Positions 1 to 64,000 of a stretch of 64,000 bases of DNA are shown in pieces. Position numbers and translations under genes: made by a program. The stretch's first letter is position 1. Every line of letters starts with the position of its first letter. The stretch is from the NCBI GenBank assembly GCA_014138725.1, contig JACJID010000006.1, positions 618,001 through 682,000 on the forward strand, in the 5' to 3' direction. A model generated the notes under the pieces. It had not been told where the DNA came from. It did no database searches and worked only from the letters and a program-made list of their open reading frames with translations. Origin of the DNA: Kutzneria viridogrisea (GTDB taxonomy: Bacteria > Actinomycetota > Actinomycetes > Mycobacteriales > Pseudonocardiaceae).

Positions 1-11
1 AGGGAGTCATC

Positions 12-2447
12 GTGAGGTCAAGCCGTCGCGCCTCCGTGGCGCTGCTGGTGGCCGTGCCACTGGTGGTCGGCGCCGGGAGCGCCGCAGCCTGGGCCCAGCC
101 CGAGGCCGCGCACCCCGTCGCACTGGCCAACAGCTCCGCGCCCGGCCTGCAGTACGCCACCAAGACCGGCTCGGTCCAGCAGGACAAGCAGGTGCAGGTG
201 GCCGTCTCGCTGAAGTTGCGCAACGAGTCAGACCTGGACGCCTTCCTGTCCAGAGTCAACGACCCGCACTCCGCGGACTACCGGCACTACCTGAGCCCAG
301 ACCAGTTCGCCGCCCGCTACGCGCCCACCCAGGCTCAGGTCGACCAGGTGCGCGCGTACCTGGCGAGCAAGGGCCTGACCGTCACCGGCGTGTCCGGCAA
401 CCGCATGGCCGTGGACGCCAAGGGCAGTGCTTCCGTTGTGCAGCAAGCCTTCGGCACCAACCTGTCGACCTACCACGACAACGAGCTGAACAGGGACTTC
501 ACCGCCAACGACTCGGCTCCCTCCGTGGACTCCGCGGTCTCGGCGCTGATCTCCGGTGTGTCCGGCCTGAACAACCACTACCAGCGGCACAGTTCGGCGC
601 AGAAGCTGGCCTCGGCCGCCCCGCACTCGGGCAGCGGCCCCGCGGGCGGCTACACCGCGCAGGAACTGCGCACCGGCTACGGGGTGGACAAGCTGACCGG
701 CGCGGGCATCGACGGCAAGGGCCAGTCGATCGCCATGCTGGAGTTCTCGCACTTCAGCCAGAGCAACATCAGCAAGTACGACCAGCAGTACGGCACCGGC
801 TCGCCCACCCCGACCGTGGTCAAGGTCAGCGGTGGCGACAACGACACCGCCGGTGACGGGGTCGGCGAGGTCGAGCTGGACATCGAGGTGGCGCACGCGA
901 TCGCGCCCAAGGCGGACGTGGCGGTCTACGAGGCCCCCAACTCCGACCAGGGCGAGATCGACATGTGGAACAAGTTCGTGTCCGACAACGTGTCCGTGGT
1001 CTCCTCCAGTTGGGGCCTGTGCGAGCTGGACGACACCCCGGCCACCGAGGACGCGGTGGACAAGGCGGCCAAGCAGGGCGCTGCCCAGGGCCAGACCTTC
1101 CTGTCCGCCGCCGGTGACTCCGGGGCCTACGACTGCTACCACCACAGCGGCACGCAGTCGCCCAACGCCAGCAAGCTCGCGGTGGACTTCCCCGGCTCGG
1201 ACCCGTACGTGACCAGCGTCGGCGGCACCACGCTGAACGAGGGCTCCGGCGGCTCGTACAGCAGCGAGACCGTGTGGAACGAGGGCAGCAGCAAGTGGTC
1301 CGGCGGTGGCGGCGTGTCCAGCAAGTTCGCCCGCCCCTCCTGGCAGACCGGGTCCGGTGTGGACACCAGCGCGCTGCGCCAGGTGCCCGACGTGTCGGCC
1401 AACGCGCAGAACTACTCGATCTACACCGGCGGTTCCTGGGCCAACTACGGCGGCACCAGCGCGGCAACCCCGCTGTGGGCCAGCTTCCTGACCCTGGTCA
1501 ACCAGAAGGCGCTCGCCGCGGGCAAGTCCAAGGTGGGCCAGGTCAACGCCACGCTGTACCAGCTGGGTTCGGGCAGCAGCTACAGCTCGCTGTTCCACGA
1601 CATCACCAGCGGTGACAACCTGTACTACAAGGCGGCGGCCAACTTCGACAAGGCCAGCGGCTGGGGCTCGCCGATCGCCGACCCGCTGGCGACCGCGCTG
1701 TCCGGCGGCACCACCCCGCCCACCGGCGGCCCCTCGGTGACCAGCCCTGGCAACCAGACCAACCTGGTCGGTGACACCGTGTCGGTGACCGTGAAGGCCA
1801 CCGGCGGCACCAGCCCGTACACCTGGTCGGCCAGCGGCCTGCCCGCCGGGCTGTCCATCGCCTCGGGCACCGGCGTGATCAGCGGCAAGCCCACCAACGC
1901 GGGCAGCTCGAACGTCACCGTGACCGCGACCGACGCGGCGGGCAAGGCCAGTTCCGCCTCGTTCACCTGGACCGTCTCCACCACCGGCGGCGCCTGCTCG
2001 GGCCAGAAGCTGGGCAACCCCGGCTTCGAGAGCGGCACCAGCCCGTGGACGGCCAGCAACGGCGTGGTCAGCAACGCCTCCGCCGGGCAGCCCGCGCACA
2101 GCGGCAGCTACGTGGCCTGGCTGAACGGCTACGGCTCCACGCACTCCGACTCGCTGTCCCAGTCGGTGAGCATCCCCGCCGGGTGCCACGCCAGCCTGTC
2201 CTTCTGGCTGCACATCGACACCGACGAGACGACCAGCTCCACCGCGTACGACAAGCTGACCGTCAAGGCGGGCTCCACCACCCTGGCCACCTACTCCAAC
2301 CTCAACGCCGCCAGCGGTTACGTGCAGAAGACCTTCGACCTGTCCGCCCTCGCGGGGCAGACCGCGACGATCTCCTTCAGCGGAACGGAAGACGCCAGCG
2401 CGCAGACCTCGTTCGTCCTCGACGACACGGCGGTCACCCTGAGCTGA
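12..2447 (+). CDS. Secreted S53 (sedolisin/kumamolisin) serine-carboxyl peptidase with C-terminal Ig-like and carbohydrate-binding-like domains
   Basis: Exported endopeptidase, 811 aa. A signal peptide occupies about residues 1-28 (Arg-rich start, hydrophobic stretch, AWA cleavage site). A pro-kumamolisin activation domain follows to about residue 200, then the catalytic domain. The S53 residues are visible: Glu286 and Asp290 in EVELD, oxyanion Asp369 in SAAGDSG, and nucleophile Ser483 in [15 protein letters not shown] and [11 protein letters not shown] supply the calcium-site region near the end of the domain. Residues about 575-655 form an Ig-like putative binding domain ([17 protein letters not shown]), and the tail after about 660 looks like a beta-sandwich binding module ([11 protein letters not shown]). 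The GTG start is preceded by AGGGAG with a 5-base spacer. Known S53 enzymes are acid-active proteases; substrate here is unknown. The gene stands alone and ends at a palindromic terminator shared with the convergent SDR gene. Confidence 0.93.
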
Positions 2448-2459
2448 CGCACATGTCAT

Positions 2460-2502
2460 GAAAGTGCCGTTGCTGGCGTTGAATGCCAGCAACGGCACTT
2501 TC
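2460..2502. terminator. Palindromic intergenic repeat, likely bidirectional terminator (KVPF family copy 1)
   Basis: Perfect 18-bp stem (2460-2477 with 2485-2502) and a 7-base loop, placed between two convergent stop codons. The same core (AAAGTGCCGTT...AACGGCACTTT) recurs at 16621-16669 and in decayed form at 46322-46437. Placement at the ends of convergent genes suggests transcription termination; the sequence similarity among copies shows it is also a dispersed repeat family. Confidence 0.8.
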
Positions 2503-2505
2503 GTG

Positions 2506-3267
2506 CTATCTGGGCGCCATGCGGATCGCGCCGTCGAGGCGGATCACCTCGCCGTTGAGCATGGCGTTGCCGATGACGTGCTCCACCAGCGCGGCGAACT
2601 CGGCGGGATCGCCCAGCCGGGACGGGTGCGGCACCTGTGCGGCCAGCGAAGCCCTTGCCTGCTCGGACAAAGCGGCCACCAGCGGGGTGTCGAACATGCC
2701 GGGGGCGATGGTCACCACGCGGATCAGGTGCTCGGCGAGGTCGCGCGCGATCGGCAGGGTCATGCCCGCGATGCCCGCCTTGGACGCCGAGTAGGCGGCC
2801 TGCCCGACCTGTCCGTCGAAGGCCGCGACCGAGGCCGTGCAGAGGATGACCCCGCGTTCGCCATCCACCGGCTCGGTGCGCGCGATCCGTTGTGCGGCAA
2901 GGCGTAGCACGTTGAACGTGCCGATCAGGTTGACCTCGACCACCACCTGGAACGCCTCCAGCGGCAGCACCAGTTCGCGGCTGAGCACCCGCCCTGGCAG
3001 GCCGATCCCCGCGCAGTTGACCGCCACCCGCAGCGGCCCGAGTCGCTCTGCCAGGTCGAGCGCCGCGGTCACCGACCCGCTGTCCGTCACGTCACCGGGG
3101 CAGAACACCGTGGTGGGGCCCAGTTCCTCAGCCCGCTCGGCGCCCGCGGACGTGTCGAGATCCAGCAGCACCACCCCGGCGCCCGCGGACACCAGTCGCC
3201 GCGCGGTGGCAAGCCCCAGGCCCGAGGCCCCGCCGGTCACCAGCGCGGCACAGCCGGTCAGTCGCAT
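2506..3267 (-). CDS. SDR-family 3-hydroxyacyl-CoA dehydrogenase-like oxidoreductase
   Basis: Cytosolic NAD(P)-dependent short-chain dehydrogenase, 253 aa, the usual length for classical SDRs. Residues 10-20 hold the Rossmann glycine motif [17 protein letters not shown] is the NNAG-equivalent; the catalytic Ser lies in [10 protein letters not shown] and the YSASK motif supplies Tyr and Lys. The overall pattern, including the [11 protein letters not shown] region, resembles type-2 3-hydroxyacyl-CoA dehydrogenases (HSD17B10-like) used in fatty-acid or sterol side-chain breakdown. It follows the TetR gene by 9 bases, and its Shine-Dalgarno GGAG overlaps the TetR stop, so the two are one operon. 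Substrate is inferred from family resemblance only. Confidence 0.85.
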
Positions 3268-3276
3268 CGGTGCTCC

Positions 3277-3870
3277 TCACTGCCGTGTGATCAGTCCGAT
3301 CAGCCGGGCGAACAGGTCCCCGGGCACGGCCTCGGGGTCCATGCCGCCCTCCAGCGCCAGCCCGTTGGAGATCGCCAGCACGGCCACGGCCAGGTCCTCG
3401 GCGCTCATCGGCAGGGTCAGGCCCCTGGCCTGGAACAGCCGGGTGATGGCCGCGGCCACGGCCGCCCTGCCCTCCCTGCGGCGGCGCCGCAGGCCCTCGC
3501 GCAGGTCGGGGTCGCGGCGGGCCAGCGCGCAGTACTCGAACAGCAGGTGTTGCCAGGTCGAGTCGGTGTGGATCGCGTGCATCAGGCTGGAGCCCAGGTC
3601 GCGCACGGCGGTGTCCACGTCGGGCGCGGCGTCCGCGGCGGCGACCGCGTCCTGCATGCGCCGCAGCACGTGCTCCTCCATGAGCGCGAGGATCAGCTCG
3701 TCCTTGCTGCGGAAGTTCGAGTAGACCGCGCCCTTGGTCATGCCGGCGGCCTCGGCGATCTCGCTGACCGAGCTGGCCGCGATGCCGCGCGCCGCGAAGA
3801 CCTCGGCGGCGGCGTCGAGCACGCGCTGCCGGGTCTGCGCGCGGGTCGGCCGCGGGGTTCTGGTGGCCAC
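3277..3870 (-). CDS. TetR-family transcriptional regulator
   Basis: Repressor of 197 aa. The N-terminal helix-turn-helix is clear: RQRVLDAAAEVFAARGIAAS, then IAEAAGMTKGAVYSNFRSKDEL, typical of TetR proteins. The C-terminal ligand domain is not diagnostic. I place the start at GTG 3870 (VATRTPRPTRAQ); a longer reading upstream would pass through the operator region and lacks a ribosome site. It is first in an operon with the SDR and divergent from the lipase; three palindromes in the shared upstream region (3893-3992) are its probable binding sites, so autoregulation and lipase control are likely. Confidence 0.88.
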   Translation of the reverse strand: MATRTPRPTRAQTRQRVLDAAAEVFAARGIAASSVSEIAEAAGMTKGAVYSNFRSKDELILALMEEHVLRRMQDAVAAADAAPDVDTAVRDLGSSLMHAIHTDSTWQHLLFEYCALARRDPDLREGLRRRRREGRAAVAAAITRLFQARGLTLPMSAEDLAVAVLAISNGLALEGGMDPEAVPGDLFARLIGLITRQ

Positions 3871-3892
3871 GTGCGGAGCGTAGCAACACTCA

Positions 3893-3992
3893 ATACCGAG
3901 CGGTATCGAGCGGCGTTTTGCGCGCGCATGTGAGCATTGACACGCCGCTGACCAGCCTCGATACTCGTCGGTATCCAATACCGAGTGGTATT
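3893..3992. promoter_or_regulatory. Three ATACCGA-type operator palindromes in the tetR/lipase divergent region
   Basis: Three related inverted repeats: ATACCGAGCGGTAT at 3893-3906, GATACTCGTCGGTATC at 3960-3975 and AATACCGAGTGGTATT at 3977-3992. The first lies about 23 bases upstream of the tetR start; the second and third are 17 bp apart centre to centre and end about 20 bases before the lipase ATG. Their form (half-site ATACCG) is typical of TetR operators, and the position fits repression of both directions. Confidence 0.8.
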
Positions 3993-4012
3993 CAACCTCG
4001 CTGGGAGTGTCC

Positions 4013-4903
4013 ATGCGACCCACGTTGGCCCGCACCGTCGCGGCCCTCGTCCTCGCCGCCGCGAGCCTCGTCGTCACCACCGCCCCGAGCAGCGCGGCCA
4101 CCGCCTCCGCCGGGGGCTATGACAACCCGTCCTGTCGCCCGTCGGCGGCCCACCCGAACCCGGTCGTGCTGCTGCACGGGCTCGGCGGCAACGGTCCGGG
4201 CAACCTCGGCCTGCTCGGGCTGCACCTGGCGGCCCAGGGCTTCTGCGCCTTCGACACCACCTACGGCGAGACCGTGCCCGGCGTACCGGTCGGCGGGCTG
4301 GTCGACATCCACCGCTCCGCCGCGGAGATCCGGGACTTCATCGAGCAGGTCCGCGGCTGGACCGGCGCCGCCAAGGTGGACATCGTCGGCCACTCCGAGG
4401 GCGGCTTCCACTCCCTGTACGTGCCCAAGGCGCTGGGCGTCGCGGGTGAGGTCGGCCGGGTCGTCGCGCTGGCCCCGCCCACGCACGGCACCTCCTTCGG
4501 CGGGCTGGTCACCGTGGCCGACACGCTCCAGATCCGCACCCTGGTCAACCAGTTGCTGGCGCGGTTCGGCTGCCCGGCCTGCAAGCAGATCCTGGCCGGT
4601 GGCGAGGGCAACGTGGAGCTGAACACCGGGCCGATCACCCAGCCCGGCATCGCCTACACGGTCATCGCCTCGCGCGCCGACGTGCTGGTCACCCCGCACG
4701 ACTCGGCGGTGCTGGGCACGAAGGAGACCGGGTTCATCCACGAGCCCGGGGCGCGCAACGAGTACGTGCAGGACACCTGCCCACTCGACCCGGTCGGCCA
4801 CATCGGGCTGGCCTACGACTCCGGCGTGGCCCAGATGATCACCAACGCCCTGGACCCGGCGCACGCCGCCAAGGTCACCTGCTCGGTCGGCGCCCCGTTC
4901 TGA
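4013..4903 (+). CDS. Secreted triacylglycerol lipase-like alpha/beta hydrolase
   Basis: Exported lipase or esterase, 296 aa. The N-terminus (MRPTLARTVAALVLAAASLV...) is a signal peptide ending about residue 35. The alpha/beta-hydrolase oxyanion motif LLHGLGG and the nucleophile elbow GHSEGG (Ser128) are present. Candidate acid and base lie in SRADVLVTPHDSAV and DPVGHIGLAYD. Paired cysteines (CRPS, GFC, CPACK, DTCP, TCS) suggest disulfides in the mature secreted enzyme. It resembles the class 2/LipA-type actinomycete lipases. I chose ATG 4013 because GGGAG lies 5 bases upstream; an in-frame GTG at 4007 is possible but overlaps that site. Regulation by the divergent TetR through the adjacent palindromes is likely. 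Confidence 0.87.
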   Translation: MRPTLARTVAALVLAAASLVVTTAPSSAATASAGGYDNPSCRPSAAHPNPVVLLHGLGGNGPGNLGLLGLHLAAQGFCAFDTTYGETVPGVPVGGLVDIHRSAAEIRDFIEQVRGWTGAAKVDIVGHSEGGFHSLYVPKALGVAGEVGRVVALAPPTHGTSFGGLVTVADTLQIRTLVNQLLARFGCPACKQILAGGEGNVELNTGPITQPGIAYTVIASRADVLVTPHDSAVLGTKETGFIHEPGARNEYVQDTCPLDPVGHIGLAYDSGVAQMITNALDPAHAAKVTCSVGAPF

Positions 4904-4905
4904 GC

Positions 4906-5019
4906 GGGACTCGCGCGCACCAGGACGGGACTCGCGCGCAGGAGAGCGGGACTCGCGGGTACCAGAGCGGGACTCGCGCTACTGGGCGGCGAGTCCCGTT
5001 CTCAGGCGTGTGAGTGCCG
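4906..5019. repeat. 21-bp periodic GGGACTC/GAGTCCCG repeat array (copy 1)
   Basis: GGGACTC occurs at 4906, 4927, 4948 and 4969, exactly 21 bp apart, followed by the inverted form GAGTCCCG at 4991 and GAGTGCCG at 5012, also 21 bp apart. The array fills the gap between convergent stop codons (4903 and 5021). The facing orientations could fold as a hairpin in RNA from either side, so it may act as a terminator. The same unit forms long arrays at 24021-24785 and 41448-41793. Confidence 0.9.
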
Positions 5020-5020
5020 C

Positions 5021-6010
5021 TCACATGGCGCTGGTGCGGCGGCCCAGCGGGTAGACGTTCTGCTCGGCGTTGCCCGCGGCCTGCTCCGCCGACAGGGCCG
5101 CCAGCACCGCGAGTCCCTGGTACAGCGGCATGTGGTCGCCCGCGGTGCAGGTCTCGTCGCACATCTTGACGCAGACGTGCACGGACTCGCCGGGCCCTGG
5201 CCGCTGGGCCAGCACCTGCTCCGTGCCGCGCACCGGCAGCGGGCGTGCCCGCCGGGTGTGCACGCGGGTCCGCAGGTGGAAGGCCACCAGGCCGATCAGC
5301 GCGCAGCCCAGCCACCACGCGGGCGCCAGCAGCAGCTGCCTGGTGGGGAACCCGCTGGTGAAGCCCGCCGCCACCCCGCCCTGCATGGAGCCGTACATGG
5401 GCAGGAAGTGCACCAGGTCCCCGCTGGCCGAGCCGTTGACCACCGGGGACTCCAGGCCCACGTCGATGATGCTGATCATGATGATGGTGAACATGCCCTC
5501 CAGTTCGCCGCGCAGCACCACGCCCAGCACGATGCCGATGCCGCCGTAGGTCAGCGCGGAGGTGAACAGGCTCAGTGCGAGCAGCCACCACTGCTCGGGC
5601 TTCCAGTACAGCCAGATCACCCCGGCGGCGTACACCGAGATCAGCACCGAGGACAGCATGAGCGCGCTCATCTTGGCGGCCAGCAGGTGCCTGCGCGGGT
5701 AGCCCGCGGCGACCAGCCGCCGGTCGAACGGGCCCGAACGGTAGGTGACGCTGAACATCAGGAAGCCCACGATGAGCGTCACCGCGTTGAGCCCGCCCGA
5801 GATCAGCGTCAGGTGCATGCCGTTGAGCTGGAGGACCTCGTCGGTGGCCCGGTAGCGGAAGGGCAGTGGGCGCTCCGGCATCATCACCGTGATCAGCGTG
5901 ATCCAGACCGGGACGAACACCGCGACCAGCACGATGGCCAGCCGGTTGCGGGCGTGCTCGATCACCTCGAACCCGGCCGCGGTGCGGAAGTAGCTGGTGC
6001 GCTGGATCAT
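5021..6010 (-). CDS. ABC exporter membrane subunit (ABC-2-like)
   Basis: Integral membrane protein of 329 aa that would form the permease of a two-gene ABC exporter with the ATPase just upstream. About six hydrophobic segments are visible, for example LAIVLVAVFVPVWITLITV, LNAVTLIVGFLMFSV, VLISVYAAGVIWLYW, LTYGGIGIVLGVVL, GMFTIIMISIIDVGL and WWLGCALIGLVAF. A hydrophilic C-terminal tail carries MCDETC. The start ATG 6010 overlaps the ATPase stop as ATGA, so the two are translationally coupled. A longer in-frame reading upstream merely shadows the ATPase. Substrate is unknown; ABC-2 exporters of this size often pump drugs or natural products. Confidence 0.82.
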   Translation of the reverse strand: MIQRTSYFRTAAGFEVIEHARNRLAIVLVAVFVPVWITLITVMMPERPLPFRYRATDEVLQLNGMHLTLISGGLNAVTLIVGFLMFSVTYRSGPFDRRLVAAGYPRRHLLAAKMSALMLSSVLISVYAAGVIWLYWKPEQWWLLALSLFTSALTYGGIGIVLGVVLRGELEGMFTIIMISIIDVGLESPVVNGSASGDLVHFLPMYGSMQGGVAAGFTSGFPTRQLLLAPAWWLGCALIGLVAFHLRTRVHTRRARPLPVRGTEQVLAQRPGPGESVHVCVKMCDETCTAGDHMPLYQGLAVLAALSAEQAAGNAEQNVYPLGRRTSAM

Positions 6011-6627
6011 GTCGTCTCCAGAACCATCGGCTTGACCACGCCCCCGGCCAGTCGGTACGCGGTGTCCAGCCGTTCGATGTCGTGGCTGAGGTGGGAGATC
6101 ACCAGCAGCGAGCGGCCCTGGTCGCGCAGTTCCGCTGCCAGCTCCCAGAAGTGCAGGTAGGTCTCCCAGTCGAAGCCCTGGTACGGCTCGTCCAGCAGCA
6201 CGATGGCCGGGTCGTGCATCAGCGCGATGGTCAGGTTCAGCTTCTGCCGGGTGCCCCCGGACAGCGCGCGCACGCGGGTCTTGCGGTATTGGCCGTAGCC
6301 CAGCCGCTCCACCAGTTCCTCGGCCCTGGTCAGCTCGGGCAGTTGGTAGGCCTGCTGGAAGTAGCGCAGGTGCTGCTGCACGGTCAGCGCGTCGTTGAGC
6401 ACGGTCTGCTGCGGGCAGTAACCGAGTAGGCCTCGCTGGATGACCCATCCGTGATCGGGTTTGAGCTCGCCGGCCAGGATTCGCAACAGAGTGCTCTTAC
6501 CCGCCCCGTTCTCGCCCATGATCCCGGCCAGTTCTCCAGCCGACAGGGTGAAGTCGACCCGTTCTAGAACCTGTCGGCTGCCGTACGCCTTCTGCACGTC
6601 GGCCACCGACAGTGTCGCGTTGCGCAT
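6007..6627 (-). CDS. ABC transporter ATP-binding subunit
   Basis: Cytoplasmic ATPase, 206 aa, driving the downstream membrane subunit. Walker A is GENGAGKST, the Q-loop region is LLGYCPQQTV, the signature is LSGGTRQK and Walker B is IVLLDEPYQG; the switch histidine is in VISHLSHD. The short length and the GENGAGKSTL/LSGGTRQ pattern fit ABC-2-type exporter ATPases. It leads the leftward operon. The PKS gene starts about 500 bp away in the opposite direction, so control of both from this gap is possible but not shown. Confidence 0.9.
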   Translation of the reverse strand: MRNATLSVADVQKAYGSRQVLERVDFTLSAGELAGIMGENGAGKSTLLRILAGELKPDHGWVIQRGLLGYCPQQTVLNDALTVQQHLRYFQQAYQLPELTRAEELVERLGYGQYRKTRVRALSGGTRQKLNLTIALMHDPAIVLLDEPYQGFDWETYLHFWELAAELRDQGRSLLVISHLSHDIERLDTAYRLAGGVVKPMVLETT

Positions 6628-7123
6628 AACGCTTCCCCAGCCTCACTGGTCACGGGACGCAGTCGCTTTTCGCCGTTCCTCACCCGTTCGTGGATGCGTT
6701 TTTCGGTGTTCGGCGGCTGTGAGATCCACTGTATGCCGCTGGGTGCCGCGCGCAAGTCCGCTGTGCGAATTTGGCCCGCATGATGCCCCTCGACCTGCGG
6801 TTACCCCACTGTTCGGGTGATCTTGCGCGACTGAAGTTGTTGGGTATCCGGGTGGCACCCATGCTTCCATTACCGAGCGTGGATCGATTCCACGGGAGTG
6901 CGGTGGAGGCAGGGCGGATGGTGATCATGAACATTCTCGGCGTGTTACGCGCTCCTGCCCTGCCTTCTGAAGTCGGGTGATCCTCGGTCACTCGGCCGAG
7001 TAGTTTCCCGGCACCCCCAGTGGCCTGCCGTGATCAATTTCGTGCGCATTCGCATTTCCTCCGGCAGGCGAGAAGCACCCCTGCGCGCCACCGCGCGCTC
7101 TCCCCCCGAAGGAGTGACTGATC
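6628..7123. other. Divergent intergenic region between ABC exporter and PKS
   Basis: About 500 bp without a convincing gene. It is less GC-rich than the flanking coding DNA and has no strong coding bias; the short open frames in it lack ribosome sites. It must hold the promoters of the leftward exporter and the rightward PKS. I could not identify a clear -35/-10 pair or operator palindrome by eye. The only clear signal is the PKS ribosome site GAAGGAG at 7108-7114. Confidence 0.6.
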
Positions 7124-10100
7124 TTGGTGCCTCGCATGAGCCAGCCGACGGACGTCCGTGCCGACGTCCCCGCCAGGGCGGTCACCGGCGATCCGATCGC
7201 GATCGTGGGCATGGCCTGCCGCTACCCGGGTGGGGTCGAGGACCCCGCCGCCTTCTGGCGACTGCTCGTGCAGGGCCGCGACGTCATCCGCGAGGGACCG
7301 CAGGGCCGCTGGGACTTCGAGGCGTTCTTCGACCCGGACATCGACGTACCCGGCCGCTGCACCTCGCGCTGGGCGGGCTACTTCGACGACATCACCGGGT
7401 TCGACGCGGCCTTCTTCGGCATCTCACCGCGTGAGGCCACCACGATGGACCCCCAGCACCGGCTGCTCATCGAGCTGGCCTGGGAGGCGCTGGAGCGCGC
7501 GGGCATGCCGCCGCGCGGGCTGGCGGGCAGCCGCACCGGGGTGTTCGTCGGGCTCTGCCACGCGGAGTACATCGGCCGCCTCGCCGGGCGCTACGAGGAC
7601 ATCGACGCGTACATGATGACCGGCAACGGGCACAGCACCGCCGTGGGCCGCATCTCCTACCTGCTCGGGCTGACCGGGCCCAGCGTGGCCGTGGACACGG
7701 CCTGCTCCTCCTCGCTGGTGGCCATGCACCTGGCCTGCCAGAGCCTGCGACTGGGCGAGTCCGACCTCGCGCTGGCCTCCGGGGTCAACCTGATGATCAA
7801 CCCCGAGACCCCGATCAGCTACTCGAAGTGGGGCATGCTCTCGCCCACCGGGCGCTGCCACCCGTTCTCCGCCGGTGCCGACGGGTTCGTACGCGGGGAG
7901 GGCGCGGGCACGGTGGTGCTCAAGCGACTGGACGACGCGGTCCGCGACGGCGACCAGGTGCTGGCACTGGTGCGCGGCACCGGGGTGAACCAGGACGGCC
8001 GCTCCCAGGGGCTCACCGCGCCCTCGGCCGACGCCCAGCGCGCGCTGTTCCGGGAGACGGTCCGCCGCGCGGGCGTGCGGCCGGGGCAGTTCGGCCTGGT
8101 GGAGACGCACGGCGCGGGCACCCCGATCGGCGACCCGATCGAGTTCGACTCGCTCAGCACCGTCTACGGCACCGGCGAGGGCCGCTGCGCCCTGGGCGGG
8201 GTCAAGTCCAACGTGGGCCACACCGAGGCCGCCGCTGGCATCTCCGGGGTGATCAAGTCGGTGCTCAGCATCGGCCACGGGGTGGTGCCGCCCACGCTCA
8301 ACTTCACCGGCTGGAACAGCCAGATCGACCCCGAGCCGACCCGCTTCTTCGTGCCCACCGAGCCCACCCCGTGGCCCGTGCCGGGCACCAGGCTGGCCGC
8401 CGTGTCCTCCTTCGGCGTGGGCGGCACGAACGCGCACGTCCTGCTGGAGCAGGCACCCCGCCTGCCCGAGCGGCCCAGCGCCCCGGAGACCGGTGCGCCG
8501 CGCATGATCCCGATCTCGGCGGCGTCCACGGAGGTGCTGGGCACCGCCGCGAGCCAGCTCGCGGACTGGCTGCACCAGGACGGCGAGGACGTGTCGCTGG
8601 GCGATCTCGCGCACACGCTGGCCGTGCGCCGCTCGCACCACCTGGCCCGGCTCGCGGTCAGCGCGAGCAGTGTGCCGGAGCTGATCGCCGGGCTGGAGGC
8701 CTTCGCGGAGGGCGAGCCGCAGCCCAACATCACCTGCACCACCGCGCGGGCCGCCGCCTCGCGCGGGGCGGTGTGGGTCTTCTCCGGGCAGGGCTCGCAG
8801 TGGTCGGGCATGGGCCGCGAGCTGCTGGCGAGCGAGCCGGTGTTCGCCGAGGTGATCGCCGGGATCGAACCGCTGGTCGCCGCCGAGGCGGGCTTCTCGG
8901 TCACCGAGGTGATGAGCGCACCTCAGATGTCGGAGGAGATCGACAAGATCCAGCCGACCCTGTTCGCGATGCAGGTGGCGCTGGCGGAACTGTGGCGTGC
9001 CAACGGGGTTGAGCCCGCGGCGGTGATCGGCCACTCGATGGGGGAGACCGCCGCCGCGGTCGTCGCGGGTGGACTGTCCCTTGCCGACGGTGTGCTGGTG
9101 ATCTGCCGCCGGTCCCGGCTCATGAAGCGCGCCTCGGGGCTGGGCACCATGGCCTCGGTGGACCTCTCGCCCGAGGACGCCGTCGCCGAGCTGGCCAAGG
9201 CCGGTGCCCGGGGCGTGACGGCCGCGGTGCTGTCCTCGCCGCGCTCCACCGTGATCTCCGGCGACACCGCCGAGGTGGAGCGGATCGTGGAGCTGTGGCA
9301 GGACCAGGGTCTGATGGCCCGCCGGGTCGCGGTGGACATCGCCGCGCACTCCACGCACATGGACCCGCTGCTGGCCGAGATCGTCAGCGGGCTCGCGGAA
9401 CTGCGGCCCTCGCCCTGCGCGGTCCCGGTCTACTCCACCGTGCTGGCCGATCCCCGGCAGCGGTTCAGCTTCGACCCCGAGTACTGGGCCGCCAACCTGC
9501 GCCAGCCGGTGCGGTTCACGCACGCCGTGCGGGCCGCCGCCGAGGACGGGTTCGGGGTGTTCGTGGAGGTCTCCCCGCACCCGGTGACCACGTACCCGAT
9601 GAGCGAGACCCTGTCCGACCTGGTCGACGGCGCGGTGGTGCTGCCGACGATGAAGCGGGACAACCCGCCCCGCGAGTTCCTCAGCCAGCAGCTCGGCGCC
9701 CTGTACTGCGCCGGTGCCCCGATCGACTGGCAACGCGCCTACGGGGTGGGCCGCCTGGTGGACGCGCCCACCCTGACCTGGGACCGCAAGCGGCACTGGA
9801 TCGACCTGCCCATGCCGCACCCGGACATGAACACCTCCTCGGCGGCGAACACGCACCCGCTGCTCGGGGTGCACGTCAAGCTGCCGGAGGGCGAGGGACG
9901 GCATGTGTGGCAGGGCGACCTGGGCACGGCAGTGCTGCCCTGGCTGGCCGACCACCGGGTGGACGAGGCGATCGTGCTGCCCGGCGCGGGCTTCACCGAG
10001 ATGGTGCTGGCGGCGGGCAGCGAGCACTTCCGGGTGCCCGCGCACCGGCTGTCGCTGAGCGGGCTGGTGTTCCACCGGTTGTTGCCGCTGGACGAGCACA

Positions 10101-13100
10101 CCGAGGTGTCCACCGTGCTCTCGGTGCTCGGGCCGGAGCGGGTCGCGGTGAGCGTGCTCACCAGCACCGACGACGGCGTGAACTGGGTTACGCACGCGAC
10201 CGGTGAGGTGGTCGTGGTCGAGCAGTCCGCGCAGCCCGCACCGGCCCACATGGGCGAACTGCTCGCCGCGCACAGCGAAGTCGAGGAACTGGAAGGGTTC
10301 TACGCCGGGCTGCGGGCCGACGGCTACTTCCACGGACCGTGCTTCGCCGGGCTCACCGAGCTGCGCGTGCAGGACATCGAGGGCGGCACCGTGCTGGGCC
10401 GGATCAAGGTGCCCGGCAAGGCGCGCAGCGCGGCCAGCGCGTTCCGGTTCCACCCGGTGCTGTTCGACAGCTGCCTACAGGCACTGGGTGCGGCGCGGAT
10501 CAAGGGACGTGCCGCCGGCGCCCCGCGCTTGCTGCCCGCCGGGGTCGGTGCCCTGCGCGTCTACGCCGATCCCGCGCGCGGCGTCTGGTGCGAGGGGCAC
10601 GCCGTGCTCGACGAGAGCGACGGGTCCTCCGCGATCGGCCGGATCCGGTTGCTCGACGCCGACGGCGCCGTGCTGCTGGAGGCCGAGGACATCCGGCTGC
10701 TCTCGCCGCAGCGGGAGACCGGGCCACGCCGTCTCGACCCGCTGCTGCACGAGGTCGCCTGGCAGCCCGAACCGCTGACCGGGCAGGAAGTCCACAACGG
10801 ACAGTGGCTGCTGGTCGGTGAGGGCGACGGGTTCGCCGCCGAGTTGGCCGCCTCGCTCGGCCCCGGCTGCCGGGTCCTGGACCTGCCGCTGGGCGGGACG
10901 ATCTCGCTCGCGCTGGACCAGGACCTCACCGGAGTCGTTGTGCTGCCGGGAAGTCGTGACGAGCTGGACGACGGGCTGGCCCGGGTGCTGCGGGTCGCCG
11001 ACGTGGTGCGCTCGGTGGCCACGAGCGGTCACTCGCCGCGGGTGTGGATCGTCACCGAACGCGGGCAGGCGGTGTCGCCGGAGGAGGACCCGAGGCTGTC
11101 CCAGTCGGCGCTGCGCGGCATCGGGCGGGTCGCCGGGTACGAGCACGCCGAGTTGGGCATCACGCTGGTGGACGTCGACTCCCGTGCCGCACTGGCCAGG
11201 GAGCTGCTCTCGGGCCGCACCGAGGACGAGGTGGCGTGGCGCGGTGAGGAGCGGCTCGTCGCCAGGCTGGTGAAGACCCCGCTGCACGACGGTACCTGGC
11301 AACACCGTCCACGAAGGACTGTCCACTACGGACTCGACGGCTTCGCGCTGGACATGGCGCGGCCGGGCAACCTGGACAGCATGGGGCTCGTGGTGCGCCC
11401 GCGCGTCCTGCCGGGGCCCGGTGAGGTGGAGATCCAGGTGCAGGCCGCCGCGCTGAACTTCCGCGACGTGTTGGTGGCGATGGGCCTGTACCCGACCGAG
11501 GACGGCACCCTGCCGCCGCTGGGCGGGGACTGCGCGGGCGTGGTCACCAGGACCGGCCCCGGCGTGTCGCACCTGCAAACCGGCGACTGGGTGTTCACCC
11601 TGGCCAACGGGGCCTTCGCCACCTTCGTGACCACCAAGGCCGATCTGGTCGCACCGATCCCGGCCGGCATGCGCTTCGCCGAGGCCGCGGTGGTGCCCGC
11701 GGTGTACCTGACCGCCTGGTACGGGCTCGTGCACCTGGCCCGCCTCGCGCCGGGGGAGCGGGTGCTGATCCACTCCGGAACCGGCGGGGTCGGCCTGGCG
11801 GCGATCGCCATCGCGCGCAGCCGTGGCGCCGAGGTGCTGGCCACGGCCGGGTCCGAGGAGAAACGCGAGTACCTGCGGCGCATGGGCATCGAGCACGTGA
11901 TGGACTCGCGCTCGCTGGACTTCGCCGAGCAGACGATGCGGGCCACCGGCGGCCACGGGGTGGACGTGGTGCTGAACTCCCTGGTGGGACCGGCTTTGCG
12001 GGCCGGTCTGGACGTGCTCGCGATCGGCGGGCGGTTCATCGAGCTGGGCAAGCGGGACATCTACTCCGACAGCAAGCTGGGCATGTCCCCGTTCCGCCGC
12101 AACATCACCATCAGCAGCGTGGACCTGGACCTGGTGCTGCGCACCAAGACCGAGCTGGCCGCCACGCTGATGTCCGAGGTGGCCGAGGAGCTCTCCGCCG
12201 GGCGGCTGGATGCCCTGCCGCGCCAGGAGTTCCCGATCGAGCAGGCCGCCGACGCCTTCCGCGCGATGGCCGCCGCCAAGCACATCGGCAAGCTGGTGCT
12301 CACCGTGCCGGAGTTCGGGGTCACCGAGGCCGTGGTCCCGGAGGGCCTGGTGCCGGTGGCGCACGCCGACGGGGCCTACGTGATCACCGGCGGCCTGGGC
12401 GGTCTCGGCCTGGAGATGGCCAGGTGGCTGGCCGGGCAGGGGGCCGGGCGGCTGGTGCTCAACGGGCGGTCCGCGCCCTCCGCGCAGACCGAGGAGGTCA
12501 TCGCGGGCATCCAGGCCGCGGGCACGCAGGTCGAGGTGGTGCGCGGGGACGTGACCGATCCCGTTGTGGCACAACGACTCGTGCGGGCCGCATCGGAGGG
12601 CGGGTGCCGGGTCCGCGGGGTGCTGCACTCCGCGGCCGTGCTCGACGACGGCATCCTGGTCAACCTGGACGCCGAGCGGGTGGCGAAGGTGTGGCGCCCC
12701 AAGGTGGACGGGGCGTGGCGGCTGCACGAGGCCACCGAGGGCCAGCAACTGGACTGGTTCGTGATGTTCTCCTCGGCGGCCTCCATGTTCGGTAACCCCG
12801 GGCAGTCCAACTACGCCGCGGCCAACGCCTGGCTGGACGCCTTCGCCGCGTGGCGCCGCCACCGCGGGCTGCCCGCGCTGACCGTCAACTGGGGTGCCTG
12901 GGGCCAGGCGGGCCGGGCCACCGACTTCGCCGAACGCGGGTTCACCACCCTGGACACCCAGGACGGCATCGACGCGCTGCACACCCTGCTGGACCACGAA
13001 CGGGTCCGCACCGGCGTGTTCGCCTTCGAGGGCGACACCTGGTTCTCGGCGCTGCCCTCGGTGATGGAGTCCTCGTTCTTCGCCGCGATGCCGCGCACCG

Positions 13101-13408
13101 GGGGCGGGGAGACCGCCACCGCCAGCGGCAAGGTCCGCGCGGAACTGTCCGCACTGGAACCGGACAAGCGGCCGAGGGCGATGGTGGCCTACCTCGGTGA
13201 GCAGATCCGGATCATCCTCGGGCTCGGCTCGGCCGCGGTGGAACCCGACGTGCCGCTGACCAACCTCGGCTTCGACTCGCTGACCGCGCTGCAACTGCGC
13301 AACCAGCTGGAGGCCGACCTGGCCATCAAGATCCCGGCCACGGCGGTGTGGACGCACCCCACCCCGGCCGCGCTGGGCGCACACCTGTTGGACCAACTGG
13401 GCATGTGA
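7124..13408 (+). CDS. Single-module, fully reducing type I polyketide synthase (KS-AT-DH-ER-KR-ACP), Mas-like
   Basis: Multienzyme of 2094 aa that should build a saturated, possibly methyl-branched acyl chain. KS (22-447): Cys194 in DTACSSS, His329, His366 in KSNVGH. AT (about 545-850): Ser638 in GHSMGE, specificity tetrad IAAH 739-742, closer to methylmalonyl-type YASH than malonyl HAFH. DH (about 905-1190): His944 and Asp1115. ER (about 1400-1700): nucleotide loop HSGTGGVGLAA near 1550. KR (about 1745-1925): ITGGLGGLGLE, LDD (B-type), Tyr1897. ACP: Ser2052 in GFDSL. Length and domain order match mycobacterial Mas/Pks iterative synthases (about 2100 aa). There is no thioesterase and no docking domain, fitting an iterative enzyme released by the next gene. 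The usual HGTGT of the KS reads HGAGT. The TTG start is 9 bases from GAAGGAG; GTG 7127 is an alternative. Confidence 0.92.
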   Translation: MVPRMSQPTDVRADVPARAVTGDPIAIVGMACRYPGGVEDPAAFWRLLVQGRDVIREGPQGRWDFEAFFDPDIDVPGRCTSRWAGYFDDITGFDAAFFGISPREATTMDPQHRLLIELAWEALERAGMPPRGLAGSRTGVFVGLCHAEYIGRLAGRYEDIDAYMMTGNGHSTAVGRISYLLGLTGPSVAVDTACSSSLVAMHLACQSLRLGESDLALASGVNLMINPETPISYSKWGMLSPTGRCHPFSAGADGFVRGEGAGTVVLKRLDDAVRDGDQVLALVRGTGVNQDGRSQGLTAPSADAQRALFRETVRRAGVRPGQFGLVETHGAGTPIGDPIEFDSLSTVYGTGEGRCALGGVKSNVGHTEAAAGISGVIKSVLSIGHGVVPPTLNFTGWNSQIDPEPTRFFVPTEPTPWPVPGTRLAAVSSFGVGGTNAHVLLEQAPRLPERPSAPETGAPRMIPISAASTEVLGTAASQLADWLHQDGEDVSLGDLAHTLAVRRSHHLARLAVSASSVPELIAGLEAFAEGEPQPNITCTTARAAASRGAVWVFSGQGSQWSGMGRELLASEPVFAEVIAGIEPLVAAEAGFSVTEVMSAPQMSEEIDKIQPTLFAMQVALAELWRANGVEPAAVIGHSMGETAAAVVAGGLSLADGVLVICRRSRLMKRASGLGTMASVDLSPEDAVAELAKAGARGVTAAVLSSPRSTVISGDTAEVERIVELWQDQGLMARRVAVDIAAHSTHMDPLLAEIVSGLAELRPSPCAVPVYSTVLADPRQRFSFDPEYWAANLRQPVRFTHAVRAAAEDGFGVFVEVSPHPVTTYPMSETLSDLVDGAVVLPTMKRDNPPREFLSQQLGALYCAGAPIDWQRAYGVGRLVDAPTLTWDRKRHWIDLPMPHPDMNTSSAANTHPLLGVHVKLPEGEGRHVWQGDLGTAVLPWLADHRVDEAIVLPGAGFTEMVLAAGSEHFRVPAHRLSLSGLVFHRLLPLDEHTEVSTVLSVLGPERVAVSVLTSTDDGVNWVTHATGEVVVVEQSAQPAPAHMGELLAAHSEVEELEGFYAGLRADGYFHGPCFAGLTELRVQDIEGGTVLGRIKVPGKARSAASAFRFHPVLFDSCLQALGAARIKGRAAGAPRLLPAGVGALRVYADPARGVWCEGHAVLDESDGSSAIGRIRLLDADGAVLLEAEDIRLLSPQRETGPRRLDPLLHEVAWQPEPLTGQEVHNGQWLLVGEGDGFAAELAASLGPGCRVLDLPLGGTISLALDQDLTGVVVLPGSRDELDDGLARVLRVADVVRSVATSGHSPRVWIVTERGQAVSPEEDPRLSQSALRGIGRVAGYEHAELGITLVDVDSRAALARELLSGRTEDEVAWRGEERLVARLVKTPLHDGTWQHRPRRTVHYGLDGFALDMARPGNLDSMGLVVRPRVLPGPGEVEIQVQAAALNFRDVLVAMGLYPTEDGTLPPLGGDCAGVVTRTGPGVSHLQTGDWVFTLANGAFATFVTTKADLVAPIPAGMRFAEAAVVPAVYLTAWYGLVHLARLAPGERVLIHSGTGGVGLAAIAIARSRGAEVLATAGSEEKREYLRRMGIEHVMDSRSLDFAEQTMRATGGHGVDVVLNSLVGPALRAGLDVLAIGGRFIELGKRDIYSDSKLGMSPFRRNITISSVDLDLVLRTKTELAATLMSEVAEELSAGRLDALPRQEFPIEQAADAFRAMAAAKHIGKLVLTVPEFGVTEAVVPEGLVPVAHADGAYVITGGLGGLGLEMARWLAGQGAGRLVLNGRSAPSAQTEEVIAGIQAAGTQVEVVRGDVTDPVVAQRLVRAASEGGCRVRGVLHSAAVLDDGILVNLDAERVAKVWRPKVDGAWRLHEATEGQQLDWFVMFSSAASMFGNPGQSNYAAANAWLDAFAAWRRHRGLPALTVNWGAWGQAGRATDFAERGFTTLDTQDGIDALHTLLDHERVRTGVFAFEGDTWFSALPSVMESSFFAAMPRTGGGETATASGKVRAELSALEPDKRPRAMVAYLGEQIRIILGLGSAAVEPDVPLTNLGFDSLTALQLRNQLEADLAIKIPATAVWTHPTPAALGAHLLDQLGM

Positions 13409-13427
13409 GGCCCCGGAAAGGACGACC

Positions 13428-14573
13428 ATGGCGATCGCCATCACGGGGGCAACCGGACTGCTCGGCACCCGCCTGCTGGAACAGCTCGCGGCACAGCACC
13501 AGCTGGTGTTGCTGTGCCGCAACGGTGGGGTACCTGCCGAGCAACGCGTCCTGCGCTACCTGCGCGCGGCGGGACGCACGCAGGAGGAGATCGAGGCCGT
13601 CGCGGCCAGGATCCGCGTCGTGCACGTCGAGCTGGACAAGCCGCGGCTGGGGCTGGGTGAGGACCGGTTCCGGTCGTTGGCAGACGAGCTGGACGCGGTG
13701 TGGCACTCGGCGGCCTCGATCGACCTCAACGCGAACACCCAGGAACTGCACCGGATCAACACCGTCGGCACCCGGCGGGTGATCGAACTCGCCGATGCCG
13801 GGGTGCGGCGGCCCATGCTGCACCACGTCAGCTCCATCGGCGTGGTCGGCCGCAAGCCCGTCGGCCGGATCTTCGAACGGGACCTGGACGACTCCTACGG
13901 GTTCACCACCCGGTACGAGGAGTCCAAGTACCTGGCCGAGGTCGCGGTGCGCGAGTGGTCGGCGCGCACCGGCCGTCCCGCCGTGGTGCACCGGCCCTCC
14001 GTGCTGATCACCGACCAGAGCCCGCACCCCGACCTGCCCAGCCACCCGCTGCTGACCGGCATGCAGCTGGCGCGCAAGCTGGTCGCCTCCTTCGCCGTGG
14101 GCGCGAACACCGGCGGGGAGCGGCTGGTCGTGCGCATCCCCGGTGACCCGCAGGCCGGGGTGAACATGCTGCCGGTGGACGACGCGGCGCGGCTGATGGT
14201 CGCCATCGCCGGGCACGCGCCCTCCAGCGGGGTGGACACCTACCACGTCGTGCACCCGCAGGACGTGCGCATGGCGCTGCTGGCCGAGGTGTTCGAGGAG
14301 CTGTTCGCGGGCCTGCTCCCGGTGACCTGGCGGTTCGTGCCCAGCGCGCCCAGGGAGCCCACCCCGTGGGAGAGCCTGGTCTACCAGACCATGGCCACGT
14401 TCCTGCCGTTCATCTCCTACCGGCGCAAGTTCGACGATCGCGGGCTGCGCGATCTCGGCCTCACCGGCCCCGCCACCCCGCCCGTCGACCGCGACTACCT
14501 GATGCGCGCCCTCGGCGGCTCACCCGCCATGCCGCCGCAGCGGGTGCCGGAAGAGGCGGTGCCGGTGCTGTGA
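13428..14573 (+). CDS. Stand-alone thioester-reductase-like extended SDR
   Basis: NAD(P)H-dependent oxidoreductase of 381 aa, belonging to the extended SDRs that serve as reductive release domains in PKS/NRPS and carboxylic acid reductases. Residues 5-15 (ITGATGLLGTR) form the Rossmann loop; WHSAASIDLN and the YEESK motif (active-site Tyr and Lys) are typical. It starts 19 bases after the PKS stop behind a GGAAAGGA site. Because the PKS lacks a thioesterase, the simplest reading is that this enzyme reduces the ACP-bound product to an aldehyde or alcohol. It could instead modify a different substrate; the pairing is the evidence for release. Confidence 0.82.
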   Translation: MAIAITGATGLLGTRLLEQLAAQHQLVLLCRNGGVPAEQRVLRYLRAAGRTQEEIEAVAARIRVVHVELDKPRLGLGEDRFRSLADELDAVWHSAASIDLNANTQELHRINTVGTRRVIELADAGVRRPMLHHVSSIGVVGRKPVGRIFERDLDDSYGFTTRYEESKYLAEVAVREWSARTGRPAVVHRPSVLITDQSPHPDLPSHPLLTGMQLARKLVASFAVGANTGGERLVVRIPGDPQAGVNMLPVDDAARLMVAIAGHAPSSGVDTYHVVHPQDVRMALLAEVFEELFAGLLPVTWRFVPSAPREPTPWESLVYQTMATFLPFISYRRKFDDRGLRDLGLTGPATPPVDRDYLMRALGGSPAMPPQRVPEEAVPVL

Positions 14574-14577
14574 GGCA

Positions 14578-14616
14578 GTTGTCGCGTGCCGTGCTCCTCA
14601 CACGGCACGCGACAAC
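14578..14616. terminator. Bidirectional hairpin terminator between convergent genes
   Basis: Perfect 16-bp stem (14578-14593 with 14601-14616) and a 7-base loop. The right arm lies inside the last codons of the convergent MTHFR-like gene, whose stop codon lies in the loop. The left arm starts 4 bases after the reductase stop. There is no U-tract, as usual in actinomycetes. Confidence 0.8.
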
Positions 14617-15347
14617 AAGGCGGCCACGGACTTGTAGCGGCCCACCGGGACCAGGTGGACGCCGTCGAAGCTGCCCGTGGCGCGCAGTTGCGCGACCAGT
14701 TCCGCGGCCTTGCACACGCCCGCGTCCCGCTCGTGCTCCAGTTCGGCGAGGAGTTCCGCCGGCACGCTGATCTGCGCCGTGGCCTCGGCCAGGGCTCGTG
14801 CCATCCGAGGGCTCGCCACCACCAGCACGCCCGCGAAGACCTGACCGTCGTAGTCGAGCCGTTCCCGCCAGCGCAGCAGTTGGGCGAGGTCGAAGGACGC
14901 CTGGGCGACCACGAAATCGGCGGACTTCTTCCAGCCGGGCAGCGGCGCCAGCCTGCTGGTGACCCCGACGGTGCACTGGCCCCCGGACTTGGCCTCCGCC
15001 AGCATGCCGCGCACCGTCAGGTCGGACCGCACGGCGTGCGCCGAGCTGTCCCCGGACACGAACAGGAACCGATCGATGCCGTAGGCCCTGGCGGTGAGCA
15101 GGTCGCGGCGCAGTCCCAGTACGTTGCGGTCACGGCTGTTCACGCAGGCGGTGACCTGGTGGCCCGCCACCGCGATCTCGCGGGCTACCGCGATGCTGGA
15201 CACGGTGGCCCGGCCCAGGTGGTTGTCCGGCACGAGGAAGGAGTCGGACACCGCTGCGAGCGTGGCCACCTGACTGTGCACCCGGCGGAAGTCCGGCGTG
15301 GTCGGCGGCTCGATCTCGGACATCACCACAAACGGGTTCGTCGGCAC
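14598..15347 (-). CDS. Methylenetetrahydrofolate reductase-like (MetF family) protein
   Basis: Cytosolic TIM-barrel flavoprotein of the MetF family, 249 aa (typical MetF about 290). Family-like blocks are VVMSEIEPPTTPDF near the start, VPDNHLGRATVSSIA, VTACVNSRDRN (equivalent to the CRDRN substrate/FAD segment) and FLFVSGDS. MetF proteins reduce 5,10-methylene-THF to 5-methyl-THF for methionine synthesis; similar short proteins occur as accessory enzymes, so the exact reaction is uncertain. The GTG start at 15347 is needed to keep the first beta strand (PFVVMSEIEPP); no strong ribosome site is visible there, and ATG 15323 would cut that strand. Confidence 0.7.
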   Translation of the reverse strand: MPTNPFVVMSEIEPPTTPDFRRVHSQVATLAAVSDSFLVPDNHLGRATVSSIAVAREIAVAGHQVTACVNSRDRNVLGLRRDLLTARAYGIDRFLFVSGDSSAHAVRSDLTVRGMLAEAKSGGQCTVGVTSRLAPLPGWKKSADFVVAQASFDLAQLLRWRERLDYDGQVFAGVLVVASPRMARALAEATAQISVPAELLAELEHERDAGVCKAAELVAQLRATGSFDGVHLVPVGRYKSVAALLSRAV

Positions 15348-15400
15348 ACGGCACGGTACCGATCACGGCGTGCCGGGGGCGAGGGCGTCCAGATCGTGGA

Positions 15401-15892
15401 TCAGCCCTGGTACTGGGTGAGGGACTCCAGCAGCAGACCGGGCATCCGCCGGGCGCCCGCCCCGAACGCGGCGAGCAGCAGGTAGCCCACGGCGGCGTGC
15501 TCGGCGCGGACCGCGTCCTGCCAGGTGGCGTGCAGCGGCTGGGTGTCCAGCTCGCCGACCGCCGTGCCGTTCACCGACAGCCTGCTCGCCGTGGCGGTGA
15601 CGGGGGGCAGCCGGTACTGATCGCCGTCGAACTCGGCGTCCACCCGGTACGAGCCGCGGGTCAGCCTGCCCGGTCCCGGCGTGAGCGTGCCGGGGCGTCC
15701 GCTGAGCGCGGCGGTCAGCTCGGCGCCCTCGCGGGTGCCGATCGGCACGTCGGCCCGCGCCGGCTCGGGGCTGGTCCTGGTCACCTCGCACCCCGGCACC
15801 TGCTCGCCGGACACGGTGATCCGCCCACCGTCGCCCGTCACGTGGACGCGCCCGAAGCGCTCGTCGTGCACCACAAGATCCAAAGCGGGCAT
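15401..15892 (-). CDS. Hypothetical protein
   Basis: Protein of 163 aa that I do not recognise. It lacks a signal peptide and membrane segments. The sequence alternates short beta-strand-like stretches (LDLVVHDERFGRVHVTGDGG, SYRVDAEFDGDQYRLPP) with a more hydrophobic C-terminus (AAVGYLLLAAFGAGARRMPG). A soluble beta-rich domain is likely. Its start lies one base beyond the stop of the TVP38-family gene, so it is coexpressed with that membrane protein, and it may serve it. Confidence 0.6.
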   Translation of the reverse strand: MPALDLVVHDERFGRVHVTGDGGRITVSGEQVPGCEVTRTSPEPARADVPIGTREGAELTAALSGRPGTLTPGPGRLTRGSYRVDAEFDGDQYRLPPVTATASRLSVNGTAVGELDTQPLHATWQDAVRAEHAAVGYLLLAAFGAGARRMPGLLLESLTQYQG

Positions 15893-15893
15893 A

Positions 15894-16580
15894 TCAGACG
15901 TCGTACCGGGAAGCTGAGTGATCGTCAGGTGCGGTCCGGGCCATCCGGCGCAGCGCCAGGCCGCCGCCCAGGACCAGCGCCAGCAGCGCGCCGACCGCCA
16001 GCAGGAACGTGGGCGAGCCCAGGTCGCCCAGCGAGCCGCCCAGTGCCGTGTAGACGACCACGCCGGGCAGGATGCCCAGGGCGTTGCCGAGCAGGAACGG
16101 ACGCAGGCCGATCGCCGTCGCGGAGGCCACGTAGTTCAACAGTGCGAACGGGCCCGCGGGCAGCAGCCGCAGCAGGAAGACCGCCAGCGCTCCGTGCCTG
16201 GCGACCACCGCGTCGATCCGCGCCAGCCGGTCACCGGCCAGTTCGCGCACGGCCTCGCGGGACAGCCCGCGCCCCAGCCGGAAGGCCCCGTAGGCGCCCA
16301 GCATCGAGCCCAGCCAGACCACCGGCAGGCTCAGCCCCGGTCCGAACAGGACCCCGGCCACCGCCGCCAGCACCGACAGCGGCAGGAACACCATCGAGGC
16401 CAGCGCGTAGACCAGCACGAACAGCAGCGGGCCGAACACCCCGAGCCCGTCCACCCAGCCGCGGACCAGGCCCACCGCCGCACCGCCGCTGGTGGCCGCC
16501 ACCACACCCGTCGCGCCGAGCACCCCGACCCCCAGCACCAGTCGCGGCCAGGGCGAGCGGTTCCACCAGCTCAGTGGCAT
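15894..16580 (-). CDS. TVP38/TMEM64 (DedA-superfamily) membrane protein
   Basis: Polytopic inner-membrane protein of 228 aa. It carries the family pattern: FVLVYALASMVFLPLSVL, the AGVLFGPGLSLPVVWLGSMLGAYGAF re-entrant region, an RLLPAGPFALLNYVAS block with the conserved proline between charged and small residues, and a GNALGILPGVVVYTALGGSLG helix. DedA-superfamily members include lipid scramblases and undecaprenyl-phosphate recycling proteins; the specific substrate is unknown. It overlaps a conserved-looking operon with the hypothetical gene downstream and follows the palindromic terminator at 16621. Confidence 0.85.
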   Translation of the reverse strand: MPLSWWNRSPWPRLVLGVGVLGATGVVAATSGGAAVGLVRGWVDGLGVFGPLLFVLVYALASMVFLPLSVLAAVAGVLFGPGLSLPVVWLGSMLGAYGAFRLGRGLSREAVRELAGDRLARIDAVVARHGALAVFLLRLLPAGPFALLNYVASATAIGLRPFLLGNALGILPGVVVYTALGGSLGDLGSPTFLLAVGALLALVLGGGLALRRMARTAPDDHSASRYDV

Positions 16581-16620
16581 GGCGCCACTGTAGCCAGGGT
16601 GTGAGGCGGGCGCCTGGTGC

Positions 16621-16669
16621 CATGAAAGTGCCGTTCCTGGCGTTCAACGCCAGGAACGGCACTTTCATG
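16621..16669. terminator. Perfect 49-bp palindromic repeat (KVPF family copy 2)
   Basis: Two 24-bp arms (16621-16644 and 16646-16669) that are exact reverse complements around one central base. It lies after the stop of the acyltransferase gene (leftward) and before the start of the TVP38-family gene, fitting a terminator. It shares its core with 2460-2502. Both strands read as the same peptide, MKVPFLAFNARNGTFM or MKVPFLALNARNGTFM, a by-product of the palindrome rather than a gene. Confidence 0.85.
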
Positions 16670-16682
16670 GCACAGCCGTGGG

Positions 16683-17867
16683 TCAGGCTCGGGCCAGGTG
16701 CAAACTCGGCAGCGGCAGTTGCTCGCGGCCGATCAGGATCTTGCTCAGCGGGGTGTGGATCACGACCTCGACGAAGACCAGGGAGCAGGCGATGGCGAAG
16801 GCGTAGGTCGCGAGGGTGTTGGCGAAGGGCGACAGGTTCTGGGCGAACCAGCCGTCGCCGATCCGGCCGAACAGCCAGATGAAGGCCGGGTGCACGAGGA
16901 ACACGCCGAAGGACCGGGTGGAGGCGGCGGACACGAGCCGCCCGCTCAGCCCGCCGGGGCGCCTGCGCTCGGACCACACGGAGCCGAGCAGGTACAGGCC
17001 GAGCACGACGGCGCAGAACCAGGGGATCATCTCGGGCTGGAGCACCCCGGTGGCGGCCCACGGGTCGACCCCGCTGAGCACCCCGGTGAAGTACCAGCCC
17101 TCGGCGAAGACCATCGAGCCGAGCAGCAGCCACAGCACGAGCCGGGAGTTGTCCCGGATCCAGCCCTGGAACCGCTCGTAGTGGAAGGCGGCCACGCAGC
17201 CGGCGACCAGGTAGAACTGGTAGCTGGTGAGCAACGTCCCCTCGTTGGCCCACACCTGGCCGAGCAGGCTGTTCGGGTCGGGCTCGGGCAGGTAGGTCAG
17301 CGCCGCGGTGACCCCGACCTGGAGGGCGAGGCTGCCGCCCAGCAGCAGCGCGTGGTAGCGCCTCGTGGCCCGCAGCACCTTCATGAACAGCGGGAACAGC
17401 ACGTAGAACTGCATGGACACCATCAGGAAGTACAGGTGGTACCAGCCGATCCCGCGGTAGACGTCCTCCCACAGCGTCGACACGGCCTCGCCGCTGGTCA
17501 ACGGCTGCGCGCCGACCTGGGCTATGCCGAAGTAGGCGAGGGTCCACACCAGGTACGGGATGCCGACCAGGGCCAGCCGCCTGCGCACGAACTTGCCGGC
17601 GGCCAGCGGGCGGTTCCGGTAGGTGAAGACCAGCACGAACCCGGTCAGGAAGAAGAACACCGACCGGGTGAAGTGCAGCAGCGAGAGCAGCGAGCCGGCG
17701 CCGATGTTGTACGGGTCACTGGTCTCGCTGATGGTGTGCACCGCGATGACCGCGGAGAAGGTGACCACACGCACCAGGTCGACCTGGTCCAGGTGCCCTC
17801 TGCGGGCCGGCTTGACCTCGCTGGTGGACGCCGCCGGTGGCCTGGCGGGGAGCAGTTGGGTGCTCAC
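16683..17867 (-). CDS. Acyltransferase-3 family integral membrane O-acyltransferase
   Basis: Membrane protein of 394 aa with about ten transmembrane helices. Family signs include LDQVDLVRVVTFSAVIAVHTIS (equivalent to the LDGLRaiA...vvl.H motif with the catalytic-region His), FFFLTGFVLVFTYRNR, and the GWYHLYFLMVSMQFYVLFPLF segment. Acyltransferase-3 proteins attach acetyl or other acyl groups to sugars of glycolipids, polysaccharides or antibiotics outside or across the membrane. The GTG start 17867 follows a strong GGAGGAG; a longer frame upstream has no support. It faces away from the GT87 gene, which suggests a shared role in envelope glycoconjugates. Confidence 0.85.
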   Translation of the reverse strand: MSTQLLPARPPAASTSEVKPARRGHLDQVDLVRVVTFSAVIAVHTISETSDPYNIGAGSLLSLLHFTRSVFFFLTGFVLVFTYRNRPLAAGKFVRRRLALVGIPYLVWTLAYFGIAQVGAQPLTSGEAVSTLWEDVYRGIGWYHLYFLMVSMQFYVLFPLFMKVLRATRRYHALLLGGSLALQVGVTAALTYLPEPDPNSLLGQVWANEGTLLTSYQFYLVAGCVAAFHYERFQGWIRDNSRLVLWLLLGSMVFAEGWYFTGVLSGVDPWAATGVLQPEMIPWFCAVVLGLYLLGSVWSERRRPGGLSGRLVSAASTRSFGVFLVHPAFIWLFGRIGDGWFAQNLSPFANTLATYAFAIACSLVFVEVVIHTPLSKILIGREQLPLPSLHLARA

Positions 17868-18216
17868 GTCTCGTCTCCTCCCGCGGCGGGTCCGGCTCTC
17901 GTACGTCCAGTAGCTTGCCGCGCCGACCTGAGAGCGGCTTAAGGAGTGGGTGACCAGTTGCCGCGGGCGATGCACCTGTCTGTGCGCCAGCTCACCCGTG
18001 ACTCCGTGTTTCCCTGGCTCCACCTGGCTAAACGCGGTCGGCTACCGGCCGGTTCGACCTTCAGGATGTCGACAGGGAACCTTCAGTTACGCAACGCGCG
18101 GCCCGCTGCGGTGTCCTTTAAGGTGACAGCCCCGCGTCACGCCCTGGACCAGCGGATTTTTGATGGCCGCTATGCTCGGCGCTGCCAACGGGGGACACCA
18201 ACTGCTAGGGAGAACG

Positions 18217-19497
18217 ATGGCTCGGGCACTAGGGGCCGCCACCGACAGCTCAGCGGGGCGACCCCGATGGACCGGGCTGGCACGACTGGGCGGCGGGCTG
18301 GCGTGGTCGCTCACCCTGATCGGGATCCTGATCCTGATGGTCGGGCTCAACGCCAACGGCATGATCGATCTTCAGGTGTACCGCACCGGGGGTCTGGCCT
18401 GGGTGGAGGGCCTGCCGCTGTACGCGAAGGACTTCCCCGGTGATCTGCCGGGGCCGCGGCTGCCCTTCACCTACCCGCCCATCGCGGCCGTGCTGTTCGG
18501 CTCGCTGGCGCTGATGCCGCTGTGGCTGGCCAAGGCCCTGGTCACCACCGGCAGCTTCCTGGCGCTGACCGGCACCCTGCTCGCGGCCACCGCCAGGCTG
18601 GCCAGGCCCGCCGAGCCGGTGCTGGTGCTGGGCGCGCTGGCGGCCGTGGTGGCGATGCTGCTGGAGCCGGTCCGCTCCACCCTGGACTTCGGTCAGATCA
18701 ACATGCTGCTGATGGTGCTGGTCGCCGCCGACTGCCTGGCGGTGCGCAACCGCTGGCTGCGCGGCACCCTGGTCGGCCTGGCCGCCGCGATCAAGCTCAC
18801 CCCGGCCGTGTTCATCCTGTACTTCCTGGTCCGCCGCGACTGGCGGGCCGCGGTCAACACCCTCGCCTCCTTCGTGCTGTTCGGGCTGCTCGGCCTGGTG
18901 CTGGCGCCCAAGGACACGATGAACTACTGGTTCGACGCCCTGCTCGACCCCGGCCGGGTCGGCGGCCTGGCCTACGCCAGCAACCAGTCGCTGCGCGGGG
19001 TGCTGCACCGGATCAACCCGCCCGCGATGGTCGAGTCCGGCCTGTGGGCCCTGCTGTCGGTGGCCGTGGTCGGTATCGCGGTGCTGGCCGCCCACCGGGC
19101 GGTGAAGGCGGGCAACAATGCGGCGGCCCTGGTCGCCATCGCGGTCGCCGGGCTGCTCGTCTCCCCGGTGTCCTGGTCGCACCACTGGGTGTGGGCCGCC
19201 CCGGCACTGCTGGTGCTGGCCTGGGCACTGTGGCGGGCGCGGGCCTGGAAGTTCGCCCCGCTGTGGGGGTTGGCACTGCTCGTGTACACCCTCGGCCCCT
19301 TCGCCTGGCTGCCCCAGGAGAAGGACCGCGAGATGCAGTGGAACCTCTGGCAGCACCTGCTCGGCGACAGCTACGTGCTGCTCGGCCTGGGACTGCTGAT
19401 CGCGCTGGCCTTCTTCTGGCGCCACGACACCAAGCCCGAGCCCGCGCCCGCCCCGTCCGGCGAGTCCGTCGCGGTCGCCCCCACCGGGAGTCTGTAG
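18217..19497 (+). CDS. GT87-family (DUF2029) membrane mannosyltransferase
   Basis: Polytopic GT-C glycosyltransferase, 426 aa. The first luminal loop after the first helix holds DLQVYRTGGLAWVEGLPLY, with the acidic residue expected of GT-C enzymes, and PFTYPPIAAVLFG; ASNQSLRGVLHR and SPVSWSHHWVWAAPALL are further GT87 hallmarks. Characterised relatives, such as PimE, transfer mannose from polyprenyl-phosphate mannose to envelope lipids such as PIMs and lipomannan. I start at ATG 18217, with AGGGAG just upstream. The acyltransferase gene follows after 4 bases, so glycosylation and acylation of one molecule are plausible. A paralogue lies at 20589-21770. Confidence 0.87.
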   Translation: MARALGAATDSSAGRPRWTGLARLGGGLAWSLTLIGILILMVGLNANGMIDLQVYRTGGLAWVEGLPLYAKDFPGDLPGPRLPFTYPPIAAVLFGSLALMPLWLAKALVTTGSFLALTGTLLAATARLARPAEPVLVLGALAAVVAMLLEPVRSTLDFGQINMLLMVLVAADCLAVRNRWLRGTLVGLAAAIKLTPAVFILYFLVRRDWRAAVNTLASFVLFGLLGLVLAPKDTMNYWFDALLDPGRVGGLAYASNQSLRGVLHRINPPAMVESGLWALLSVAVVGIAVLAAHRAVKAGNNAAALVAIAVAGLLVSPVSWSHHWVWAAPALLVLAWALWRARAWKFAPLWGLALLVYTLGPFAWLPQEKDREMQWNLWQHLLGDSYVLLGLGLLIALAFFWRHDTKPEPAPAPSGESVAVAPTGSL

Positions 19498-19501
19498 AGA
19501 T

Positions 19502-20659
19502 ATGAAGCAGCCGCTCAGCCACGCCGAGTACCTGGCACTGAAGCGATTCCCCGCACTCGACGGCCTGCGTGCGATCGCCGCGCTGATGGTGGTGTTCTTC
19601 CACAACAACGGCCCGGAGTGGTTGCAGGGCTGGATCGGTGTGCAGATCTTCTTCGTCATCTCCGGCTACCTCATCACCACGCTGATGCTGCGGGAGGAGG
19701 ACCGCTCGGGGCGCGTGTCGTTCAAGAACTTCTACACCCGGCGCGTGTTCCGCATCCTGCCCGTGTACTTCGTGGTGCTCGGGCTGACCCTGGTCGGGCT
19801 GCTGGTCAGCGGGCGGTTCACCACCACCCCGCCGGGCACCGAGCTGCCGCTGTACCTGTTCTTCTTCAACGAGTTCGGGCACGGCGGGGACTACGGGCAG
19901 TCCTGGTCCCTGGGCATCGAGCAGAAGTTCTACCTGCTCTGGCCGGTGCTGGCCTTCTCCGCGATCATCGCCAGCCGCGGTGCGAGGTTCGGCAAGCGGG
20001 TCGGGCTCACCCTGGTGCTGATGGCCCTGTCCCTGGCCGCGGTGCCGTTCACAGTGGCCAGCGACCCGCGCGGCTGGCCCTCGCACTACTTCTCCATCCT
20101 GATCGGCTGCCTGGTTGCCATCCTGATGCACTACCCGAAGGGCTACGCGCTGATCCGGCCGCTGACCCGCCCGTGGGTGGCCAGCACGCTGGCCGGGGTG
20201 TTCGTGCTGTTCCACTTGCTCGCGCAGTTCGTGCCGGGCTTCGTGGACCGCACCCACCTGTTCGGTGACGTCCCGGGCTTCGTGGTCGTCTGCCCGCCGT
20301 ACGTGCTGGTGGTGGCCGTGGTGCTGCTGCCCGCGCTGATCGCCAACGCCTTCCCGCAGTGGCTGCTGTCCCGCAAGCCCATGGTGTTCCTTGGCGAGCG
20401 CTCGTACTCGATCTACCTGGTGCAGGGCATCGCCCACGTGCTGGTGGCCGGGCTGTGCATGCTGCTGTCCGTGGACCTCGGCAGCAGCCCGCTGCTCGGC
20501 TTCCCGGTGGCCCTGGTTGCCGTCGGCCTTGCGCACTTCTGCTACCTGTGGGTGGAGAAGCCCATGATCAAGGTGGGCCAGGGCGTGATCAGCCGCCGGA
20601 AGGCTGCGGCTGCCTCGGCTGCGGCGGCGCCAGCGGAGCCGGTGAAGGCCGCCGACTGA
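19502..20659 (+). CDS. Acyltransferase-3 family (OafA/YrhL-like) membrane protein
   Basis: Membrane acyltransferase, 385 aa. The N-terminus carries the canonical FPALDGLRAIAALMVVFFH motif, followed by IFFVISGYLITTLMLRE and the FYTRRVFRILPVYFVV segment, then SWSLGIEQKFYLLWPVL, all typical of OafA-type O-acyltransferases. It begins 4 bases after the GT87 gene and is probably cotranscribed with it. Its last 71 bases overlap the 3' end of the convergent second GT87 gene; both readings keep coding bias and both tails are Ala/Pro-rich, so the overlap affects only disordered C-termini. Confidence 0.9.
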   Translation: MKQPLSHAEYLALKRFPALDGLRAIAALMVVFFHNNGPEWLQGWIGVQIFFVISGYLITTLMLREEDRSGRVSFKNFYTRRVFRILPVYFVVLGLTLVGLLVSGRFTTTPPGTELPLYLFFFNEFGHGGDYGQSWSLGIEQKFYLLWPVLAFSAIIASRGARFGKRVGLTLVLMALSLAAVPFTVASDPRGWPSHYFSILIGCLVAILMHYPKGYALIRPLTRPWVASTLAGVFVLFHLLAQFVPGFVDRTHLFGDVPGFVVVCPPYVLVVAVVLLPALIANAFPQWLLSRKPMVFLGERSYSIYLVQGIAHVLVAGLCMLLSVDLGSSPLLGFPVALVAVGLAHFCYLWVEKPMIKVGQGVISRRKAAAASAAAAPAEPVKAAD

Positions 20660-21770
20660 GCGCGGTCACCGCCAGCCCGAGCACGGCCAGCTCCACATAG
20701 GAGTTTCCGAGCAGGTGCTGCCACCAGGTCCAGTCCAGCTCGACAAGCCCGGTGTTGGGCACCGGCAGCAGCGGCCCGAGCAGCACCGCCGCGGTGAGCA
20801 GCCCGGCGCAGTACCAGCGCCGGCCCGCGGCCAGCACGAGGATCGCGGGCAGCACCCACACCCAGTGGTGGGTCCACGAGATCGGTGAGATCAACAGCCC
20901 CGCCGCCGCGTTGGCGACCAGCGCGGCGGGCGGGGCCAGCCGCCGCATGGCCAGCACCGCGAGGACCAATACCAGCAGCGAGGCCAGGGCCCAGAGCAGG
21001 GTCTGCGTGCTCCCGGTGAGCCCGAACCTGGCCAGCAGTCCGCGCAGCGACTGGTTGCCCGCGTACACCGGGCTGCCCGGCCGGTCGGTGCGCCACATCA
21101 GGTCCAGCCAGTACCGCGCGGACTCGCCCGGGGCCACGGCCACCCCGACCGCGGTCACCGCGAGGAAGCTCAGCCCCGCGGTGAGCGCGGCACGGAAGTC
21201 CCGGCGCAGCAGCAGGTACAGCACGAACACCGCCGGGGTCAGCTTGATCGCGGCGGCGATGCCGATCAGCAGGCCGCGCGGCCAGCGCGGGGCGGGCACC
21301 AGGCAGTCGAAGACCACCAGCGCCATCAGCACCACGTTGACCTGACCGGCCATCAGCGTGGCCCGGAACGGTTCGAACTCCAGTGCCGCCGTGCACAGCG
21401 CGCTGGCCACCAGCAAGCGCTTGCGCCGGTCGCCGGGGAAGGCGTCCAGGCTGAGTAGCACCCGGTAGGCCACGGCCACCGCGAGCACCGCCGAGACCAC
21501 GATCACCAGCGTGCCCGCCACCGCCCTGGGCAGCAGGGCCAGCGGCACGAACAGCGGGGCGGACACCGGCGGGTAGGTGAACGGGAAGCTGGCCCCGACG
21601 AAGTCCACCAGCATCGGCCCGTACAGGTCCCCGCCGTCCAGCCAGGTGCGCGCGCCGACCCGGTACACCTCCAGGTCGAACTCGCGCGCGCCCAGCAGGG
21701 CCACGGCGATCCCGACCGCCACCGCGTTGATCACGAGCATGGTGGCCAGGGCGGCCCTGCTGGACAGCAT
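20589..21770 (-). CDS. GT87-family (DUF2029) membrane mannosyltransferase, second copy
   Basis: Paralogue of the enzyme at 18217, 393 aa, with the same signature order: FDLEVYRVGARTWLDGGDLY with the probable catalytic Asp/Glu loop, FPFTYPPVSAPLFV, IGIAAAIKLTPAVFVLYLLL, AGNQSLRGLLARFG and SPISWTHHWVWVLPAILVL. It should use polyprenyl-phosphate mannose on the outer membrane face. The tail (SRRPSPAPLAPPQPRQPQPSGG region) is Pro-rich and overlaps the convergent acyltransferase gene by 71 bp. The FAD monooxygenase gene ends 4 bases before its start, so the two share a leftward transcript. Confidence 0.87.
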   Translation of the reverse strand: MLSSRAALATMLVINAVAVGIAVALLGAREFDLEVYRVGARTWLDGGDLYGPMLVDFVGASFPFTYPPVSAPLFVPLALLPRAVAGTLVIVVSAVLAVAVAYRVLLSLDAFPGDRRKRLLVASALCTAALEFEPFRATLMAGQVNVVLMALVVFDCLVPAPRWPRGLLIGIAAAIKLTPAVFVLYLLLRRDFRAALTAGLSFLAVTAVGVAVAPGESARYWLDLMWRTDRPGSPVYAGNQSLRGLLARFGLTGSTQTLLWALASLLVLVLAVLAMRRLAPPAALVANAAAGLLISPISWTHHWVWVLPAILVLAAGRRWYCAGLLTAAVLLGPLLPVPNTGLVELDWTWWQHLLGNSYVELAVLGLAVTALSRRPSPAPLAPPQPRQPQPSGG

Positions 21771-21774
21771 GCGC

Positions 21775-23199
21775 TCAGCGAACCACAGTGCCGAACCAGG
21801 TCGTGAAGGCGGTCTCGGCGGCGATCAGGTCATCACCCCGCCAGGCGAGGACGCCGTCCGGCCGGATGAGCAGGTTCTCCGGCGCCTCGGCGGTGACCAC
21901 GTTGACCCGGTCCCGCCAGCGCTGCGCCAGCTCGGCAAGGCGGGCGTCCGCGCGCGGGCTGACCAGCACCCCGCGACCGTCCCGGAAGTGCTCGGCGATG
22001 CCCAGGTCGGGGGCCTGGTCCTGCCAGGCACCGGACACCTGGCGCACCACGTAGGTGGCGCCGTCCCTGGTGTTCAGCAGGTCACGCAGGATCGTGCGCA
22101 GCGCGCGGGAACGCGGGTCCGGGCGCAGCAGCGCGGTCTGCGCCATGGTCCAGTCCTGCACCCACTTGCCCACCGGGTGCCGCTCGCTGGTGTAGGTGTC
22201 CAGCAGGCCGGGCTGGGCCCAGCCCCGGAGGGTGGCCGCCAGCTTCCAGCCCAGGTTGACCGCGTCCCCGAAGCCCAGGTTGAGCCCCTGGCCGCCGAAG
22301 GGCGGGTGCACGTGCGCCGCGTCGCCCGCGAGCAGCACCCGGCCGCGCCGGTACGTGCTGGCCTGCCGGGTCGTGTCGGTGTAGCGGGAGGCCGTGTGCA
22401 GCCGGGTGATCCTCGCCCCGGACCCGCTGATCAGGTCGAGGCTGGCCTGCACCTCCTCCAGGGTCACCGGCGCGTTCCGGTCGGCGGGCACCCGGCCGAA
22501 CTCGGTGAGGCCCAGCAGGTGCGGGCCGTCCGGGATCGGCGCGTGCATGAGCATGCCCGCGTCGGTGAACAGCTCCAGCGGCATCAGCTCGGGCCGGTCC
22601 AGTTCGACCATGGCGTGCCGCGTGGTGAACTCCGGCTCCACGCCGGGGAAGTCGAACCCCGCCAGCTTGCGCACCGCGCTGTGGCTGCCGTCGCAGCCCA
22701 CCAGCCACTGCGTCCGCACCCGGTGCCCGCCCAGGTCGACCTCCACCCCGTGCTCGTCCGCGGCCACCCCTGTCACCGCCGCGCCGTAGCGCACCTCGAC
22801 CCCCAGCTCGGCGGCGCGGGCCGCCAGCAGCGTGCGCAGCTCGTACAGGCCCACCACCCCGCAGTCCGCGAACGGACGGTGCCGGGCCAGCTCCGGGTCC
22901 TCGGCGTGGATGTCGCGCGCGCCGACGAAGATCAGCGCGAAGTGGGCGAGCGGTTCCTCCTCGCGCCCAAGCCCGAACATCTTCAGGCTGTTCGCCTGCG
23001 CCTTGCGCACCCCGTCGAGCAGCCCGCGCCGGTCCAGGGCCTCGATCGTGGGCAGGTTGAGCGCCCGCTGGTCCATCAGCTCCCGGTCCTGCGGCCCGCC
23101 CCGCTCGGCCACCAGCACGCTGACCCCCGCCAGCCCCAGCTCGCACGCCAGCAGCAGGCCCACCGGCCCGCCGCCCGCGATCACCACCTCGTGGTCCAC
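21775..23199 (-). CDS. FAD-dependent aromatic monooxygenase (PheA/TfdB, Rox-like)
   Basis: Class A flavoprotein hydroxylase, 474 aa. The FAD dinucleotide motif is VVIAGGGPVGLLLACELG at residues 5-22; WLVGCDGSHSAVRK carries the DG motif; RVLLAGDAAHVHPPFGGQGL is the second FAD motif (GD); the C-terminus (LLIRPDGVLAWRGDD) is the thioredoxin-like tail found in PheA/TfdB and rifampicin monooxygenases, which also share this length. It probably hydroxylates or inactivates a phenolic compound. GTG 23199 is preceded by AAGGGGGA. It is divergent from a TetR repressor with two operator copies in the 100-bp gap, the usual layout of an inducible detoxification gene. Confidence 0.87.
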   Translation of the reverse strand: MDHEVVIAGGGPVGLLLACELGLAGVSVLVAERGGPQDRELMDQRALNLPTIEALDRRGLLDGVRKAQANSLKMFGLGREEEPLAHFALIFVGARDIHAEDPELARHRPFADCGVVGLYELRTLLAARAAELGVEVRYGAAVTGVAADEHGVEVDLGGHRVRTQWLVGCDGSHSAVRKLAGFDFPGVEPEFTTRHAMVELDRPELMPLELFTDAGMLMHAPIPDGPHLLGLTEFGRVPADRNAPVTLEEVQASLDLISGSGARITRLHTASRYTDTTRQASTYRRGRVLLAGDAAHVHPPFGGQGLNLGFGDAVNLGWKLAATLRGWAQPGLLDTYTSERHPVGKWVQDWTMAQTALLRPDPRSRALRTILRDLLNTRDGATYVVRQVSGAWQDQAPDLGIAEHFRDGRGVLVSPRADARLAELAQRWRDRVNVVTAEAPENLLIRPDGVLAWRGDDLIAAETAFTTWFGTVVR

Positions 23200-23227
23200 A
23201 GCTCCCCCTTCGATTGAAACCAGGCAA

Positions 23228-23279
23228 CACTGTTCGCAGTGAGGCTGACGGTAGCTAACTGAGTACACTGTTCGCAATG
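23228..23279. promoter_or_regulatory. Two copies of a CACTGTTCGCARTG operator
   Basis: CACTGTTCGCAGTG at 23228-23241 is a perfect inverted repeat (CACTG, 4-base spacer, CAGTG); CACTGTTCGCAATG at 23266-23279 is a near-perfect second copy, 38 bp away. Both lie in the short gap between the divergent monooxygenase and tetR starts and are likely binding sites for that TetR protein. Confidence 0.75.
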
Positions 23280-23299
23280 GCCGCTTGGAGGTGGACCGC

Positions 23300-24007
23300 T
23301 TGCTCATCTGGGAACGGCCCGAGCGTGCCGCCCGCGGCCCCCGGCCCAGTCGCAGCCGCGAGGAGATCGCGCGCGTCGCCGTGCTGCTGGCCGACACCGA
23401 GGGGCTGGACGCCGTGTCCATGCGCCGGGTCGCCGGTGAACTCGGCACCGGCACGACCTCGCTGTACCGGTACGTGTCCAAGAAGGACGAACTGTTCGAC
23501 CTGATGCTCGACCGCGTGCTCGGCGAGTCGCCGCTGCCGCCGCTGACCGGGAACTGGCGGGCCGACCTGCGGGCCTTCGCCCTGAGGATGCGCACGATGA
23601 TGCTGCGCCACCCGTGGGCGGTCGCGCTCTCGGCCGGGCGTCCCACCCTGGGGCCGAACAGCCTGCGCGCGAGTGAGCACGCGCTGACCGCCGTGGACGG
23701 CCTGGGGCTGCACATCGACGACATGATGATCGTCGTCGACACGCTCCAGGCGTTCGTGCGCGGCGCGGTCATGCGCGACCTGGAGGAGAGTCAGGCGCAA
23801 CGGCGCAGCGGCCTGGACTTCCGCGCATACATCAAGTCGCAGGCGGACTACGGCCTGCGCGTCGTGGCGAGCGGCCAGTACCCGAGGATGACTCGCTACT
23901 TGGTCGAAGCCGAGATCCCGCACGCGGCCGACCGCGCCGAGCGGACCTTCACCCTGGGCCTCGAACGCCTCCTCGACGGCCTCTCCCGCACCATCCGCGC
24001 CGACTGA
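23300..24007 (+). CDS. TetR-family regulator with TetR_C_1-like ligand domain
   Basis: Repressor of 235 aa. The helix-turn-helix spans SREEIARVAVLLADTEGLDAVSMRRVAGELGTGTTSLYRYVSKKDEL, followed by a longer C-terminal domain of the type seen in tetracycline-repressor-like TetRs (ALRMRTMMLRHPWAVALSAGRPTLGPN). I start at TTG 23300 because GGAGGTG at 23287-23293 sits 6 bases upstream; earlier TTG 23285 and GTG 23291 overlap that site. Divergent from the FAD monooxygenase with two operators between them, so it most likely represses that enzyme until an aromatic inducer binds. Confidence 0.85.
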   Translation: MLIWERPERAARGPRPSRSREEIARVAVLLADTEGLDAVSMRRVAGELGTGTTSLYRYVSKKDELFDLMLDRVLGESPLPPLTGNWRADLRAFALRMRTMMLRHPWAVALSAGRPTLGPNSLRASEHALTAVDGLGLHIDDMMIVVDTLQAFVRGAVMRDLEESQAQRRSGLDFRAYIKSQADYGLRVVASGQYPRMTRYLVEAEIPHAADRAERTFTLGLERLLDGLSRTIRAD

Positions 24008-24020
24008 CCTGCCAGCCGCC

Positions 24021-24785
24021 GAGTCCCGCTCACGGTGGCGCGAGTCCCGCTCTGGGGTGCGTGAGTCCCGTCCACGGTGGCGTGAGTCCCGTTCTGGTGT
24101 TGGCGAGTCCCGTCCAGCGGTGCGTGAGTCCCGTTCTGGTGTCGGCGAGTCCCCCTCGCGGGGGCGCGAGTCCCGCTCTGGGGTGTGTGAGTCCCGCCCG
24201 GTGGTGCGCGAGTCCCGCTGTGGCGCTCGTGAGTCCCGTCCAGCGGTGCGCGAGTCCCGCTCTGGGGTTGGCGAGTCCCGCTCAGGGGGGCGTCAGTCCC
24301 GCTCAGCGGTGCGTGAGTCCCGTCCACAGGGGCGTGAGTCCCGTCCAGTGGTGCGTGAGTCCCGATCTGGTGTTGGCGAGGCCCGCCCGGTGGTGCGCGA
24401 GTCCCGTTGTCGTGCTCGTGAGTCCCGTCTAGCGGTGCGTGAGTCTCATTCTGGTGCTGGTGAGGCCCGCCCGGCGGTGCGCGAGTCCCGTTGTCGTGCT
24501 CGTGAGTCCCGTCTAGCGGTGCGTGAGTCTCATTCTGGTGCTGGTGAGGCCCGCCCGGCGGTGCGCGAGTCCCGTTCTGGTGTCGGCGAGTCCCGCTCCC
24601 GTGCTGGCGAGTCCTGTCCGCTCCTCATGGCCGCTGGGTGTGTGCGCCGTCCTCGTTGCCGACCGCGCGGCCTCGTGCGGTGATCTTCCGCCGCCAGAAC
24701 GGGACTCGTGCCCCTGCGGGCGGGACTCGCCGACCGCAGAGCGGGACTCGGCGTCGGGTGAGCGGGACTCGGGGTTGGGTGCGGG
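24021..24785. repeat. Long 21-bp periodic tandem array, 29 forward plus 4 inverted units (copy 2)
   Basis: GAGTCCCG-type units occur every 21 bp without a slip from 24021 to 24609 (29 units, a few with CAGTCCCG, GAGGCCCG or GAGTCTCA), then after a 92-bp gap GGGACTC occurs at 24701, 24722, 24743 and 24764 (4 units, inverted). Between conserved cores the remaining bases vary among a few types (TCTGGGGTG, TCCAGCGGTG, TTCTGGTGTTGG). Since 21 is a multiple of 3, false open frames encoding a heptapeptide repeat (RESRSGV-like) run through it. It occupies nearly the whole gap between the TetR stop and the metallophore-like operon. Confidence 0.95.
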
Positions 24786-24826
24786 TTTGTGCATGTGAGC
24801 AGGGTCCTACCTTCGTAGGGTGAATT

Positions 24827-24841
24827 TGAAAACCGTTGTCG
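24827..24841 (+). promoter_or_regulatory. Candidate Zur/Fur-type operator upstream of the metallophore-like operon
   Basis: TGAAAACCGTTGTCG is an imperfect 15-bp palindrome that matches the actinobacterial Zur-type consensus TGAAAACGATTTTCA at 11 of 15 positions by my alignment. It lies 44 bases upstream of the first gene, a position suited to block transcription. A small hairpin, CCTAC-CTTC-GTAGG (24806-24819), sits just upstream. The regulator itself is not in the window. Confidence 0.5.
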
Positions 24842-24884
24842 TTATCGTTGGGGCGCTTCGTCTGATCCAGGTGGGGAGTCCAGA

Positions 24885-26066
24885 TTGTCTGCATCCGGGG
24901 TGTTGAGCCCTGTCCTCGACGGCGTCCGCGAGGTCGGCCGGGTGTGCGTGCCCTGCGGGGCCGCGCAGCACCGGGTGGTCGGCCAGTGCGCGTGCGGGCG
25001 CGGCATGGTCGAGACTGTGGTCGGCGCGGGCCGCACGGCTCCGGCCGAGTTGACCGCCGACTTCTACGACTGGGCCTGGCCGGTGCTGCCACTGAGCGAC
25101 CGCTCCGTGGTGCACGGGCCGCTGGACCTGCGCACGCCCCTGCTGGACGGCGGGTTCCTGCGCGAACTGGTCGGCGGCCCGCAGGTCTGGCTCAAGGACG
25201 AGACGGCGCTGCCCACCGGCACCACGAAGGACCGCGCGGCGGCCGTGGTGTACCCGTACCTGCTCGACAACGGGGTCACCGGCATCGTCTTGTCCTCCAC
25301 GGGAAACACCTCGACCTCGTTCGCGGCCTTCGCGCGCTACTACCCGCGGATCGAGGTGCACATCTTCGTCGGGCGGGACTTCGCCTACCGGCTGCGCGGG
25401 CTTGGTTCGCCCAACGTCACGGTGCACGTGGTCAACGGCACGTTCGTGCAGGCCGGGATCGCGGGCCAGCAGTACGCCAAGGCGCATGGCCTGCAATGGG
25501 AGGCGGGCTTCTTCAACCCGGCACGCCGGGACGGGCTGAAGACAGCGTTCCTGGAGGCGGCGCTCGAACTCGGCGAGGGGCCTGGCATGTACGTGCAGGC
25601 GATCAGCAGCGCGATGGGTGTGGTGGGCGCGGCCAAGGCGGCGGGTGAACTGCCGCTCTACGGGCTGCCCGCGCGCAGGCCGCGGCTGCTGTGCGTGCAG
25701 CAGAGCAGCTGCGCGCCGATGGTCACGGCCTGGAGTTCCGGCAGGGAGCGCATCGACGCGAGCGACAAGGTCGCCCGCCCGCACGGACTGGCCAAGGCGA
25801 TCCTGCGCGGCGACCCGTCCGGTGCCTACCCGTTGGTGCGCAACCTGGTCCGCGGCTCGGACGGGGACTTCGTGTCGGTGACCGACAGCCAGATCCGGGT
25901 CGCCCGCAGACTGGTGTTCGAGCACACGGGGCGCTCGGTGTGTGAGGCTTCCTCGGTTGCGGTGGCCGGGTACCTCACGTGGGCGCAGGCAAACCGGCCA
26001 GACCCGGAGGCCGCGCCGGTGGTGATCAACCTGACCGGGGGCGACCGCAATGAGATTCGTCGCTGA
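24885..26066 (+). CDS. PLP-dependent threonine-synthase-like enzyme (fold type II)
   Basis: Cytosolic fold-type II PLP enzyme, 393 aa. The PLP Schiff-base lysine is Lys115 in GTTKDRAA, and the phosphate-contact segment is SSTGNTSTSFAAF. The N-terminus has a CxxC...CxC pattern (VCVPCGAAQHRVVGQCACG) that could bind zinc. Threonine-synthase relatives carry out beta- or gamma-replacement and elimination on amino-acid substrates. It heads ten overlapping genes ending with a complete oligopeptide-type importer, so a role in building a secreted amino-acid-based chelator is more likely than threonine synthesis. TTG start, with GGTGGGGAG 6 bases upstream. The stop overlaps the next gene by 17 bp. Confidence 0.8.
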   Translation: MSASGVLSPVLDGVREVGRVCVPCGAAQHRVVGQCACGRGMVETVVGAGRTAPAELTADFYDWAWPVLPLSDRSVVHGPLDLRTPLLDGGFLRELVGGPQVWLKDETALPTGTTKDRAAAVVYPYLLDNGVTGIVLSSTGNTSTSFAAFARYYPRIEVHIFVGRDFAYRLRGLGSPNVTVHVVNGTFVQAGIAGQQYAKAHGLQWEAGFFNPARRDGLKTAFLEAALELGEGPGMYVQAISSAMGVVGAAKAAGELPLYGLPARRPRLLCVQQSSCAPMVTAWSSGRERIDASDKVARPHGLAKAILRGDPSGAYPLVRNLVRGSDGDFVSVTDSQIRVARRLVFEHTGRSVCEASSVAVAGYLTWAQANRPDPEAAPVVINLTGGDRNEIRR

Positions 26067-26733
26067 CCAGGAGGCCCGCCGGGCACTGCCCCCGCACAGG
26101 CTGTTCGACCTGTGCACACAAGCCTTGCGGGACAACACCTTCCGTGAGGTGACGGCGGTGGCCGAGCTCGGGTCGCGCCGGCCGTCGATCAAGGCGGGCT
26201 TTCTCGCGGACGGCACGCACGGCACCCGGGTCCGGCCGCACTCCGAGGGCGCCTACTGGACCCTGGTCTTCGACCGCGAGGACCAGTTGCGCGGCTGTGT
26301 GCAGGCGGTCTACCTCAGCTACTTCCGTGCGGCCTCGGTGCTGCTGGACTGGCCGCACCGCGCGGGAGCCCGCTCGCTGCTGGTGTGCGGCACGGGGCGG
26401 CTCGGCAGTGCCTGTGCGCAACTGGCTTGCGTGGTTTTGCAAGGAGTTTCGGTGCACTACTGGTCGCCGAGCGGCCGTCCGCCCGCCGGTGTGCGGGCAC
26501 GCCGCTGGCGGCCCGGTGATCAACTGCCCGATGCGGTGATCACCGCGACCCCGGCCACGACGCCAATCCCGTTGTCCCTCAAGGGAACCGGGTACGTCGG
26601 GGTCGGCGGGGGACTGCGTGAGATCGACACCGGCGAGCTCGCCGGGTCGGTGGTTCGCGTCGCCGGTGGCGGCGGTGGCCTGGACGTGCTGCTGGCCGCC
26701 ACCGTGCTCGACGCAGTGGAGGGAGGATCATGA
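26050..26733 (+). CDS. Ornithine-cyclodeaminase-like (SbnB-like) dehydrogenase, short form
   Basis: NAD(P)-binding protein of the ornithine cyclodeaminase/mu-crystallin family, 227 aa, clearly shorter than the usual 320-350. The N-terminal substrate part contains RRPSIKAGFLADGTHGTRVRPHSEGAYW, and the Rossmann domain starts at SLLVCGTGRLGSACAQL; the C-terminal part is curtailed. In staphyloferrin B synthesis the relative SbnB oxidatively releases L-2,3-diaminopropionate from the product of SbnA; an SbnA-like gene lies two genes on, so a similar step is inferred. It overlaps both neighbours (17 bp upstream, ATGA downstream), which implies coupled translation. Confidence 0.72.
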   Translation: MRFVADQEARRALPPHRLFDLCTQALRDNTFREVTAVAELGSRRPSIKAGFLADGTHGTRVRPHSEGAYWTLVFDREDQLRGCVQAVYLSYFRAASVLLDWPHRAGARSLLVCGTGRLGSACAQLACVVLQGVSVHYWSPSGRPPAGVRARRWRPGDQLPDAVITATPATTPIPLSLKGTGYVGVGGGLREIDTGELAGSVVRVAGGGGGLDVLLAATVLDAVEGGS

Positions 26734-27350
26734 CCGCGATCGCCGAAGACCGTGGCACCTGGGTGGACTCGGTGCTGTCCCTGGTCGGCGACACACCCTG
26801 CGTCCGCGTGCGGCTGGAGGGCCGTGAGCTGGCGCTGAAGCTGGAGGGCTTCAACCCCACCGGCACCCTGTTCGACCGGGTGGCCGCGCACGGGCGGATC
26901 ACCAGCCCGCGCCCGCACGTGTGCGACGGGGGACCGCTCGCCGCCTCGCTGGCCCTGCTCGCGGGTACGATGCGCATTCCCCTGACCTACCACGAGTCAC
27001 GGCCAACCGTGTTCGGCGCGATGGCCTCCGCGCTCGGCGCCGAACCCGGTGAAGCCGTTGCCAGCGGCGGGTTCGAGCTCGACCTGCCAGCCGTGCACGC
27101 GGAGTTGCGCGAGGAGGTCGCCGAGGAGCTGGGGGAGCAGGTCCGGGTGCTCGTGCCCGCGCTGCCCGGTTTGGAGCCCGACGTGCTCCCGGCCGATCTG
27201 GAGATGCGAACCCTGTTGGGCAGCAGGGGGATTCTCGTGGACGCACGCAGTGCCGCCGTGGTCCGGCAGGCGCTCTCCTTGCCCGGCAACGAACTCATCG
27301 CCGTGGTGTGCCTCGCCGACGGCGCACTGGACCAGGACGGACTGCTGTGA
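26730..27350 (+). CDS. Truncated cysteine-synthase-fold pseudoenzyme lacking the PLP lysine
   Basis: Protein of 206 aa that begins like a cysteine synthase: VGDTPCVRVRLEGRELALKLEGFNPTGTLFDRVA. In active enzymes the last motif is GSVKDR; here Phe48 replaces the lysine that binds PLP. The SSGN phosphate loop is also absent (CDGGPLAASLALLAG at that place) and the protein stops well short of the 300-350 residues of active members. The adjacent SbnA-like gene has the matching LKLEGFNASGSVK with its lysine, so this is probably a diverged duplicate kept as a partner or scaffold of that enzyme. Coding bias is intact and it overlaps both neighbours (ATGA, GTGA), so it is a maintained gene rather than debris. 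Confidence 0.75.
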   Translation: MTAIAEDRGTWVDSVLSLVGDTPCVRVRLEGRELALKLEGFNPTGTLFDRVAAHGRITSPRPHVCDGGPLAASLALLAGTMRIPLTYHESRPTVFGAMASALGAEPGEAVASGGFELDLPAVHAELREEVAEELGEQVRVLVPALPGLEPDVLPADLEMRTLLGSRGILVDARSAAVVRQALSLPGNELIAVVCLADGALDQDGLL

Positions 27351-28375
27351 CCGCACCGCTCGACCTCATCGGCGGGACCCCGCTGCTCGCCCCGTCCAAC
27401 CTGCGCATCGCGGGCGGCGCCGACCTGCTGCTCAAGCTGGAGGGCTTCAACGCCAGCGGAAGCGTGAAGGCGCGACCCGCGCTGAACATGATCCGGGCGG
27501 CGCAGGCCCGCGGGGACCTGCCACCGGGACGCCCCGTGGTGGAACCCAGCAGTGGCAACCTCGGCCTCGCGCTGGCGATGGTGTGCGGCTGGCTGGGCAT
27601 CGAGTGCCACCTGGTGGTGGACCCGAGGATGACCGCCTACAGCAGGCACGTCATGCAGATGTACGGGGCCACCGTGCACCAGGTGGACCAGCCCGACGAG
27701 AAGGGCAGCTGGCAGGGCAGCAGGCTGGCCCGCGCCCTGCAGGTCGTCGAGGAGCTCGGCGCGCTGTTGTTGTTGCAGTACAGCAATCCGGACAACGCGG
27801 CGGCACACGAGTCGTTGACCGCCAACGAGATCATCGGCCAGCTCGGCGGGCGGGTGCCCGAGGTGTGCGTGGTCGGGGTCAGCACGGGCGGGCAGATCTC
27901 CGGCCTGGGCCGGGCCTTCCGGGCCGCGGGCCTGCCGACCGAGATGGTCGCCGTGGACGTGCAGGGCTCCAGCATCTTCGGCGGGGACTACCAGGCGTAC
28001 CGGCTGCGCGGGCTCGGCCTGTCCTGGTGGCCCGGCAACCTCGACGGCGAGGTGCTCACCCGCGCCTACCGCGTGCCCGAGCGGCTGGCGTTCACCACGG
28101 CGCGCGTGCTCGCCCGCCGGGAGCAGATCGTGTCGGGCGGCGCCGCCGGGGCGGTGCTGTCGGTCGCCCTGCGCGAGGCTTCCCTGCTGGGGCCGGAGAA
28201 CCTGGTGCTGGCCATCGTCGCCGAGCGCGGGGATCGCTACCTGGGCCAGTTCTACCAGTCCGCCTGGCGCATCGAACACGACTTGGACGAAGACCTGAAC
28301 GAAGCCCCCTGGCTGGCGAAGTGCCTGGACCTGCGGCCACTGGACGGGCAGTGGCGCGCGAAGCAGCCGTCATGA
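27347..28375 (+). CDS. SbnA-like PLP-dependent cysteine synthase-family enzyme
   Basis: Fold-type II PLP enzyme, 342 aa. Lys41 in SGSVKARP is the Schiff-base lysine; VEPSSGNLGLALAMVCGWLG is the phosphate loop, and VVDPRMTAYSRHVMQMYGA follows as in SbnA. GVSTGGQISGLGRAF is the second glycine-rich contact. SbnA-type enzymes condense O-phosphoserine with glutamate as the first step to L-2,3-diaminopropionate; a homologue could join another amino acid such as aspartate to give an EDDS-like chelator. The substrate is inference. The GTG start overlaps the previous stop (GTGA), and the ATGA at the end couples it to the MFS gene. Confidence 0.82.
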   Translation: MTAPLDLIGGTPLLAPSNLRIAGGADLLLKLEGFNASGSVKARPALNMIRAAQARGDLPPGRPVVEPSSGNLGLALAMVCGWLGIECHLVVDPRMTAYSRHVMQMYGATVHQVDQPDEKGSWQGSRLARALQVVEELGALLLLQYSNPDNAAAHESLTANEIIGQLGGRVPEVCVVGVSTGGQISGLGRAFRAAGLPTEMVAVDVQGSSIFGGDYQAYRLRGLGLSWWPGNLDGEVLTRAYRVPERLAFTTARVLARREQIVSGGAAGAVLSVALREASLLGPENLVLAIVAERGDRYLGQFYQSAWRIEHDLDEDLNEAPWLAKCLDLRPLDGQWRAKQPS

Positions 28376-29616
28376 CGGCGACCAGGTTCTGGACCACCCC
28401 GGTCGCGCTGGTCCTGCTGGTCGCGCGGTCCACCTCGGTGGCCGGTGACTGGCTGTTCCAGATGGCGCTGGTCTGGCTGGTGCTGGAGCTGACCGGCTCC
28501 AGCCAAGCCGTGTCGCTGACCGGCATCGCCGAGGCGATTCCCGTTGTGCTGGTGGGACTGCTCGGTGGGCACTGGCTGGACCGGGGTGGGCGGCTGCGGC
28601 TGCTGGCCTGGCTGGACCTGCTGCGCGCGGTGCTGGTCGCGCTGCCGGTCCTGCTGTACTCCTTGGGGCAACTCAGCTTCTGGCACCTCGTGGTGCTCAG
28701 CGTGCTGATGACCGCGGCGAACCTGCTGTTCACCCCGGGCATGCAGAGCACCCTGCCCGCGCTGGTGCCCAAGGAACACCTGACCCGGGCGCACGGCCTG
28801 ATCGACGTGACCGAGCGGGTCGGCCGCATCAGCGGGCCGGGGCTGGCCGGTGTGCTGTCCGCACTCATGCCGGTGGCCGGGTTCTTCCTGGTCGACTCGG
28901 CGACCTTCGTGATCAGCGCTGGGGCGTTCCTGCTGCTGAGTCTCTGGGCGCGGCGCGCGGGCACCGATGCCAAGGTCGAGCGCAAGGGGCCGCAGCCCAG
29001 CCGGGTGCAGCAGTTGGCCGCCGGGTTCGCGTTCGTCCGCGAGCAGGCGGTGATCGGCCGGATCATCCTGGTGCGTTCGCTGAACAACTTCGCCTGGGCG
29101 GCCTACCTGGTGGCGACCCCGTTGCTGGTCGCGCACTCCTACGGCCAGGCCGTCGGCGCGTGGGGCCTGCTTGTCGCCGCCTACGCGGTGGGCCAGCTGA
29201 TCGGTGGCATGTGCGCCTCGCGGGTCAGTTCGTTCAAGGTGCCGCCGCTCGTGCTGCTGTCCGGCGGCTGGCTGTTCACCGCGTTCGGCTTCGTCGTGCT
29301 GGGCCTGTCCGGCACGGTGTGGGTGGGCTGCCTGGGCCTGCTGCTGGGCGGGCTCGGCGGGCCGCTGGCGCACGTCAGCACCGACGGGTACCTGGCCGCC
29401 AACACCCCGACCGAGTTGCAGGGCCGGGTTTTCTCCTTGCAGTACATGACTTTGAAGCTGGTCCAGATGCTGGGCCTGGCACTGGCCGGTGTGCTGTGCG
29501 CGTACCTGGCCGCGGGCAGCGTGCTCGTCCTGGCCGGTGCGCTGATGACCCTCGTCTCGGTGACCTCGTTGCTGTTCCCGATCCGCCGTTCCACCAAGGA
29601 AGAAGTGCTCACGTGA
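28372..29616 (+). CDS. MFS exporter (EntS/CntE-like)
   Basis: Inner-membrane transporter of 414 aa with twelve predicted helices, of the MFS_3 group that contains the enterobactin exporter EntS. It starts FWTTPVALVLLVARSTSVAGDWLFQMALVWLVLEL; the loop GGHWLDRGGRLRLLAWLDLLRA matches the conserved MFS loop 2-3; TERVGRISGPGLAG and LAANTPTELQGRVFSLQ are typical of this group. Placed between four biosynthetic genes and a five-gene importer, it is best read as the exporter of the finished chelator, the role CntE plays for staphylopine. Overlaps at both ends (ATGA, GTGA). Confidence 0.85.
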   Translation: MTATRFWTTPVALVLLVARSTSVAGDWLFQMALVWLVLELTGSSQAVSLTGIAEAIPVVLVGLLGGHWLDRGGRLRLLAWLDLLRAVLVALPVLLYSLGQLSFWHLVVLSVLMTAANLLFTPGMQSTLPALVPKEHLTRAHGLIDVTERVGRISGPGLAGVLSALMPVAGFFLVDSATFVISAGAFLLLSLWARRAGTDAKVERKGPQPSRVQQLAAGFAFVREQAVIGRIILVRSLNNFAWAAYLVATPLLVAHSYGQAVGAWGLLVAAYAVGQLIGGMCASRVSSFKVPPLVLLSGGWLFTAFGFVVLGLSGTVWVGCLGLLLGGLGGPLAHVSTDGYLAANTPTELQGRVFSLQYMTLKLVQMLGLALAGVLCAYLAAGSVLVLAGALMTLVSVTSLLFPIRRSTKEEVLT

Positions 29617-31178
29617 GATTGTTCAGGACCGCAGCAGTGCTGCTCGCCGGGGCTGTCGCCGCCACGGCCTGCGGCACGGCTCCCGCTGCCGCCCGCGACT
29701 CGGTGGTGATCGCGGTCAACCCCGAGCCCACCACCCTCAACCCCGTTCTCGGCTTCGCCCCGTACGGCGCGTCCAAGCTGTTCGACGGCCTGGTCGCGCT
29801 GGACGACAAGCTGAACCTGGTGCCCGCTCTGGCCGAGTCGCTGCCGAAGGCCAGTGAGGACAACAAGACCTTCACCTACACCCTGCGCCAGGGCGTGACC
29901 TTCAGCGACGGCACGCCGCTGACCGCCGAGGACGTGGCCTTCACCTACCAGTCGGTGCTCGACCCCAAGACGAACACCACGATGCGCACCGACTTCGCCG
30001 CCGTCGAGTCGGTGCGGACCCCGGACCCGCGCACGGTGGTGTTCCAGCTCAAGTACCCCTACGCCACGTTCCCGCAGTACACCGGGCTGGGCATCGTTCC
30101 GGCACACCTGTTGCGCGGCAAGGACATCAACACCGACGGCTTCAACCGCAAGCCGGTGGGCACCGGTCCGTACAAGCTGGACTCCTGGCAGGCCGGGGAG
30201 CGCATGGTGCTGACCGCCAACGAGAAGTACTGGGGCGGTGCGCCGAAGGTCAAGAAGGTGACCCTGGCGTTCGTGCGCGACGACAACGTGCGGGCCACCC
30301 GGCTGGCCACCGGTGAACTGGACGCGGCGGCCATGCCCCCGCGGCTGGTGGACCGGTTCCGCAACCAGCCGGGCATGAGCGTGCGCTCGGTGCCCAGCGC
30401 CGACTACCGGGGCATCATGATGCCGATGGGCAACCCGGTCACCTCGGACAACGCCCTGCGCCGGGCACTGGACCTGGTCATCGACCGGGACGCCATGGTC
30501 AAGGGCATCCTCGGCGGTGCGGGCAAACCCGCGTTCGGGCCGCTGTTCGCCGAGAGCAAGTGGTACGAGAAGAGCATCGAGCATCCGGTCGACCTGCCTG
30601 CCGCGGAGCGGATCCTGGACGAGGCGGGCTGGGTGAAGGGCCCCGACGGGATGCGCAGGCGCGGGGACACGCCCGCCAGGTTCACCGTCATGTACAACGC
30701 GGCCGACACCGTGCGCAAGGACATCGCCCTGGCCTTCTCTTCCGACGCGAAGAAAGTCGGGGTGGACGTGGCCGTGGACGGGCTGAGCGTCGAGGCGTTG
30801 CAGAAGCGCATGGACAAGGACGCTCTGGTGATGGGCTGGGGAACGCCGTACGACCCGGACTTCATCACCTACAAGATCTTCCACTCCTCCTTCGCGGGCA
30901 AGGGCTGGTACAACCCGGGCCGGTACCACAACCCGACCGTGGACAAGCTGCTCGACGAGGGCCGCACCACCCCTGACGAGGCCACCCGCGTGGGTATCTA
31001 CAAGTCGTTCCAGAAGGAGCAGGCGGCCGACCCGGCGTGGCTGTTCTGCGTGCAGCTGGACCACGTGTACGTCATGGCCGACGCGTGGAACGGCTTGCAG
31101 CAGCAGGTGGAGCCGCACAACGACGGTCTGGCGCACGGGCCGTGGTGGAACGTCGAGAAGTGGGTGCCCAAGCAGTGA
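29613..31178 (+). CDS. Extracytoplasmic substrate-binding lipoprotein (Opp/CntA-like, SBP family 5)
   Basis: Lipoprotein of 521 aa. The signal ends in the lipobox VAATAC with the lipidated Cys near residue 20. SBP_bac_5 features follow: VVIAVNPEPTTLNPVLGF, the KTFTYTLRQGVTFSDGTPLTAEDVAFTYQS block, FNRKPVGTGPYKLDSW and MGWGTPYDPDFITYKIFHS. This family binds oligopeptides, nickel, heme or opine-metal complexes; with the linked chelator enzymes and exporter, the likely ligand is the metal-loaded product. GTG start overlapping the exporter stop. Confidence 0.87.
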   Translation: MRLFRTAAVLLAGAVAATACGTAPAAARDSVVIAVNPEPTTLNPVLGFAPYGASKLFDGLVALDDKLNLVPALAESLPKASEDNKTFTYTLRQGVTFSDGTPLTAEDVAFTYQSVLDPKTNTTMRTDFAAVESVRTPDPRTVVFQLKYPYATFPQYTGLGIVPAHLLRGKDINTDGFNRKPVGTGPYKLDSWQAGERMVLTANEKYWGGAPKVKKVTLAFVRDDNVRATRLATGELDAAAMPPRLVDRFRNQPGMSVRSVPSADYRGIMMPMGNPVTSDNALRRALDLVIDRDAMVKGILGGAGKPAFGPLFAESKWYEKSIEHPVDLPAAERILDEAGWVKGPDGMRRRGDTPARFTVMYNAADTVRKDIALAFSSDAKKVGVDVAVDGLSVEALQKRMDKDALVMGWGTPYDPDFITYKIFHSSFAGKGWYNPGRYHNPTVDKLLDEGRTTPDEATRVGIYKSFQKEQAADPAWLFCVQLDHVYVMADAWNGLQQQVEPHNDGLAHGPWWNVEKWVPKQ

Positions 31179-32158
31179 CGACCCGAGCACGGTACCTGCG
31201 CGGGCTCGTCCTGCGCAGGACCGCTGTGTCCGTGCCGATCCTGCTGGTGGTCACGCTGGCCATGTTCGCGCTTGGCGCGGCCTCGCCCTTCGACCCGGCC
31301 GCGCGCTACCTCGGCGACTCCGTGGGCAACGCGACGACCGAGGACCTGGAGCGCATCCGGCACAACATCGGCGCCGACCAGCCGTTCTACGTGCAGTGGT
31401 GGAACTGGCTCACGCACGCCGTGACCGGTGATCTCGGCGATTCGCTGAGCCAGCACCAGCCCGTGCTGGCCGTGATCTCCGAGCGGCTGGGCTGGACGCT
31501 GCTGCTGGTCACGGTGGCCTTCGTGGTCACCATGGCGCTGTCCCTGGTGACCGGTGCGCTCGCGGCGATCCGGCACGGCGGCTGGTTCGACCGTGCGGTC
31601 ACCACCCTGGCCTACGCCTTCGAGGCGGTTCCGGTGTTCTGGCTGTCCCTGGCCATGATCTGGCTGTTCTCGTTGACCCTGCGGTGGTTCCCGGCCGGTG
31701 GCGTGAGCGATGTGCGGACCGGGGCGTTGAGCTTCGGCGGGGTGCTGAGCCATCTGGTGATGCCCGCCGTGGCCCTGGCGGTGTCCCAGGTGCCCTGGTT
31801 CGTGTTGTACGTCAAGCAGTCCGTGCGCACGGCGATGGCGGAGGACTACGTAGTCGGGGCGCGGGCGCGTGGGCTGCGGGAGCGCACGGTGCTCGTCGGG
31901 CATGTCGTGCGGGGCGCCCTGTTGCCGTTCATCACACTCGTCGGTTCGAGGTTCCCCGAGTTGATCACCGGCGCGGTACTGGTGGAGACCACGTTCTCCT
32001 GGCCCGGTGTGGCCGCGGCGACCACGGAAGCGGGTGTGGCGCTGGACTTCCCGCTGCTGGCGGCGCTCACCACGTTGGCGACCGCAGTGGTGTTGCTGGG
32101 CAACCTGCTCGCCGACGTGGTGTACGCCTTCGCCGACCCGAGGGTGGTGACCGGGTGA
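31175..32158 (+). CDS. Opp/Cnt-type ABC importer permease 1
   Basis: Membrane permease of 327 aa (DppB/CntB type). It has an N-terminal helix (RRTAVSVPILLVVTLAMFALG), a large periplasmic loop, then about five helices. The cytoplasmic EAA-type loop is visible at YVVGARARGLRERTVLVGHVVRGALLPFI, which docks on the ATPases; FPELITGAVLVETTFSWPG is a standard DppB-family motif. It forms the channel with the next gene. GTGA overlaps at start and end imply fixed stoichiometry. Confidence 0.9.
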   Translation: MTTRARYLRGLVLRRTAVSVPILLVVTLAMFALGAASPFDPAARYLGDSVGNATTEDLERIRHNIGADQPFYVQWWNWLTHAVTGDLGDSLSQHQPVLAVISERLGWTLLLVTVAFVVTMALSLVTGALAAIRHGGWFDRAVTTLAYAFEAVPVFWLSLAMIWLFSLTLRWFPAGGVSDVRTGALSFGGVLSHLVMPAVALAVSQVPWFVLYVKQSVRTAMAEDYVVGARARGLRERTVLVGHVVRGALLPFITLVGSRFPELITGAVLVETTFSWPGVAAATTEAGVALDFPLLAALTTLATAVVLLGNLLADVVYAFADPRVVTG

Positions 32159-32970
32159 AGTTCTGGACCAGCGTCTCAATTGTTGTGGTGGCGGTGCTGG
32201 CGGCTCTGGTCGTGCCCGCGCTGGCCGACCTGGACCAGCGGCTGGTGGACCTGGACCTGGTGTTGCAACCGCCGTCCTGGCAGCACCTGTTCGGCACCGA
32301 CGCCCTCGGCCGGGACGTGTTGCTGCGCTGCGTGTACGGCATGCGGGTCTCGCTGCTGGTGGGGTTGGCGGCCGGGGTCTGCTCAAGCCTGATCGGCACG
32401 GCGGCGGGTGCGCTGGCCGGTACCTGGGGCGGGCGGGTGGACCAGTTGGTGTGCCGGGTCATCGACGGCACCTCGGCGGTTCCCCAGCTGTTGCTGGGCA
32501 TCCTGCTGGTGGCCCTGTTCCGGCCGAGCGTGACGGCCGTGGTCGTCGCGGTGGCGCTGACCCACTGGATGGTCACCGCGCGCATCGTGCGCGTGGAGGT
32601 GATGTCCTTGCGCGCCAGGCCGTTCGTGGACGCCGCGATCAGCGGGGGAGCGAGCCGGTCATGGGTGCTGGCCAGGCACTTCCTGCCCAACGTGTTCCCG
32701 CATGCGGCGCTGGCCACCACGCTGATGGTGCCGCACGCGATCTGGCACGAGTCGGCGCTGTCCTTCCTGGGCCTCGGCCTGCCGCCACACCTGGCCAGCC
32801 TCGGCACGATGATGGACGACGGGCGGCGCGCGCTGTTCTCCGGGGCGTGGTGGGTCTCGCTGGCGCCCGGGCTGTTCATCCTCATCCCCACGTTGGCGGT
32901 GTCCGGACTGGCGGGCGTGCTGCGGGACCGCGTGGAACACCGACGGAGGTCTGCGGAGTTGGCATGGTGA
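32155..32970 (+). CDS. Opp/Cnt-type ABC importer permease 2
   Basis: Membrane permease of 271 aa (DppC/CntC type). The DppC hallmark HLFGTDALGRDVLLRCVYGMRVSLLVG lies near the N-terminus; the EAA loop is FVDAAISGGASRSWVLARHFLPNVFPH, and SALSFLGLGLPPHLASLGTMM follows, a strongly conserved family block. It pairs with the preceding permease. The GTG start overlaps that gene's stop, and the next ATPase starts 7 bases inside this gene. Confidence 0.9.
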   Translation: MKFWTSVSIVVVAVLAALVVPALADLDQRLVDLDLVLQPPSWQHLFGTDALGRDVLLRCVYGMRVSLLVGLAAGVCSSLIGTAAGALAGTWGGRVDQLVCRVIDGTSAVPQLLLGILLVALFRPSVTAVVVAVALTHWMVTARIVRVEVMSLRARPFVDAAISGGASRSWVLARHFLPNVFPHAALATTLMVPHAIWHESALSFLGLGLPPHLASLGTMMDDGRRALFSGAWWVSLAPGLFILIPTLAVSGLAGVLRDRVEHRRRSAELAW

Positions 32971-33893
32971 AGTCCTCGTTGCGGGTGCGCGGCATGTCCG
33001 TGCGCTTCAAGGTCCCGAACGGCTCGGTCGCGGCTGCCAGCGACGTGTCCCTTGACCTGGGCGAGGGTGAGGTCCTCGCACTGGTGGGCGAGAGCGGTTG
33101 CGGCAAGTCCGTGGTGGCCTCGGGCCTGCTGGGGCTGCTGCCGGGCAACGCGCGGGTCAGCGGTGCGGCGGTGCTGCGCGGCCCGGAGGGTGAGGTGGAA
33201 CTGCTCGGGGCCAGCCAGCAGGAACTGTCCACAAAGGTCAGAGGGCGCAGGATCGGCCTGGTGCCGCAAAGTGCGGCCACCCACCTGCACCCCGTGCGGA
33301 CGATCCGCGCCCAACTCGCCGAGACGATCAGCGAACTCGGTGCGGAGCTGGACGTGGCGCGGGCCGCCGCGCGGGCGCACTTCCCGGCGGACCACCTGGA
33401 CCGGTACCCGCACCAGCTCTCCGGCGGCCTGGCCCAGCGTGCGGCGATCGCGTTGGCGCTGGCCGGATCGGCCTGGCTGGTGCTGGCCGACGAGCCGACC
33501 ACGGGGCTGGACCGGGCGCTGGTGCACGAGATCGTCGACGAGTTCCGCCGGATCGCCGACCAGGGGCACGCCGTGCTCATGGTGACTCACGACCTGGCCG
33601 CGGCCGAGCGGGTGGCCGACCGCGTGGCGGTGATGTACGCGGGCCGCATCGTGGAGGACTCGCCCGCCAAGGCGTTCTACGGCGGACCGGCCCACCCGTA
33701 CGCCCGCGGCCTGCTCAACGCGTTGCCGGAGCGCGAGTTCCGGCCGATTCCCGGAGTGCCACCACAGCTGAGCGAGCTGCCCGCGGGCTGCGCGTTCCAG
33801 CCCAGGTGCGTGCTCGCCACCGACCTGTGCACCCAGTTGCCCGAACCTACCGGGGAGGACCACATCGTGGCCTGCCACCACGCCCATGCTTGA
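32964..33893 (+). CDS. Opp/Cnt-type ABC importer ATPase 1 (DppD/CntD-like)
   Basis: Cytoplasmic ATPase, 309 aa. Walker A is VGESGCGKSVV, the Q-loop segment GLVPQSAATHLHPVRTI, signature LSGGLAQRA, Walker B LVLADEPTTGLD, switch VTHDL. The C-terminal oligopeptide-transporter extension (HPYARGLLNALPER and the Cys-containing CAFQPRC...CTQLPEP) is present; in DppD relatives such cysteines bind an Fe-S cluster or structural metal. Three of the four usual Cys are evident, the fourth probably in VACHH. Confidence 0.9.
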   Translation: MVKSSLRVRGMSVRFKVPNGSVAAASDVSLDLGEGEVLALVGESGCGKSVVASGLLGLLPGNARVSGAAVLRGPEGEVELLGASQQELSTKVRGRRIGLVPQSAATHLHPVRTIRAQLAETISELGAELDVARAAARAHFPADHLDRYPHQLSGGLAQRAAIALALAGSAWLVLADEPTTGLDRALVHEIVDEFRRIADQGHAVLMVTHDLAAAERVADRVAVMYAGRIVEDSPAKAFYGGPAHPYARGLLNALPEREFRPIPGVPPQLSELPAGCAFQPRCVLATDLCTQLPEPTGEDHIVACHHAHA

Positions 33894-34557
33894 GGCACGG
33901 GGCGTTGTCGCCGGATACCAGCGCAGTTCGCCGGTCGTGCGCGGGGTGGACCTCGCGCTGGAGCCGGGCCGCGCGCTCGGCCTGCTCGGCCCCAGCGGCT
34001 GCGGGAAGTCCACGCTGGCCAGGGTCATGTCCCTGCTGCACAGCCCGTACCAGGGCAGCGTGACCGTGGACGGCAAGCTCGCCAACGGTTTCCGGTTCCG
34101 CGCCCCGCGTGGCCTGCGCACGCGCATCGGCGTGGCCTTCCAGCAGCCCCGGCTCGCCGTGGACCCGAGGCTGCGGCTGATCGACGTCATCGCGGAGCCG
34201 TTGCGCGCCACGGGCCAGTCCGCGCTGGTCGAGCGGCGCGTGCCGGAACTGGTGGAGCGCACCGGGTTGACCGAGGACCTGCTGCGCAGGCGCCCGCACC
34301 AGGTCAGCGACGGCCAGTTGCAGCGCGCCTGCCTCGGGCGCATGCTCGTGCTGCGCCCGGCATACCTGATCTGCGACGAGGTCACCGCGATGCTCGACGC
34401 GTCCACGGCGGCCTTCCTGGTGGGCGCGATCGAGGAGTACCGGCAGGACACCGGCGCGGCTGTGCTGGCCATCAGCCACGACCCGGTCCTGTTGGGCCGG
34501 TGGTGCGAGCAGGTGCTCGACTTCCCCGGGCTCAACGCCCGTGCCGACACGGGCTGA
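33886..34557 (+). CDS. Opp/Cnt-type ABC importer ATPase 2 (DppF/CntF-like, short)
   Basis: Second ATPase of the importer, 223 aa, without the C-terminal oligopeptide extension. Walker A is LGPSGCGKSTLA, the Q-loop is GVAFQQPRLAVDP, signature VSDGQLQRA (Asp in place of the usual first Gly, as in CntF/DppF-like proteins), Walker B ICDEVTAMLD, switch ISHDP. It overlaps its partner by 8 bases and closes the ten-gene operon; the next gene starts 182 bases later. Confidence 0.88.
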   Translation: MLEARGVVAGYQRSSPVVRGVDLALEPGRALGLLGPSGCGKSTLARVMSLLHSPYQGSVTVDGKLANGFRFRAPRGLRTRIGVAFQQPRLAVDPRLRLIDVIAEPLRATGQSALVERRVPELVERTGLTEDLLRRRPHQVSDGQLQRACLGRMLVLRPAYLICDEVTAMLDASTAAFLVGAIEEYRQDTGAAVLAISHDPVLLGRWCEQVLDFPGLNARADTG

Positions 34558-34739
34558 GGGGCTTACGCCGAACGGGTAGTTCTGTGCTGGACCGTGCGGT
34601 CGAGCGGCGATGTGGTGCAGGTGGAGCGTCTGATGGCAGACTTTTCGTGACCGAATGTGCCCAGGCGTGACAGACAAGTGACGTCGGCATGGCATGGTTG
34701 TGCCGTCAGCCACGAACACCACACGTCGTGAGGTGACCA

Positions 34740-35567
34740 GTGCCCACAGTGATCGCGTACGGCGCCGACTACTCGGCGGGTGAGTTCTCGCCCGCCCAGT
34801 TGGACGCCTACACGGCCGGTGGCGGATGGGATCTGCGAGTCCTGTTGCGCTACATCGGCTATCCCCAGCAACCCAAGTGCATCAGCCACTATCCCGGTGC
34901 CTACCAGCAGCACGTCGCCGCGGGGCGCACCGTGGTGCTGCTGCACGAGTGGGACGTCGACGACACCGCCGGTGGTTGGGACGCCGGGGTGGCCCAGGCC
35001 CGGCTCGCGCTCAACGACGCCAACTCGATCGGTTACCCGGCGGACATGCCGATCTTCATGTGCGCCGACGACTGGCTGTCCAAGCACGGGATCGCGGTGA
35101 GCACCGCCATGTCCTACCTCGACGGCGCGGCCAGCGTGCTCGGCTGGAACCGCACGGGTGCCTACGGGTTCTCCGACTTCGTCCACCCCGCACAGGACGG
35201 CGGCCACGCGAGGTGGTTCTGGCTGTGCGGTGACGAGGCCAACGTGCGCGACGGGATCCACCTCTACCAGTGCAACTACAGCCAGTTCAGTCATGACGGC
35301 GTGGGCTGCGACCTGAACAAGGTCTATGTGGACCCCGCCTCGTTCAGCGAAGGAGATTTCCTGATGGCACTGGAGCCGTGGAAGCAGGAGCGCATCTTCG
35401 ACCGCATCCTCAGCATGAGCCAGGGCGTCGACGGGCAGGACTTCGACGGGGCGCAGTTCGCCCGCGAGGAGAGCGAGCGCAGGGCGCTGGCCGATGCGGT
35501 CGCCAAGCTCAGCCAACAGGTGCAGGCGCTCAGCGACAAGATCGACGCGATGCAGCAGAACAAGTGA
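34740..35567 (+). CDS. Rv2525c-like glycoside-hydrolase-like (DUF1906) protein with C-terminal coiled coil
   Basis: Protein of 275 aa. The first about 215 residues have the DUF1906 TIM-barrel pattern: IAYGADYSAGEFSPAQLDAY, LLRYIGYPQQPKCISHYP, TVVLLHEWDVDDTAGG, and IFMCADDW, followed by YQCNYSQF and the metal/acid-bearing GCDLNKVYVDPASF. Mycobacterial Rv2525c, a related TAT-exported protein, affects cell-wall peptidoglycan sensitivity. No signal peptide is visible here, so it may act inside or be exported by another route. The C-terminal 45 residues (FAREESERRALADAVAKLSQQVQALSDKI region) form a coiled coil, likely for oligomerisation. GTG start after GAGGTGA. Confidence 0.75.
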   Translation: MPTVIAYGADYSAGEFSPAQLDAYTAGGGWDLRVLLRYIGYPQQPKCISHYPGAYQQHVAAGRTVVLLHEWDVDDTAGGWDAGVAQARLALNDANSIGYPADMPIFMCADDWLSKHGIAVSTAMSYLDGAASVLGWNRTGAYGFSDFVHPAQDGGHARWFWLCGDEANVRDGIHLYQCNYSQFSHDGVGCDLNKVYVDPASFSEGDFLMALEPWKQERIFDRILSMSQGVDGQDFDGAQFAREESERRALADAVAKLSQQVQALSDKIDAMQQNK

Positions 35568-35586
35568 CCGGAACCGGTGCGGCGGT

Positions 35587-36255
35587 TCAGCGCGGTGGCC
35601 GCCGCACCAGTTGCTGCACGTGTGGTGCGGGCCCGATGCCCAGTTCCTCGCGCAGGAGTCGTTGGTAGCTCTGGTAGGCGGCCAGCGCCTCGGTGTAGTT
35701 GCCCTCCGCGAGGTGGATCTCGATCAGCAGCCGGTGCGGGGTCTCGCGCAGCGGCTCGGTGCGCAGCGCGGCCATGGTCGCCTCCACCGCCCGCCCGTAC
35801 CTGGCCTGCCGCAGCTCGCGCTCGGCGGCCCGCTCCAGTGCGCGCAGGTACAGCAACTTGGTGTGCTGGCGGCGTTCCAGCACCCAGTCCTCGTACCAGC
35901 CGGGCAGCAACTCGTGCCTGCGCCGCACCAGGGCGGCCAGCCGCTGCTCCCGTCCCTTCGTCAGCTGGTCCAGGTCCAGTCGCACCTGCGGGGCCAGCCG
36001 CAGCCGCTCGCCCTCGGCCACCAGCACCGGCACCGCCAGCCGGGAGGTCCGCCACAGCGCGGTGCGCAGCCTGCTCAGTGAGCGCTCCGCCTGCGGGTCC
36101 GGCCACAGCGCGGCGGCCGTGCGCAGCCGGGACGGGGCCCGGTGGAGGGCCACGTAGGCCAGAAGTCGTTGCAGGGAACGGGCGAGCTCGACGTGCTGTC
36201 CCCGCACGGACAGCGCGAACCCGTCGAGCAGGACCAGACTGGGTCTCTCGGACAT
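35587..36255 (-). CDS. BTAD-domain (SARP-type) transcriptional regulator A
   Basis: Regulator of 222 aa: an OmpR-like winged-helix domain (residues about 5-90, with LQRLLAYVALHRAPSRLRTAAALWPD and SRLRTALWRTSR as the DNA-contact helices) followed by a BTAD domain with TPR-like helices (LLPGWYEDWVLERRQHTKLLYLRALERAAE, RTEPLRETPHRLLIEIHLAEGN, AYQSYQRLLREELGIGP). SARPs activate secondary-metabolite genes by binding direct heptamer repeats. ATG 36255 aligns with its two neighbours' starts; GTG 36264 is an alternative. First of three paralogues within 2.3 kb. Confidence 0.8.
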   Translation of the reverse strand: MSERPSLVLLDGFALSVRGQHVELARSLQRLLAYVALHRAPSRLRTAAALWPDPQAERSLSRLRTALWRTSRLAVPVLVAEGERLRLAPQVRLDLDQLTKGREQRLAALVRRRHELLPGWYEDWVLERRQHTKLLYLRALERAAERELRQARYGRAVEATMAALRTEPLRETPHRLLIEIHLAEGNYTEALAAYQSYQRLLREELGIGPAPHVQQLVRRPPR

Positions 36256-36294
36256 GATCGACACCTGCCTCCACGGCCAGCGGCACTGCGATCA

Positions 36295-37026
36295 TCACCC
36301 TGGATCGGCCGCCCGCACATCCGGGGTATCCCGTACACCGCGGGAGAGCAGTGTCCGCATCCTGGCGGAGGGCTCCAGTCCCAGCACGGTGCGCAACATC
36401 GTCCGGTACGACTCGTAGTGGTCCAGTGCGTGCCCGGGTGAGCCCGAGGCGAGGTAGATCATGATCAGCGCGCGATGTCCGCTCTCCCGCAACGGTTCCA
36501 CGTCCACCGCCTGCATCGCGGCGGCCAGCGCCTCGGGGTAGCCGCCCCGCGCGCAGAGCTGTTCGGCCAGCGCGTCCAGCGCGTGCAGGCGCAGTTGCCG
36601 CAGGCGTTCCCGCTCGATGACCACCCACTGCTCTGCCCAATCGGGCAGCAGGTCGCCGCCGCGCAGCACCACCGCCTGCCCCGCGGCACCGATCGGCTCG
36701 CCGTCCAGCACCGCACGCGCGGCGCGGTCCAGCTCGTCCACGTCCACCTCGACCGGCTCACCCAATGACAGGACGTCCGCGTGGCACCGCACGAGGTCGT
36801 GCGAGCGCCGGCCGAGCCGCCACAACGTGCTGCGCAGGCTGCCGTCCGCGCGGCCCTCGGTGACCTCCGGCCACAACTCGCCCGCCACCACGGCGCGGGA
36901 ACTCGGCCCGTGCACGGCCAGGTAGGCCAGCACCCGCTTGGCAGTGCTGGGCGTTGGCACGGGCTTTGCCCCTTGGCGCAGCGCGAAGCCGTTGAGCAGG
37001 TTCAGGTTGAACTGGTGCGTGGACAC
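36295..37026 (-). CDS. BTAD-domain (SARP-type) transcriptional regulator B
   Basis: Regulator of 243 aa with the same two-domain layout as its neighbours: winged helix (STAKRVLAYLAVHGPSSRAVVAGELWPEV, SLRSTLWRLGRRSHDLV) and BTAD (LLPDWAEQWVVIERERLRQLRLHALDALAEQL, VEPLRESGHRALIMIYLASGSPGHALDHYESYRTML). GTG 37026 follows GGAGG with a 4-base spacer; a longer upstream frame is unsupported. It lies 39 bases upstream of regulator A on the same strand and diverges from regulator C across a 163-bp gap, so the trio may cross-regulate. Confidence 0.8.
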   Translation of the reverse strand: MSTHQFNLNLLNGFALRQGAKPVPTPSTAKRVLAYLAVHGPSSRAVVAGELWPEVTEGRADGSLRSTLWRLGRRSHDLVRCHADVLSLGEPVEVDVDELDRAARAVLDGEPIGAAGQAVVLRGGDLLPDWAEQWVVIERERLRQLRLHALDALAEQLCARGGYPEALAAAMQAVDVEPLRESGHRALIMIYLASGSPGHALDHYESYRTMLRTVLGLEPSARMRTLLSRGVRDTPDVRAADPG

Positions 37027-37189
37027 GGCGCCTCCGAGCTGCCTGTCGACCACTCCTGTGTACCTGCCCGCTTTGCCGGATTCCACCGTTCGCGCGAACG
37101 ACCGCCCATATGGGCGCGGCGCGGTGACAGGTTTGTGACGCCGCGCTGCCAGCATCGCCTCGCAGTCAGGGGATCAGGGGAGATCAACG

Positions 37190-37915
37190 ATGAGTGCACC
37201 GAACACGACCACCGTGCACCTGCTCGACGGGCCGTACGTGGTCCGCGGGGGTTCGCGAGTGGAGGTACCGGAAGGCGGGAAGCGGTTGCTGGCCCTGCTG
37301 TCCGTGCAGCGGGCCAGACTGGACCGGCGGTTCGTGGCGAGCACGCTGTGGCCGGAGGTGGACCAGACCCGCGCCGCGGGCAACCTGCGGTCCACGCTGT
37401 GGCGACTGCGCTCCACGGGGGTGGAGCTGGTCAGCGCCGACAAGTGGGGCCTGTCGCTGCGGGAGGAGGTGCGGGTGGACCTCGCCGAGGCGCACGCCTG
37501 GGCGGACCGGGTGCTGCGCGGCCTGCCGGAGGCGGCGGACCTGGCGCTGCCCACCTGGTGGCAGGACGCGCTGAACCTGCTGCCCGGCTGGTACGAGGAC
37601 TGGACGTGCGGCGAGCGGGAACGGTTGCGGCACCACACCTTGCACGCGCTGGAGGCGCTCAGCGCGCGGCTGGTCGACGTGGGCAGGATCGCGGAGGCGG
37701 TGGACGTGGCGATGGTCGTGGTCGGCGCGGAGCCGCTGCGCGAGTCCGGTCAGCGCGCGCTCGTGCTGGCACACCTGGCCGAGGGCAACGTGAGCGAGGT
37801 GCGGCGGGGCTACACCAGCTACCGGGAGCTGCTGGCCGCCGAACTCGGTGTGGAGCCGGGCAGGGAACTGGTCGACCTGGTGTGGCGGGTGCGGGCCCGT
37901 GCCGCCGTGGCCTGA
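37190..37915 (+). CDS. BTAD-domain (SARP-type) transcriptional regulator C
   Basis: Regulator of 241 aa, divergent from regulators A and B. Winged helix: GKRLLALLSVQRARLDRRFVASTLWPEVDQ and AAGNLRSTLWRLRS; BTAD: LNLLPGWYEDWTCGERERLRHHTLHALEAL, AEPLRESGQRALVLAHLAEGNVSEVRRGYTSYRELL. ATG start with GGGGAGA 7 bases upstream. Its last 97 bases overlap the 3' end of the convergent NCS1 permease gene. Its target is unknown; no biosynthetic cluster directly adjoins it apart from genes 20 kb away. Confidence 0.82.
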   Translation: MSAPNTTTVHLLDGPYVVRGGSRVEVPEGGKRLLALLSVQRARLDRRFVASTLWPEVDQTRAAGNLRSTLWRLRSTGVELVSADKWGLSLREEVRVDLAEAHAWADRVLRGLPEAADLALPTWWQDALNLLPGWYEDWTCGERERLRHHTLHALEALSARLVDVGRIAEAVDVAMVVVGAEPLRESGQRALVLAHLAEGNVSEVRRGYTSYRELLAAELGVEPGRELVDLVWRVRARAAVA

Positions 37916-39324
37916 CGGCTGGTGACCGCCGCGTACAGCAGACCGGCCGCGAAGAAGGCCACCACCACGCCGATGTTCGCCGAGCCCAGCGGACCGGAGC
38001 GGACCGCCTCCGGCAGCAGGAAGCCGACCAGGCGGTCCAGCCTGGGGTCGGCCGAGGTGATCAGGCCCAGCCCGAGCACCGCACCGACCAGCATCGAGCC
38101 GACGCCCGGCCAGTTCCACCCCCGGTAGGGACCGGCCGGGTCGTCCAGGCCGGGCACGTCGTAGCCGCGGCCCCGGTCGCGGTGCAGCAGCATGTCCACC
38201 AGGAACACCGCCGCCCAGGCCGCGACGAACGAGCCCGCGGTGAACAGGAACGCCTGGAACGGGGCGAAGAAGCTCGGGGCGAAGAACACCACGTAGGCCG
38301 CTCCGGCGATCATGAGCACCCCGTCGAGCCCGGCCGCGGCGGGGCGCGGCAGCCGCACGCCAAGCGCCTGCAACACGATGCCGGAGGAGTACAGGTCCAC
38401 CACGGCCGCGCCGACGATGCTCAACACCACCGCCAGCAGGTAGGGCACCAGGAACCAGGTCGGCAACTGCCTGGTCAGCCCGCCGATCGGGTCCTTGGCC
38501 ACCCGTCCGGCCAGCCCCGGGTCGCCGGTGGACAGCAGCACGCCCGCCAGCAGCAGCACGCCCTGCACGGCGCCGCCGCCCAGCGCCGTCCAGCCGATCA
38601 CCGAGCGGGGACGTGTGGCCGCGGGCAGGTAGCGGCTGTAGTCCGCGCCGCCCGCGACCCAACCCAGGCCGGTACCGGCGATCGCCAGCGTGATCCCGCC
38701 GAGCAGCGCGGGCAGCGAGCCGGTCGACCCGTGCGAGCTGAACAGGTGGGCCTGCGCCAGCTGGATGGCCAGGTAGGCCAGCGTCACCTCACCCACGATG
38801 AGCGTGATCCACCTCTGCACGCGCTGGATCAGGTGGTAGCCGTAGACCGCGAGCAGGATCGTCAGTCCCGCCATCACCAGGAAGCTCAGCACCAGCAGCG
38901 GGCCCCTGGCCAGACTCGGCGACAGCCTGCCCAGCACCGTCCTGGTCGCCAGCGCGCCCAGCGCCAGGCTGACGATCTCCCAGCCGATCAGCGAGGCGTA
39001 GGTCACCAGCATCGGCAGCCTGGCCCCGGCGTGCCCGAACGCGGCCCGGCTCAGCTTCATCGTCGGCACCCCGGTGCGCGAGCCCGCCAGCGCGATCAGG
39101 CCCACCAGCGGGTAGGAGGCCGCCAGCGCGATCAGGATCGCCAGCACCGCCTGCCACCAGGCAAGTCCCAGCCCCACCACGAACACCCCGTAGCCCACCG
39201 GCAGCATGCTCAGGTTGGCCGCCGCCCACACCCAGAACTGGCCGCGCGCGGTGCCGTACCGTTCCCCCGCGGGCACCACTTCGATGCCTCTTCGCTCCAC
39301 GCCCACCCGGTGTGTCCCGCCCAT
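37819..39324 (-). CDS. NCS1-family nucleobase/cation symporter
   Basis: Membrane transporter of 501 aa with about twelve helices. The N-terminus (GIEVVPAGERYGTARGQFWVWAAANLSMLPVGYG) is the classic NCS1 entry, in which the W and N residues shape the substrate site; GTGLGWVAGGADYSRYLP and SSGIVLQALGVRLPRP are further family motifs. NCS1 carriers import cytosine, purines, allantoin, thiamine or hydantoins with H+ or Na+. ATG 39324 follows GGGAGGG. The C-terminal 30 or so residues (Ser/Thr/Arg-rich) lie in the 97-bp overlap with regulator C and are probably disordered. Confidence 0.88.
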   Translation of the reverse strand: MGGTHRVGVERRGIEVVPAGERYGTARGQFWVWAAANLSMLPVGYGVFVVGLGLAWWQAVLAILIALAASYPLVGLIALAGSRTGVPTMKLSRAAFGHAGARLPMLVTYASLIGWEIVSLALGALATRTVLGRLSPSLARGPLLVLSFLVMAGLTILLAVYGYHLIQRVQRWITLIVGEVTLAYLAIQLAQAHLFSSHGSTGSLPALLGGITLAIAGTGLGWVAGGADYSRYLPAATRPRSVIGWTALGGGAVQGVLLLAGVLLSTGDPGLAGRVAKDPIGGLTRQLPTWFLVPYLLAVVLSIVGAAVVDLYSSGIVLQALGVRLPRPAAAGLDGVLMIAGAAYVVFFAPSFFAPFQAFLFTAGSFVAAWAAVFLVDMLLHRDRGRGYDVPGLDDPAGPYRGWNWPGVGSMLVGAVLGLGLITSADPRLDRLVGFLLPEAVRSGPLGSANIGVVVAFFAAGLLYAAVTSRQATAARARTRHTRSTSSLPGSTPSSAASSSR

Positions 39325-39524
39325 CAGACCCTCCCACCGCTCCGGGATCGGAGTCTGCCGGTCACGCTGCCACAAAACCTCACCCACCTGCACCAATGCG
39401 CATAACGATGGGAGGAACAGTCGGCCCCCTGGTGACTGTCCGAACATGAAGGAGCACGTACAGGTCCAGTTACATCCCCGTATCGGGTGAGGAGAACGCT
39501 GACAGTCTCAGTACTGTTGAGTAC

Positions 39525-41408
39525 ATGGTTGGTGCCGAAGGGGCAGACGCAGGGGGCCGTGCGCCGCACTTCGACGTGGTGTTGCGCGGGTACAACACGC
39601 GCCAGGTCAACGAGCGGGTCACCCGACTCCAGTTCGACCTGCGCAACTGTGCCCGGGACCGGGAGCTCGCCCAGGGCCAGGCCGCCGAGCTGGCCCAGCT
39701 GCTCAACACCACCCGCGCCGAGCTGGCGAGGGTACGCCAGCAGCTGGCCGCGGTGGTCAACGCCCCGGTGACCGGCGCCAACGTGTCCGAGCGGGTCCGG
39801 CTGATGATGAGCCTGGCCGAGGAGGAGATCGCCGAGCTGCGGCGCAAGGCCAAGGAGCACGCCGACGCGACCCGTGCCGAGGCCGAGCGGTTCGCCACCA
39901 CCAGCCGCGGTGAGGCCGAGCGCTACGCCTCCGCGGTCAAGGGCGACGCCGAGCGGCACGCCACCACGGTGCGCGGGGACGCGGACCGGCACGCCGCCGC
40001 GGTGCACGCCGAGGTGCAGAAGTTCATGGCCGATGCCCGGGTCGAGGCCGAGCGGCAGGGCACCGCCGTGGCCGCCCAGCGCCAGCAGGCCGCCGCCGAG
40101 AACGAGCAGCGCCGCGTGCAGGCCGAGGCCGAGTTCGCCCAGCGGCGTGCCCACCTGGACTCCGAACACGATCAGCGCAGCCAGCTGCTGGAGGCCGAGC
40201 ACCAGCAGCGCGCTGCCGAGCTGGAGCAGCGCCGCCAGACGTTGGAGGCCGAGTACCAGCAGCGTGAGGCCGAACAGGCCCAGCGACGCCAGCTGGCCGA
40301 GAGCGAGCTGGAGCAGCGCCGTGAGCAGGGCGAGGCCGAGCTGGCCCACCTGCGCAAGCAGGCTCAGGAGGAGCTGGCGCAGGAACGCGCGAAGCTGGAC
40401 ACCGAGCACCAGCAGCGCGTGAGCGAGCTCGTGCAGCAGCGGGTCCAGCTGGAGTCCGAGCATGATCAGCGGCGTCAGGCGTTGGACGCGGAGCACGCTG
40501 AGCGTGCATCCAAGCTGGAGCAGCAGCGCGCGGACTTGGAGGCCGAGCACGAGCAGCGCGGCGCTGACCTGGAGCAGACCCGGCTCCGACTGGCCGCCGA
40601 GCACGAGCAGCGCCAGCAGCAACTGGATGCTGAGCACGCTCAGCGCGGGGCCGAGCTGGAGTCCGAGCACGAGCAGCGGCGTCAGGTCTTGGACGCCGAG
40701 CACGCTGAACGTGGTGCTGACCTGGATCAGCGGCGTACGACGTTGGAGGCCGAGCACCAGCAGCGTGTGACTGACCTGGCGCAGTCGCGGACGCAGCTGG
40801 AGTCCGAGCACGAGCAGTTGCGACAGACCCTGGAGTCCGAGCACGCGCAACAGCGGCAGCTGCTGGAGTCCGAGCACGAGCAGCGTGCTGAGGACTTGGA
40901 GAAGCAGCGCCTCCAGGGTGACGCGGACCTCGTCCAGCGGCGCCAGGCGCTGGAGGCCGAGATGCAGCAGCGCGGTGCTGAGCTCGAGCAACTGCGTGAG
41001 CGGGTCGAGGACGAACTGGACCAGCGCAGGCACCAGGTCGAGGCCGAGCTGAAGCAGGAACGCGCCAAGCTGGCCAGCGAGCACCAGGCGTCGCTGGCCG
41101 AGCTCACCGCGCGGCGCACCGAGCTGGAGCACAAGTACGCGGAGCACCACGACTCGCTGGACAAGGAGTACGACGAGCTGCGTGACAAGCTCGGCAAGGA
41201 ACACGCCCTGCTGATGGCCCAGGGCAAGACCGAGTCCGAGCGGCTGGTGCGCGAGGCCTCGCAGGAGGCGGACCGCCTGGCGGCCGAGGCCCGGTCCAGT
41301 GGTGAGCAGGCGCTTGCGGTGCGGCGGCAGGCGCACGAGCAGGTCTCCGGCGTGCAGACCCTGCTGCGCGAGGCCCTCGCCGCCGTGCAACCCCTACCCG
41401 GCGAGTAA
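39525..41408 (+). CDS. Long coiled-coil cytoskeletal protein (DivIVA-headed, Scy/FilP-like)
   Basis: Protein of 627 aa, almost entirely coiled coil. A short DivIVA-like head (FDVVLRGYNTRQVNERVTRLQFDLR, residues about 15-40) precedes an Ala/Glu/Arg-rich rod. From about residue 205 to 475 the rod is made of EHxQR units: L-E-A-E-H-x-Q-R-x-x-x blocks of 11 residues alternating with 7-residue LEQxRxx blocks, so periods of 11 and 18. Such hendecad/mixed rods occur in the actinomycete polar-growth scaffold Scy and filament protein FilP, which work with DivIVA at hyphal tips. ATG 39525 has no clear ribosome site close by (GAGGAG is about 33 bases upstream), so leaderless or weak initiation is possible. 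The TGA is followed by repeat array 3. Confidence 0.82.
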   Translation: MVGAEGADAGGRAPHFDVVLRGYNTRQVNERVTRLQFDLRNCARDRELAQGQAAELAQLLNTTRAELARVRQQLAAVVNAPVTGANVSERVRLMMSLAEEEIAELRRKAKEHADATRAEAERFATTSRGEAERYASAVKGDAERHATTVRGDADRHAAAVHAEVQKFMADARVEAERQGTAVAAQRQQAAAENEQRRVQAEAEFAQRRAHLDSEHDQRSQLLEAEHQQRAAELEQRRQTLEAEYQQREAEQAQRRQLAESELEQRREQGEAELAHLRKQAQEELAQERAKLDTEHQQRVSELVQQRVQLESEHDQRRQALDAEHAERASKLEQQRADLEAEHEQRGADLEQTRLRLAAEHEQRQQQLDAEHAQRGAELESEHEQRRQVLDAEHAERGADLDQRRTTLEAEHQQRVTDLAQSRTQLESEHEQLRQTLESEHAQQRQLLESEHEQRAEDLEKQRLQGDADLVQRRQALEAEMQQRGAELEQLRERVEDELDQRRHQVEAELKQERAKLASEHQASLAELTARRTELEHKYAEHHDSLDKEYDELRDKLGKEHALLMAQGKTESERLVREASQEADRLAAEARSSGEQALAVRRQAHEQVSGVQTLLREALAAVQPLPGE

Positions 41409-41447
41409 CCGCCGCACCAGGCCCGGGTTGTGCCCCCCGCGCCCGGC

Positions 41448-41793
41448 GAGTCCCGTCCTGGGGGGCGTGAGTCCCGCTTTGTCGACGGTGAGTCCCGCTC
41501 AGGCGAGCGCGAGTCCCGCCCGCCTGGCCGCGAGTCCCGCTTACTGGCCTGCGGGTCCCGCTCTGGCGGGCGCGGGTCCCGCTTTGTCGACGGTGAGTCC
41601 CGCCCGCCGGGCCGCCAGTCCCGCTTTGGGAGGCGCGAGTCCCGCCCGCAGGCCAGTGAGTCCCGTCCAGCGGAGCACGACTCCCGCTCACTGGCCGGTG
41701 AGTCCCGTCCAGCGGAGCGCGAGTCCCGCCCGCAGAGCCGGCGAGCCCCGTCCAGGCGAGCGCGACCCCTGCCCCGTCGAGCGCGAGCCATGC
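41448..41793. repeat. 21-bp periodic GAGTCCCG tandem array (copy 3)
   Basis: Seventeen units from 41448 to 41785, spaced 21 bp except for one 22-bp step (41721 to 41743). The last three units are decayed (GAGCCCCG, GACCCCTG, GAGCCATG). All units face the same way as the forward units at 24021-24609. The array starts 40 bases after the coiled-coil gene stop. Confidence 0.93.
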
Positions 41794-41915
41794 TCATCCC
41801 GGTGCGCATCGCATGGCGGGGAATCCTCTGCGGCAAAGGGATTCCGTGCATCGTGACCGGTGACACCGCGTGCCTGAGTTGACACGGTGTCGATCGTGGG
41901 AGTTCACTGGGTGAG

Positions 41916-42140
41916 GAAGCACCTCGTTCGGTGAGGCTTCTGTGCGGACACAGGCCACTGACCCCCCAACGTCGAGAGACGTTCCGGGTCAGGACAGGTC
42001 TCCCCGGCCTAAGGGGTAACCCCAAGTGGCTTCCCGGCAACGGGATACGCCGTGCAGTGCCAAAGCTCTGACGAGAGGGGTGTGCGGCCGGTTGCTCGAC
42101 CGGTGCGCGCTCCCCGTCGTGCGACACGACGAAGGGAGGT
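41916..42140 (+). ncRNA. Highly structured mRNA leader, candidate cis-regulatory RNA, upstream of the PLP-pseudoenzyme/speD operon
   Basis: About 225 nt with consecutive hairpins: 41916-41940 (GAAG/CTTC plus CCTC/GAGG), 41941-41952 (TGTG/CACA), 41958-41992 (7-bp CTGACCC/GGGTCAG, internal loop, 6-bp AACGTC/GACGTT capped by a GAGA tetraloop), 42033-42044 (CCCG-GCAA-CGGG, GNRA loop, extended by GGC/GCC), 42077-42115 (GGGG/CCCC outer, CCGGT/ACCGG inner), and 42115-42131 (7-bp CGTCGTG/CACGACG, 3-base loop). The last hairpin ends 2 bases before the Shine-Dalgarno of a 21-aa ORF. Two GNRA loops and a chain of stable stems are unlikely by chance. I do not recognise a known riboswitch class. Confidence 0.6.
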
Positions 42141-42147
42141 GGCGGGA

Positions 42148-42213
42148 ATGAGTCCCGGAGACAGTCGAAGTCCGAAACCAGTACGTGTACCGGAGCTCGC
42201 CCGCCAGCACTGA
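42148..42213 (+). CDS. 21-residue leader peptide
   Basis: ATG followed by 20 codons and TGA, with a near-ideal ribosome site GGGAGGT (42134-42140) 7 bases upstream. The peptide begins MSPGDSRSPKPVRVPEL and ends ARQH; it has three Pro-flanked basic positions (SPK, PVR, VPE), a kind of sequence that can pause ribosomes. It lies directly behind the structured leader and 38 bases before the 48-aa ORF. A translational or transcription attenuator is the natural reading, by analogy with leader peptides of polyamine genes (speFL). Function is inferred from position. Confidence 0.55.
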   Translation: MSPGDSRSPKPVRVPELARQH

Positions 42214-42251
42214 CCCGGGCGCGGCTCCGCGGTGTCGAACGGAGTCGACCG

Positions 42252-42398
42252 ATGACCTTCCTGACCCGTCTTGTTGACGTCCTTTTCTTTCTGCGCAAGG
42301 AAGAAGTCCACAACGACCTGCTGCGAGCCGGTGCCGAGCCGGTGCACGCCCCGTCGCTGATGACGGTGCTGCACGGCGGCCGCCCGGTGCGCGGCTGA
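42252..42398 (+). CDS. Small 48-aa protein of unknown function
   Basis: ATG with GGAG 7 bases upstream; reads MTFLTRLVDVLFFLRKEEVH, then NDLLRAGAEPVHAPSLMTVL and a basic end (HGGRPVRG). The first 15 residues are an amphipathic or weakly hydrophobic helix, the rest soluble. It ends 13 bases before the PLP-pseudoenzyme gene and appears to be part of the same operon. I do not recognise the family. Too short for routine gene calling, but its ribosome site and spacing support it. Confidence 0.6.
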   Translation: MTFLTRLVDVLFFLRKEEVHNDLLRAGAEPVHAPSLMTVLHGGRPVRG

Positions 42399-42411
42399 GC
42401 GGGAGCCCGCA

Positions 42412-43167
42412 GTGCGTGAGTTCCTGGCTGAGGGGTCGCCGATCGTCGAGGCCGCAGGGGCCTGGCGCGGCACCCAGACCAGAATTCGAGAGTTCCTCAA
42501 CTGTAAGGAACCGCAGACCCCCTGCCGGATCGTGGACCTGGCCACGGTCGAGCGGCACCTGTTCGAGCTGCGCATGGCGCTGCCCTCGGCCGAACTGGTG
42601 CATGCCGTGCGCTGCGGGCAGGCGGCTGGCGTGCTCGGATCGGCGGCCCGCCTGGGCTGCCGGTTCGACGCGGCCACGCCCGGGGACGTGGATCTGTGCC
42701 TGCTCAACGGGATCGCGCCCACCGCGCTGTCCTACACCGGCACCGAGGACCTGGCTGACGTGTCCGACCGGGGCGTGCGACTGTTCGGAGTGGACGGTGA
42801 GCAGGGGCTGGATGCGTTGGCGGCCTTGGCCCCGGGTGCCGCGGTGTACTGCCGTGTCCCGGCGCCGGGTCCGAACGACTGCGGCGCCGTGCTGGGTGCG
42901 GCGGTCGAGGTGCTGGGCACGGCACGCTGGCTCGGGCTTGTGCCGTACGGCATCTCGTTCCGGATCGGCGCCTCGCTGGCGGAGTTGGTGGGCGTGCCCG
43001 CGTCCTGGCGCGATCACCTGCTGGTCTGCGCGGCGGGGATCCAGGAGGCGTTCGGCGAGCGCGGGGACCTGCGGCTGCTGGTGGAGCCGGGCGACTCGGT
43101 GGTGGCCGATGCCAGCGTGGTGATCGGCGAACTGGGTGCCGGTCCGTTGCCGACCTACTGCGTCTGA
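42412..43167 (+). CDS. Ornithine/diaminopimelate decarboxylase-like pseudoenzyme (fold type III PLP)
   Basis: Protein of 251 aa aligned with the barrel of ODC/DAP decarboxylases: IVDLATVERHLFELRMALPSAELVHAVRCG, where the catalytic YAVKAN lysine is Arg67; RLGCRFDAATPGDVDL corresponds to GxGFDxASxGE; YGISFRIGAS to the SFHVGS motif; LLVEPGDSVVAD to the EPGR phosphate motif with Asp228 for Arg. The C-terminal beta domain with the catalytic Cys-Asp is missing (family length about 390-420). It should not decarboxylate through PLP. It sits between the 48-aa gene and speD, so a regulatory or structural partner of SpeD is possible, as antizyme inhibitor is for eukaryotic ODC. GTG start, GGGAG 6 bases upstream. 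Confidence 0.72.
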   Translation: MREFLAEGSPIVEAAGAWRGTQTRIREFLNCKEPQTPCRIVDLATVERHLFELRMALPSAELVHAVRCGQAAGVLGSAARLGCRFDAATPGDVDLCLLNGIAPTALSYTGTEDLADVSDRGVRLFGVDGEQGLDALAALAPGAAVYCRVPAPGPNDCGAVLGAAVEVLGTARWLGLVPYGISFRIGASLAELVGVPASWRDHLLVCAAGIQEAFGERGDLRLLVEPGDSVVADASVVIGELGAGPLPTYCV

Positions 43168-43179
43168 GGAGGATCAGCG

Positions 43180-43542
43180 GTGCTGGAGACGACCGTCGGC
43201 GTGTTCACCGGCACGCACGTGTTCGGGGAACTGGCCGGGGTGCGGGCGGGCCTGCTCGACGACGAGCAGTTCCTGCGCACCACGATGAACAACGCGCTGT
43301 ACGCGGCGGGCGCGACCGTGTGCGAGGTGGTGTCCAAGCGGTTCGAGCCGCAGGGCGTCACGGTGCTGGCGCTGCTGTCGGAGTCGCACGCCTCGGTGCA
43401 CACCTACCCCGAGATCGGCTCGGCCTTCGTGGACGTCTTCACCTGCGGGGACCGGGCCGATCCCGGCATGGCGGTGCGGCTGCTCGCCACCGCGCTGGGC
43501 GCCGCGGACAGTCGGGTGACCTCGTTGCGCCGAGGCGTGTAA
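43180..43542 (+). CDS. speD: S-adenosylmethionine decarboxylase family proenzyme (SpeD)
   Basis: Pyruvoyl-dependent decarboxylase proenzyme, 120 aa, of the small bacterial class 1B. The self-processing site is intact: Glu68-Ser69 in LSESHASVHTYPE, with Ser69 becoming the pyruvoyl group; His74 and Cys89 (FTCGD) are the processing and catalytic acid residues. The classical product, decarboxylated AdoMet, feeds spermidine synthase, but no speE is adjacent. Several bacterial SpeD homologues are known to have become L-ornithine or L-arginine decarboxylases, so the substrate is open. GTG start 13 bases after the pseudoenzyme stop, strong GAGGAGG. Confidence 0.88.
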   Translation: MLETTVGVFTGTHVFGELAGVRAGLLDDEQFLRTTMNNALYAAGATVCEVVSKRFEPQGVTVLALLSESHASVHTYPEIGSAFVDVFTCGDRADPGMAVRLLATALGAADSRVTSLRRGV

Positions 43543-43548
43543 CCTCAA

Positions 43549-43564
43549 CACTACTTCAGTAGTG
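43549..43564. promoter_or_regulatory. CACTAC-TTCA-GTAGTG inverted repeat
   Basis: Perfect 6-bp inverted repeat with a 4-base spacer, 6 bases after the speD stop and 13 bases before the peptidase ATG. It could be an operator for the peptidase gene or a small terminator of the speD transcript; the stem is short for a terminator. Confidence 0.45.
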
Positions 43565-43577
43565 AAATGGGGTAACC

Positions 43578-44993
43578 ATGCGACTGCTCGCGCTCGGTGC
43601 CGTACTCCTGCTCGGACTCACCCAGGCGCCCGCCGTGGCTGCGGCGGGCGGCCTGGCCTGGCACCCGTGCGAACAGGACGGCACAGCGGACTGCGCGACG
43701 CTGACCGTGCCGGTGGACTGGGCCGACCCCGCACGCGGCACGTTCCCGCTCGCGGTGGCCCGGCGCAGGGCCACCGACCAGGCGGGCAGGATCGGCGCGC
43801 TGCTGATCAACCCCGGTGGGCCGGGGGCATCCGGCGTGTCCATGGCCCTGTCGGCCAACAGGTTCTTCGGGCCGGACGTGGTGTCGCGCTTCGACCTGAT
43901 CGGCTTCGACCCGAGGGGTGTCGGCGCCAGCCAACCGATCAAGTGCACCTCGCGGCCGTCCGCGCGACCGCCGACCAGCCAGGCCGAGTTCCAGGCGCTG
44001 GCCGAGGCGAACCGGCGGCAGCGGGCGGACTGCCGCCAGCACTCGGGCCCGATCTTCGACCACGCCGACACGATGAGCGTGGTCCAGGACGTGGACGCGC
44101 TGCGCGCCGCCCTGGGCGAGTCGAAGATCAGCTACTACGGGGCCTCCTACGGCACGCTGCTCGGCCAGCAGTACGCCGAGCGCCACGGGGACCGGGTCCG
44201 CTCGATGGTGCTGGACGGCGTCATGGACCACAGCCTGCACCTGACTGAGTTCTCAGTCAGCGCCGCAGCCAGCGGGGAGGACGCGCTGGCGACCTTCGCC
44301 GACTGGTGCCAGCGGCAGGACAGTTGTGCGCTGCACGGCAAGCAGGTGCTCAGCTACTGGGACCAGCTGCTCGACGCGGCCGATCAAGGTCGCCTCGTCG
44401 AGCAGGTCGACACCATGCCCGCGTCGAGCTGGTACGTGATCCAGCACGCCTACGGCTCGCTCATCCGTCCCGACTTCCCCGGGCTGGCCCAGTGGCTGGC
44501 CACCCTGCGCATCACCGCCTCACCAGTGCCCCAGCCGAGTTCCGCCGAGACGGCCGGGGGCGAGTTGACCGACAACCCGCGCCCCGCCGTGTTCTGCCAG
44601 GACTGGACCCCGCGCGTGACCAGCTACGCCGACTGGCAGCGGATCACCGGCGCCGAGCGGGCCGCCGCACCACACCTGCGCTACTCCTCGGAGGCGCGCG
44701 AGGCAGTGCTGTCCTGCGTGGGCTGGCCGGAGCAGGCCGCCAACCCGCCCCGGCCCGTGCGACTCGGCCCCGGCCCGCGGATCCTGCTGGTGAACCCGCT
44801 GCACGACCCGGCTACCGGCTACTCCTGGGCGCAGGGCCTGCACCGGCAGGCGCCGCAGCGGACCGTGCTGCTCCGCTACGACGGCACCGGGCACACCGCC
44901 TACTTCCGCACCGACTGCGTGCGGCACACCGTGGACGACTACCTGGTGGCTCAGACCGTTCCGGCCACCGGCACCTCCTGCCCCGCGGCCTGA
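43578..44993 (+). CDS. Secreted tripeptidyl-aminopeptidase-like alpha/beta hydrolase (SlpD/TAP family)
   Basis: Exported serine hydrolase, 471 aa. Signal peptide MRLLALGAVLLLGLTQAPAVAAA. The mature N-terminus LAWHPCEQDGTADCATLTVPVDWADP is typical of the Streptomyces TAP/Slp family; oxyanion motif LLINPGGPGASG; nucleophile elbow YGASYGT; acid in LVNPLHDPATGY; His in GTGHTAYFR; C-terminal TAP domain with paired cysteines. These enzymes remove tripeptides or single residues from peptide N-termini outside the cell. The last 43 bases overlap the convergent P450 gene. It follows speD by 36 bases, but its different role suggests its own promoter. Confidence 0.87.
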   Translation: MRLLALGAVLLLGLTQAPAVAAAGGLAWHPCEQDGTADCATLTVPVDWADPARGTFPLAVARRRATDQAGRIGALLINPGGPGASGVSMALSANRFFGPDVVSRFDLIGFDPRGVGASQPIKCTSRPSARPPTSQAEFQALAEANRRQRADCRQHSGPIFDHADTMSVVQDVDALRAALGESKISYYGASYGTLLGQQYAERHGDRVRSMVLDGVMDHSLHLTEFSVSAAASGEDALATFADWCQRQDSCALHGKQVLSYWDQLLDAADQGRLVEQVDTMPASSWYVIQHAYGSLIRPDFPGLAQWLATLRITASPVPQPSSAETAGGELTDNPRPAVFCQDWTPRVTSYADWQRITGAERAAAPHLRYSSEAREAVLSCVGWPEQAANPPRPVRLGPGPRILLVNPLHDPATGYSWAQGLHRQAPQRTVLLRYDGTGHTAYFRTDCVRHTVDDYLVAQTVPATGTSCPAA

Positions 44994-46189
44994 AGCCGCA
45001 GCGGCAGCGCCTCGATCCCGTTCATGATCGCGCTGTGCCTGCGGCGCACCTGCTCCGCGGGCACGAGGAGTTCGGCCGGGCTGAACCGCCGGACGAGCTG
45101 CCCCAGCGCGATCTCGCCTTCCAGCCGCGCGAGCGGGGCGCCCAGACAGTAGTGGATGCCGTGGCCGAAGCTCAGGTGGCCGGAGCCCCGGCCCGGGTCC
45201 AGTTCCGCAGCCCGGTCGAAGCGGTCCGAGTCGTGGTTGGCCGAGGTGATCGCCACCAGGACCACCTCGCCCTCGGGCACGGTCGTGCCGCCGATGTCCA
45301 CCGGCTCGCTGGTGAACCGTGAGGTGGACATGCGCACCGGGCCGTCCACGCGCAGCAGCTCCTCGACCACCGGCGGCACGGACTCGGGGCGCTGGGCCAG
45401 TTCCCGCCACAGCTCGGGCCGCTGCACCAGGTACAGCGCGCCGTTGGCGATCAGGTTCGCCGTGGTCTCGTGCCCGGCGATCAGCAGCAGGATCGCCGTG
45501 GCCAGCAGTTCGCGCTCGGCCAGCTTGTCCCCGTCCTCGCTGGCGATGGTCAAGGCGGACAACAGGTCCTCGCCGGGCTCGGCGCGCTTCGCCGCGATCA
45601 GCCCGGTGAGGTACTCCACGATCGACCGGGACGCGGGCAGGCTCAGCTCGGACCTCTCCTGCACGAAGTCCGCGGTCCAGCGCCGGAACTGGGCGCGATC
45701 GGGCAGTGGTATGCCGAGCAGCTCGCTGATCACCGTGACGGGCAGCGGGAAGGCGAACCGCTCGACCAGGTCCACCGGCTCCCCGGCGGGCAGCGCGTCC
45801 AGCAGTTCGGCGGTGATCTCCGCCACGCGCGGTCGCAGCAGCTCCACCCGGCGCGCGGTGAACTCGCGGGCGAGCAGCCTGCGCAGCCGCGTGTGGTCGG
45901 GCGGGTCGGCCATCAGCATGTGCTTGCTGAAGATGCTCAACAGCTCGGTGGACGCACCGGCCGCGGCGAGCTTGCCGCGCATGATCTCGTTGAGCCGGTC
46001 GGCGTCCTTGCACAGCCGTGGATCGGTGAGCGCCGCCCGCGCGTCCTGGTAGCGGGTGACCACCCAGACCGGCAGTCCGTTGGGCATCACCGCCCGGTGC
46101 ACCGGTCCCTGCTCGCGCAGCCGGGCCGCCACCTCGGTGGCCCGGTCCCAGTACTGCTCGCTGAACAGCGCGATCTCCGACTCCGGCAC
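44951..46189 (-). CDS. Cytochrome P450 (CYP107-like)
   Basis: Soluble bacterial P450, 412 aa. Landmarks: I-helix AGHETTAN with the acid-alcohol-type pair, K-helix EELLR (ExxR), PxR-region equivalent, and the heme loop FGHGIHYCLGAPLAR with the cysteine ligand. Size and motifs match CYP107-type enzymes, which hydroxylate macrolides and other natural products. GTG 46189 has GGAGGA 8 bases upstream. No ferredoxin gene is adjacent. The 3' end overlaps the convergent peptidase by 43 bp. Confidence 0.92.
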   Translation of the reverse strand: MPESEIALFSEQYWDRATEVAARLREQGPVHRAVMPNGLPVWVVTRYQDARAALTDPRLCKDADRLNEIMRGKLAAAGASTELLSIFSKHMLMADPPDHTRLRRLLAREFTARRVELLRPRVAEITAELLDALPAGEPVDLVERFAFPLPVTVISELLGIPLPDRAQFRRWTADFVQERSELSLPASRSIVEYLTGLIAAKRAEPGEDLLSALTIASEDGDKLAERELLATAILLLIAGHETTANLIANGALYLVQRPELWRELAQRPESVPPVVEELLRVDGPVRMSTSRFTSEPVDIGGTTVPEGEVVLVAITSANHDSDRFDRAAELDPGRGSGHLSFGHGIHYCLGAPLARLEGEIALGQLVRRFSPAELLVPAEQVRRRHSAIMNGIEALPLRLQAAGQEVPVAGTV

Positions 46190-46321
46190 GGCAGTCCTCC
46201 CGGCAGGCGTGGTGGTCCCTCCATCATGCGTGCCAGCGGCAGGCGTGTCAGCGATGAGTTCCGAGATCGGACTCGCCGTGACCAGCGGGGAGCCGGAGCC
46301 AGGTCACCGGCCTGGCCCGCC

Positions 46322-46437
46322 CGGAAGGTGGCTTTCACTGCGTTGAACGCAGCGAATGGTCCTTTCGCGGCGAGTTTCGGCGCCGTCATGAAGGTGCCCT
46401 TTGAGACGCTGAACGTCCCGAACGGCACCTTCATGAC
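46322..46437. repeat. Two adjacent, diverged copies of the KVPF palindrome family
   Basis: Copy 3a (about 46324-46366) keeps the CTGCGTTGAACGCAG centre but its outer arms no longer match. Copy 3b has a 14-bp stem, GTCATGAAGGTGCC (46385-46398) with GGCACCTTCATGAC (46424-46437), and a partly paired interior. Both lie between the start of the P450 gene and the stop of the next leftward gene and resemble 2460-2502 and 16621-16669. Confidence 0.75.
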
Positions 46438-46530
46438 ACGGGGGCGGCCCCGTCGAGCTGGTGCGCGGTCAGCGCTACACCGTGCCGCACGCCCACGTAG
46501 CGAAGCTGCCCGGCGCGGTGGGCTGAGCCA

Positions 46531-46908
46531 TCAGGGCAGTATCGGCAACACCGTGTGCAGCACGTCCGGCGAGGCGGTCGTCGTGCCCGTGCGGGTCGTG
46601 GTCGGCTTGGTGGTCGTGCTTCTCGTGGTTGTTGTCGTGACCGCGGTGCTCGTCGGTGCCCGTGTGGTCGTTGACACCGTTGTCGGCCGTGCTGACCTGG
46701 TCTTCGTCGGGACGAACGGGATCATCGTGCGCGTGGTCGTCACGACCGTCGCCGTCCCCGGCACCGGCTCGCTGCGCACCTCGGTGGCGCCTCTGGGGGC
46801 GGGGGCCTCGACCAGGTTGAGGCCCACCACCGCGCCGATCACCACCGACGCGAGCAGCGCGCTACCGGTGATCATCGCGCCGTCGAACAGCGCCCAGCTC
46901 CGGGACAT
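46531..46908 (-). CDS. Small membrane-anchored protein with Thr-rich tail
   Basis: Protein of 125 aa: a short cytoplasmic start (MSRSWALFDG), one transmembrane helix (AMITGSALLASVVIGAVVGL), then an extracytoplasmic Thr/Pro-rich tail (TTTRAPTST, VTTTTTRSTTT) ending HTVLPILP. Such tails are often O-mannosylated in actinomycetes, an inference. No enzyme motif. The upstream neighbour on the other strand is the EF-hand protein. Confidence 0.65.
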   Translation of the reverse strand: MSRSWALFDGAMITGSALLASVVIGAVVGLNLVEAPAPRGATEVRSEPVPGTATVVTTTRTMIPFVPTKTRSARPTTVSTTTRAPTSTAVTTTTTRSTTTKPTTTRTGTTTASPDVLHTVLPILP

Positions 46909-47061
46909 GACCTGCTCACCTCCGTGCAGACACGGTTCCCCTGGACTACGCGCGGCACCCGCGTCCGGTTCACCCTCACTCCGGGGTGTGAACAGGTCAG
47001 CGGGGCGCCCGCGGCACCGCTAGCGTCGGATGACCGCCACCGCACCCGGGAGTACCGAGCC

Positions 47062-47619
47062 ATGCTCAGCGAACTTCAGCGCAAGAACGTCGAATCCGTG
47101 TTCAACGCCCTCGACCACGACGGCAACGGCCTGATCGAACGCCAGGACATGACCATTCTCAGCGCGGGCATCATCGAGGTGTTCGAACTCGGCGAGGACT
47201 CCCCGCACCGCGCGGCCGTCACCGCCACGCACGAGGCCTGGTGGGAGCAGATCCGCTCCGGCGCCGACGCCGACGGGGACGGCAGCGTCACCAGGGCCGA
47301 GTTCACCGCAGCCGTCGACCGTGGCCTGCTGACCGATCCCGGTTACCTCGACGTGGTCACGGCCGCCGCCAACGCCTCCTTCGACGCCGCCGACATCGAC
47401 CACGACGGCTTCCTCGACCGCACCGAACTCGTCGCCGTCTACAGCGGGGCGGGCATTGCCGCCGCCATTGCCTACTCCGCCTTCAACCAGATGGACACCG
47501 ACGGGGACGGCCGGGTCAGCCGTGCGGAGTGGCAGCGCTCCGTGCACGGCGTTTTCACCAGCAGCGAGCCCGACATGCCCGGCGCCGACCTCCTCGGCAA
47601 CGCCACCCAGCCGCAGTAA
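47062..47619 (+). CDS. Four-EF-hand calcium-binding protein (calerythrin/CabC-like)
   Basis: Cytosolic Ca2+ sensor or buffer, 185 aa. Four EF loops are readable: DHDGNGLIE near residue 18, DADGDGSVTRAEF near 71, DIDHDGFLDRTEL near 112 and DTDGDGRVSRAEW near 146; each has Asp at positions 1, 3 (or 5) and an acidic or equivalent residue at 12. The layout resembles calerythrin of Saccharopolyspora and Streptomyces CabC, which affects spore germination and aerial growth. ATG 47062 has GGGAG about 9 bases upstream; a longer frame from 46924 is unsupported by bias. Confidence 0.88.
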   Translation: MLSELQRKNVESVFNALDHDGNGLIERQDMTILSAGIIEVFELGEDSPHRAAVTATHEAWWEQIRSGADADGDGSVTRAEFTAAVDRGLLTDPGYLDVVTAAANASFDAADIDHDGFLDRTELVAVYSGAGIAAAIAYSAFNQMDTDGDGRVSRAEWQRSVHGVFTSSEPDMPGADLLGNATQPQ

Positions 47620-47639
47620 CCGCGGCCGATCCGGCGGCG

Positions 47640-48071
47640 GCGCTGCCCGCAGGCTCACCAGTTCGCCGGTCGCGGCGACCCAGTCCGCGCCGGTAGTGGG
47701 TGGCCAGGCGCATCGCCTCACCGGCCACGGATGAGGCGCCAACCAGGTCGGCGGCTCTGACGCAGTCGAGGGTCTCCTGCACGGCAGTGACGTCCTCGAC
47801 GTGGTGCAGCACCCCCACCACGTGCCCGCCAGGATCGGTCAGCGGCGAGTTGACCGGCGCCCACGTCATGGGTACGAACGCGCTCGACCCGTCGGGGCTG
47901 GGGACGTCGTAGCGCTGCACACCCATGTCGCGCGGGGTTCCCTGACACAACACGGGTCAGGTTCCGAACCCCGGACGCGGCGGGATTGTCCGGGAAGGCG
48001 TCGAACACGAACGCGCCCAACAGTTCCTCGCTGTGCCGCAGCGGGTCGCCCAACCAGACCGAACAGCCCAT
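47640..48071 (-). pseudogene. Frameshifted PAS-domain gene remnant
   Basis: Two frames together give one PAS fold. The first (from 48071) reads GDPLRHSEELLGAFVFDAFPDNP...VRNLTRV; the second, after a shift near 47957, reads CQGTPRDMGVQRYDVPSPDG and then PMTWAPVNSPLTDPGGHVVG and VLHHVEDVTAV. This is the pattern of a PAS domain family with FDxFPDNP and WxPVNxPVxDxxGxV motifs. The N-terminal part and any output domain are absent and several residues around the break are missing. The end points are approximate. It lies beside an intact GAF-ANTAR gene, which may be what such PAS proteins normally accompany. Confidence 0.65.
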
Positions 48072-48176
48072 GGGCGCGGCAGCCGATCGCCGCGACCACG
48101 ACGGCGACCAGCCATCCGGGCCGCGTTGGTGGTGCAGGCCAAGCGGTGCCCGCGCAGCAGAGAGCCGGACCCCGGC

Positions 48177-49073
48177 CTACTCGGGGTCGCGCCGACGCAG
48201 CCGACCGCTCACGATCTCCGTCGCGACGGAGATGATCGATCGCCCTTCCGCGAAGGACCTGGCTTGGATGAGTGCGAGCGCGTCGGTGATCTTGCAGGCA
48301 CAGTCCACCGCGACGATGCCGGCCGCGCGGTTCACCGTCGCTTGGTGATCGGACTCTTCCAGCAGCGGCAGTGGCACGGAGTCATCCTCACTGGCGGTCA
48401 CCTCCTGGGCGCTGAGAACGGTGTGGGTCACGGCATCGGCGATCCTGTCGAGCGGGACGGAAGCGCGAGCCGGGAGCCGGTGCGGGTGGAACACGGCCAA
48501 CGCGCCGAGACAGGATCTCGCCAAGTGCAGGGGAGCGGCAGCGGTCGCGCGAATACCCGCGTCGAGCATCGCCGAGCCGTAGAGCGGCCAGCGGTGTTGG
48601 AGTTCGCGGCCCTGGACGGCGATGAGGCGACGCTCGGTGACGGCGTCGTGCATCGGTCCCTCGGCGAAGGTGGTCTCCAGGTCGTGCGCGGTCTGGGCGA
48701 GGTCGTCCGAGGCGACCACCAGTGCCTCGCAACGATGGCTGTCGAGCAGTGTGATGACGGTGCTGTCCGAGCAGGTTGCCTCGGCCACGGCCGTGATGAA
48801 CTCGGGCGGTCTGGCGCCTTCGTGGTCGCGCCACCTCTTCAGGTTCTCGACGTAAACCCCATGGATCTGCACGGCGATGAGATGGCGTTGTTCGATCGCG
48901 CGGTGGATCTCGGCCAACCTCCGGTGGAACGCGCGGAGCGATTCCGGGCCTTCCTGTGCCTGCGCCTCGTGCCGTTCGGCGATCGCGGAAGCCCGGGTCG
49001 CGCGTTGCCGTTGGGCAGCGGCGACACGCATCGCAGCGTGGATCTTTCTCCCGGTTCTCAAGGGCTCGGCCAC
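48177..49073 (-). CDS. GAF-ANTAR regulator A
   Basis: Protein of 298 aa. The N-terminal third is Ala/Arg/Glu-rich and helical (RQRATRASAIAERHEAQAQEG), the middle has a GAF-like sensor (STVITLLDSHRCEALVVASDDLAQTAHDLETTFAEGPMHDA), and the C-terminus is an ANTAR domain (VNRAAGIVAVDCACKITDALALIQARSFAEGRSIISVATEIV). ANTAR domains bind two-hairpin RNA and prevent transcription termination when the sensor is active. GTG start behind GAGGAG. It is immediately downstream of the CheR/CheB-like pair and on the same strand. Confidence 0.78.
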   Translation of the reverse strand: MAEPLRTGRKIHAAMRVAAAQRQRATRASAIAERHEAQAQEGPESLRAFHRRLAEIHRAIEQRHLIAVQIHGVYVENLKRWRDHEGARPPEFITAVAEATCSDSTVITLLDSHRCEALVVASDDLAQTAHDLETTFAEGPMHDAVTERRLIAVQGRELQHRWPLYGSAMLDAGIRATAAAPLHLARSCLGALAVFHPHRLPARASVPLDRIADAVTHTVLSAQEVTASEDDSVPLPLLEESDHQATVNRAAGIVAVDCACKITDALALIQARSFAEGRSIISVATEIVSGRLRRRDPE

Positions 49074-49188
49074 CGACTCAGGCTCCTCTCGGCGTCACAT
49101 CGTTCTCCGACGACCGGACGCACCGAGTCGATCGGGGGTCCTGGGAGGCCACCGCACCGCGGCCCGGAGGACACGTGCTGCCTGCCGG

Positions 49189-51039
49189 TCACCGGTCATG
49201 GATTTCCTCCATCAGCAGCACGATCCCTCCCTGCTCACTGTTCAGCGGCGAGCAGCTGACCAGACAGGTAATGCGCTGGCCTCTGCGGTTCACCGCGTCG
49301 ATGCGGACCGCGGGCATCGGCTTGTTCTGCGTCAGGCAGTCCTCGATGGTGGTGTGGAGCTTTTCTGCCGGCAGGCCGATGTCCAGGGCGAAGAAGTCCT
49401 GCTGCTGCACCTCCGCTGCTCGGAGCCCCCACAACTCCTGTGCTGTCTGGTTCCAGCTGCGCACCCGCCCGTCCCGGTCGAGCACGACCACACCGACCGC
49501 GATGCTGGCGAGCACGCCCTCCAGGAAGGCCCACGCCTCCTCCAGTTCGGCGGTGCGGGTCCGCATCTCCTCGTTCATCGTCTCCAGCTCCTCGTTGCCG
49601 GACTGGAGTTCCTCGTTGGTGGTCTCCAGCTCCTCGTTGGTCGACTGGAGTTCCTCGTTGGTGGTCTCCAGCTCCTCGATGCTGGACTGGAGTTCCTCGT
49701 TGGTGGTCTCCAGCTCCTCGTTGGTCGACTGGAGTTCCTCGTAGGCCGTCTCCAGGTCTTCCCGGTATTGTTTGAGGTCCTGCTGGAGCCGCGTCGTGTA
49801 GGTGACGTCGATGAACGTGATCGCGGCGCCCATCGACTTGTCGTTGGTGCTCGCCAGCGGCTGGAGCACGATGTCGAGGTACTGGACCTCGTTGCCGCCG
49901 TGCGGGTGCTCCACCGCCGTGAGCCGGATGGTCCGCCGTTCGCTGCGCACCTGTTCGACCACCGAGCGCAGTTCCGTCGGGCGGTAGGACACCTCCAGGT
50001 CGCGCAGTGGGCGGCCCACGTCCTGGGCGCTGAGCCCGAACTGCGTCCGCGCCTGACTGTTGATCAGCGCGGCGTTCTCGTTCTCGTCGAGAACGATCAT
50101 GGCATGGGGCAGCGCGTCGAGGGCGAGGTCGCGCAGCAGTCTTCGGCGGGAGGCGTTGGCCGCCTCGGTGCCCATCGCCCCCTCGAACCTGATCGGCATC
50201 GCACTGCCCGAGGTGCTGCGGCCGCCACGACGCTTGAACACCCGCCTGCGCATGCTGGTGATCTCGAACCTCTCGCCGTCGGCCAGCAGCATTTCCGCCT
50301 TGCCGAGGAAGAGGTAGGCGTTCTCACGCAGGGCGAAGTGGAACCGGTCGACGATCTGCTTCTGCGTTTCGACGTTGAAGTACATCAGCGTGTTCCGGCA
50401 CGTGAGCAGATCCAGCCGGGAGATCGGCGCGTCGCGGGTGATGTCATGCCGACCGAAGATCACCTTGCGGCGGAGGTCAGGGCGGAACACGAACCGGGAG
50501 CCGTTCGGTTCGAAGTACTTGTTCCGCAATTCGGGTGTGAGCGGGCTCAACGCCTTCTCCGGGTACACCCCGGCCCGTGCGCTCGCAAGGGCGTCCTCGT
50601 CGACGTCCGTGCCGTAGATCTTCACCCGCTTGGCGCACTCCTCCACGCCGAGGGCTTCGGCGAAGACGATCGCCAGCGAGTACGCCTCCTGACCGCTGGA
50701 GCAGCCCGCGCTCCACACGCGGATCTCCTCACCCGCGTCCGCGAGCAGGACGGGAAGAACCTCGTGCTGCAGGAACGACCAGGTGTCACTGTCCCGGACG
50801 AAGCTGGTGACGTTGATCAGGATCGTGTTGAACAGCTGCCCGAACTCCTCAGCGCTGGCCTCGAGCAGGTCCCGGTAGTCGGTGAACTCCCGGATCGACA
50901 CTTCCTGCATGCGCTTGCGGATCCGGCGCTCGAGAGATGACCGCTTGTACCCGGTGAAGTCGAACCCCCGCGCGTCGCGGATGAAGTGCAGCAGGCTCTC
51001 CAGTTCACTGTTGGCGGGCTCGCCGGAACTGGTGGTCAT
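49189..51039 (-). CDS. CheR methyltransferase fused to PAS-coiled coil-PAS
   Basis: Protein of 616 aa. Residues about 10-270 are a CheR-type protein-glutamate methyltransferase: N-terminal helical domain (FDFTGYKRSSLERRIRKRM), SAM loop WSAGCSSGQEAYSLA (109-123), ITRDAPISRLDLLTCRNTLMYF. A PAS domain (about 305-410), a strongly periodic coiled coil (about 420-520, made of ELQSTNEELETTNE units) and a second PAS (about 525-616) follow. No kinase domain is attached. Its 3' neighbour order is CheB then CheR on the leftward strand, with ATGA overlap, so the pair should set a methylation state on an unknown receptor or on a kinase elsewhere. Confidence 0.88.
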   Translation of the reverse strand: MTTSSGEPANSELESLLHFIRDARGFDFTGYKRSSLERRIRKRMQEVSIREFTDYRDLLEASAEEFGQLFNTILINVTSFVRDSDTWSFLQHEVLPVLLADAGEEIRVWSAGCSSGQEAYSLAIVFAEALGVEECAKRVKIYGTDVDEDALASARAGVYPEKALSPLTPELRNKYFEPNGSRFVFRPDLRRKVIFGRHDITRDAPISRLDLLTCRNTLMYFNVETQKQIVDRFHFALRENAYLFLGKAEMLLADGERFEITSMRRRVFKRRGGRSTSGSAMPIRFEGAMGTEAANASRRRLLRDLALDALPHAMIVLDENENAALINSQARTQFGLSAQDVGRPLRDLEVSYRPTELRSVVEQVRSERRTIRLTAVEHPHGGNEVQYLDIVLQPLASTNDKSMGAAITFIDVTYTTRLQQDLKQYREDLETAYEELQSTNEELETTNEELQSSIEELETTNEELQSTNEELETTNEELQSGNEELETMNEEMRTRTAELEEAWAFLEGVLASIAVGVVVLDRDGRVRSWNQTAQELWGLRAAEVQQQDFFALDIGLPAEKLHTTIEDCLTQNKPMPAVRIDAVNRRGQRITCLVSCSPLNSEQGGIVLLMEEIHDR

Positions 51040-51659
51040 GGGAAGCTCCCCGTCTGGGCCAGACCGGTGAGCACACCGCTGATCTCCTCGATCGGCAACA
51101 CGAAATCGACTGCCCCGGTCTTGATCGCGGCGTCGGGCATTCCGCTGAAATCAGCCGAGTCGGGGTCCTGGGCGATCACCGTGCCGCCGCGGTCCTTCAC
51201 CGCCCGCACCCCCATGGCGCCGTCGCTTCCGGTGCCGGTCAGCACGCACGCGATGGCCTGGGCACCGTACGCGCCCGCGATTGATTCGAACAACAGGTCG
51301 GCCGACGGGCGGAGGAAGTGCACCAGTTCGCTGCTCGAGAGCGTGAGCACTCCGTTGGTGTCCACGAGCAGGTGTCGGTTGGGCGGCGCGATGTAGACCG
51401 AACCAGGTTGCATGCGAACACCGTCCTGGGCGAGGACCACCCTCAGCTTGACGCGGCGGCCCAGGATGTCCGCGATCACCGTCTCGTGCCGGGGATCGAG
51501 GTGTTGCACGACCACCACCGGGATCCCGAACCCGGAGGGCAGTTCGCCGAGGACCCGGCCCAACGCCGTGACCCCTCCCGCTGAGGAGGCAAGGGCCACA
51601 ATCCGATACGGCTCGGTCCGGACGTCGGCTTCGCCCGGGGTCGGCTGCGGCGTGTGCAT
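51036..51659 (-). CDS. CheB-type protein-glutamate methylesterase, catalytic domain only
   Basis: Esterase of 207 aa without a receiver domain. Catalytic triad: Ser in ALASSAGGV (about residue 25-26), His in VVQHLDPRHE (about 53) and Asp in GTGSDGAMG. It should remove methyl groups added by the CheR domain encoded next. Without a receiver it is not under phosphorylation control in the usual way. ATG 51659 is chosen because the domain begins just after it; the ribosome site is weak. The stop overlaps the CheR start by 4 bases. Confidence 0.88.
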   Translation of the reverse strand: MHTPQPTPGEADVRTEPYRIVALASSAGGVTALGRVLGELPSGFGIPVVVVQHLDPRHETVIADILGRRVKLRVVLAQDGVRMQPGSVYIAPPNRHLLVDTNGVLTLSSSELVHFLRPSADLLFESIAGAYGAQAIACVLTGTGSDGAMGVRAVKDRGGTVIAQDPDSADFSGMPDAAIKTGAVDFVLPIEEISGVLTGLAQTGSFP

Positions 51660-51878
51660 CCCGCAAGCGTAGGCCTCGCCAGCGGAGCAAGGCAGGAGGC
51701 GAAGCCGATTGCCGGGCGGCGTTCGTGGCGGTCGACCGGGGCGGCACCGTTGTGCCTGCTCCCTTTTTCGCGTGGGGCTTGGGTTCTCGGCCGATCCGAT
51801 TCGGCGCCAACAGGCCTTTGGCCACATCGCGACAACCCGACGCCGCCAGACCAGCGTCGTGCGGCACCCCCGCGACGG

Positions 51879-52616
51879 CTACTGGCCTGAGGTACCCGGC
51901 CCGGGCCACATCAAGCCAGTCGATGCGACGACACCGGCAGCGACATCGGCGAGCTCGCATCGGTTGGGCTGTGCTGCCAGGCGCAGGTTGTCCAGCGCCG
52001 TGTCCGCGTCGCAACCGAGCAGAGCCATGATCACGCCGATGGCCTGGTCGATCACGACCTGGCGCCGCAGGGCCTGTCGCAGTTGTGCGGTGACCGCGAT
52101 CCGCCGCGTGAGGTGTGTCGCGGCGTTCAGCAGCAGTCCGGTGCTGTCAGCGGCAGCCTGCACCGCCAGCAGCGTCCGTGTGCTGAGCCGATCCGGTGTG
52201 CGTGAGTACAGGGCCAGCACGCCGGTCACCTTTCCATAGGCGCGCAGGGGATACGCGCAGAGGCTGTGCACCCCGGCAGGCAGTTCCCGCTGGGCATCGG
52301 ACGCCCGGGTAGTCAGGATCGGCTGTCCGGTGCGCAGACACGCGAGGTGCGGTCCGTGTGCTGCGGTGTGCTGGATCCCGTCGATCAGCTCAGTCCCAGC
52401 GGAGAGCGCGGTCAGCACCTGTCCGTCGTGGTGCACGGTCAACAGCACCAGTGGCCGCTGGATCAGCGTTCGTGACACCGCATCCGCGATGTACCGCAGC
52501 GCCACCTCGATGTCGTCGGTGTCCAACAACACCGCTACCAGTTCCGCCACGACGGTGTCCATCAGTCCAGCGCCGCCGTGTCCGTCTTGGCTGAGCCACA
52601 AGTGCCCCCGCGCCAT
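51879..52616 (-). CDS. GAF-ANTAR regulator B
   Basis: Protein of 245 aa with a GAF sensor (residues about 20-165: AELVAVLLDTDDIEVALRYIADAVSRTL, HSLCAYPLRAYGKVTGVLALYSRTPDRL) and an ANTAR RNA-binding domain (LRQALRRQVVIDQAIGVIMALLGCDADTALDNLRLAAQ). It is upstream of the cheB/cheR-like pair on the same strand, 219 bases away. Start ATG 52616 or ATG 52562 (MDTVVAELV); neither has a clear ribosome site. Likely an antiterminator acting on unknown transcripts. Confidence 0.8.
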   Translation of the reverse strand: MARGHLWLSQDGHGGAGLMDTVVAELVAVLLDTDDIEVALRYIADAVSRTLIQRPLVLLTVHHDGQVLTALSAGTELIDGIQHTAAHGPHLACLRTGQPILTTRASDAQRELPAGVHSLCAYPLRAYGKVTGVLALYSRTPDRLSTRTLLAVQAAADSTGLLLNAATHLTRRIAVTAQLRQALRRQVVIDQAIGVIMALLGCDADTALDNLRLAAQPNRCELADVAAGVVASTGLMWPGPGTSGQ

Positions 52617-52971
52617 CTGTCGACCACTGAGGTGGACCCTTCGCCCGATCTGGGAGACTTGTCCCTCAGGGTGTCAGGCGAGGGCGTGAGCCGAACCGCC
52701 TGCCTGTGGCGGCATCGCGACAATGTCGAAATCTGGCCACCGGACAGGGCCGTAGCCGCACCCAGTCAGAAAAGCGAGCTTAGCTCGCGTATCAGCAGCG
52801 GGGAGCCCGGTGCCGAACAGCCCTGCCGGTCCGGGCGGGGTGTACTGGTCGGCTCCCAACTTCGCCGTCCTGTTCGCGATATCAACACTGTCCACGTGCG
52901 AGGCGGACAACCCCGCGAGCCTGGGTGTCACACGTCCTGGCAAGTCCAGTTCGGCGGCCTAGGCTGGTTTT
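52617..52971. other. Divergent intergenic region, no gene seen
   Basis: About 355 bp between the GAF-ANTAR gene (leftward) and the MmyB-type regulator (rightward). Open frames here have no coding bias or ribosome site. It should hold both promoters; I see no clear operator palindrome. The regulator's GTG has no strong Shine-Dalgarno within 15 bases and may be leaderless. Confidence 0.5.
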
Positions 52972-53814
52972 GTGACCGCCAGTCCGCTAGCCGAATTCCT
53001 GCGCGCTCGTCGAGCGCAGGTGCGCCCCGCTGAGCTCGGCCTGTCCTCTTCCGGGACCCGCCGGGTTCCGGGACTGCGACGTGAGGAAGTCGCGGCGGCC
53101 GCCGGGATCAACGTGGATTACTTCGCCCGGCTCGAGCAGGGCCGTGAGCGCAACCCCTCGGCCCAGGTCGTCGAAGCGCTGGCCCGCGCGCTGCTCCTCG
53201 ACGACGAGGCTCGGGCCCACCTGCACCGGCTCGCCGGCACGGTGGCTCCGGGCGGCCCGCCTGTCCGGTCGAAACCGCTTTCCCCGGAATTGGTGGCCCT
53301 GCTCGAGCACGGGGTGCGGGGACCAGCTCTCGTCCTCGACTCCCGGATGGACGTGCTGGCCGCCAACGTGCTCGCCCGTGCCTTGCACTCACCCTTCGGC
53401 AGGCTGGACAACCTCGCGCTCATGGTCTTTCTCGACCCCGCGGCGCGCGAGTTCCACCAGCCGTGGGAGCGTGCCGCCCACGCTGCGGTGGCGGATTTGC
53501 GCCGGGCGTGCGTGGCCGACACCGAGCACGCCCGGTTGGTGGAGCTGGTCGCGATCCTCACCCAGCACAGCCGGGAGTTCGCCAGCTTGTGGAGCAGCCG
53601 GCACGTTCGGGGCACCACCGCTGGTGCCGAGCGGTTCCGGCACCCCGAGGTCGGCGGCCTCACCCTGTACCGCCAGGGTTTCGACGTGCGCGACCACCCC
53701 GGCCTGCAACTGGTCGTCTACCTCGCGGAGCCGGGCAGTCCCGACGAGGAAGCACTTTCGCTGCTGGGGAGCCTGCACGCCACCCGGCAATCACCGGGCC
53801 GCCACCCCGCCTGA
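52972..53814 (+). CDS. XRE-family regulator with MmyB-like ligand domain
   Basis: Regulator of 280 aa. N-terminal helix-turn-helix (LAEFLRARRAQVRPAELGL, PGLRREEVAAAAGINVDYFARLEQGR, the highly conserved RRVPGLRREEVA...YxRLEQGR signature of this group), followed by an MmyB-like PAS-type domain (LVLDSRMDVLAANVLARALHSPF, ALMVFLDPAAREFHQPWE, RHVRGTTAGAERFRHPEVG) that binds fatty-acid-like ligands in characterised relatives. These genes usually sit beside the oxidoreductase or hydrolase they control; here the alpha/beta hydrolase follows 89 bases later. Confidence 0.88.
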   Translation: MTASPLAEFLRARRAQVRPAELGLSSSGTRRVPGLRREEVAAAAGINVDYFARLEQGRERNPSAQVVEALARALLLDDEARAHLHRLAGTVAPGGPPVRSKPLSPELVALLEHGVRGPALVLDSRMDVLAANVLARALHSPFGRLDNLALMVFLDPAAREFHQPWERAAHAAVADLRRACVADTEHARLVELVAILTQHSREFASLWSSRHVRGTTAGAERFRHPEVGGLTLYRQGFDVRDHPGLQLVVYLAEPGSPDEEALSLLGSLHATRQSPGRHPA

Positions 53815-53903
53815 AGGCCGCGCCCGCACGACGGTCTTTGGTGGCCCTGCGGTGGATCGAACAGGACGCCCCAGTGTCCTCGCCGTCAAGAAGGAGAAAA
53901 GTG

Positions 53904-54884
53904 ATGTCCGTACCGGTGACGCCTTCGGCGCGAAACGTTTTCGTCCCGCACGCGTTCCCCGAAAAGCAGATCGACCTCGGCGAGGTCGTCCTCAACTACG
54001 CCGAGGCCGGCACGCCCGACAAGCCCGCGCTGCTCCTGCTGCCGGAGCAGACGGGGTCGTGGTGGAGCTACGAGCCCGCCATGGGCCTGCTGGCAGAGCA
54101 CTTCCACGTGTTCGCCGTCGACCTCCGGGGCCAGGGACGCAGCACCTGGACCCCTGGGCGCTACAGCCTCGACAACTTCGGCAACGACCTGGTGCGGTTC
54201 ATCGCGCTCGCCATCCGGCGGCCGGTAGTCGTGGCGGGCTGCTCCTCGGGTGGGGTGCTCGCCGCCTGGCTCTCCGCCTACGCGCTGCCCGGCCAGATCC
54301 GCGGTGCGCTCTGTGAGGACGCACCGTTGTTCGCCTCCGAACTCACCCCGGCCCACGGGCATGGTGTCCGCCAGGGTGCGGGTCCGGTTTTCGAGCTGTA
54401 CCGCGACTACCTCGGTGACCAGTGGTCGGTGGGCGACTGGGCCGGATTGGTCGCAGCCGCCCAGGCGTCACCGGCCAAGATGATGAGCCTGTTCAAGATG
54501 CCCGGGGAGCCGCCGCAGAACCTGAGGGAGTACGACCCGGAGTGGGCCCGCGTGTTCTTCGAGGGAACGGTCGGGCTCCACTGTCCCCACGACCGGATGC
54601 TGTCGCAGGTGAAGACCCCGGTGCTGATCACCCACCACGCGCGCACGACCGACCCGGAAACCGGTGAGTTCCTCGGTGCCTTGTCGGAGCTACAGGCCGA
54701 ACGGGCCCAGGCGATCATCCGCGCGGCCGGCGTCCCCGTGGACTACCAGTCGTTCCCCGATGCGGCGCACGCGATGCACACTACCGAACCGGCTCGCTAC
54801 GCCGCGGTCCTGACGGCATGGGCCGCGAAACTGCCCCCGGTTGCCGACACCTCGCCCTCCGCCGCCGCAAGCGCACACGTGTGA
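53904..54884 (+). CDS. Alpha/beta hydrolase, probable target of the MmyB-type regulator
   Basis: Cytosolic alpha/beta-fold hydrolase, 326 aa, resembling haloalkane dehalogenase/epoxide-hydrolase-like esterases. LLLLPEQTGSWWSYEPAMGLLAEHF forms the oxyanion region, DLRGQGRSTW the conserved loop, AGCSSGGVLAAW the nucleophile elbow with Ser, and FPDAAHAMHTTEP the catalytic His. It has no signal peptide. ATG 53904 follows AAGGAG. The tail PPVADTSPSAAASAHV is disordered. It is linked to the regulator on the same strand. Confidence 0.82.
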   Translation: MSVPVTPSARNVFVPHAFPEKQIDLGEVVLNYAEAGTPDKPALLLLPEQTGSWWSYEPAMGLLAEHFHVFAVDLRGQGRSTWTPGRYSLDNFGNDLVRFIALAIRRPVVVAGCSSGGVLAAWLSAYALPGQIRGALCEDAPLFASELTPAHGHGVRQGAGPVFELYRDYLGDQWSVGDWAGLVAAAQASPAKMMSLFKMPGEPPQNLREYDPEWARVFFEGTVGLHCPHDRMLSQVKTPVLITHHARTTDPETGEFLGALSELQAERAQAIIRAAGVPVDYQSFPDAAHAMHTTEPARYAAVLTAWAAKLPPVADTSPSAAASAHV

Positions 54885-55019
54885 ACACACTGCACCGAAC
54901 TCCTCAAGTAATGTCGAACGACGGCCACGCCCGGCCGTCCAGGACGCGAGACGTCCACATGGGACGCCGGGCTCCCGGTCGGTCCGGGGCGGACGCACTG
55001 CGGGAAGCCGTCGAAGGCA

Positions 55020-55086
55020 GATAAAACAAAAGGTGGGAATACCGGGGGTTAGATCAAGACTGATCTAACCCCCGGTATTCCCACCT
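55020..55086 (-). terminator. Intrinsic terminator of tRNA-Lys
   Basis: Perfect 26-bp inverted repeat (55031-55056 with 55061-55086) with a 4-base AGAC loop, followed on the minus strand by TTTTGTTTTAT (55030-55020). It begins 10 bases after the 3' end of the tRNA. The U-rich tail makes it one of the few textbook Rho-independent terminators in this GC-rich window; the stem is unusually long and could also stop rightward readthrough from the hydrolase gene. Confidence 0.9.
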
Positions 55087-55096
55087 ACTACTTCTG

Positions 55097-55169
<73 letters not shown>

Positions 55170-55352
55170 TCATCAGGATCTCTCCTGCTGACGGGAGAAA
55201 CATTAGCACAGGGGGCGCGCCGATTCCCAATCGGCTGGTCAGAGGCGGTCTTGCCTGCTCAGCGGCCTGTTGGTGATGATCCACTCCGAGGTGAGCCGGG
55301 TCACGGCCGTATAGTTGGCGGAGTACCACCGGGGGAACGCGAGGAGACAGGC

Positions 55353-56228
55353 GTGGGCCACGGAAGAACGCCCAGGACGCGTCCCCAGCAACAGCACACC
55401 CCGGTGCCGGGGCACTATCCGGTCCGATTCGGCGAGGCCGAGCTGGTGCGCGACCACGACCGGCCGGGTGGCTGGCTGCTGACGGTGGGCGGGGTCGCGC
55501 AGTCCTATGTGGACCTGGAGGACCCGGCGCACCTGGAGTTCGAGTACGTGCGCAGGATCGGCGACGTGGTGGACTGCCTGCCCCCGGACGGCGCACCGCT
55601 GGAGGTGCTGCACATCGGCGGCGGCGCGTGCACCCTGCCGCGCTACATCGCGGTGACCAGGCCGGGGTCGCGTCAGCTGGTGATCGAGGCCGACGGCGGG
55701 CTGGTGGACCTGGTCCGCGAGCAGCTGGACCTCAGGTCGGTGCCGAGGCTGCGGGTGCGGGTCGGTGACGGCAGGGAAGGCGTGGCGAGCAGGCACCCCG
55801 ACAGCGCGGACCTGATCGTGCTGGACGCCTTCGAGCGGGCGCGGATGCCCTCGCCGCTGGCGACGCTGCAGTTCGTCACCGACGTGCACCGGGTGCTGCG
55901 CGAGGACGGCACCTACGTGGTCAACCTGGCCGACGGCGGCAACCTGCGCTTCGCCCGCAGGCTGGTGGCCACGCTGCGCGCGGTCTTCGGGCACGTGGCG
56001 GTGCTGGCGGAGCCGGGTGTGCTGCGCGGCAGGCGGTTCGGCAACCTGGTGGCGGTCGCGTCCCCGGCGCCGCTGCCCATGGCGCTGCTGGCCCGAAGAG
56101 CCGCGGCGGCCATCTTCCCGGCGCGCTGCGTGCCCGGGGAGGAGTTCAGCGGGGCGGCCGAACCACTGACCGACGAGTCCCCGGTGAGCTCCCCGGAGCC
56201 GCCGCCGGGCACCTGGGGACGTAGTTGA
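55353..56228 (+). CDS. Spermidine-synthase-like SAM-dependent methyltransferase
   Basis: Cytosolic Rossmann protein, 291 aa. VLHIGGGACTLPRYIAVTRPG is the SAM/dcSAM loop, VIEADGGLVDLV the acidic strand-2 residue, and DLIVLDAFERARMPSPLATLQF the region corresponding to the spermidine-synthase gate loop. The canonical catalytic Asp-rich GGGDG...D motif is replaced, so aminopropyl transfer is doubtful; many such actinobacterial proteins are annotated only as spermidine-synthase-like. GTG 55353 lies 7 bases after GAGGAGA. Transcribed away from tRNA-Lys. The speD gene is 12 kb away, so a link is not suggested by position. Confidence 0.75.
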   Translation: MGHGRTPRTRPQQQHTPVPGHYPVRFGEAELVRDHDRPGGWLLTVGGVAQSYVDLEDPAHLEFEYVRRIGDVVDCLPPDGAPLEVLHIGGGACTLPRYIAVTRPGSRQLVIEADGGLVDLVREQLDLRSVPRLRVRVGDGREGVASRHPDSADLIVLDAFERARMPSPLATLQFVTDVHRVLREDGTYVVNLADGGNLRFARRLVATLRAVFGHVAVLAEPGVLRGRRFGNLVAVASPAPLPMALLARRAAAAIFPARCVPGEEFSGAAEPLTDESPVSSPEPPPGTWGRS

Positions 56229-56346
56229 GCGTTGTTTCACACGTTCGGGGGAGCGTTTCCGGCGCCAGGACCGAGTAGACACTGCCTCGGTACGTCCGCT
56301 TGGGCGATTGCCCACCCCCGAACCACCTAGGAGCGAGCCCACCGGC

Positions 56347-58479
56347 GTGAACGACGACCCGGAGCAGCACGGCACTGGCACGCACTGGCGCGTCGGGCTG
56401 GCGCGCGCCTGGGCGGAGGAGCTGAGCACCACCGTCTTCGTGCCGATGTCCCAGGCGCGGGTGGAGCGCATGCTGGCCAAGCTGGTGGACCTGCTCGTGG
56501 ACGCCCTGTGCGCGGACCCGTTCGACACCGGCCCACTGGGCGAGGTCGGCGCGGAACTGGTCGCCAGGTCCATCTCCGGCCGCACCACCCTGCCCACCAC
56601 GCTCGGCCTGCTGGGCACCCGGCTGCTGGCGATGCCCGCCGAGCTGGCGCCAGCCGACCTGCCCGAGCGGGTGGTCGGCGTGCTCAGCGCGGTGGCGGGC
56701 GGGTACGCGGAGGCGTTGCGGGAGCGCACCTTCATCGGCCAGGAGAGCCTGAAGACCTCGCTGGTGCAGGCGAAGCGGGATACCGAGCGCACCCTCGCGG
56801 AGAGCGAGGCGCGGCTGCGCGCGATCTTCTCCTCCTCGGCGGTCGGCATCGCGATCAGCGAGCCGGACGGGCGGTTCCTGCAGACCAACGAGTCCCTGCG
56901 GGAGATCCTCGGTTACGACGCCACCGAGCTGAGCCAGATGACCATGCAGGACCTGCTGCACCCGGACGCGGCCGGGGACATCGGCGCGTGCTACGCGGAG
57001 GTGCTCGCCGACCGGCGCCGCCGTTTCCGCGAGCGGGGCAGGCTCACCCGCAAGGACGGCGAGGCAGTCTGGGCCTACCTGGCGGTCTCCGTGCTGCGCG
57101 ACGACGCCGGAGCGCCCACGCACGTGGTGACCATGGTCGAGGACGTCACCGAGCTGCACCTGCTCGGTGACCGGCTCGGGCACCAGTCCCTGCACGACGC
57201 GTTGACGGGCCTGCCCAACCGGCAGTACTTCATGTCCACTGTGGAGGGTGTGCTCGGCGGCGAGCCGAGCTCCAGCCGGATCACCCTGTTCCACTTCGGA
57301 CTGGACCGCTTCACCGTGGTCAACGACGGGCTGGGCCAGCACATCGGCGACCGGTTGCTGCGCGCGGTGGGCAAGCGGCTGGAGGAGGTCTTCGCCGAGG
57401 AGAAGGCGATGGTGGCGCGGCTGGGCGGTGACGAGTTCGCGGTGCTGCTGGAGAGCTCCGAGGACACACCGGGCGTCACCGAGTTCATCGGCCGGACCAT
57501 GGCGCGGCTGGCCGAGCCGGTCTACCTCGACGGGGACGGCCTCGCCGTGACCACCTGCGTGGGCATCGTGGACCGGGTCGCACACGGCACGGACCCGATC
57601 GAGCTGTTGCGGGCCGGGGACATGACCCTGCACCGCGCCAAGCGCAGGGGCGCGGGCCAGTGGGACCTCTACGACCCGCAGCAGGACTCGGTGGACCGGG
57701 ACCGGTTCCGGCTCGCGGCGACCATTCCCGGCGCCTTGCAGCACAACCAGCTCGACGCGCTGTACCAGCCGGTGCTGCGCCTGAGTGACGAGTCCATTCT
57801 CGCGCTGACCACCCGCGTCACCTGGACCCCGCCGGGCCGGCCGCTACACCGGCACGATGCCGTGCTCGCACTGGCCGAGGAGACCGGGGTGGTGCTGCCC
57901 GTCGGCCGGTGGCTGATGGAGCGGGCCTGTGAGCAGACGGGCGCCTGGCGCGACCGGTTCGGCGACCGGGTGCCGCCGGTGGTGGTGGACCTCTCGCCCA
58001 GCCAGGCGCGTGACCCCGACCTGGTCGGCGTGGTGCGCCACCTGCTCGGCAGGTCCGGGCTGGACGCGTCCTGGCTGCGGCTGGGCTTCGTGCTCGCCGG
58101 GGACGCCCAGGACGAGGAGATCATCGACAACGTCATGGTGCTGGCCGAGATGGGCCTGGGCACCGTGCTGTACCGCTTCGGCAGCGAGCACGTGGATCTG
58201 TTGCAGGCCATGGAGTTCCCGCTCAACGGCGTGGTGCTCGACCGCAAGCTGACCGACTCGCTGGTCGACGAGCACGCCGCGCTGGTCACCACGCCGGTGG
58301 TGACCGCGCTGGTGGACTTCGTGCACAGCTGCGGGCTGCCCGTGGCCGCGCTGGGCGTGAGCAGTGAGGGGCACCTGCAACGGTTGCGGTCCGTGGGTGT
58401 GGACGCGGGCCAGGGTGAGGTGCTGGTGCCCTCCAGTCCCGCGACCGCGATCACCGAGCGGCTGTCTCAGCTGCCGTAG
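56347..58479 (+). CDS. PAS-GGDEF-EAL protein with degenerate EAL
   Basis: Signalling protein of 710 aa, cytosolic. An N-terminal helical domain typical of actinobacterial c-di-GMP proteins (about 1-140), a PAS domain (about 155-275: AIFSSSAVGIAISEPDGRFLQTN), GGDEF domain with RLGGDEFAVLLE (GGDEF at 360-364) and the C-terminal EAL domain. In the last, the EALLRW motif reads TTRVTW and NLS reads DLS, so phosphodiesterase activity is unlikely; the GGDEF motif looks able to make c-di-GMP. GTG 56347 is preferred (AGGAG 13 bases upstream); TTG 56308 is an alternative. Its 3' end overlaps the convergent deaminase by 13 bp. Confidence 0.87.
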   Translation: MNDDPEQHGTGTHWRVGLARAWAEELSTTVFVPMSQARVERMLAKLVDLLVDALCADPFDTGPLGEVGAELVARSISGRTTLPTTLGLLGTRLLAMPAELAPADLPERVVGVLSAVAGGYAEALRERTFIGQESLKTSLVQAKRDTERTLAESEARLRAIFSSSAVGIAISEPDGRFLQTNESLREILGYDATELSQMTMQDLLHPDAAGDIGACYAEVLADRRRRFRERGRLTRKDGEAVWAYLAVSVLRDDAGAPTHVVTMVEDVTELHLLGDRLGHQSLHDALTGLPNRQYFMSTVEGVLGGEPSSSRITLFHFGLDRFTVVNDGLGQHIGDRLLRAVGKRLEEVFAEEKAMVARLGGDEFAVLLESSEDTPGVTEFIGRTMARLAEPVYLDGDGLAVTTCVGIVDRVAHGTDPIELLRAGDMTLHRAKRRGAGQWDLYDPQQDSVDRDRFRLAATIPGALQHNQLDALYQPVLRLSDESILALTTRVTWTPPGRPLHRHDAVLALAEETGVVLPVGRWLMERACEQTGAWRDRFGDRVPPVVVDLSPSQARDPDLVGVVRHLLGRSGLDASWLRLGFVLAGDAQDEEIIDNVMVLAEMGLGTVLYRFGSEHVDLLQAMEFPLNGVVLDRKLTDSLVDEHAALVTTPVVTALVDFVHSCGLPVAALGVSSEGHLQRLRSVGVDAGQGEVLVPSSPATAITERLSQLP

Positions 58480-59474
58480 GCCGTCAACTCGGCCAGGTAG
58501 CCGTCCCGCACCCGTGCGGGCAGCCAGGCGATCTCGAAGGCGTTGCGCTGCAACTGGATGACCTCCTGCCTGGTGAGGTCCATCGCCTCGTGCAGCGCGA
58601 GCAGGTTCTCCGTGAGGTAGGCGTCGAAGTAGGCCGGGTCGTCGGAGTTGACCGTCACCCGCAGCCCCAGGTCCAGCAGGCGCCGCACCGCCTCGTGGTG
58701 CAGCCGCCCGGTGACGAACCTGTTGGACACCGGGCAGACGGTCAGCCCGATGCCCCGGCGCAGCAGCTCCCCGGGCAGCTCGGGGTCGTCCAGCGCGTTG
58801 ATGCCGTGGTCGATCCGGTCCACGCCGATCTCGTCCAGGCACTGCCGGATGTGGGCCACCGAGTTCTCCTGGTCGACGTCGCAGTGCGCGGTCAGCAGGT
58901 AGCCCTCGGCACGGGCCCGTGCGAACACCGCCGCGAACTTGGCGGGTGGGTTGCCGCGCTCGTCGGAGTCCAGCCCGACACCGATGATCCAGTCCCTGAA
59001 CGGCAGGGATTCCATCAGCGTGGCCATGGCGTACTCGGCGGAGAAGTCGCGCAGGAAGCACATGATCAGCTCGGCACGCAGGTCGAGCAGCCGCCGCGCG
59101 TCCACCAGGGCACGGCGCAGCCCGCGCACGACCGTGCCGAACTCGACCCCGCGCGAGGTGTGCGCCTGCGGGTCGAAGAAGACCTCCGCGTAGCGCACCC
59201 GCTGGCTGTGCGCCTTGCTGAGGTAGGCCCAGGCGAGGTCGTAGAAGTCCTGTTCGGTGCGCACCACGCCGACCCCGTCGTAGTAGCCGACGAGGAAGGA
59301 GGCCAGGTCGTGGAAGGAGTACGAGGCGCGCAGCGCCGCGGCGTCGGGGTAGGGCAGGGTGACGCCGTTGCGCGCGGCCAGTTCGAACTTCAGCTCTGGT
59401 TCGAGCGTGCCCTCGATGTGCAGGTGCAGCTCGCACTTGGGCACGTCCCGGATGAACTCCGCAAGCTCGCTCAT
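58467..59474 (-). CDS. Adenosine/adenine-deaminase-family enzyme with variant active site
   Basis: Metal-dependent amidohydrolase, 335 aa. HLHIEGTLEPEL (His17, His19) is the N-terminal zinc site; AHCDVDQEN stands where most family members have HAGE with the proton-donating Glu; IDHGINALDD and VNSDDPAYF give the remaining His and paired Asp. The HLHIEGTLEPEL...FFDPQAHTSRG pattern is closest to bacterial adenine deaminases. The changed HAGE motif argues for a different substrate. It is the last gene of a cobalamin-riboswitch operon, so a product of adenosylcobalamin such as 5'-deoxyadenosine is a candidate (inference). Its ATG overlaps the FhuF-like stop by one base. Confidence 0.8.
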   Translation of the reverse strand: MSELAEFIRDVPKCELHLHIEGTLEPELKFELAARNGVTLPYPDAAALRASYSFHDLASFLVGYYDGVGVVRTEQDFYDLAWAYLSKAHSQRVRYAEVFFDPQAHTSRGVEFGTVVRGLRRALVDARRLLDLRAELIMCFLRDFSAEYAMATLMESLPFRDWIIGVGLDSDERGNPPAKFAAVFARARAEGYLLTAHCDVDQENSVAHIRQCLDEIGVDRIDHGINALDDPELPGELLRRGIGLTVCPVSNRFVTGRLHHEAVRRLLDLGLRVTVNSDDPAYFDAYLTENLLALHEAMDLTRQEVIQLQRNAFEIAWLPARVRDGYLAELTAYGS

Positions 59475-60133
59475 CAGAGCAGTCTGGCAGCCTCGGCCAT
59501 CCGGTCCAGCCGCTCGAAGGGTTCCTGGTGCGGGCAGCTGGCGCACTTGGCGAAGCCCGCCTGGTAGATCAGGCAGCAGGAGACCCTGCGGACCAGCCGA
59601 ACGGGCGGAGATCCCGCCCGAACGGCCACCTCCACGAACCTCGGCACCGGCATCGGCGCGCCGATCGCGGCCGCCAGCTCGGTGGCCTGTGCCGCGCCCC
59701 GGTCCGGATCGCCCAGCCCGCGCCAGGCCCGCAGCAGCACGTTGGCCAGCGAGTCGGCGGTGATCGCCCACAGCGGGCGCACCCGCGTGCCGGATGCCTC
59801 GGCCAGCACCGGCAGCACCGCCTCCAGGGCCGTGCGCAGCCGTCCGGGCAGCTCGTCCACAGTGGACAGCAGCCTGGTCGGCTGCGCGTTGAGCAGGCGG
59901 CCCTCGGGGTTGATGTGCAGCCGCACCCCGGACAGCTCCGGGTCGGGCGCGAGGTCGACCTCGGCCAGCCTGGTCAGGAACGGGGTGAGCAGGATCGAGC
60001 TGGTGGTGTACCACCAGAGCGTGCCCGCGACGCGCCGGTCCGCGGTGGCCCACTGCCGCCCGGACAGCGCGACCAGTTCGGCCACGACCCCCGGGTCGGT
60101 CAGCGCGTCGGCGGTCACGATCCGGTCAGCCAT
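59474..60133 (-). CDS. FhuF-like [2Fe-2S] reductase
   Basis: Protein of 219 aa of the FhuF family. The C-terminal cluster motif is RVSCCLIYQAGFAKCASCP: Cys186, Cys187, Cys197 and Cys200, a CC-x9-C-x2-C pattern close to the CC-x10-C-x2-C of E. coli FhuF, a siderophore-iron reductase. The N-terminal part (GTLWWYTTSSILLTPFLTRLAEVDL, LHINPEGRL) is typical of the family. It overlaps the binding-protein gene by 8 bases and the deaminase by one, within an operon under a cobalamin riboswitch, so reduction of the cobalt of imported corrinoids is a reasonable hypothesis, rather than ferrisiderophore reduction. Confidence 0.82.
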   Translation of the reverse strand: MADRIVTADALTDPGVVAELVALSGRQWATADRRVAGTLWWYTTSSILLTPFLTRLAEVDLAPDPELSGVRLHINPEGRLLNAQPTRLLSTVDELPGRLRTALEAVLPVLAEASGTRVRPLWAITADSLANVLLRAWRGLGDPDRGAAQATELAAAIGAPMPVPRFVEVAVRAGSPPVRLVRRVSCCLIYQAGFAKCASCPHQEPFERLDRMAEAARLL

Positions 60134-61094
60134 GGGACAGGAACTCCGCCAGCGCGACCACGGAGTCGGCGTTGCGCACGCCGGAGACCCAGTTGGCGTA
60201 GGGCAACACGAAGAAGCGCTTGTGCGCGATCGCGGGCAGCCCGGCCAGTTCGGGGCGGGAGAGCAGGAACTCGGTCATCTGCTGTGCCTGCGCGTCGTCG
60301 TTGGCGTCGATGGTGATCACGTCCGGACGGCGCGCGACGACCTCCTCCCAGGAGACGTGGATCCAGCTGTCCGCGACCTCGCCGAACACGTTGCGGCCAC
60401 CGGCACCCGAGATGATCGAGTTCGGGGCCGCGAACCTGCCCGAGGACAGCGGTTGCTTGTCACCGCAGCAATCGTAGTGGAAGACCTGCGGCGCCGCCGC
60501 GCCCGGCTTGCGCGCCCCGGCGATCTTGGCGCGCTGCTCGGCGACCAGCTTCTCCGCCCGCTCGGGGACGCCGAAGATCCGGCCCAGGTTGAGCAGGTCG
60601 GTGAAGGCGGCCTCGATGGGGTCGACCAGCCCTCGGTTGGTCTTTCCCTGCTGGCGGCAGGCCTCGGTCAGCTGGTAGGTGGGCACGCCCAGCGCGGCCA
60701 TGCTGTCCGGGGTGACCCCGCTGGCCTCGCTGAACCCGTAGTTCCAGCCCGCGAACACCAGGTCGGGGGAGGCGCCGAGCACCACCTCCTTGCTGATGTA
60801 CTTGTCCGACAGCCGCTTGACCGAGGCGAACTCCTTGGCATACGGGGACTTCACGTTCTTGTCCTCGATGCCCGCGTACCCGGCCACATGATCGGCCAGC
60901 CCGAGGGCCAGCAGCATCTCGGTGGTGTTGATGTCGTTGCTGACCACCCGGGTCGGCACCTTGTCGTAGGTGACCTGGCGGTCGCAGTTGGTGATCGTCA
61001 CCGCCTGCCCCGCGCCCGCCGGGGTGGGCGCGGGCGTGGTGCCGCAGCCCGCGAGCAGGGCGGCCAGCGCCACCGTGACGAGCACGCGTCTCAT
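60126..61094 (-). CDS. btuF: Cobalamin/corrinoid-binding lipoprotein of an ABC importer (BtuF-like)
   Basis: Lipoprotein of 322 aa. Lipobox LALAALLAGC with Cys17 approximately; the periplasmic-binding-protein type III fold is indicated by TRVVSNDINTTEMLLALGLADHVAG, LVFAGWNYGF and WEEVVARRPDVITIDAN. By itself the family could carry ferric siderophores, but a cobalamin riboswitch controls the operon, which points to vitamin B12 or another corrinoid. HYDCCGDKQPLSSG is an unusual Cys-containing segment facing the expected binding cleft. Its ATG overlaps the ATPase stop by 4 bases. Confidence 0.78.
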   Translation of the reverse strand: MRRVLVTVALAALLAGCGTTPAPTPAGAGQAVTITNCDRQVTYDKVPTRVVSNDINTTEMLLALGLADHVAGYAGIEDKNVKSPYAKEFASVKRLSDKYISKEVVLGASPDLVFAGWNYGFSEASGVTPDSMAALGVPTYQLTEACRQQGKTNRGLVDPIEAAFTDLLNLGRIFGVPERAEKLVAEQRAKIAGARKPGAAAPQVFHYDCCGDKQPLSSGRFAAPNSIISGAGGRNVFGEVADSWIHVSWEEVVARRPDVITIDANDDAQAQQMTEFLLSRPELAGLPAIAHKRFFVLPYANWVSGVRNADSVVALAEFLSHG

Positions 61095-61855
61095 GGATTC
61101 TCCTTGCTGGGGAACAACAGTTGGGGTCGGCCGCTGGCCGGGTGGGCCACCAGGTGCGGGCGCACGCCGAACACCTGCTCGACCAGGTCCTCGGTGAGCA
61201 CCTGCTCGGGAGTGCCCGCCGCCACGACCAGTCCGGCCCGCAGCACGTAGATCCGGTCGCAGTAGCCCGCGGCCAGGTTGAGGTCGTGCAGGGCTGCCAC
61301 GGCGGTCATGCCCAGCCCGGTCAGCAGGCGCATCAGCTCGTGCTGGTAGCCGATGTCCAGGTGGTTGGTCGGTTCGTCGAGCACGACTAGTTCGCCGTTC
61401 TGGGCCAGTGCCCTGGCGATCAGCGCGCGCTGCCGCTCCCCGCCGGACAGGGTCAGTACGCTGCGGTCCGCCAGTTCGGTCAGCCCGACCAGGTCCAGCG
61501 CCCGCTGGCAGGCCTCGGCGTCCTGCGCGCCGCCGCCCTCGTGCGCGAACCGGCCCATGGTCACCACCTCGCGCACGGTGAAGTCGAACTCCATCGGCGA
61601 GTCCTGGGCCACCACGGACATCCGCCTGGCAACCTGCTTGGGCGGCAACGAGAACAGGTCCTCCCCAGCCAGCCAGACCGCACCGCCGGTGGGCCGCAGC
61701 GCGCGGAACACCGAGCGCAGCACCGTGGTCTTGCCGCTGCCGTTCGGCCCGACCAGGCCGACCACCTCACCGCGTGCCACGGCCAGGCTCACGTCCCGCA
61801 CGATGGCCTGGCCACCGACCTCGTAGCGCAGCCCGCGCGCGTCGAGCAGACTCAC
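61091..61855 (-). CDS. btuD: ABC importer ATPase (BtuD/FecE-like)
   Basis: ATPase of 254 aa. Walker A is GPNGSGKTTVL, Q-loop SVVAQDSP, signature LSGGERQRA, Walker B LVVLDEPTNHLD and switch LHDLN. The LxGxNGxGKTT...DEPTNHLD pattern is that of type II importers for siderophores and B12. GTG 61855 is behind AGGAGGT. It follows the permease after 28 bases and overlaps the binding-protein gene. Cobalamin assignment rests on the riboswitch. Confidence 0.88.
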   Translation of the reverse strand: MSLLDARGLRYEVGGQAIVRDVSLAVARGEVVGLVGPNGSGKTTVLRSVFRALRPTGGAVWLAGEDLFSLPPKQVARRMSVVAQDSPMEFDFTVREVVTMGRFAHEGGGAQDAEACQRALDLVGLTELADRSVLTLSGGERQRALIARALAQNGELVVLDEPTNHLDIGYQHELMRLLTGLGMTAVAALHDLNLAAGYCDRIYVLRAGLVVAAGTPEQVLTEDLVEQVFGVRPHLVAHPASGRPQLLFPSKENP

Positions 61856-61883
61856 GAGACCTCCTCGCTGGTACTCGTCGCTC

Positions 61884-62945
61884 TCACGACGCCACCCCAC
61901 CGAAGGCGTAACTCCTGCGCCGCAACAGGAACAGGAACACCGGCCCGCCGAACACCGCCGTGATCACACCCAGGGGCAGTTCCTCGGGCGCCACCACCAT
62001 GCGGGCCGCCACATCGGTCCACACCAGGAACAGGGCGCCGAGCAGCGCGCTGGCGGGCAGCACCCTGCGGTGCCCGGCGCCGACCAGCAGCCGCACCAGG
62101 TGGGGCAGCATCAGCCCGACGAACCCGATCGCCCCGGCAGCCGCCACCACCGCACCGGTGACCAGGGCCGTCACCAGGTACAGCCCGGTGCGCACCGCCC
62201 GCACGTCCACGCCCAGCGTGCCCGCGGCCTCATCGCCCATGGCCAGGGCGTCCAGCGCTTTGGCTTGCACGGCAAGGTATCCGAGCCCGAGCACGGCGGC
62301 GATCGCCGGGATGAGCAGGTTCTGCCACGAGGCGCCGCCCAGGCTGCCCAGCAGCCAGAAGATCGCCGTGCGGGCGCCCTCCGCGTTCGGCGCCAGGTAG
62401 ATCAGCAGGCTGGTCATCGCGGAGAACACGTAGGCCATGGCCGTACCGGAGAGCACCAGCCGCAGCGCTGGCAGCCGCCCACCGGTCCTGGCCAGCGCGA
62501 ACACCGCCAGCATCGCCGCCAGCCCGCCGAGGAAGGCGCCCGCGGTCAGGGCCCAGCTGCCCAGCCAGGCCAGCGCCCCGAACAGCAGCACCGAACTCGC
62601 GCCCACCGAGGCCCCGGAGCTCACGCCAAGCAGGAACGGGTCCGCCAGCGCGTTGCGGACCAGTGCCTGCACGGCGACCCCGGTGGCCGCGAGGCAGGCG
62701 CCGGCCACCGCGCCCAGCAGCACGCGCGGCGCCCGGACCTGCCACACGATCGCGTCGCCAGGTTGGGTGACACCGTGAGTGGCATGACTGGCCAGTACGG
62801 AGAACACCTCGCCGACGGACAGTGACACCGGACCGAGCGCAACCCCGAACAGCAGGGTCACGAGCAGTAGTGAGGCCATCGCGATCAGTAAGAAGGTGAA
62901 CCGGGCCCGGGGTGCGAACGGGGCCGAACTGCGTGCAGCAGGCAT
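61884..62945 (-). CDS. btuC: ABC importer permease, FecCD family (BtuC-like)
   Basis: Membrane permease of 353 aa with about ten helices. Landmarks: IVWQVRAPRVLLGAVAGACLAATGVAVQALVRNALADPFLLGVSSGAS (the strong FecCD N-terminal block), ALAMGDEAAGTLGVD (ATPase-contact loop), GAIGFVGLMLPHLVR and the GPVFLFLLRRR end. ATG 62945 has GGAGG (minus strand 62960-62956) 10 bases upstream. First gene of the operon, directly behind the cobalamin riboswitch; translation is probably blocked when cobalamin binds. Confidence 0.9.
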   Translation of the reverse strand: MPAARSSAPFAPRARFTFLLIAMASLLLVTLLFGVALGPVSLSVGEVFSVLASHATHGVTQPGDAIVWQVRAPRVLLGAVAGACLAATGVAVQALVRNALADPFLLGVSSGASVGASSVLLFGALAWLGSWALTAGAFLGGLAAMLAVFALARTGGRLPALRLVLSGTAMAYVFSAMTSLLIYLAPNAEGARTAIFWLLGSLGGASWQNLLIPAIAAVLGLGYLAVQAKALDALAMGDEAAGTLGVDVRAVRTGLYLVTALVTGAVVAAAGAIGFVGLMLPHLVRLLVGAGHRRVLPASALLGALFLVWTDVAARMVVAPEELPLGVITAVFGGPVFLFLLRRRSYAFGGVAS

Positions 62946-62984
62946 CGGGTGCCGGCCTCCAACACCTCGTGGGGGTCTTCGCGT

Positions 62985-63142
62985 GCCGTGGCCGGTCTCC
63001 TGGCTGACGGGTACTTCGACCACGGCTTGCCTTCCCAGGTGCTGCCACCCAGTGACCCCGGTTCGCGCCGGGTACGCCGTGGACTCCCGATCACAGTGGC
63101 GAGGGCCGCTCCGGTACCGCACCGGATTCCCGTCACCACGGC
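62985..63142 (-). ncRNA. Cobalamin (AdoCbl-type) riboswitch
   Basis: On the minus strand: P1 GCCGTGG (63142-63136) pairs with CCACGGC (62991-62985); GGGAATCCGGTGCGG, GCCACTGTGATCGGGAGTC and the B12 box GTCAGCCAGGAGACCGGCC (about 63008-62991) are the classical conserved elements. It lies 40 bases upstream of the permease ATG. Between them CCCCCA and TGGAGG can pair (5 of 6), covering the Shine-Dalgarno, so control is probably at translation: bound cobalamin frees or hides this site. High intracellular cobalamin should turn off the operon. Confidence 0.95.
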
Positions 63143-63260
63143 CTGGTCACGGTAAGGAGCCGTCGGCCGCGCTGTCAACGTGACCTGGTTGGGGGACGCG
63201 TGAGTTGACAGGCGGGCGTGCGGTCGGGAGCATTCGCGCAGGCGAGTCGGGGAGTGAGCG

Positions 63261-64000
63261 GTGACCCAGCTGCGTCAGGTCCAGATCGTTGTTCCGGTGG
63301 CGGATTCGGGGTTCGAAAGCCCGTTGCCCCCGTTGACGACAGGTTCGGGAACTGTGGTGCTGCCCTGGCCGAGACCGGCCACCGACCTGTCCTGCGCGCG
63401 CTCCAGAACCGTCCCGGCCCTGGTGCTGGAGAACGAGCTGGTCCGCGTGACCGTCCTCACCGGACTGGGTGGGCGGCTGCATTCGCTGTGGCACAAGGAG
63501 GACGAGCGCGAGCTCTCCGCCAACCTACCGGTGTTCTCCCCGGCGGGCGGCTCGCTGGTGTACGCGGCCACAGTGGACGGTCCCGGCGGGGACCCGGTGC
63601 TGCGGCTGTGGGAGTGGGACCAGGTGCTGGACCTGCCCTACCAGGTCGACTTCTGGCTGCCCGCCGGATCGGACCGGCTGCACGTGGGCACCCGGGTGCG
63701 GGCCGGTGACCCCCGGCCAGGCTGGTGGCGTTTCGCCGACGACGAGCCCGCCGAGCTGCTGTGCGCCGGATCTGGTTGGGGTGCACTGGAACTGTTCAGG
63801 ATGAAGACCTCGCTGCGGCCAACCCCGTTCTCCTGCCTGGGTTTCGAGCAGCAGCCCTGGCTGGACCTGTTGGCGGGCAACATGCCTGCTGGTGATCCGA
63901 ACAGTGCTCCTGGCCGCAGTCTCGTCGGCAGGCACTGGCGCTACCTGCTGGAGCACGCACCGGAGAACTGGCTGTCCGCGTACCACCTGGGCACGGCCCG
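63261..64000 (+). CDS. DUF5107-domain protein, 3' end beyond the window
   Basis: The frame is open from GTG 63261 (GGAG 6 bases upstream) to the end of the window, about 246 residues. It begins VTQLRQVQIVVPVADSGF and contains VLENELVRVTVLTGLGGRLHSLWHKEDERELSANLPVFSP, the pattern of DUF5107, a galactose-mutarotase-like beta-sandwich domain often followed by TPRs in large carbohydrate-related proteins. The expected TPR part would lie outside the window. It diverges from the riboswitch-led operon. A role in sugar recognition is an inference from the fold. Confidence 0.72.
   Translation, partial: MTQLRQVQIVVPVADSGFESPLPPLTTGSGTVVLPWPRPATDLSCARSRTVPALVLENELVRVTVLTGLGGRLHSLWHKEDERELSANLPVFSPAGGSLVYAATVDGPGGDPVLRLWEWDQVLDLPYQVDFWLPAGSDRLHVGTRVRAGDPRPGWWRFADDEPAELLCAGSGWGALELFRMKTSLRPTPFSCLGFEQQPWLDLLAGNMPAGDPNSAPGRSLVGRHWRYLLEHAPENWLSAYHLGTA

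What the first reader, a model, noticed from the sequence alone, without database searches (positions are those of the whole stretch)
24827..34557. Ten-gene operon for a probable small amino-acid-derived metallophore with its own exporter and importer
Seen: ten genes with nearly all stop/start codons overlapping: a threonine-synthase-like PLP enzyme, an ornithine-cyclodeaminase-like protein, a PLP-fold pseudoenzyme, an SbnA-like enzyme, an MFS exporter of the EntS/CntE kind, then a complete Opp-type importer. Known: SbnA and SbnB make L-2,3-diaminopropionate; staphylopine loci pair an MFS exporter (CntE) with an Opp importer (CntABCDF); Amycolatopsis japonicum makes [S,S]-EDDS from a zinc-repressed aes cluster with SbnA/SbnB-like enzymes (recalled, not checked). 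Inferred: this locus makes an EDDS-like or Dap-based zincophore and recovers the loaded form. No NRPS, NIS synthetase or nicotianamine synthase is present, so the product would be small.
Basis: partly seen in the sequence, partly recalled or inferred. Interest (0 to 1): 0.88.

Follow-up and report, generated by a model that had tools for sequence, protein, structure and literature searches.

The report
Zinc-controlled operon for a small chelator
A soil-type bacterium carries a ten-gene operon, apparently switched on by zinc starvation, that looks built to make, secrete and re-import a very small zinc-grabbing molecule without the usual assembly enzymes.

Summary
The operon is real: ten + strand genes (24885-34557), nine of nine junctions overlapping. 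At 24827-24846 lies TGAAAACCGTTGTCGTTATC, resembling this genome's own sites before znuA, two CobW GTPases and a ribosomal-protein operon with cysteine-free L33. On a matrix built without it, it scores 33.8 bits; the next best place in the window scores 11.1 and none in 4 Mb of simulated sequence reaches it. Zur control, hence a zinc role, is well supported, though not measured. The SbnA-like enzyme keeps SbnA's Lys47, Arg132, Tyr152 and Ser185. The OCD-like (227 aa) and PLP-fold (206 aa) proteins are eroded. The first enzyme fails the threonine synthase cut-offs. The importer's solved relatives include nickel binders. No nicotianamine synthase, opine dehydrogenase, NRPS or NIS model was hit by the ten proteins. 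Best explanation: a Zur-repressed zincophore operon making an aminopolycarboxylate by PLP-catalysed C-N bond formation on phosphoserine, perhaps like fungal toxin A/aspergillomarasmine. The EDDS link could not be tested. No second copy was found in the genomes sampled.

The parts
24827..24846 (+). Zur-box-like operator TGAAAACCGTTGTCGTTATC in the operon promoter
   Evidence: 33.8 bits on a matrix of five own-genome sites excluding this one; next in window 11.1; none in 4 Mb simulated
24885..26066 (+). P0001, fold-type-II PLP enzyme of the threonine/cysteate synthase kind; lysine motif TTKDR present
26050..26733 (+). P0002, 227-aa shrunken relative of ornithine cyclodeaminase/SbnB; GTGRLG nucleotide-binding-like motif kept, conserved Lys of the GxK motif apparently not
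   Evidence: no Pfam/NCBIfam/PDB hit (16, 17, 21)
26730..27350 (+). P0003, 206-aa degenerate PALP fold without the PLP lysine
   Evidence: hhalign 94% to the SbnA-like family; best of 20 shuffles 0.37%
27347..28375 (+). P0004, SbnA-like PLP enzyme with Lys47, Arg132, Tyr152 and Ser185 equivalents
28372..29616 (+). P0005, MFS transporter (MFS_1/MFS_3), probable exporter
29613..31178 (+). P0006, substrate-binding protein, family 5, near nickel/metallophore binders
31175..32158 (+). P0007, permease (NikB/Opp type)
32155..32970 (+). P0008, permease (NikC/Opp type)
32967..33893 (+). P0009, ATPase (OppD/NikD type)
33886..34557 (+). P0010, ATPase (NikE/OppF type)
34628..34641 (+). terminator-like hairpin after the operon
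   Evidence: 4 found in the region against 3.1 expected, so weak

Best explanation
A Zur-repressed zincophore operon. When zinc is scarce Zur leaves the box at 24827 and one ten-gene message is made. P0004 (SbnA-like) joins O-phosphoserine to the amine of an amino acid (Asp or Glu most likely), giving a Dap-amino-acid conjugate that is itself a chelator. P0001, a threonine/cysteate-synthase-like PLP enzyme, adds or supplies a second unit. The shrunken SbnB-like P0002 either reduces an imine (opine style) or is a relic, because cleaving the conjugate would destroy the chelator; P0003 is a non-catalytic partner or relic. P0005 exports the chelator; P0006-P0010 bring back the zinc complex. Shown by sequence: gene set, overlaps, operator-like site, active-site residues. 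Inferred: Zur binding, every reaction, the product, the direction of transport and the metal carried.
For: Operator: 33.8 bits against 11.1 for the next place in the window; 0 in 4 Mb simulated. The five training sites precede znuA (two), two CobW-family GTPases and an operon with a cysteine-free L33; the other L33 locus, with cysteines, has none within 3 mismatches. The published computational motif TGaNAANNNTTNtCA fits at 9 of 10 fixed bases (passage). P0004 keeps Lys47, Arg132, Tyr152, Ser185; the last three are called the key residues for selective binding of phosphoserine (passage of PMC12414870). P0001 groups with 8 relatives at 100/100; 5 of the 8 lie beside NRPS/PKS-type or ATP-grasp genes by Pfam. 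Binding protein: solved relatives include the nickel binders YntA and NikA. E. coli NikA binds Ni- and Zn-aspergillomarasmine (passages of PMC11091072). AMA synthase condenses OPS and Asp without giving free Dap (passage of PMC12751119).
Against: No orthologous locus supports the gene set as a unit: P0001 relatives sit in other contexts and P0002 has only four weak partial matches besides itself in 298 genomes. P0004 misses the SbnA cut-off, whereas a gene elsewhere in this genome passes it (394.6 bits). Tyr at position 152 is not peculiar to SbnA: two of five other own-genome PALPs compared have it. With two eroded genes the pathway could be decaying. No metabolite or expression data. The importer's cargo is not fixed by its relatives: the best solved match, 8efz, has no stated ligand, and an oligopeptide binder (AppA, 1e-50) ranks above NikA; [quoted passage not shown] Four of the seven genome places within 2 mismatches of the box are in unrelated spots. 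The site fits the S. coelicolor ChIP motif tGaNNatSatNNtCa less well, 8 of 11. The sigma-70 consensus scan found no promoter in 24500-34900.
Confidence: 0.68

Rival explanations
1. EDDS-like zincophore: the operon is a variant of the Zur-controlled [S,S]-EDDS pathway of Amycolatopsis japonicum.
For: EDDS synthesis is Zur-controlled, its genes were found through Zur motifs, and its structure pointed to a route other than NRPS or NIS (passages). The Zur-like box and an SbnA-like enzyme fit.
Against: No aes sequence could be compared. EDDS has an ethylenediamine core (recalled), and no decarboxylase domain is among the Pfam hits of the ten proteins. The SbnB counterpart is eroded.
Confidence: 0.15
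2. Opine-type zincophore: P0002 still works as a reductase and joins a Dap-like amine from P0004/P0001 to a keto acid, giving a staphylopine-like product without nicotianamine synthase.
For: P0002 keeps GTGRLG and a C-terminal segment alignable to the OCD fold. MFS exporter plus Opp-type importer is a layout of staphylopine-type loci (passages).
Against: P0002 keeps 11 of 25 positions invariant in six OCD/SbnB rows, with 6 gapped. No nicotianamine synthase or opine dehydrogenase model among the hits (the NCBIfam lists of P0004, P0009 and P0010 were cut at the best 25).
Confidence: 0.2
3. Zinc-regulated antimetabolite or signalling amino acid (a Dap derivative) rather than a chelator; the importer takes up peptides or other metal complexes.
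For: 5 of 8 P0001 relatives sit beside NRPS/PKS-type or ATP-grasp genes; family-5 importers are broad, and AppA is among the solved relatives of P0006.
Against: Exporter, importer and Zur-like box in one coupled operon; several metal binders near P0006.
Confidence: 0.12
4. A decaying locus: an ancestral Dap cluster whose SbnB and one PLP gene have eroded, with only the importer still useful.
For: P0002 and P0003 are shortened and lack conserved residues, with the lowest GC3 values of the ten, 0.84 and 0.88.
Against: All frames open, overlaps kept at nine of nine junctions, P0004 active-site residues intact, strong operator-like site.
Confidence: 0.15

Closest known systems
[S,S]-EDDS (aes) zincophore locus, Amycolatopsis japonicum
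   Same: Actinomycete, Zur-controlled, small aminopolycarboxylate, route thought to be neither NRPS nor NIS (passages)
Opine zincophores (staphylopine, bacillopaline; Cnt)
   Same: MFS exporter plus Opp-type importer in the locus (passages)
   Different: No nicotianamine synthase or opine dehydrogenase model hit; P0006 has 121.6 bits against the CntA cut-off of 800
Fungal aspergillomarasmine/toxin A synthase
   Same: Cysteine-synthase-like PLP enzyme joining OPS to an amino acid, the product itself a Zn/Ni/Co chelator (passages)
   Different: Fungal; sequence not compared; here an operon with importer and two PLP enzymes
SbnA/SbnB and CmnB/CmnK (Dap biosynthesis)
   Same: P0004 has SbnA active-site residues; CmnB is among the PDB hits of P0004; the Dap role of CmnB/CmnK is recalled
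   Different: SbnB counterpart eroded; no NIS or NRPS gene in the operon

Membership tests
Zur regulon | Zur-type box in the promoter, like those of znuA, CobW GTPases and cysteine-free ribosomal proteins | tested here: met
   9 of 10 fixed bases of one published motif, 8 of 11 of another
Zur regulon | Zur binding and induction by zinc depletion | not testable with these tools
   needs EMSA and expression data
SbnA (TIGR03945) | score over the curated cut-off 349.95 | tested here: not met
   245 bits; three family relatives 297-306.6, own-genome gene 394.6
SbnA (TIGR03945) | Lys47, Arg132, Tyr152, Ser185 | tested here: met
   among 13 other SbnA-like relatives Arg132 and Ser185 in 13 of 13, Tyr152 in 0 of 13; two of five own-genome PALPs also have Tyr there
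SbnB (TIGR03944) / OCD (PF02423) | model match and conserved Lys of GxK | tested here: not met
   no hit at E 0.001; Lys aligned to His (uncertain alignment); remote relation by hhalign
Opine zincophore (Cnt) | CntL (nicotianamine synthase) and CntM (opine dehydrogenase) | tested here: not met
   no such name among the Pfam and NCBIfam hits listed for the ten proteins; no direct comparison with CntL/CntM sequences
Opine zincophore (Cnt) | exporter plus Opp or FecCD importer in the locus | tested here: met
   layout described in passages
Threonine synthase | score over a curated threonine synthase cut-off | tested here: not met
   P0001 best 110.4 against 303; six threonine synthase models in its hit list, none met
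Cysteate synthase (TIGR03844) | score over cut-off 324.9 | tested here: not met
   104.4 bits
EDDS (aes) pathway | homology to aesA-H | not testable with these tools
   paper searches and passages 41, 45, 68 gave no aes sequence
NikA/metallophore-binding SBP | sequence relation to solved metal-chelate binders | tested here: met
   4oet 6.4e-69 (CjNikZ by recall; the output names it a putative peptide binder), YntA 4ofl 4.1e-59, NikA 1zlq 4.9e-38; best overall 8efz 5.9e-96, ligand not stated; AppA 1xoc 1e-50 lies between
NikA equivalog (TIGR02294) | score over cut-off 393 | tested here: not met
   183.5 bits

The most novel reading that the evidence does not exclude
A bacterial counterpart of the fungal marasmins: a zinc-repressed operon whose chelator is the phosphoserine-derived amino-acid conjugate itself (toxin A or aspergillomarasmine-like), made by two different PLP enzymes with no nicotianamine synthase, opine dehydrogenase, NRPS or NIS, helped by a catalytically dead PLP paralogue and a shrunken SbnB that no longer releases Dap, and recovered by a NikA-like importer.
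Probability: 0.3. Interest if true: 0.78.

Novelty: new variant of a known kind. Interest (0 to 1): 0.62.

Why it matters
The opine zincophore survey of which passages were read used CntM as its handle and so would not see a locus without it. A Zur-boxed, SbnA-type, NRPS-free operon with its own exporter and importer would show another, simpler enzymatic way to a zinc carrier. It gives a testable pathway to aminopolycarboxylate chelators of the EDDS/AMA kind, which matter as biodegradable EDTA substitutes (EDDS) and as metallo-beta-lactamase inhibitors (AMA).

Tried and rejected
Looked for a second copy of the locus. P0004 in genome contigs: 2 loci, both distant, 28% and 37%. P0002 in 298 genomes of the order: own plus four weak partial matches (E 1.4e-4 to 7.6e-4); in 7 of the genus: own only. 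P0001 in 396 phylum, 390 family and 394 class genomes, overlapping draws: 8 relatives in 7 other genomes at 36-40%; two further family matches near 1e-26 were left out of that count. The neighbourhoods of all 8 were fetched; none showed P0002 or P0004 relatives with an importer. The P0003 hits there fell on the P0001 relative itself, the ATPase hits and in L032 fell mostly on exporter-like genes, and L072 has a weak P0005 hit (L032/L033 were compared on picked ORFs only). P0004 in 249 family genomes: 13 others at 38-45%; 7 of these 13 neighbourhoods fetched, none the same. Plasmids: P0001 45 records, all under 60% identity; P0002 none. The genome searches with proteins scored only part of the candidates in most calls, so absence is from samples only.

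Structure prediction of P0002 and P0003 without relatives gave pLDDT 36.5 and 34.2, too poor for a fold search, so none was made. Recent horizontal transfer by composition: not supported, GC3 like the flanks. Housekeeping threonine or cysteine synthase: rejected on cut-offs. The tree holds only three other own-genome PALPs, none verified as the housekeeping threonine synthase, and has long branches, so only the clade of nine is relied on. In one search, of eight own-genome PALP loci only the five with a phmmer match were aligned. Literature searches for this gene combination: 20 papers, all listed; none; 6; 20 of 178 listed; 20 of 140; 20 of 539; 3; no listed title describes it. Of the papers cited only passages were seen.
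Full report
Setting. The window is part of a 10.25 Mb genome in 11 contigs.

Observation. Ten ORFs run from TTG 24885 to 34557 on the + strand, each starting inside the one before (17, 4, 4, 4, 4, 4, 4, 4 and 8 nt). Domain scans give PALP (P0001), nothing (P0002), a partial, sub-threshold PALP (P0003), PALP with SbnA as best NCBIfam model (P0004), MFS (P0005), and SBP_bac_5, two BPD_transp permeases and two ABC ATPases (P0006-P0010). The neighbours scanned are unrelated: an FAD-binding hydroxylase-like protein and GT87 proteins upstream, an Rv2525c-like protein downstream.

The zinc operator. A site that begins 58 bases before the first codon reads TGAAAACCGTTGTCGTTATC. The same kind of site stands before this genome's znuA (two sites), before an operon whose L33 lacks cysteines and the CobW-family GTPase gene divergent from it, and before a second CobW-family GTPase. 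The neighbours of that L33 gene I read as L28, S14 and S18 by eye. A matrix from these five sites, without the operon's own, gives the operon's 20-mer 33.8 bits. The next best place in the window has 11.1; the best of 147,324 strand-positions in 13 other stretches of this genome has 16.2; no place in 4 Mb of third-order simulated sequence, both strands, reaches 33.8 (maximum 21.5). Genome-wide, TGAAAACNGTTTTCA with up to 2 mismatches has 7 places, against 0 for the reversed control. Three are the sites of znuA, a CobW gene and this operon; of the other four, three fall inside predicted genes and one between genes. The locus of the L33 with cysteines has no site within 3 mismatches. One published actinobacterial motif fits at 9 of 10 fixed bases, the S. 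coelicolor ChIP motif at 8 of 11 (passage). Against: the sigma-70 consensus scan of 24500-34900 found no promoter (0 against 0.3 expected). There are five Fur-family matches, two of them with the same score on two contigs and perhaps one gene; which is Zur was not determined.

The enzymes. P0004 is 29.9% identical to SbnA and scores 245 bits on the SbnA model, below the 349.95 cut-off. Three family relatives score 297-306.6. A gene elsewhere in this genome, next to an OCD gene and near an NRPS-type gene, scores 394.6. Aligned to SbnA, P0004 keeps Lys47 (the PLP lysine, by family knowledge), Arg132, Tyr152 and Ser185. Of 13 other relatives 13 keep Arg132 and Ser185 and none keeps Tyr152; two of five other own-genome PALPs aligned have Tyr there. 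Arg132, Tyr152 and Ser185 are called the key residues for selective binding of phosphoserine. P0001 fails the cut-offs of threonine and cysteate synthase. On a tree of 15 rows it groups at 100/100 with 8 relatives from 7 genomes, apart from three own-genome PALPs and two other family proteins. Of these 8, Pfam shows condensation, acyltransferase or ketosynthase proteins near four (L032, L071, L073, L074) and ATP-grasp ligases near one (L072); L087 has a weak AMP-binding match; L085 and L086 were judged by eye from ORFs. Two carry a full SbnB over its cut-off (L073, L074) with no P0004-like gene in the 20 and 19 kb read; one of those two genomes (G818) has an SbnA-like gene elsewhere. This hints that P0001-type enzymes can feed SbnB; it is an inference. 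P0002 is related to OCD by profile (81%; best of 20 shuffles 0.53%) but keeps 11 of 25 positions invariant in six OCD/SbnB rows, 6 being gapped. P0003 is related to the SbnA-like family (94%; best of 20 shuffles 0.37%) and less to the P0001 family (69%), with Phe for the PLP lysine.

Transport. P0005's best model is TIGR00900, then EntS, both under their cut-offs. P0006's solved relatives are 8efz (ligand not stated), 4oet, 3ry3, the nickel binder YntA, the oligopeptide binder AppA and, lower, NikA. E. coli NikA binds aspergillomarasmine complexes of Ni and Zn, Zn-AMA 14-fold more weakly than Ni-histidine.

Reading. Zur control is the firmest functional statement, resting on sequence alone. 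A zincophore follows from operator, exporter, importer and enzymes together. The product is open. I favour a phosphoserine-amino-acid conjugate that is itself the chelator, because the SbnB step looks disabled and because a fungal PLP enzyme is reported to do this. An EDDS-like product is possible but untested; an opine-style product needs P0002 to be active.

Limits. No orthologous locus was found in the genomes sampled, so conservation cannot support the unit. The P0002 alignment is uncertain in its first half. Nothing here was measured in the laboratory.

Noticed in passing
24020-24781: Array of imperfect 21/42-bp repeats (GAGTCCCGC...) between the upstream gene and the operon promoter; function unknown.
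   Followed up: partly
41916-42086 (+): M-box (magnesium) riboswitch, 140 bits.
   Followed up: no
62973-63155 (-): Cobalamin riboswitch, 84 bits.
   Followed up: no
7124-13408 (+): 2094-aa type I polyketide synthase with KS, AT, DH, ER-like, KR and carrier domains.
   Followed up: no
L075 (own genome C1:165001-181000): A second SbnA, over its curated cut-off, beside an OCD gene and near an NRPS-type gene, so this genome has another likely Dap pathway.
   Followed up: partly
L037 (G196): SbnA-like gene with three ATP-grasp ligases, a methyltransferase and an MFS protein, next to an Opp-type importer: a different locus that also pairs SbnA-like chemistry with likely import and export; best Zur-like site 16.8 bits.
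   Followed up: partly
L072 (G754): P0001 relative in a cluster with ATP-grasp ligases, a TPP enzyme, a methylaspartate-mutase-E-like protein and a weakly P0005-like protein; possibly an unusual amino-acid or dipeptide pathway.
   Followed up: partly
L073, L074: P0001 relative plus full SbnB in NRPS/PKS-type clusters with no SbnA-like gene in the stretch read; a threonine-synthase-like enzyme may replace SbnA there.
   Followed up: partly
G000:C5:7517-7789 and G000:C8:472935-473207: Two Fur-family matches with identical score and frame length on two contigs: a duplicate, or one gene in overlapping contig ends.
   Followed up: no
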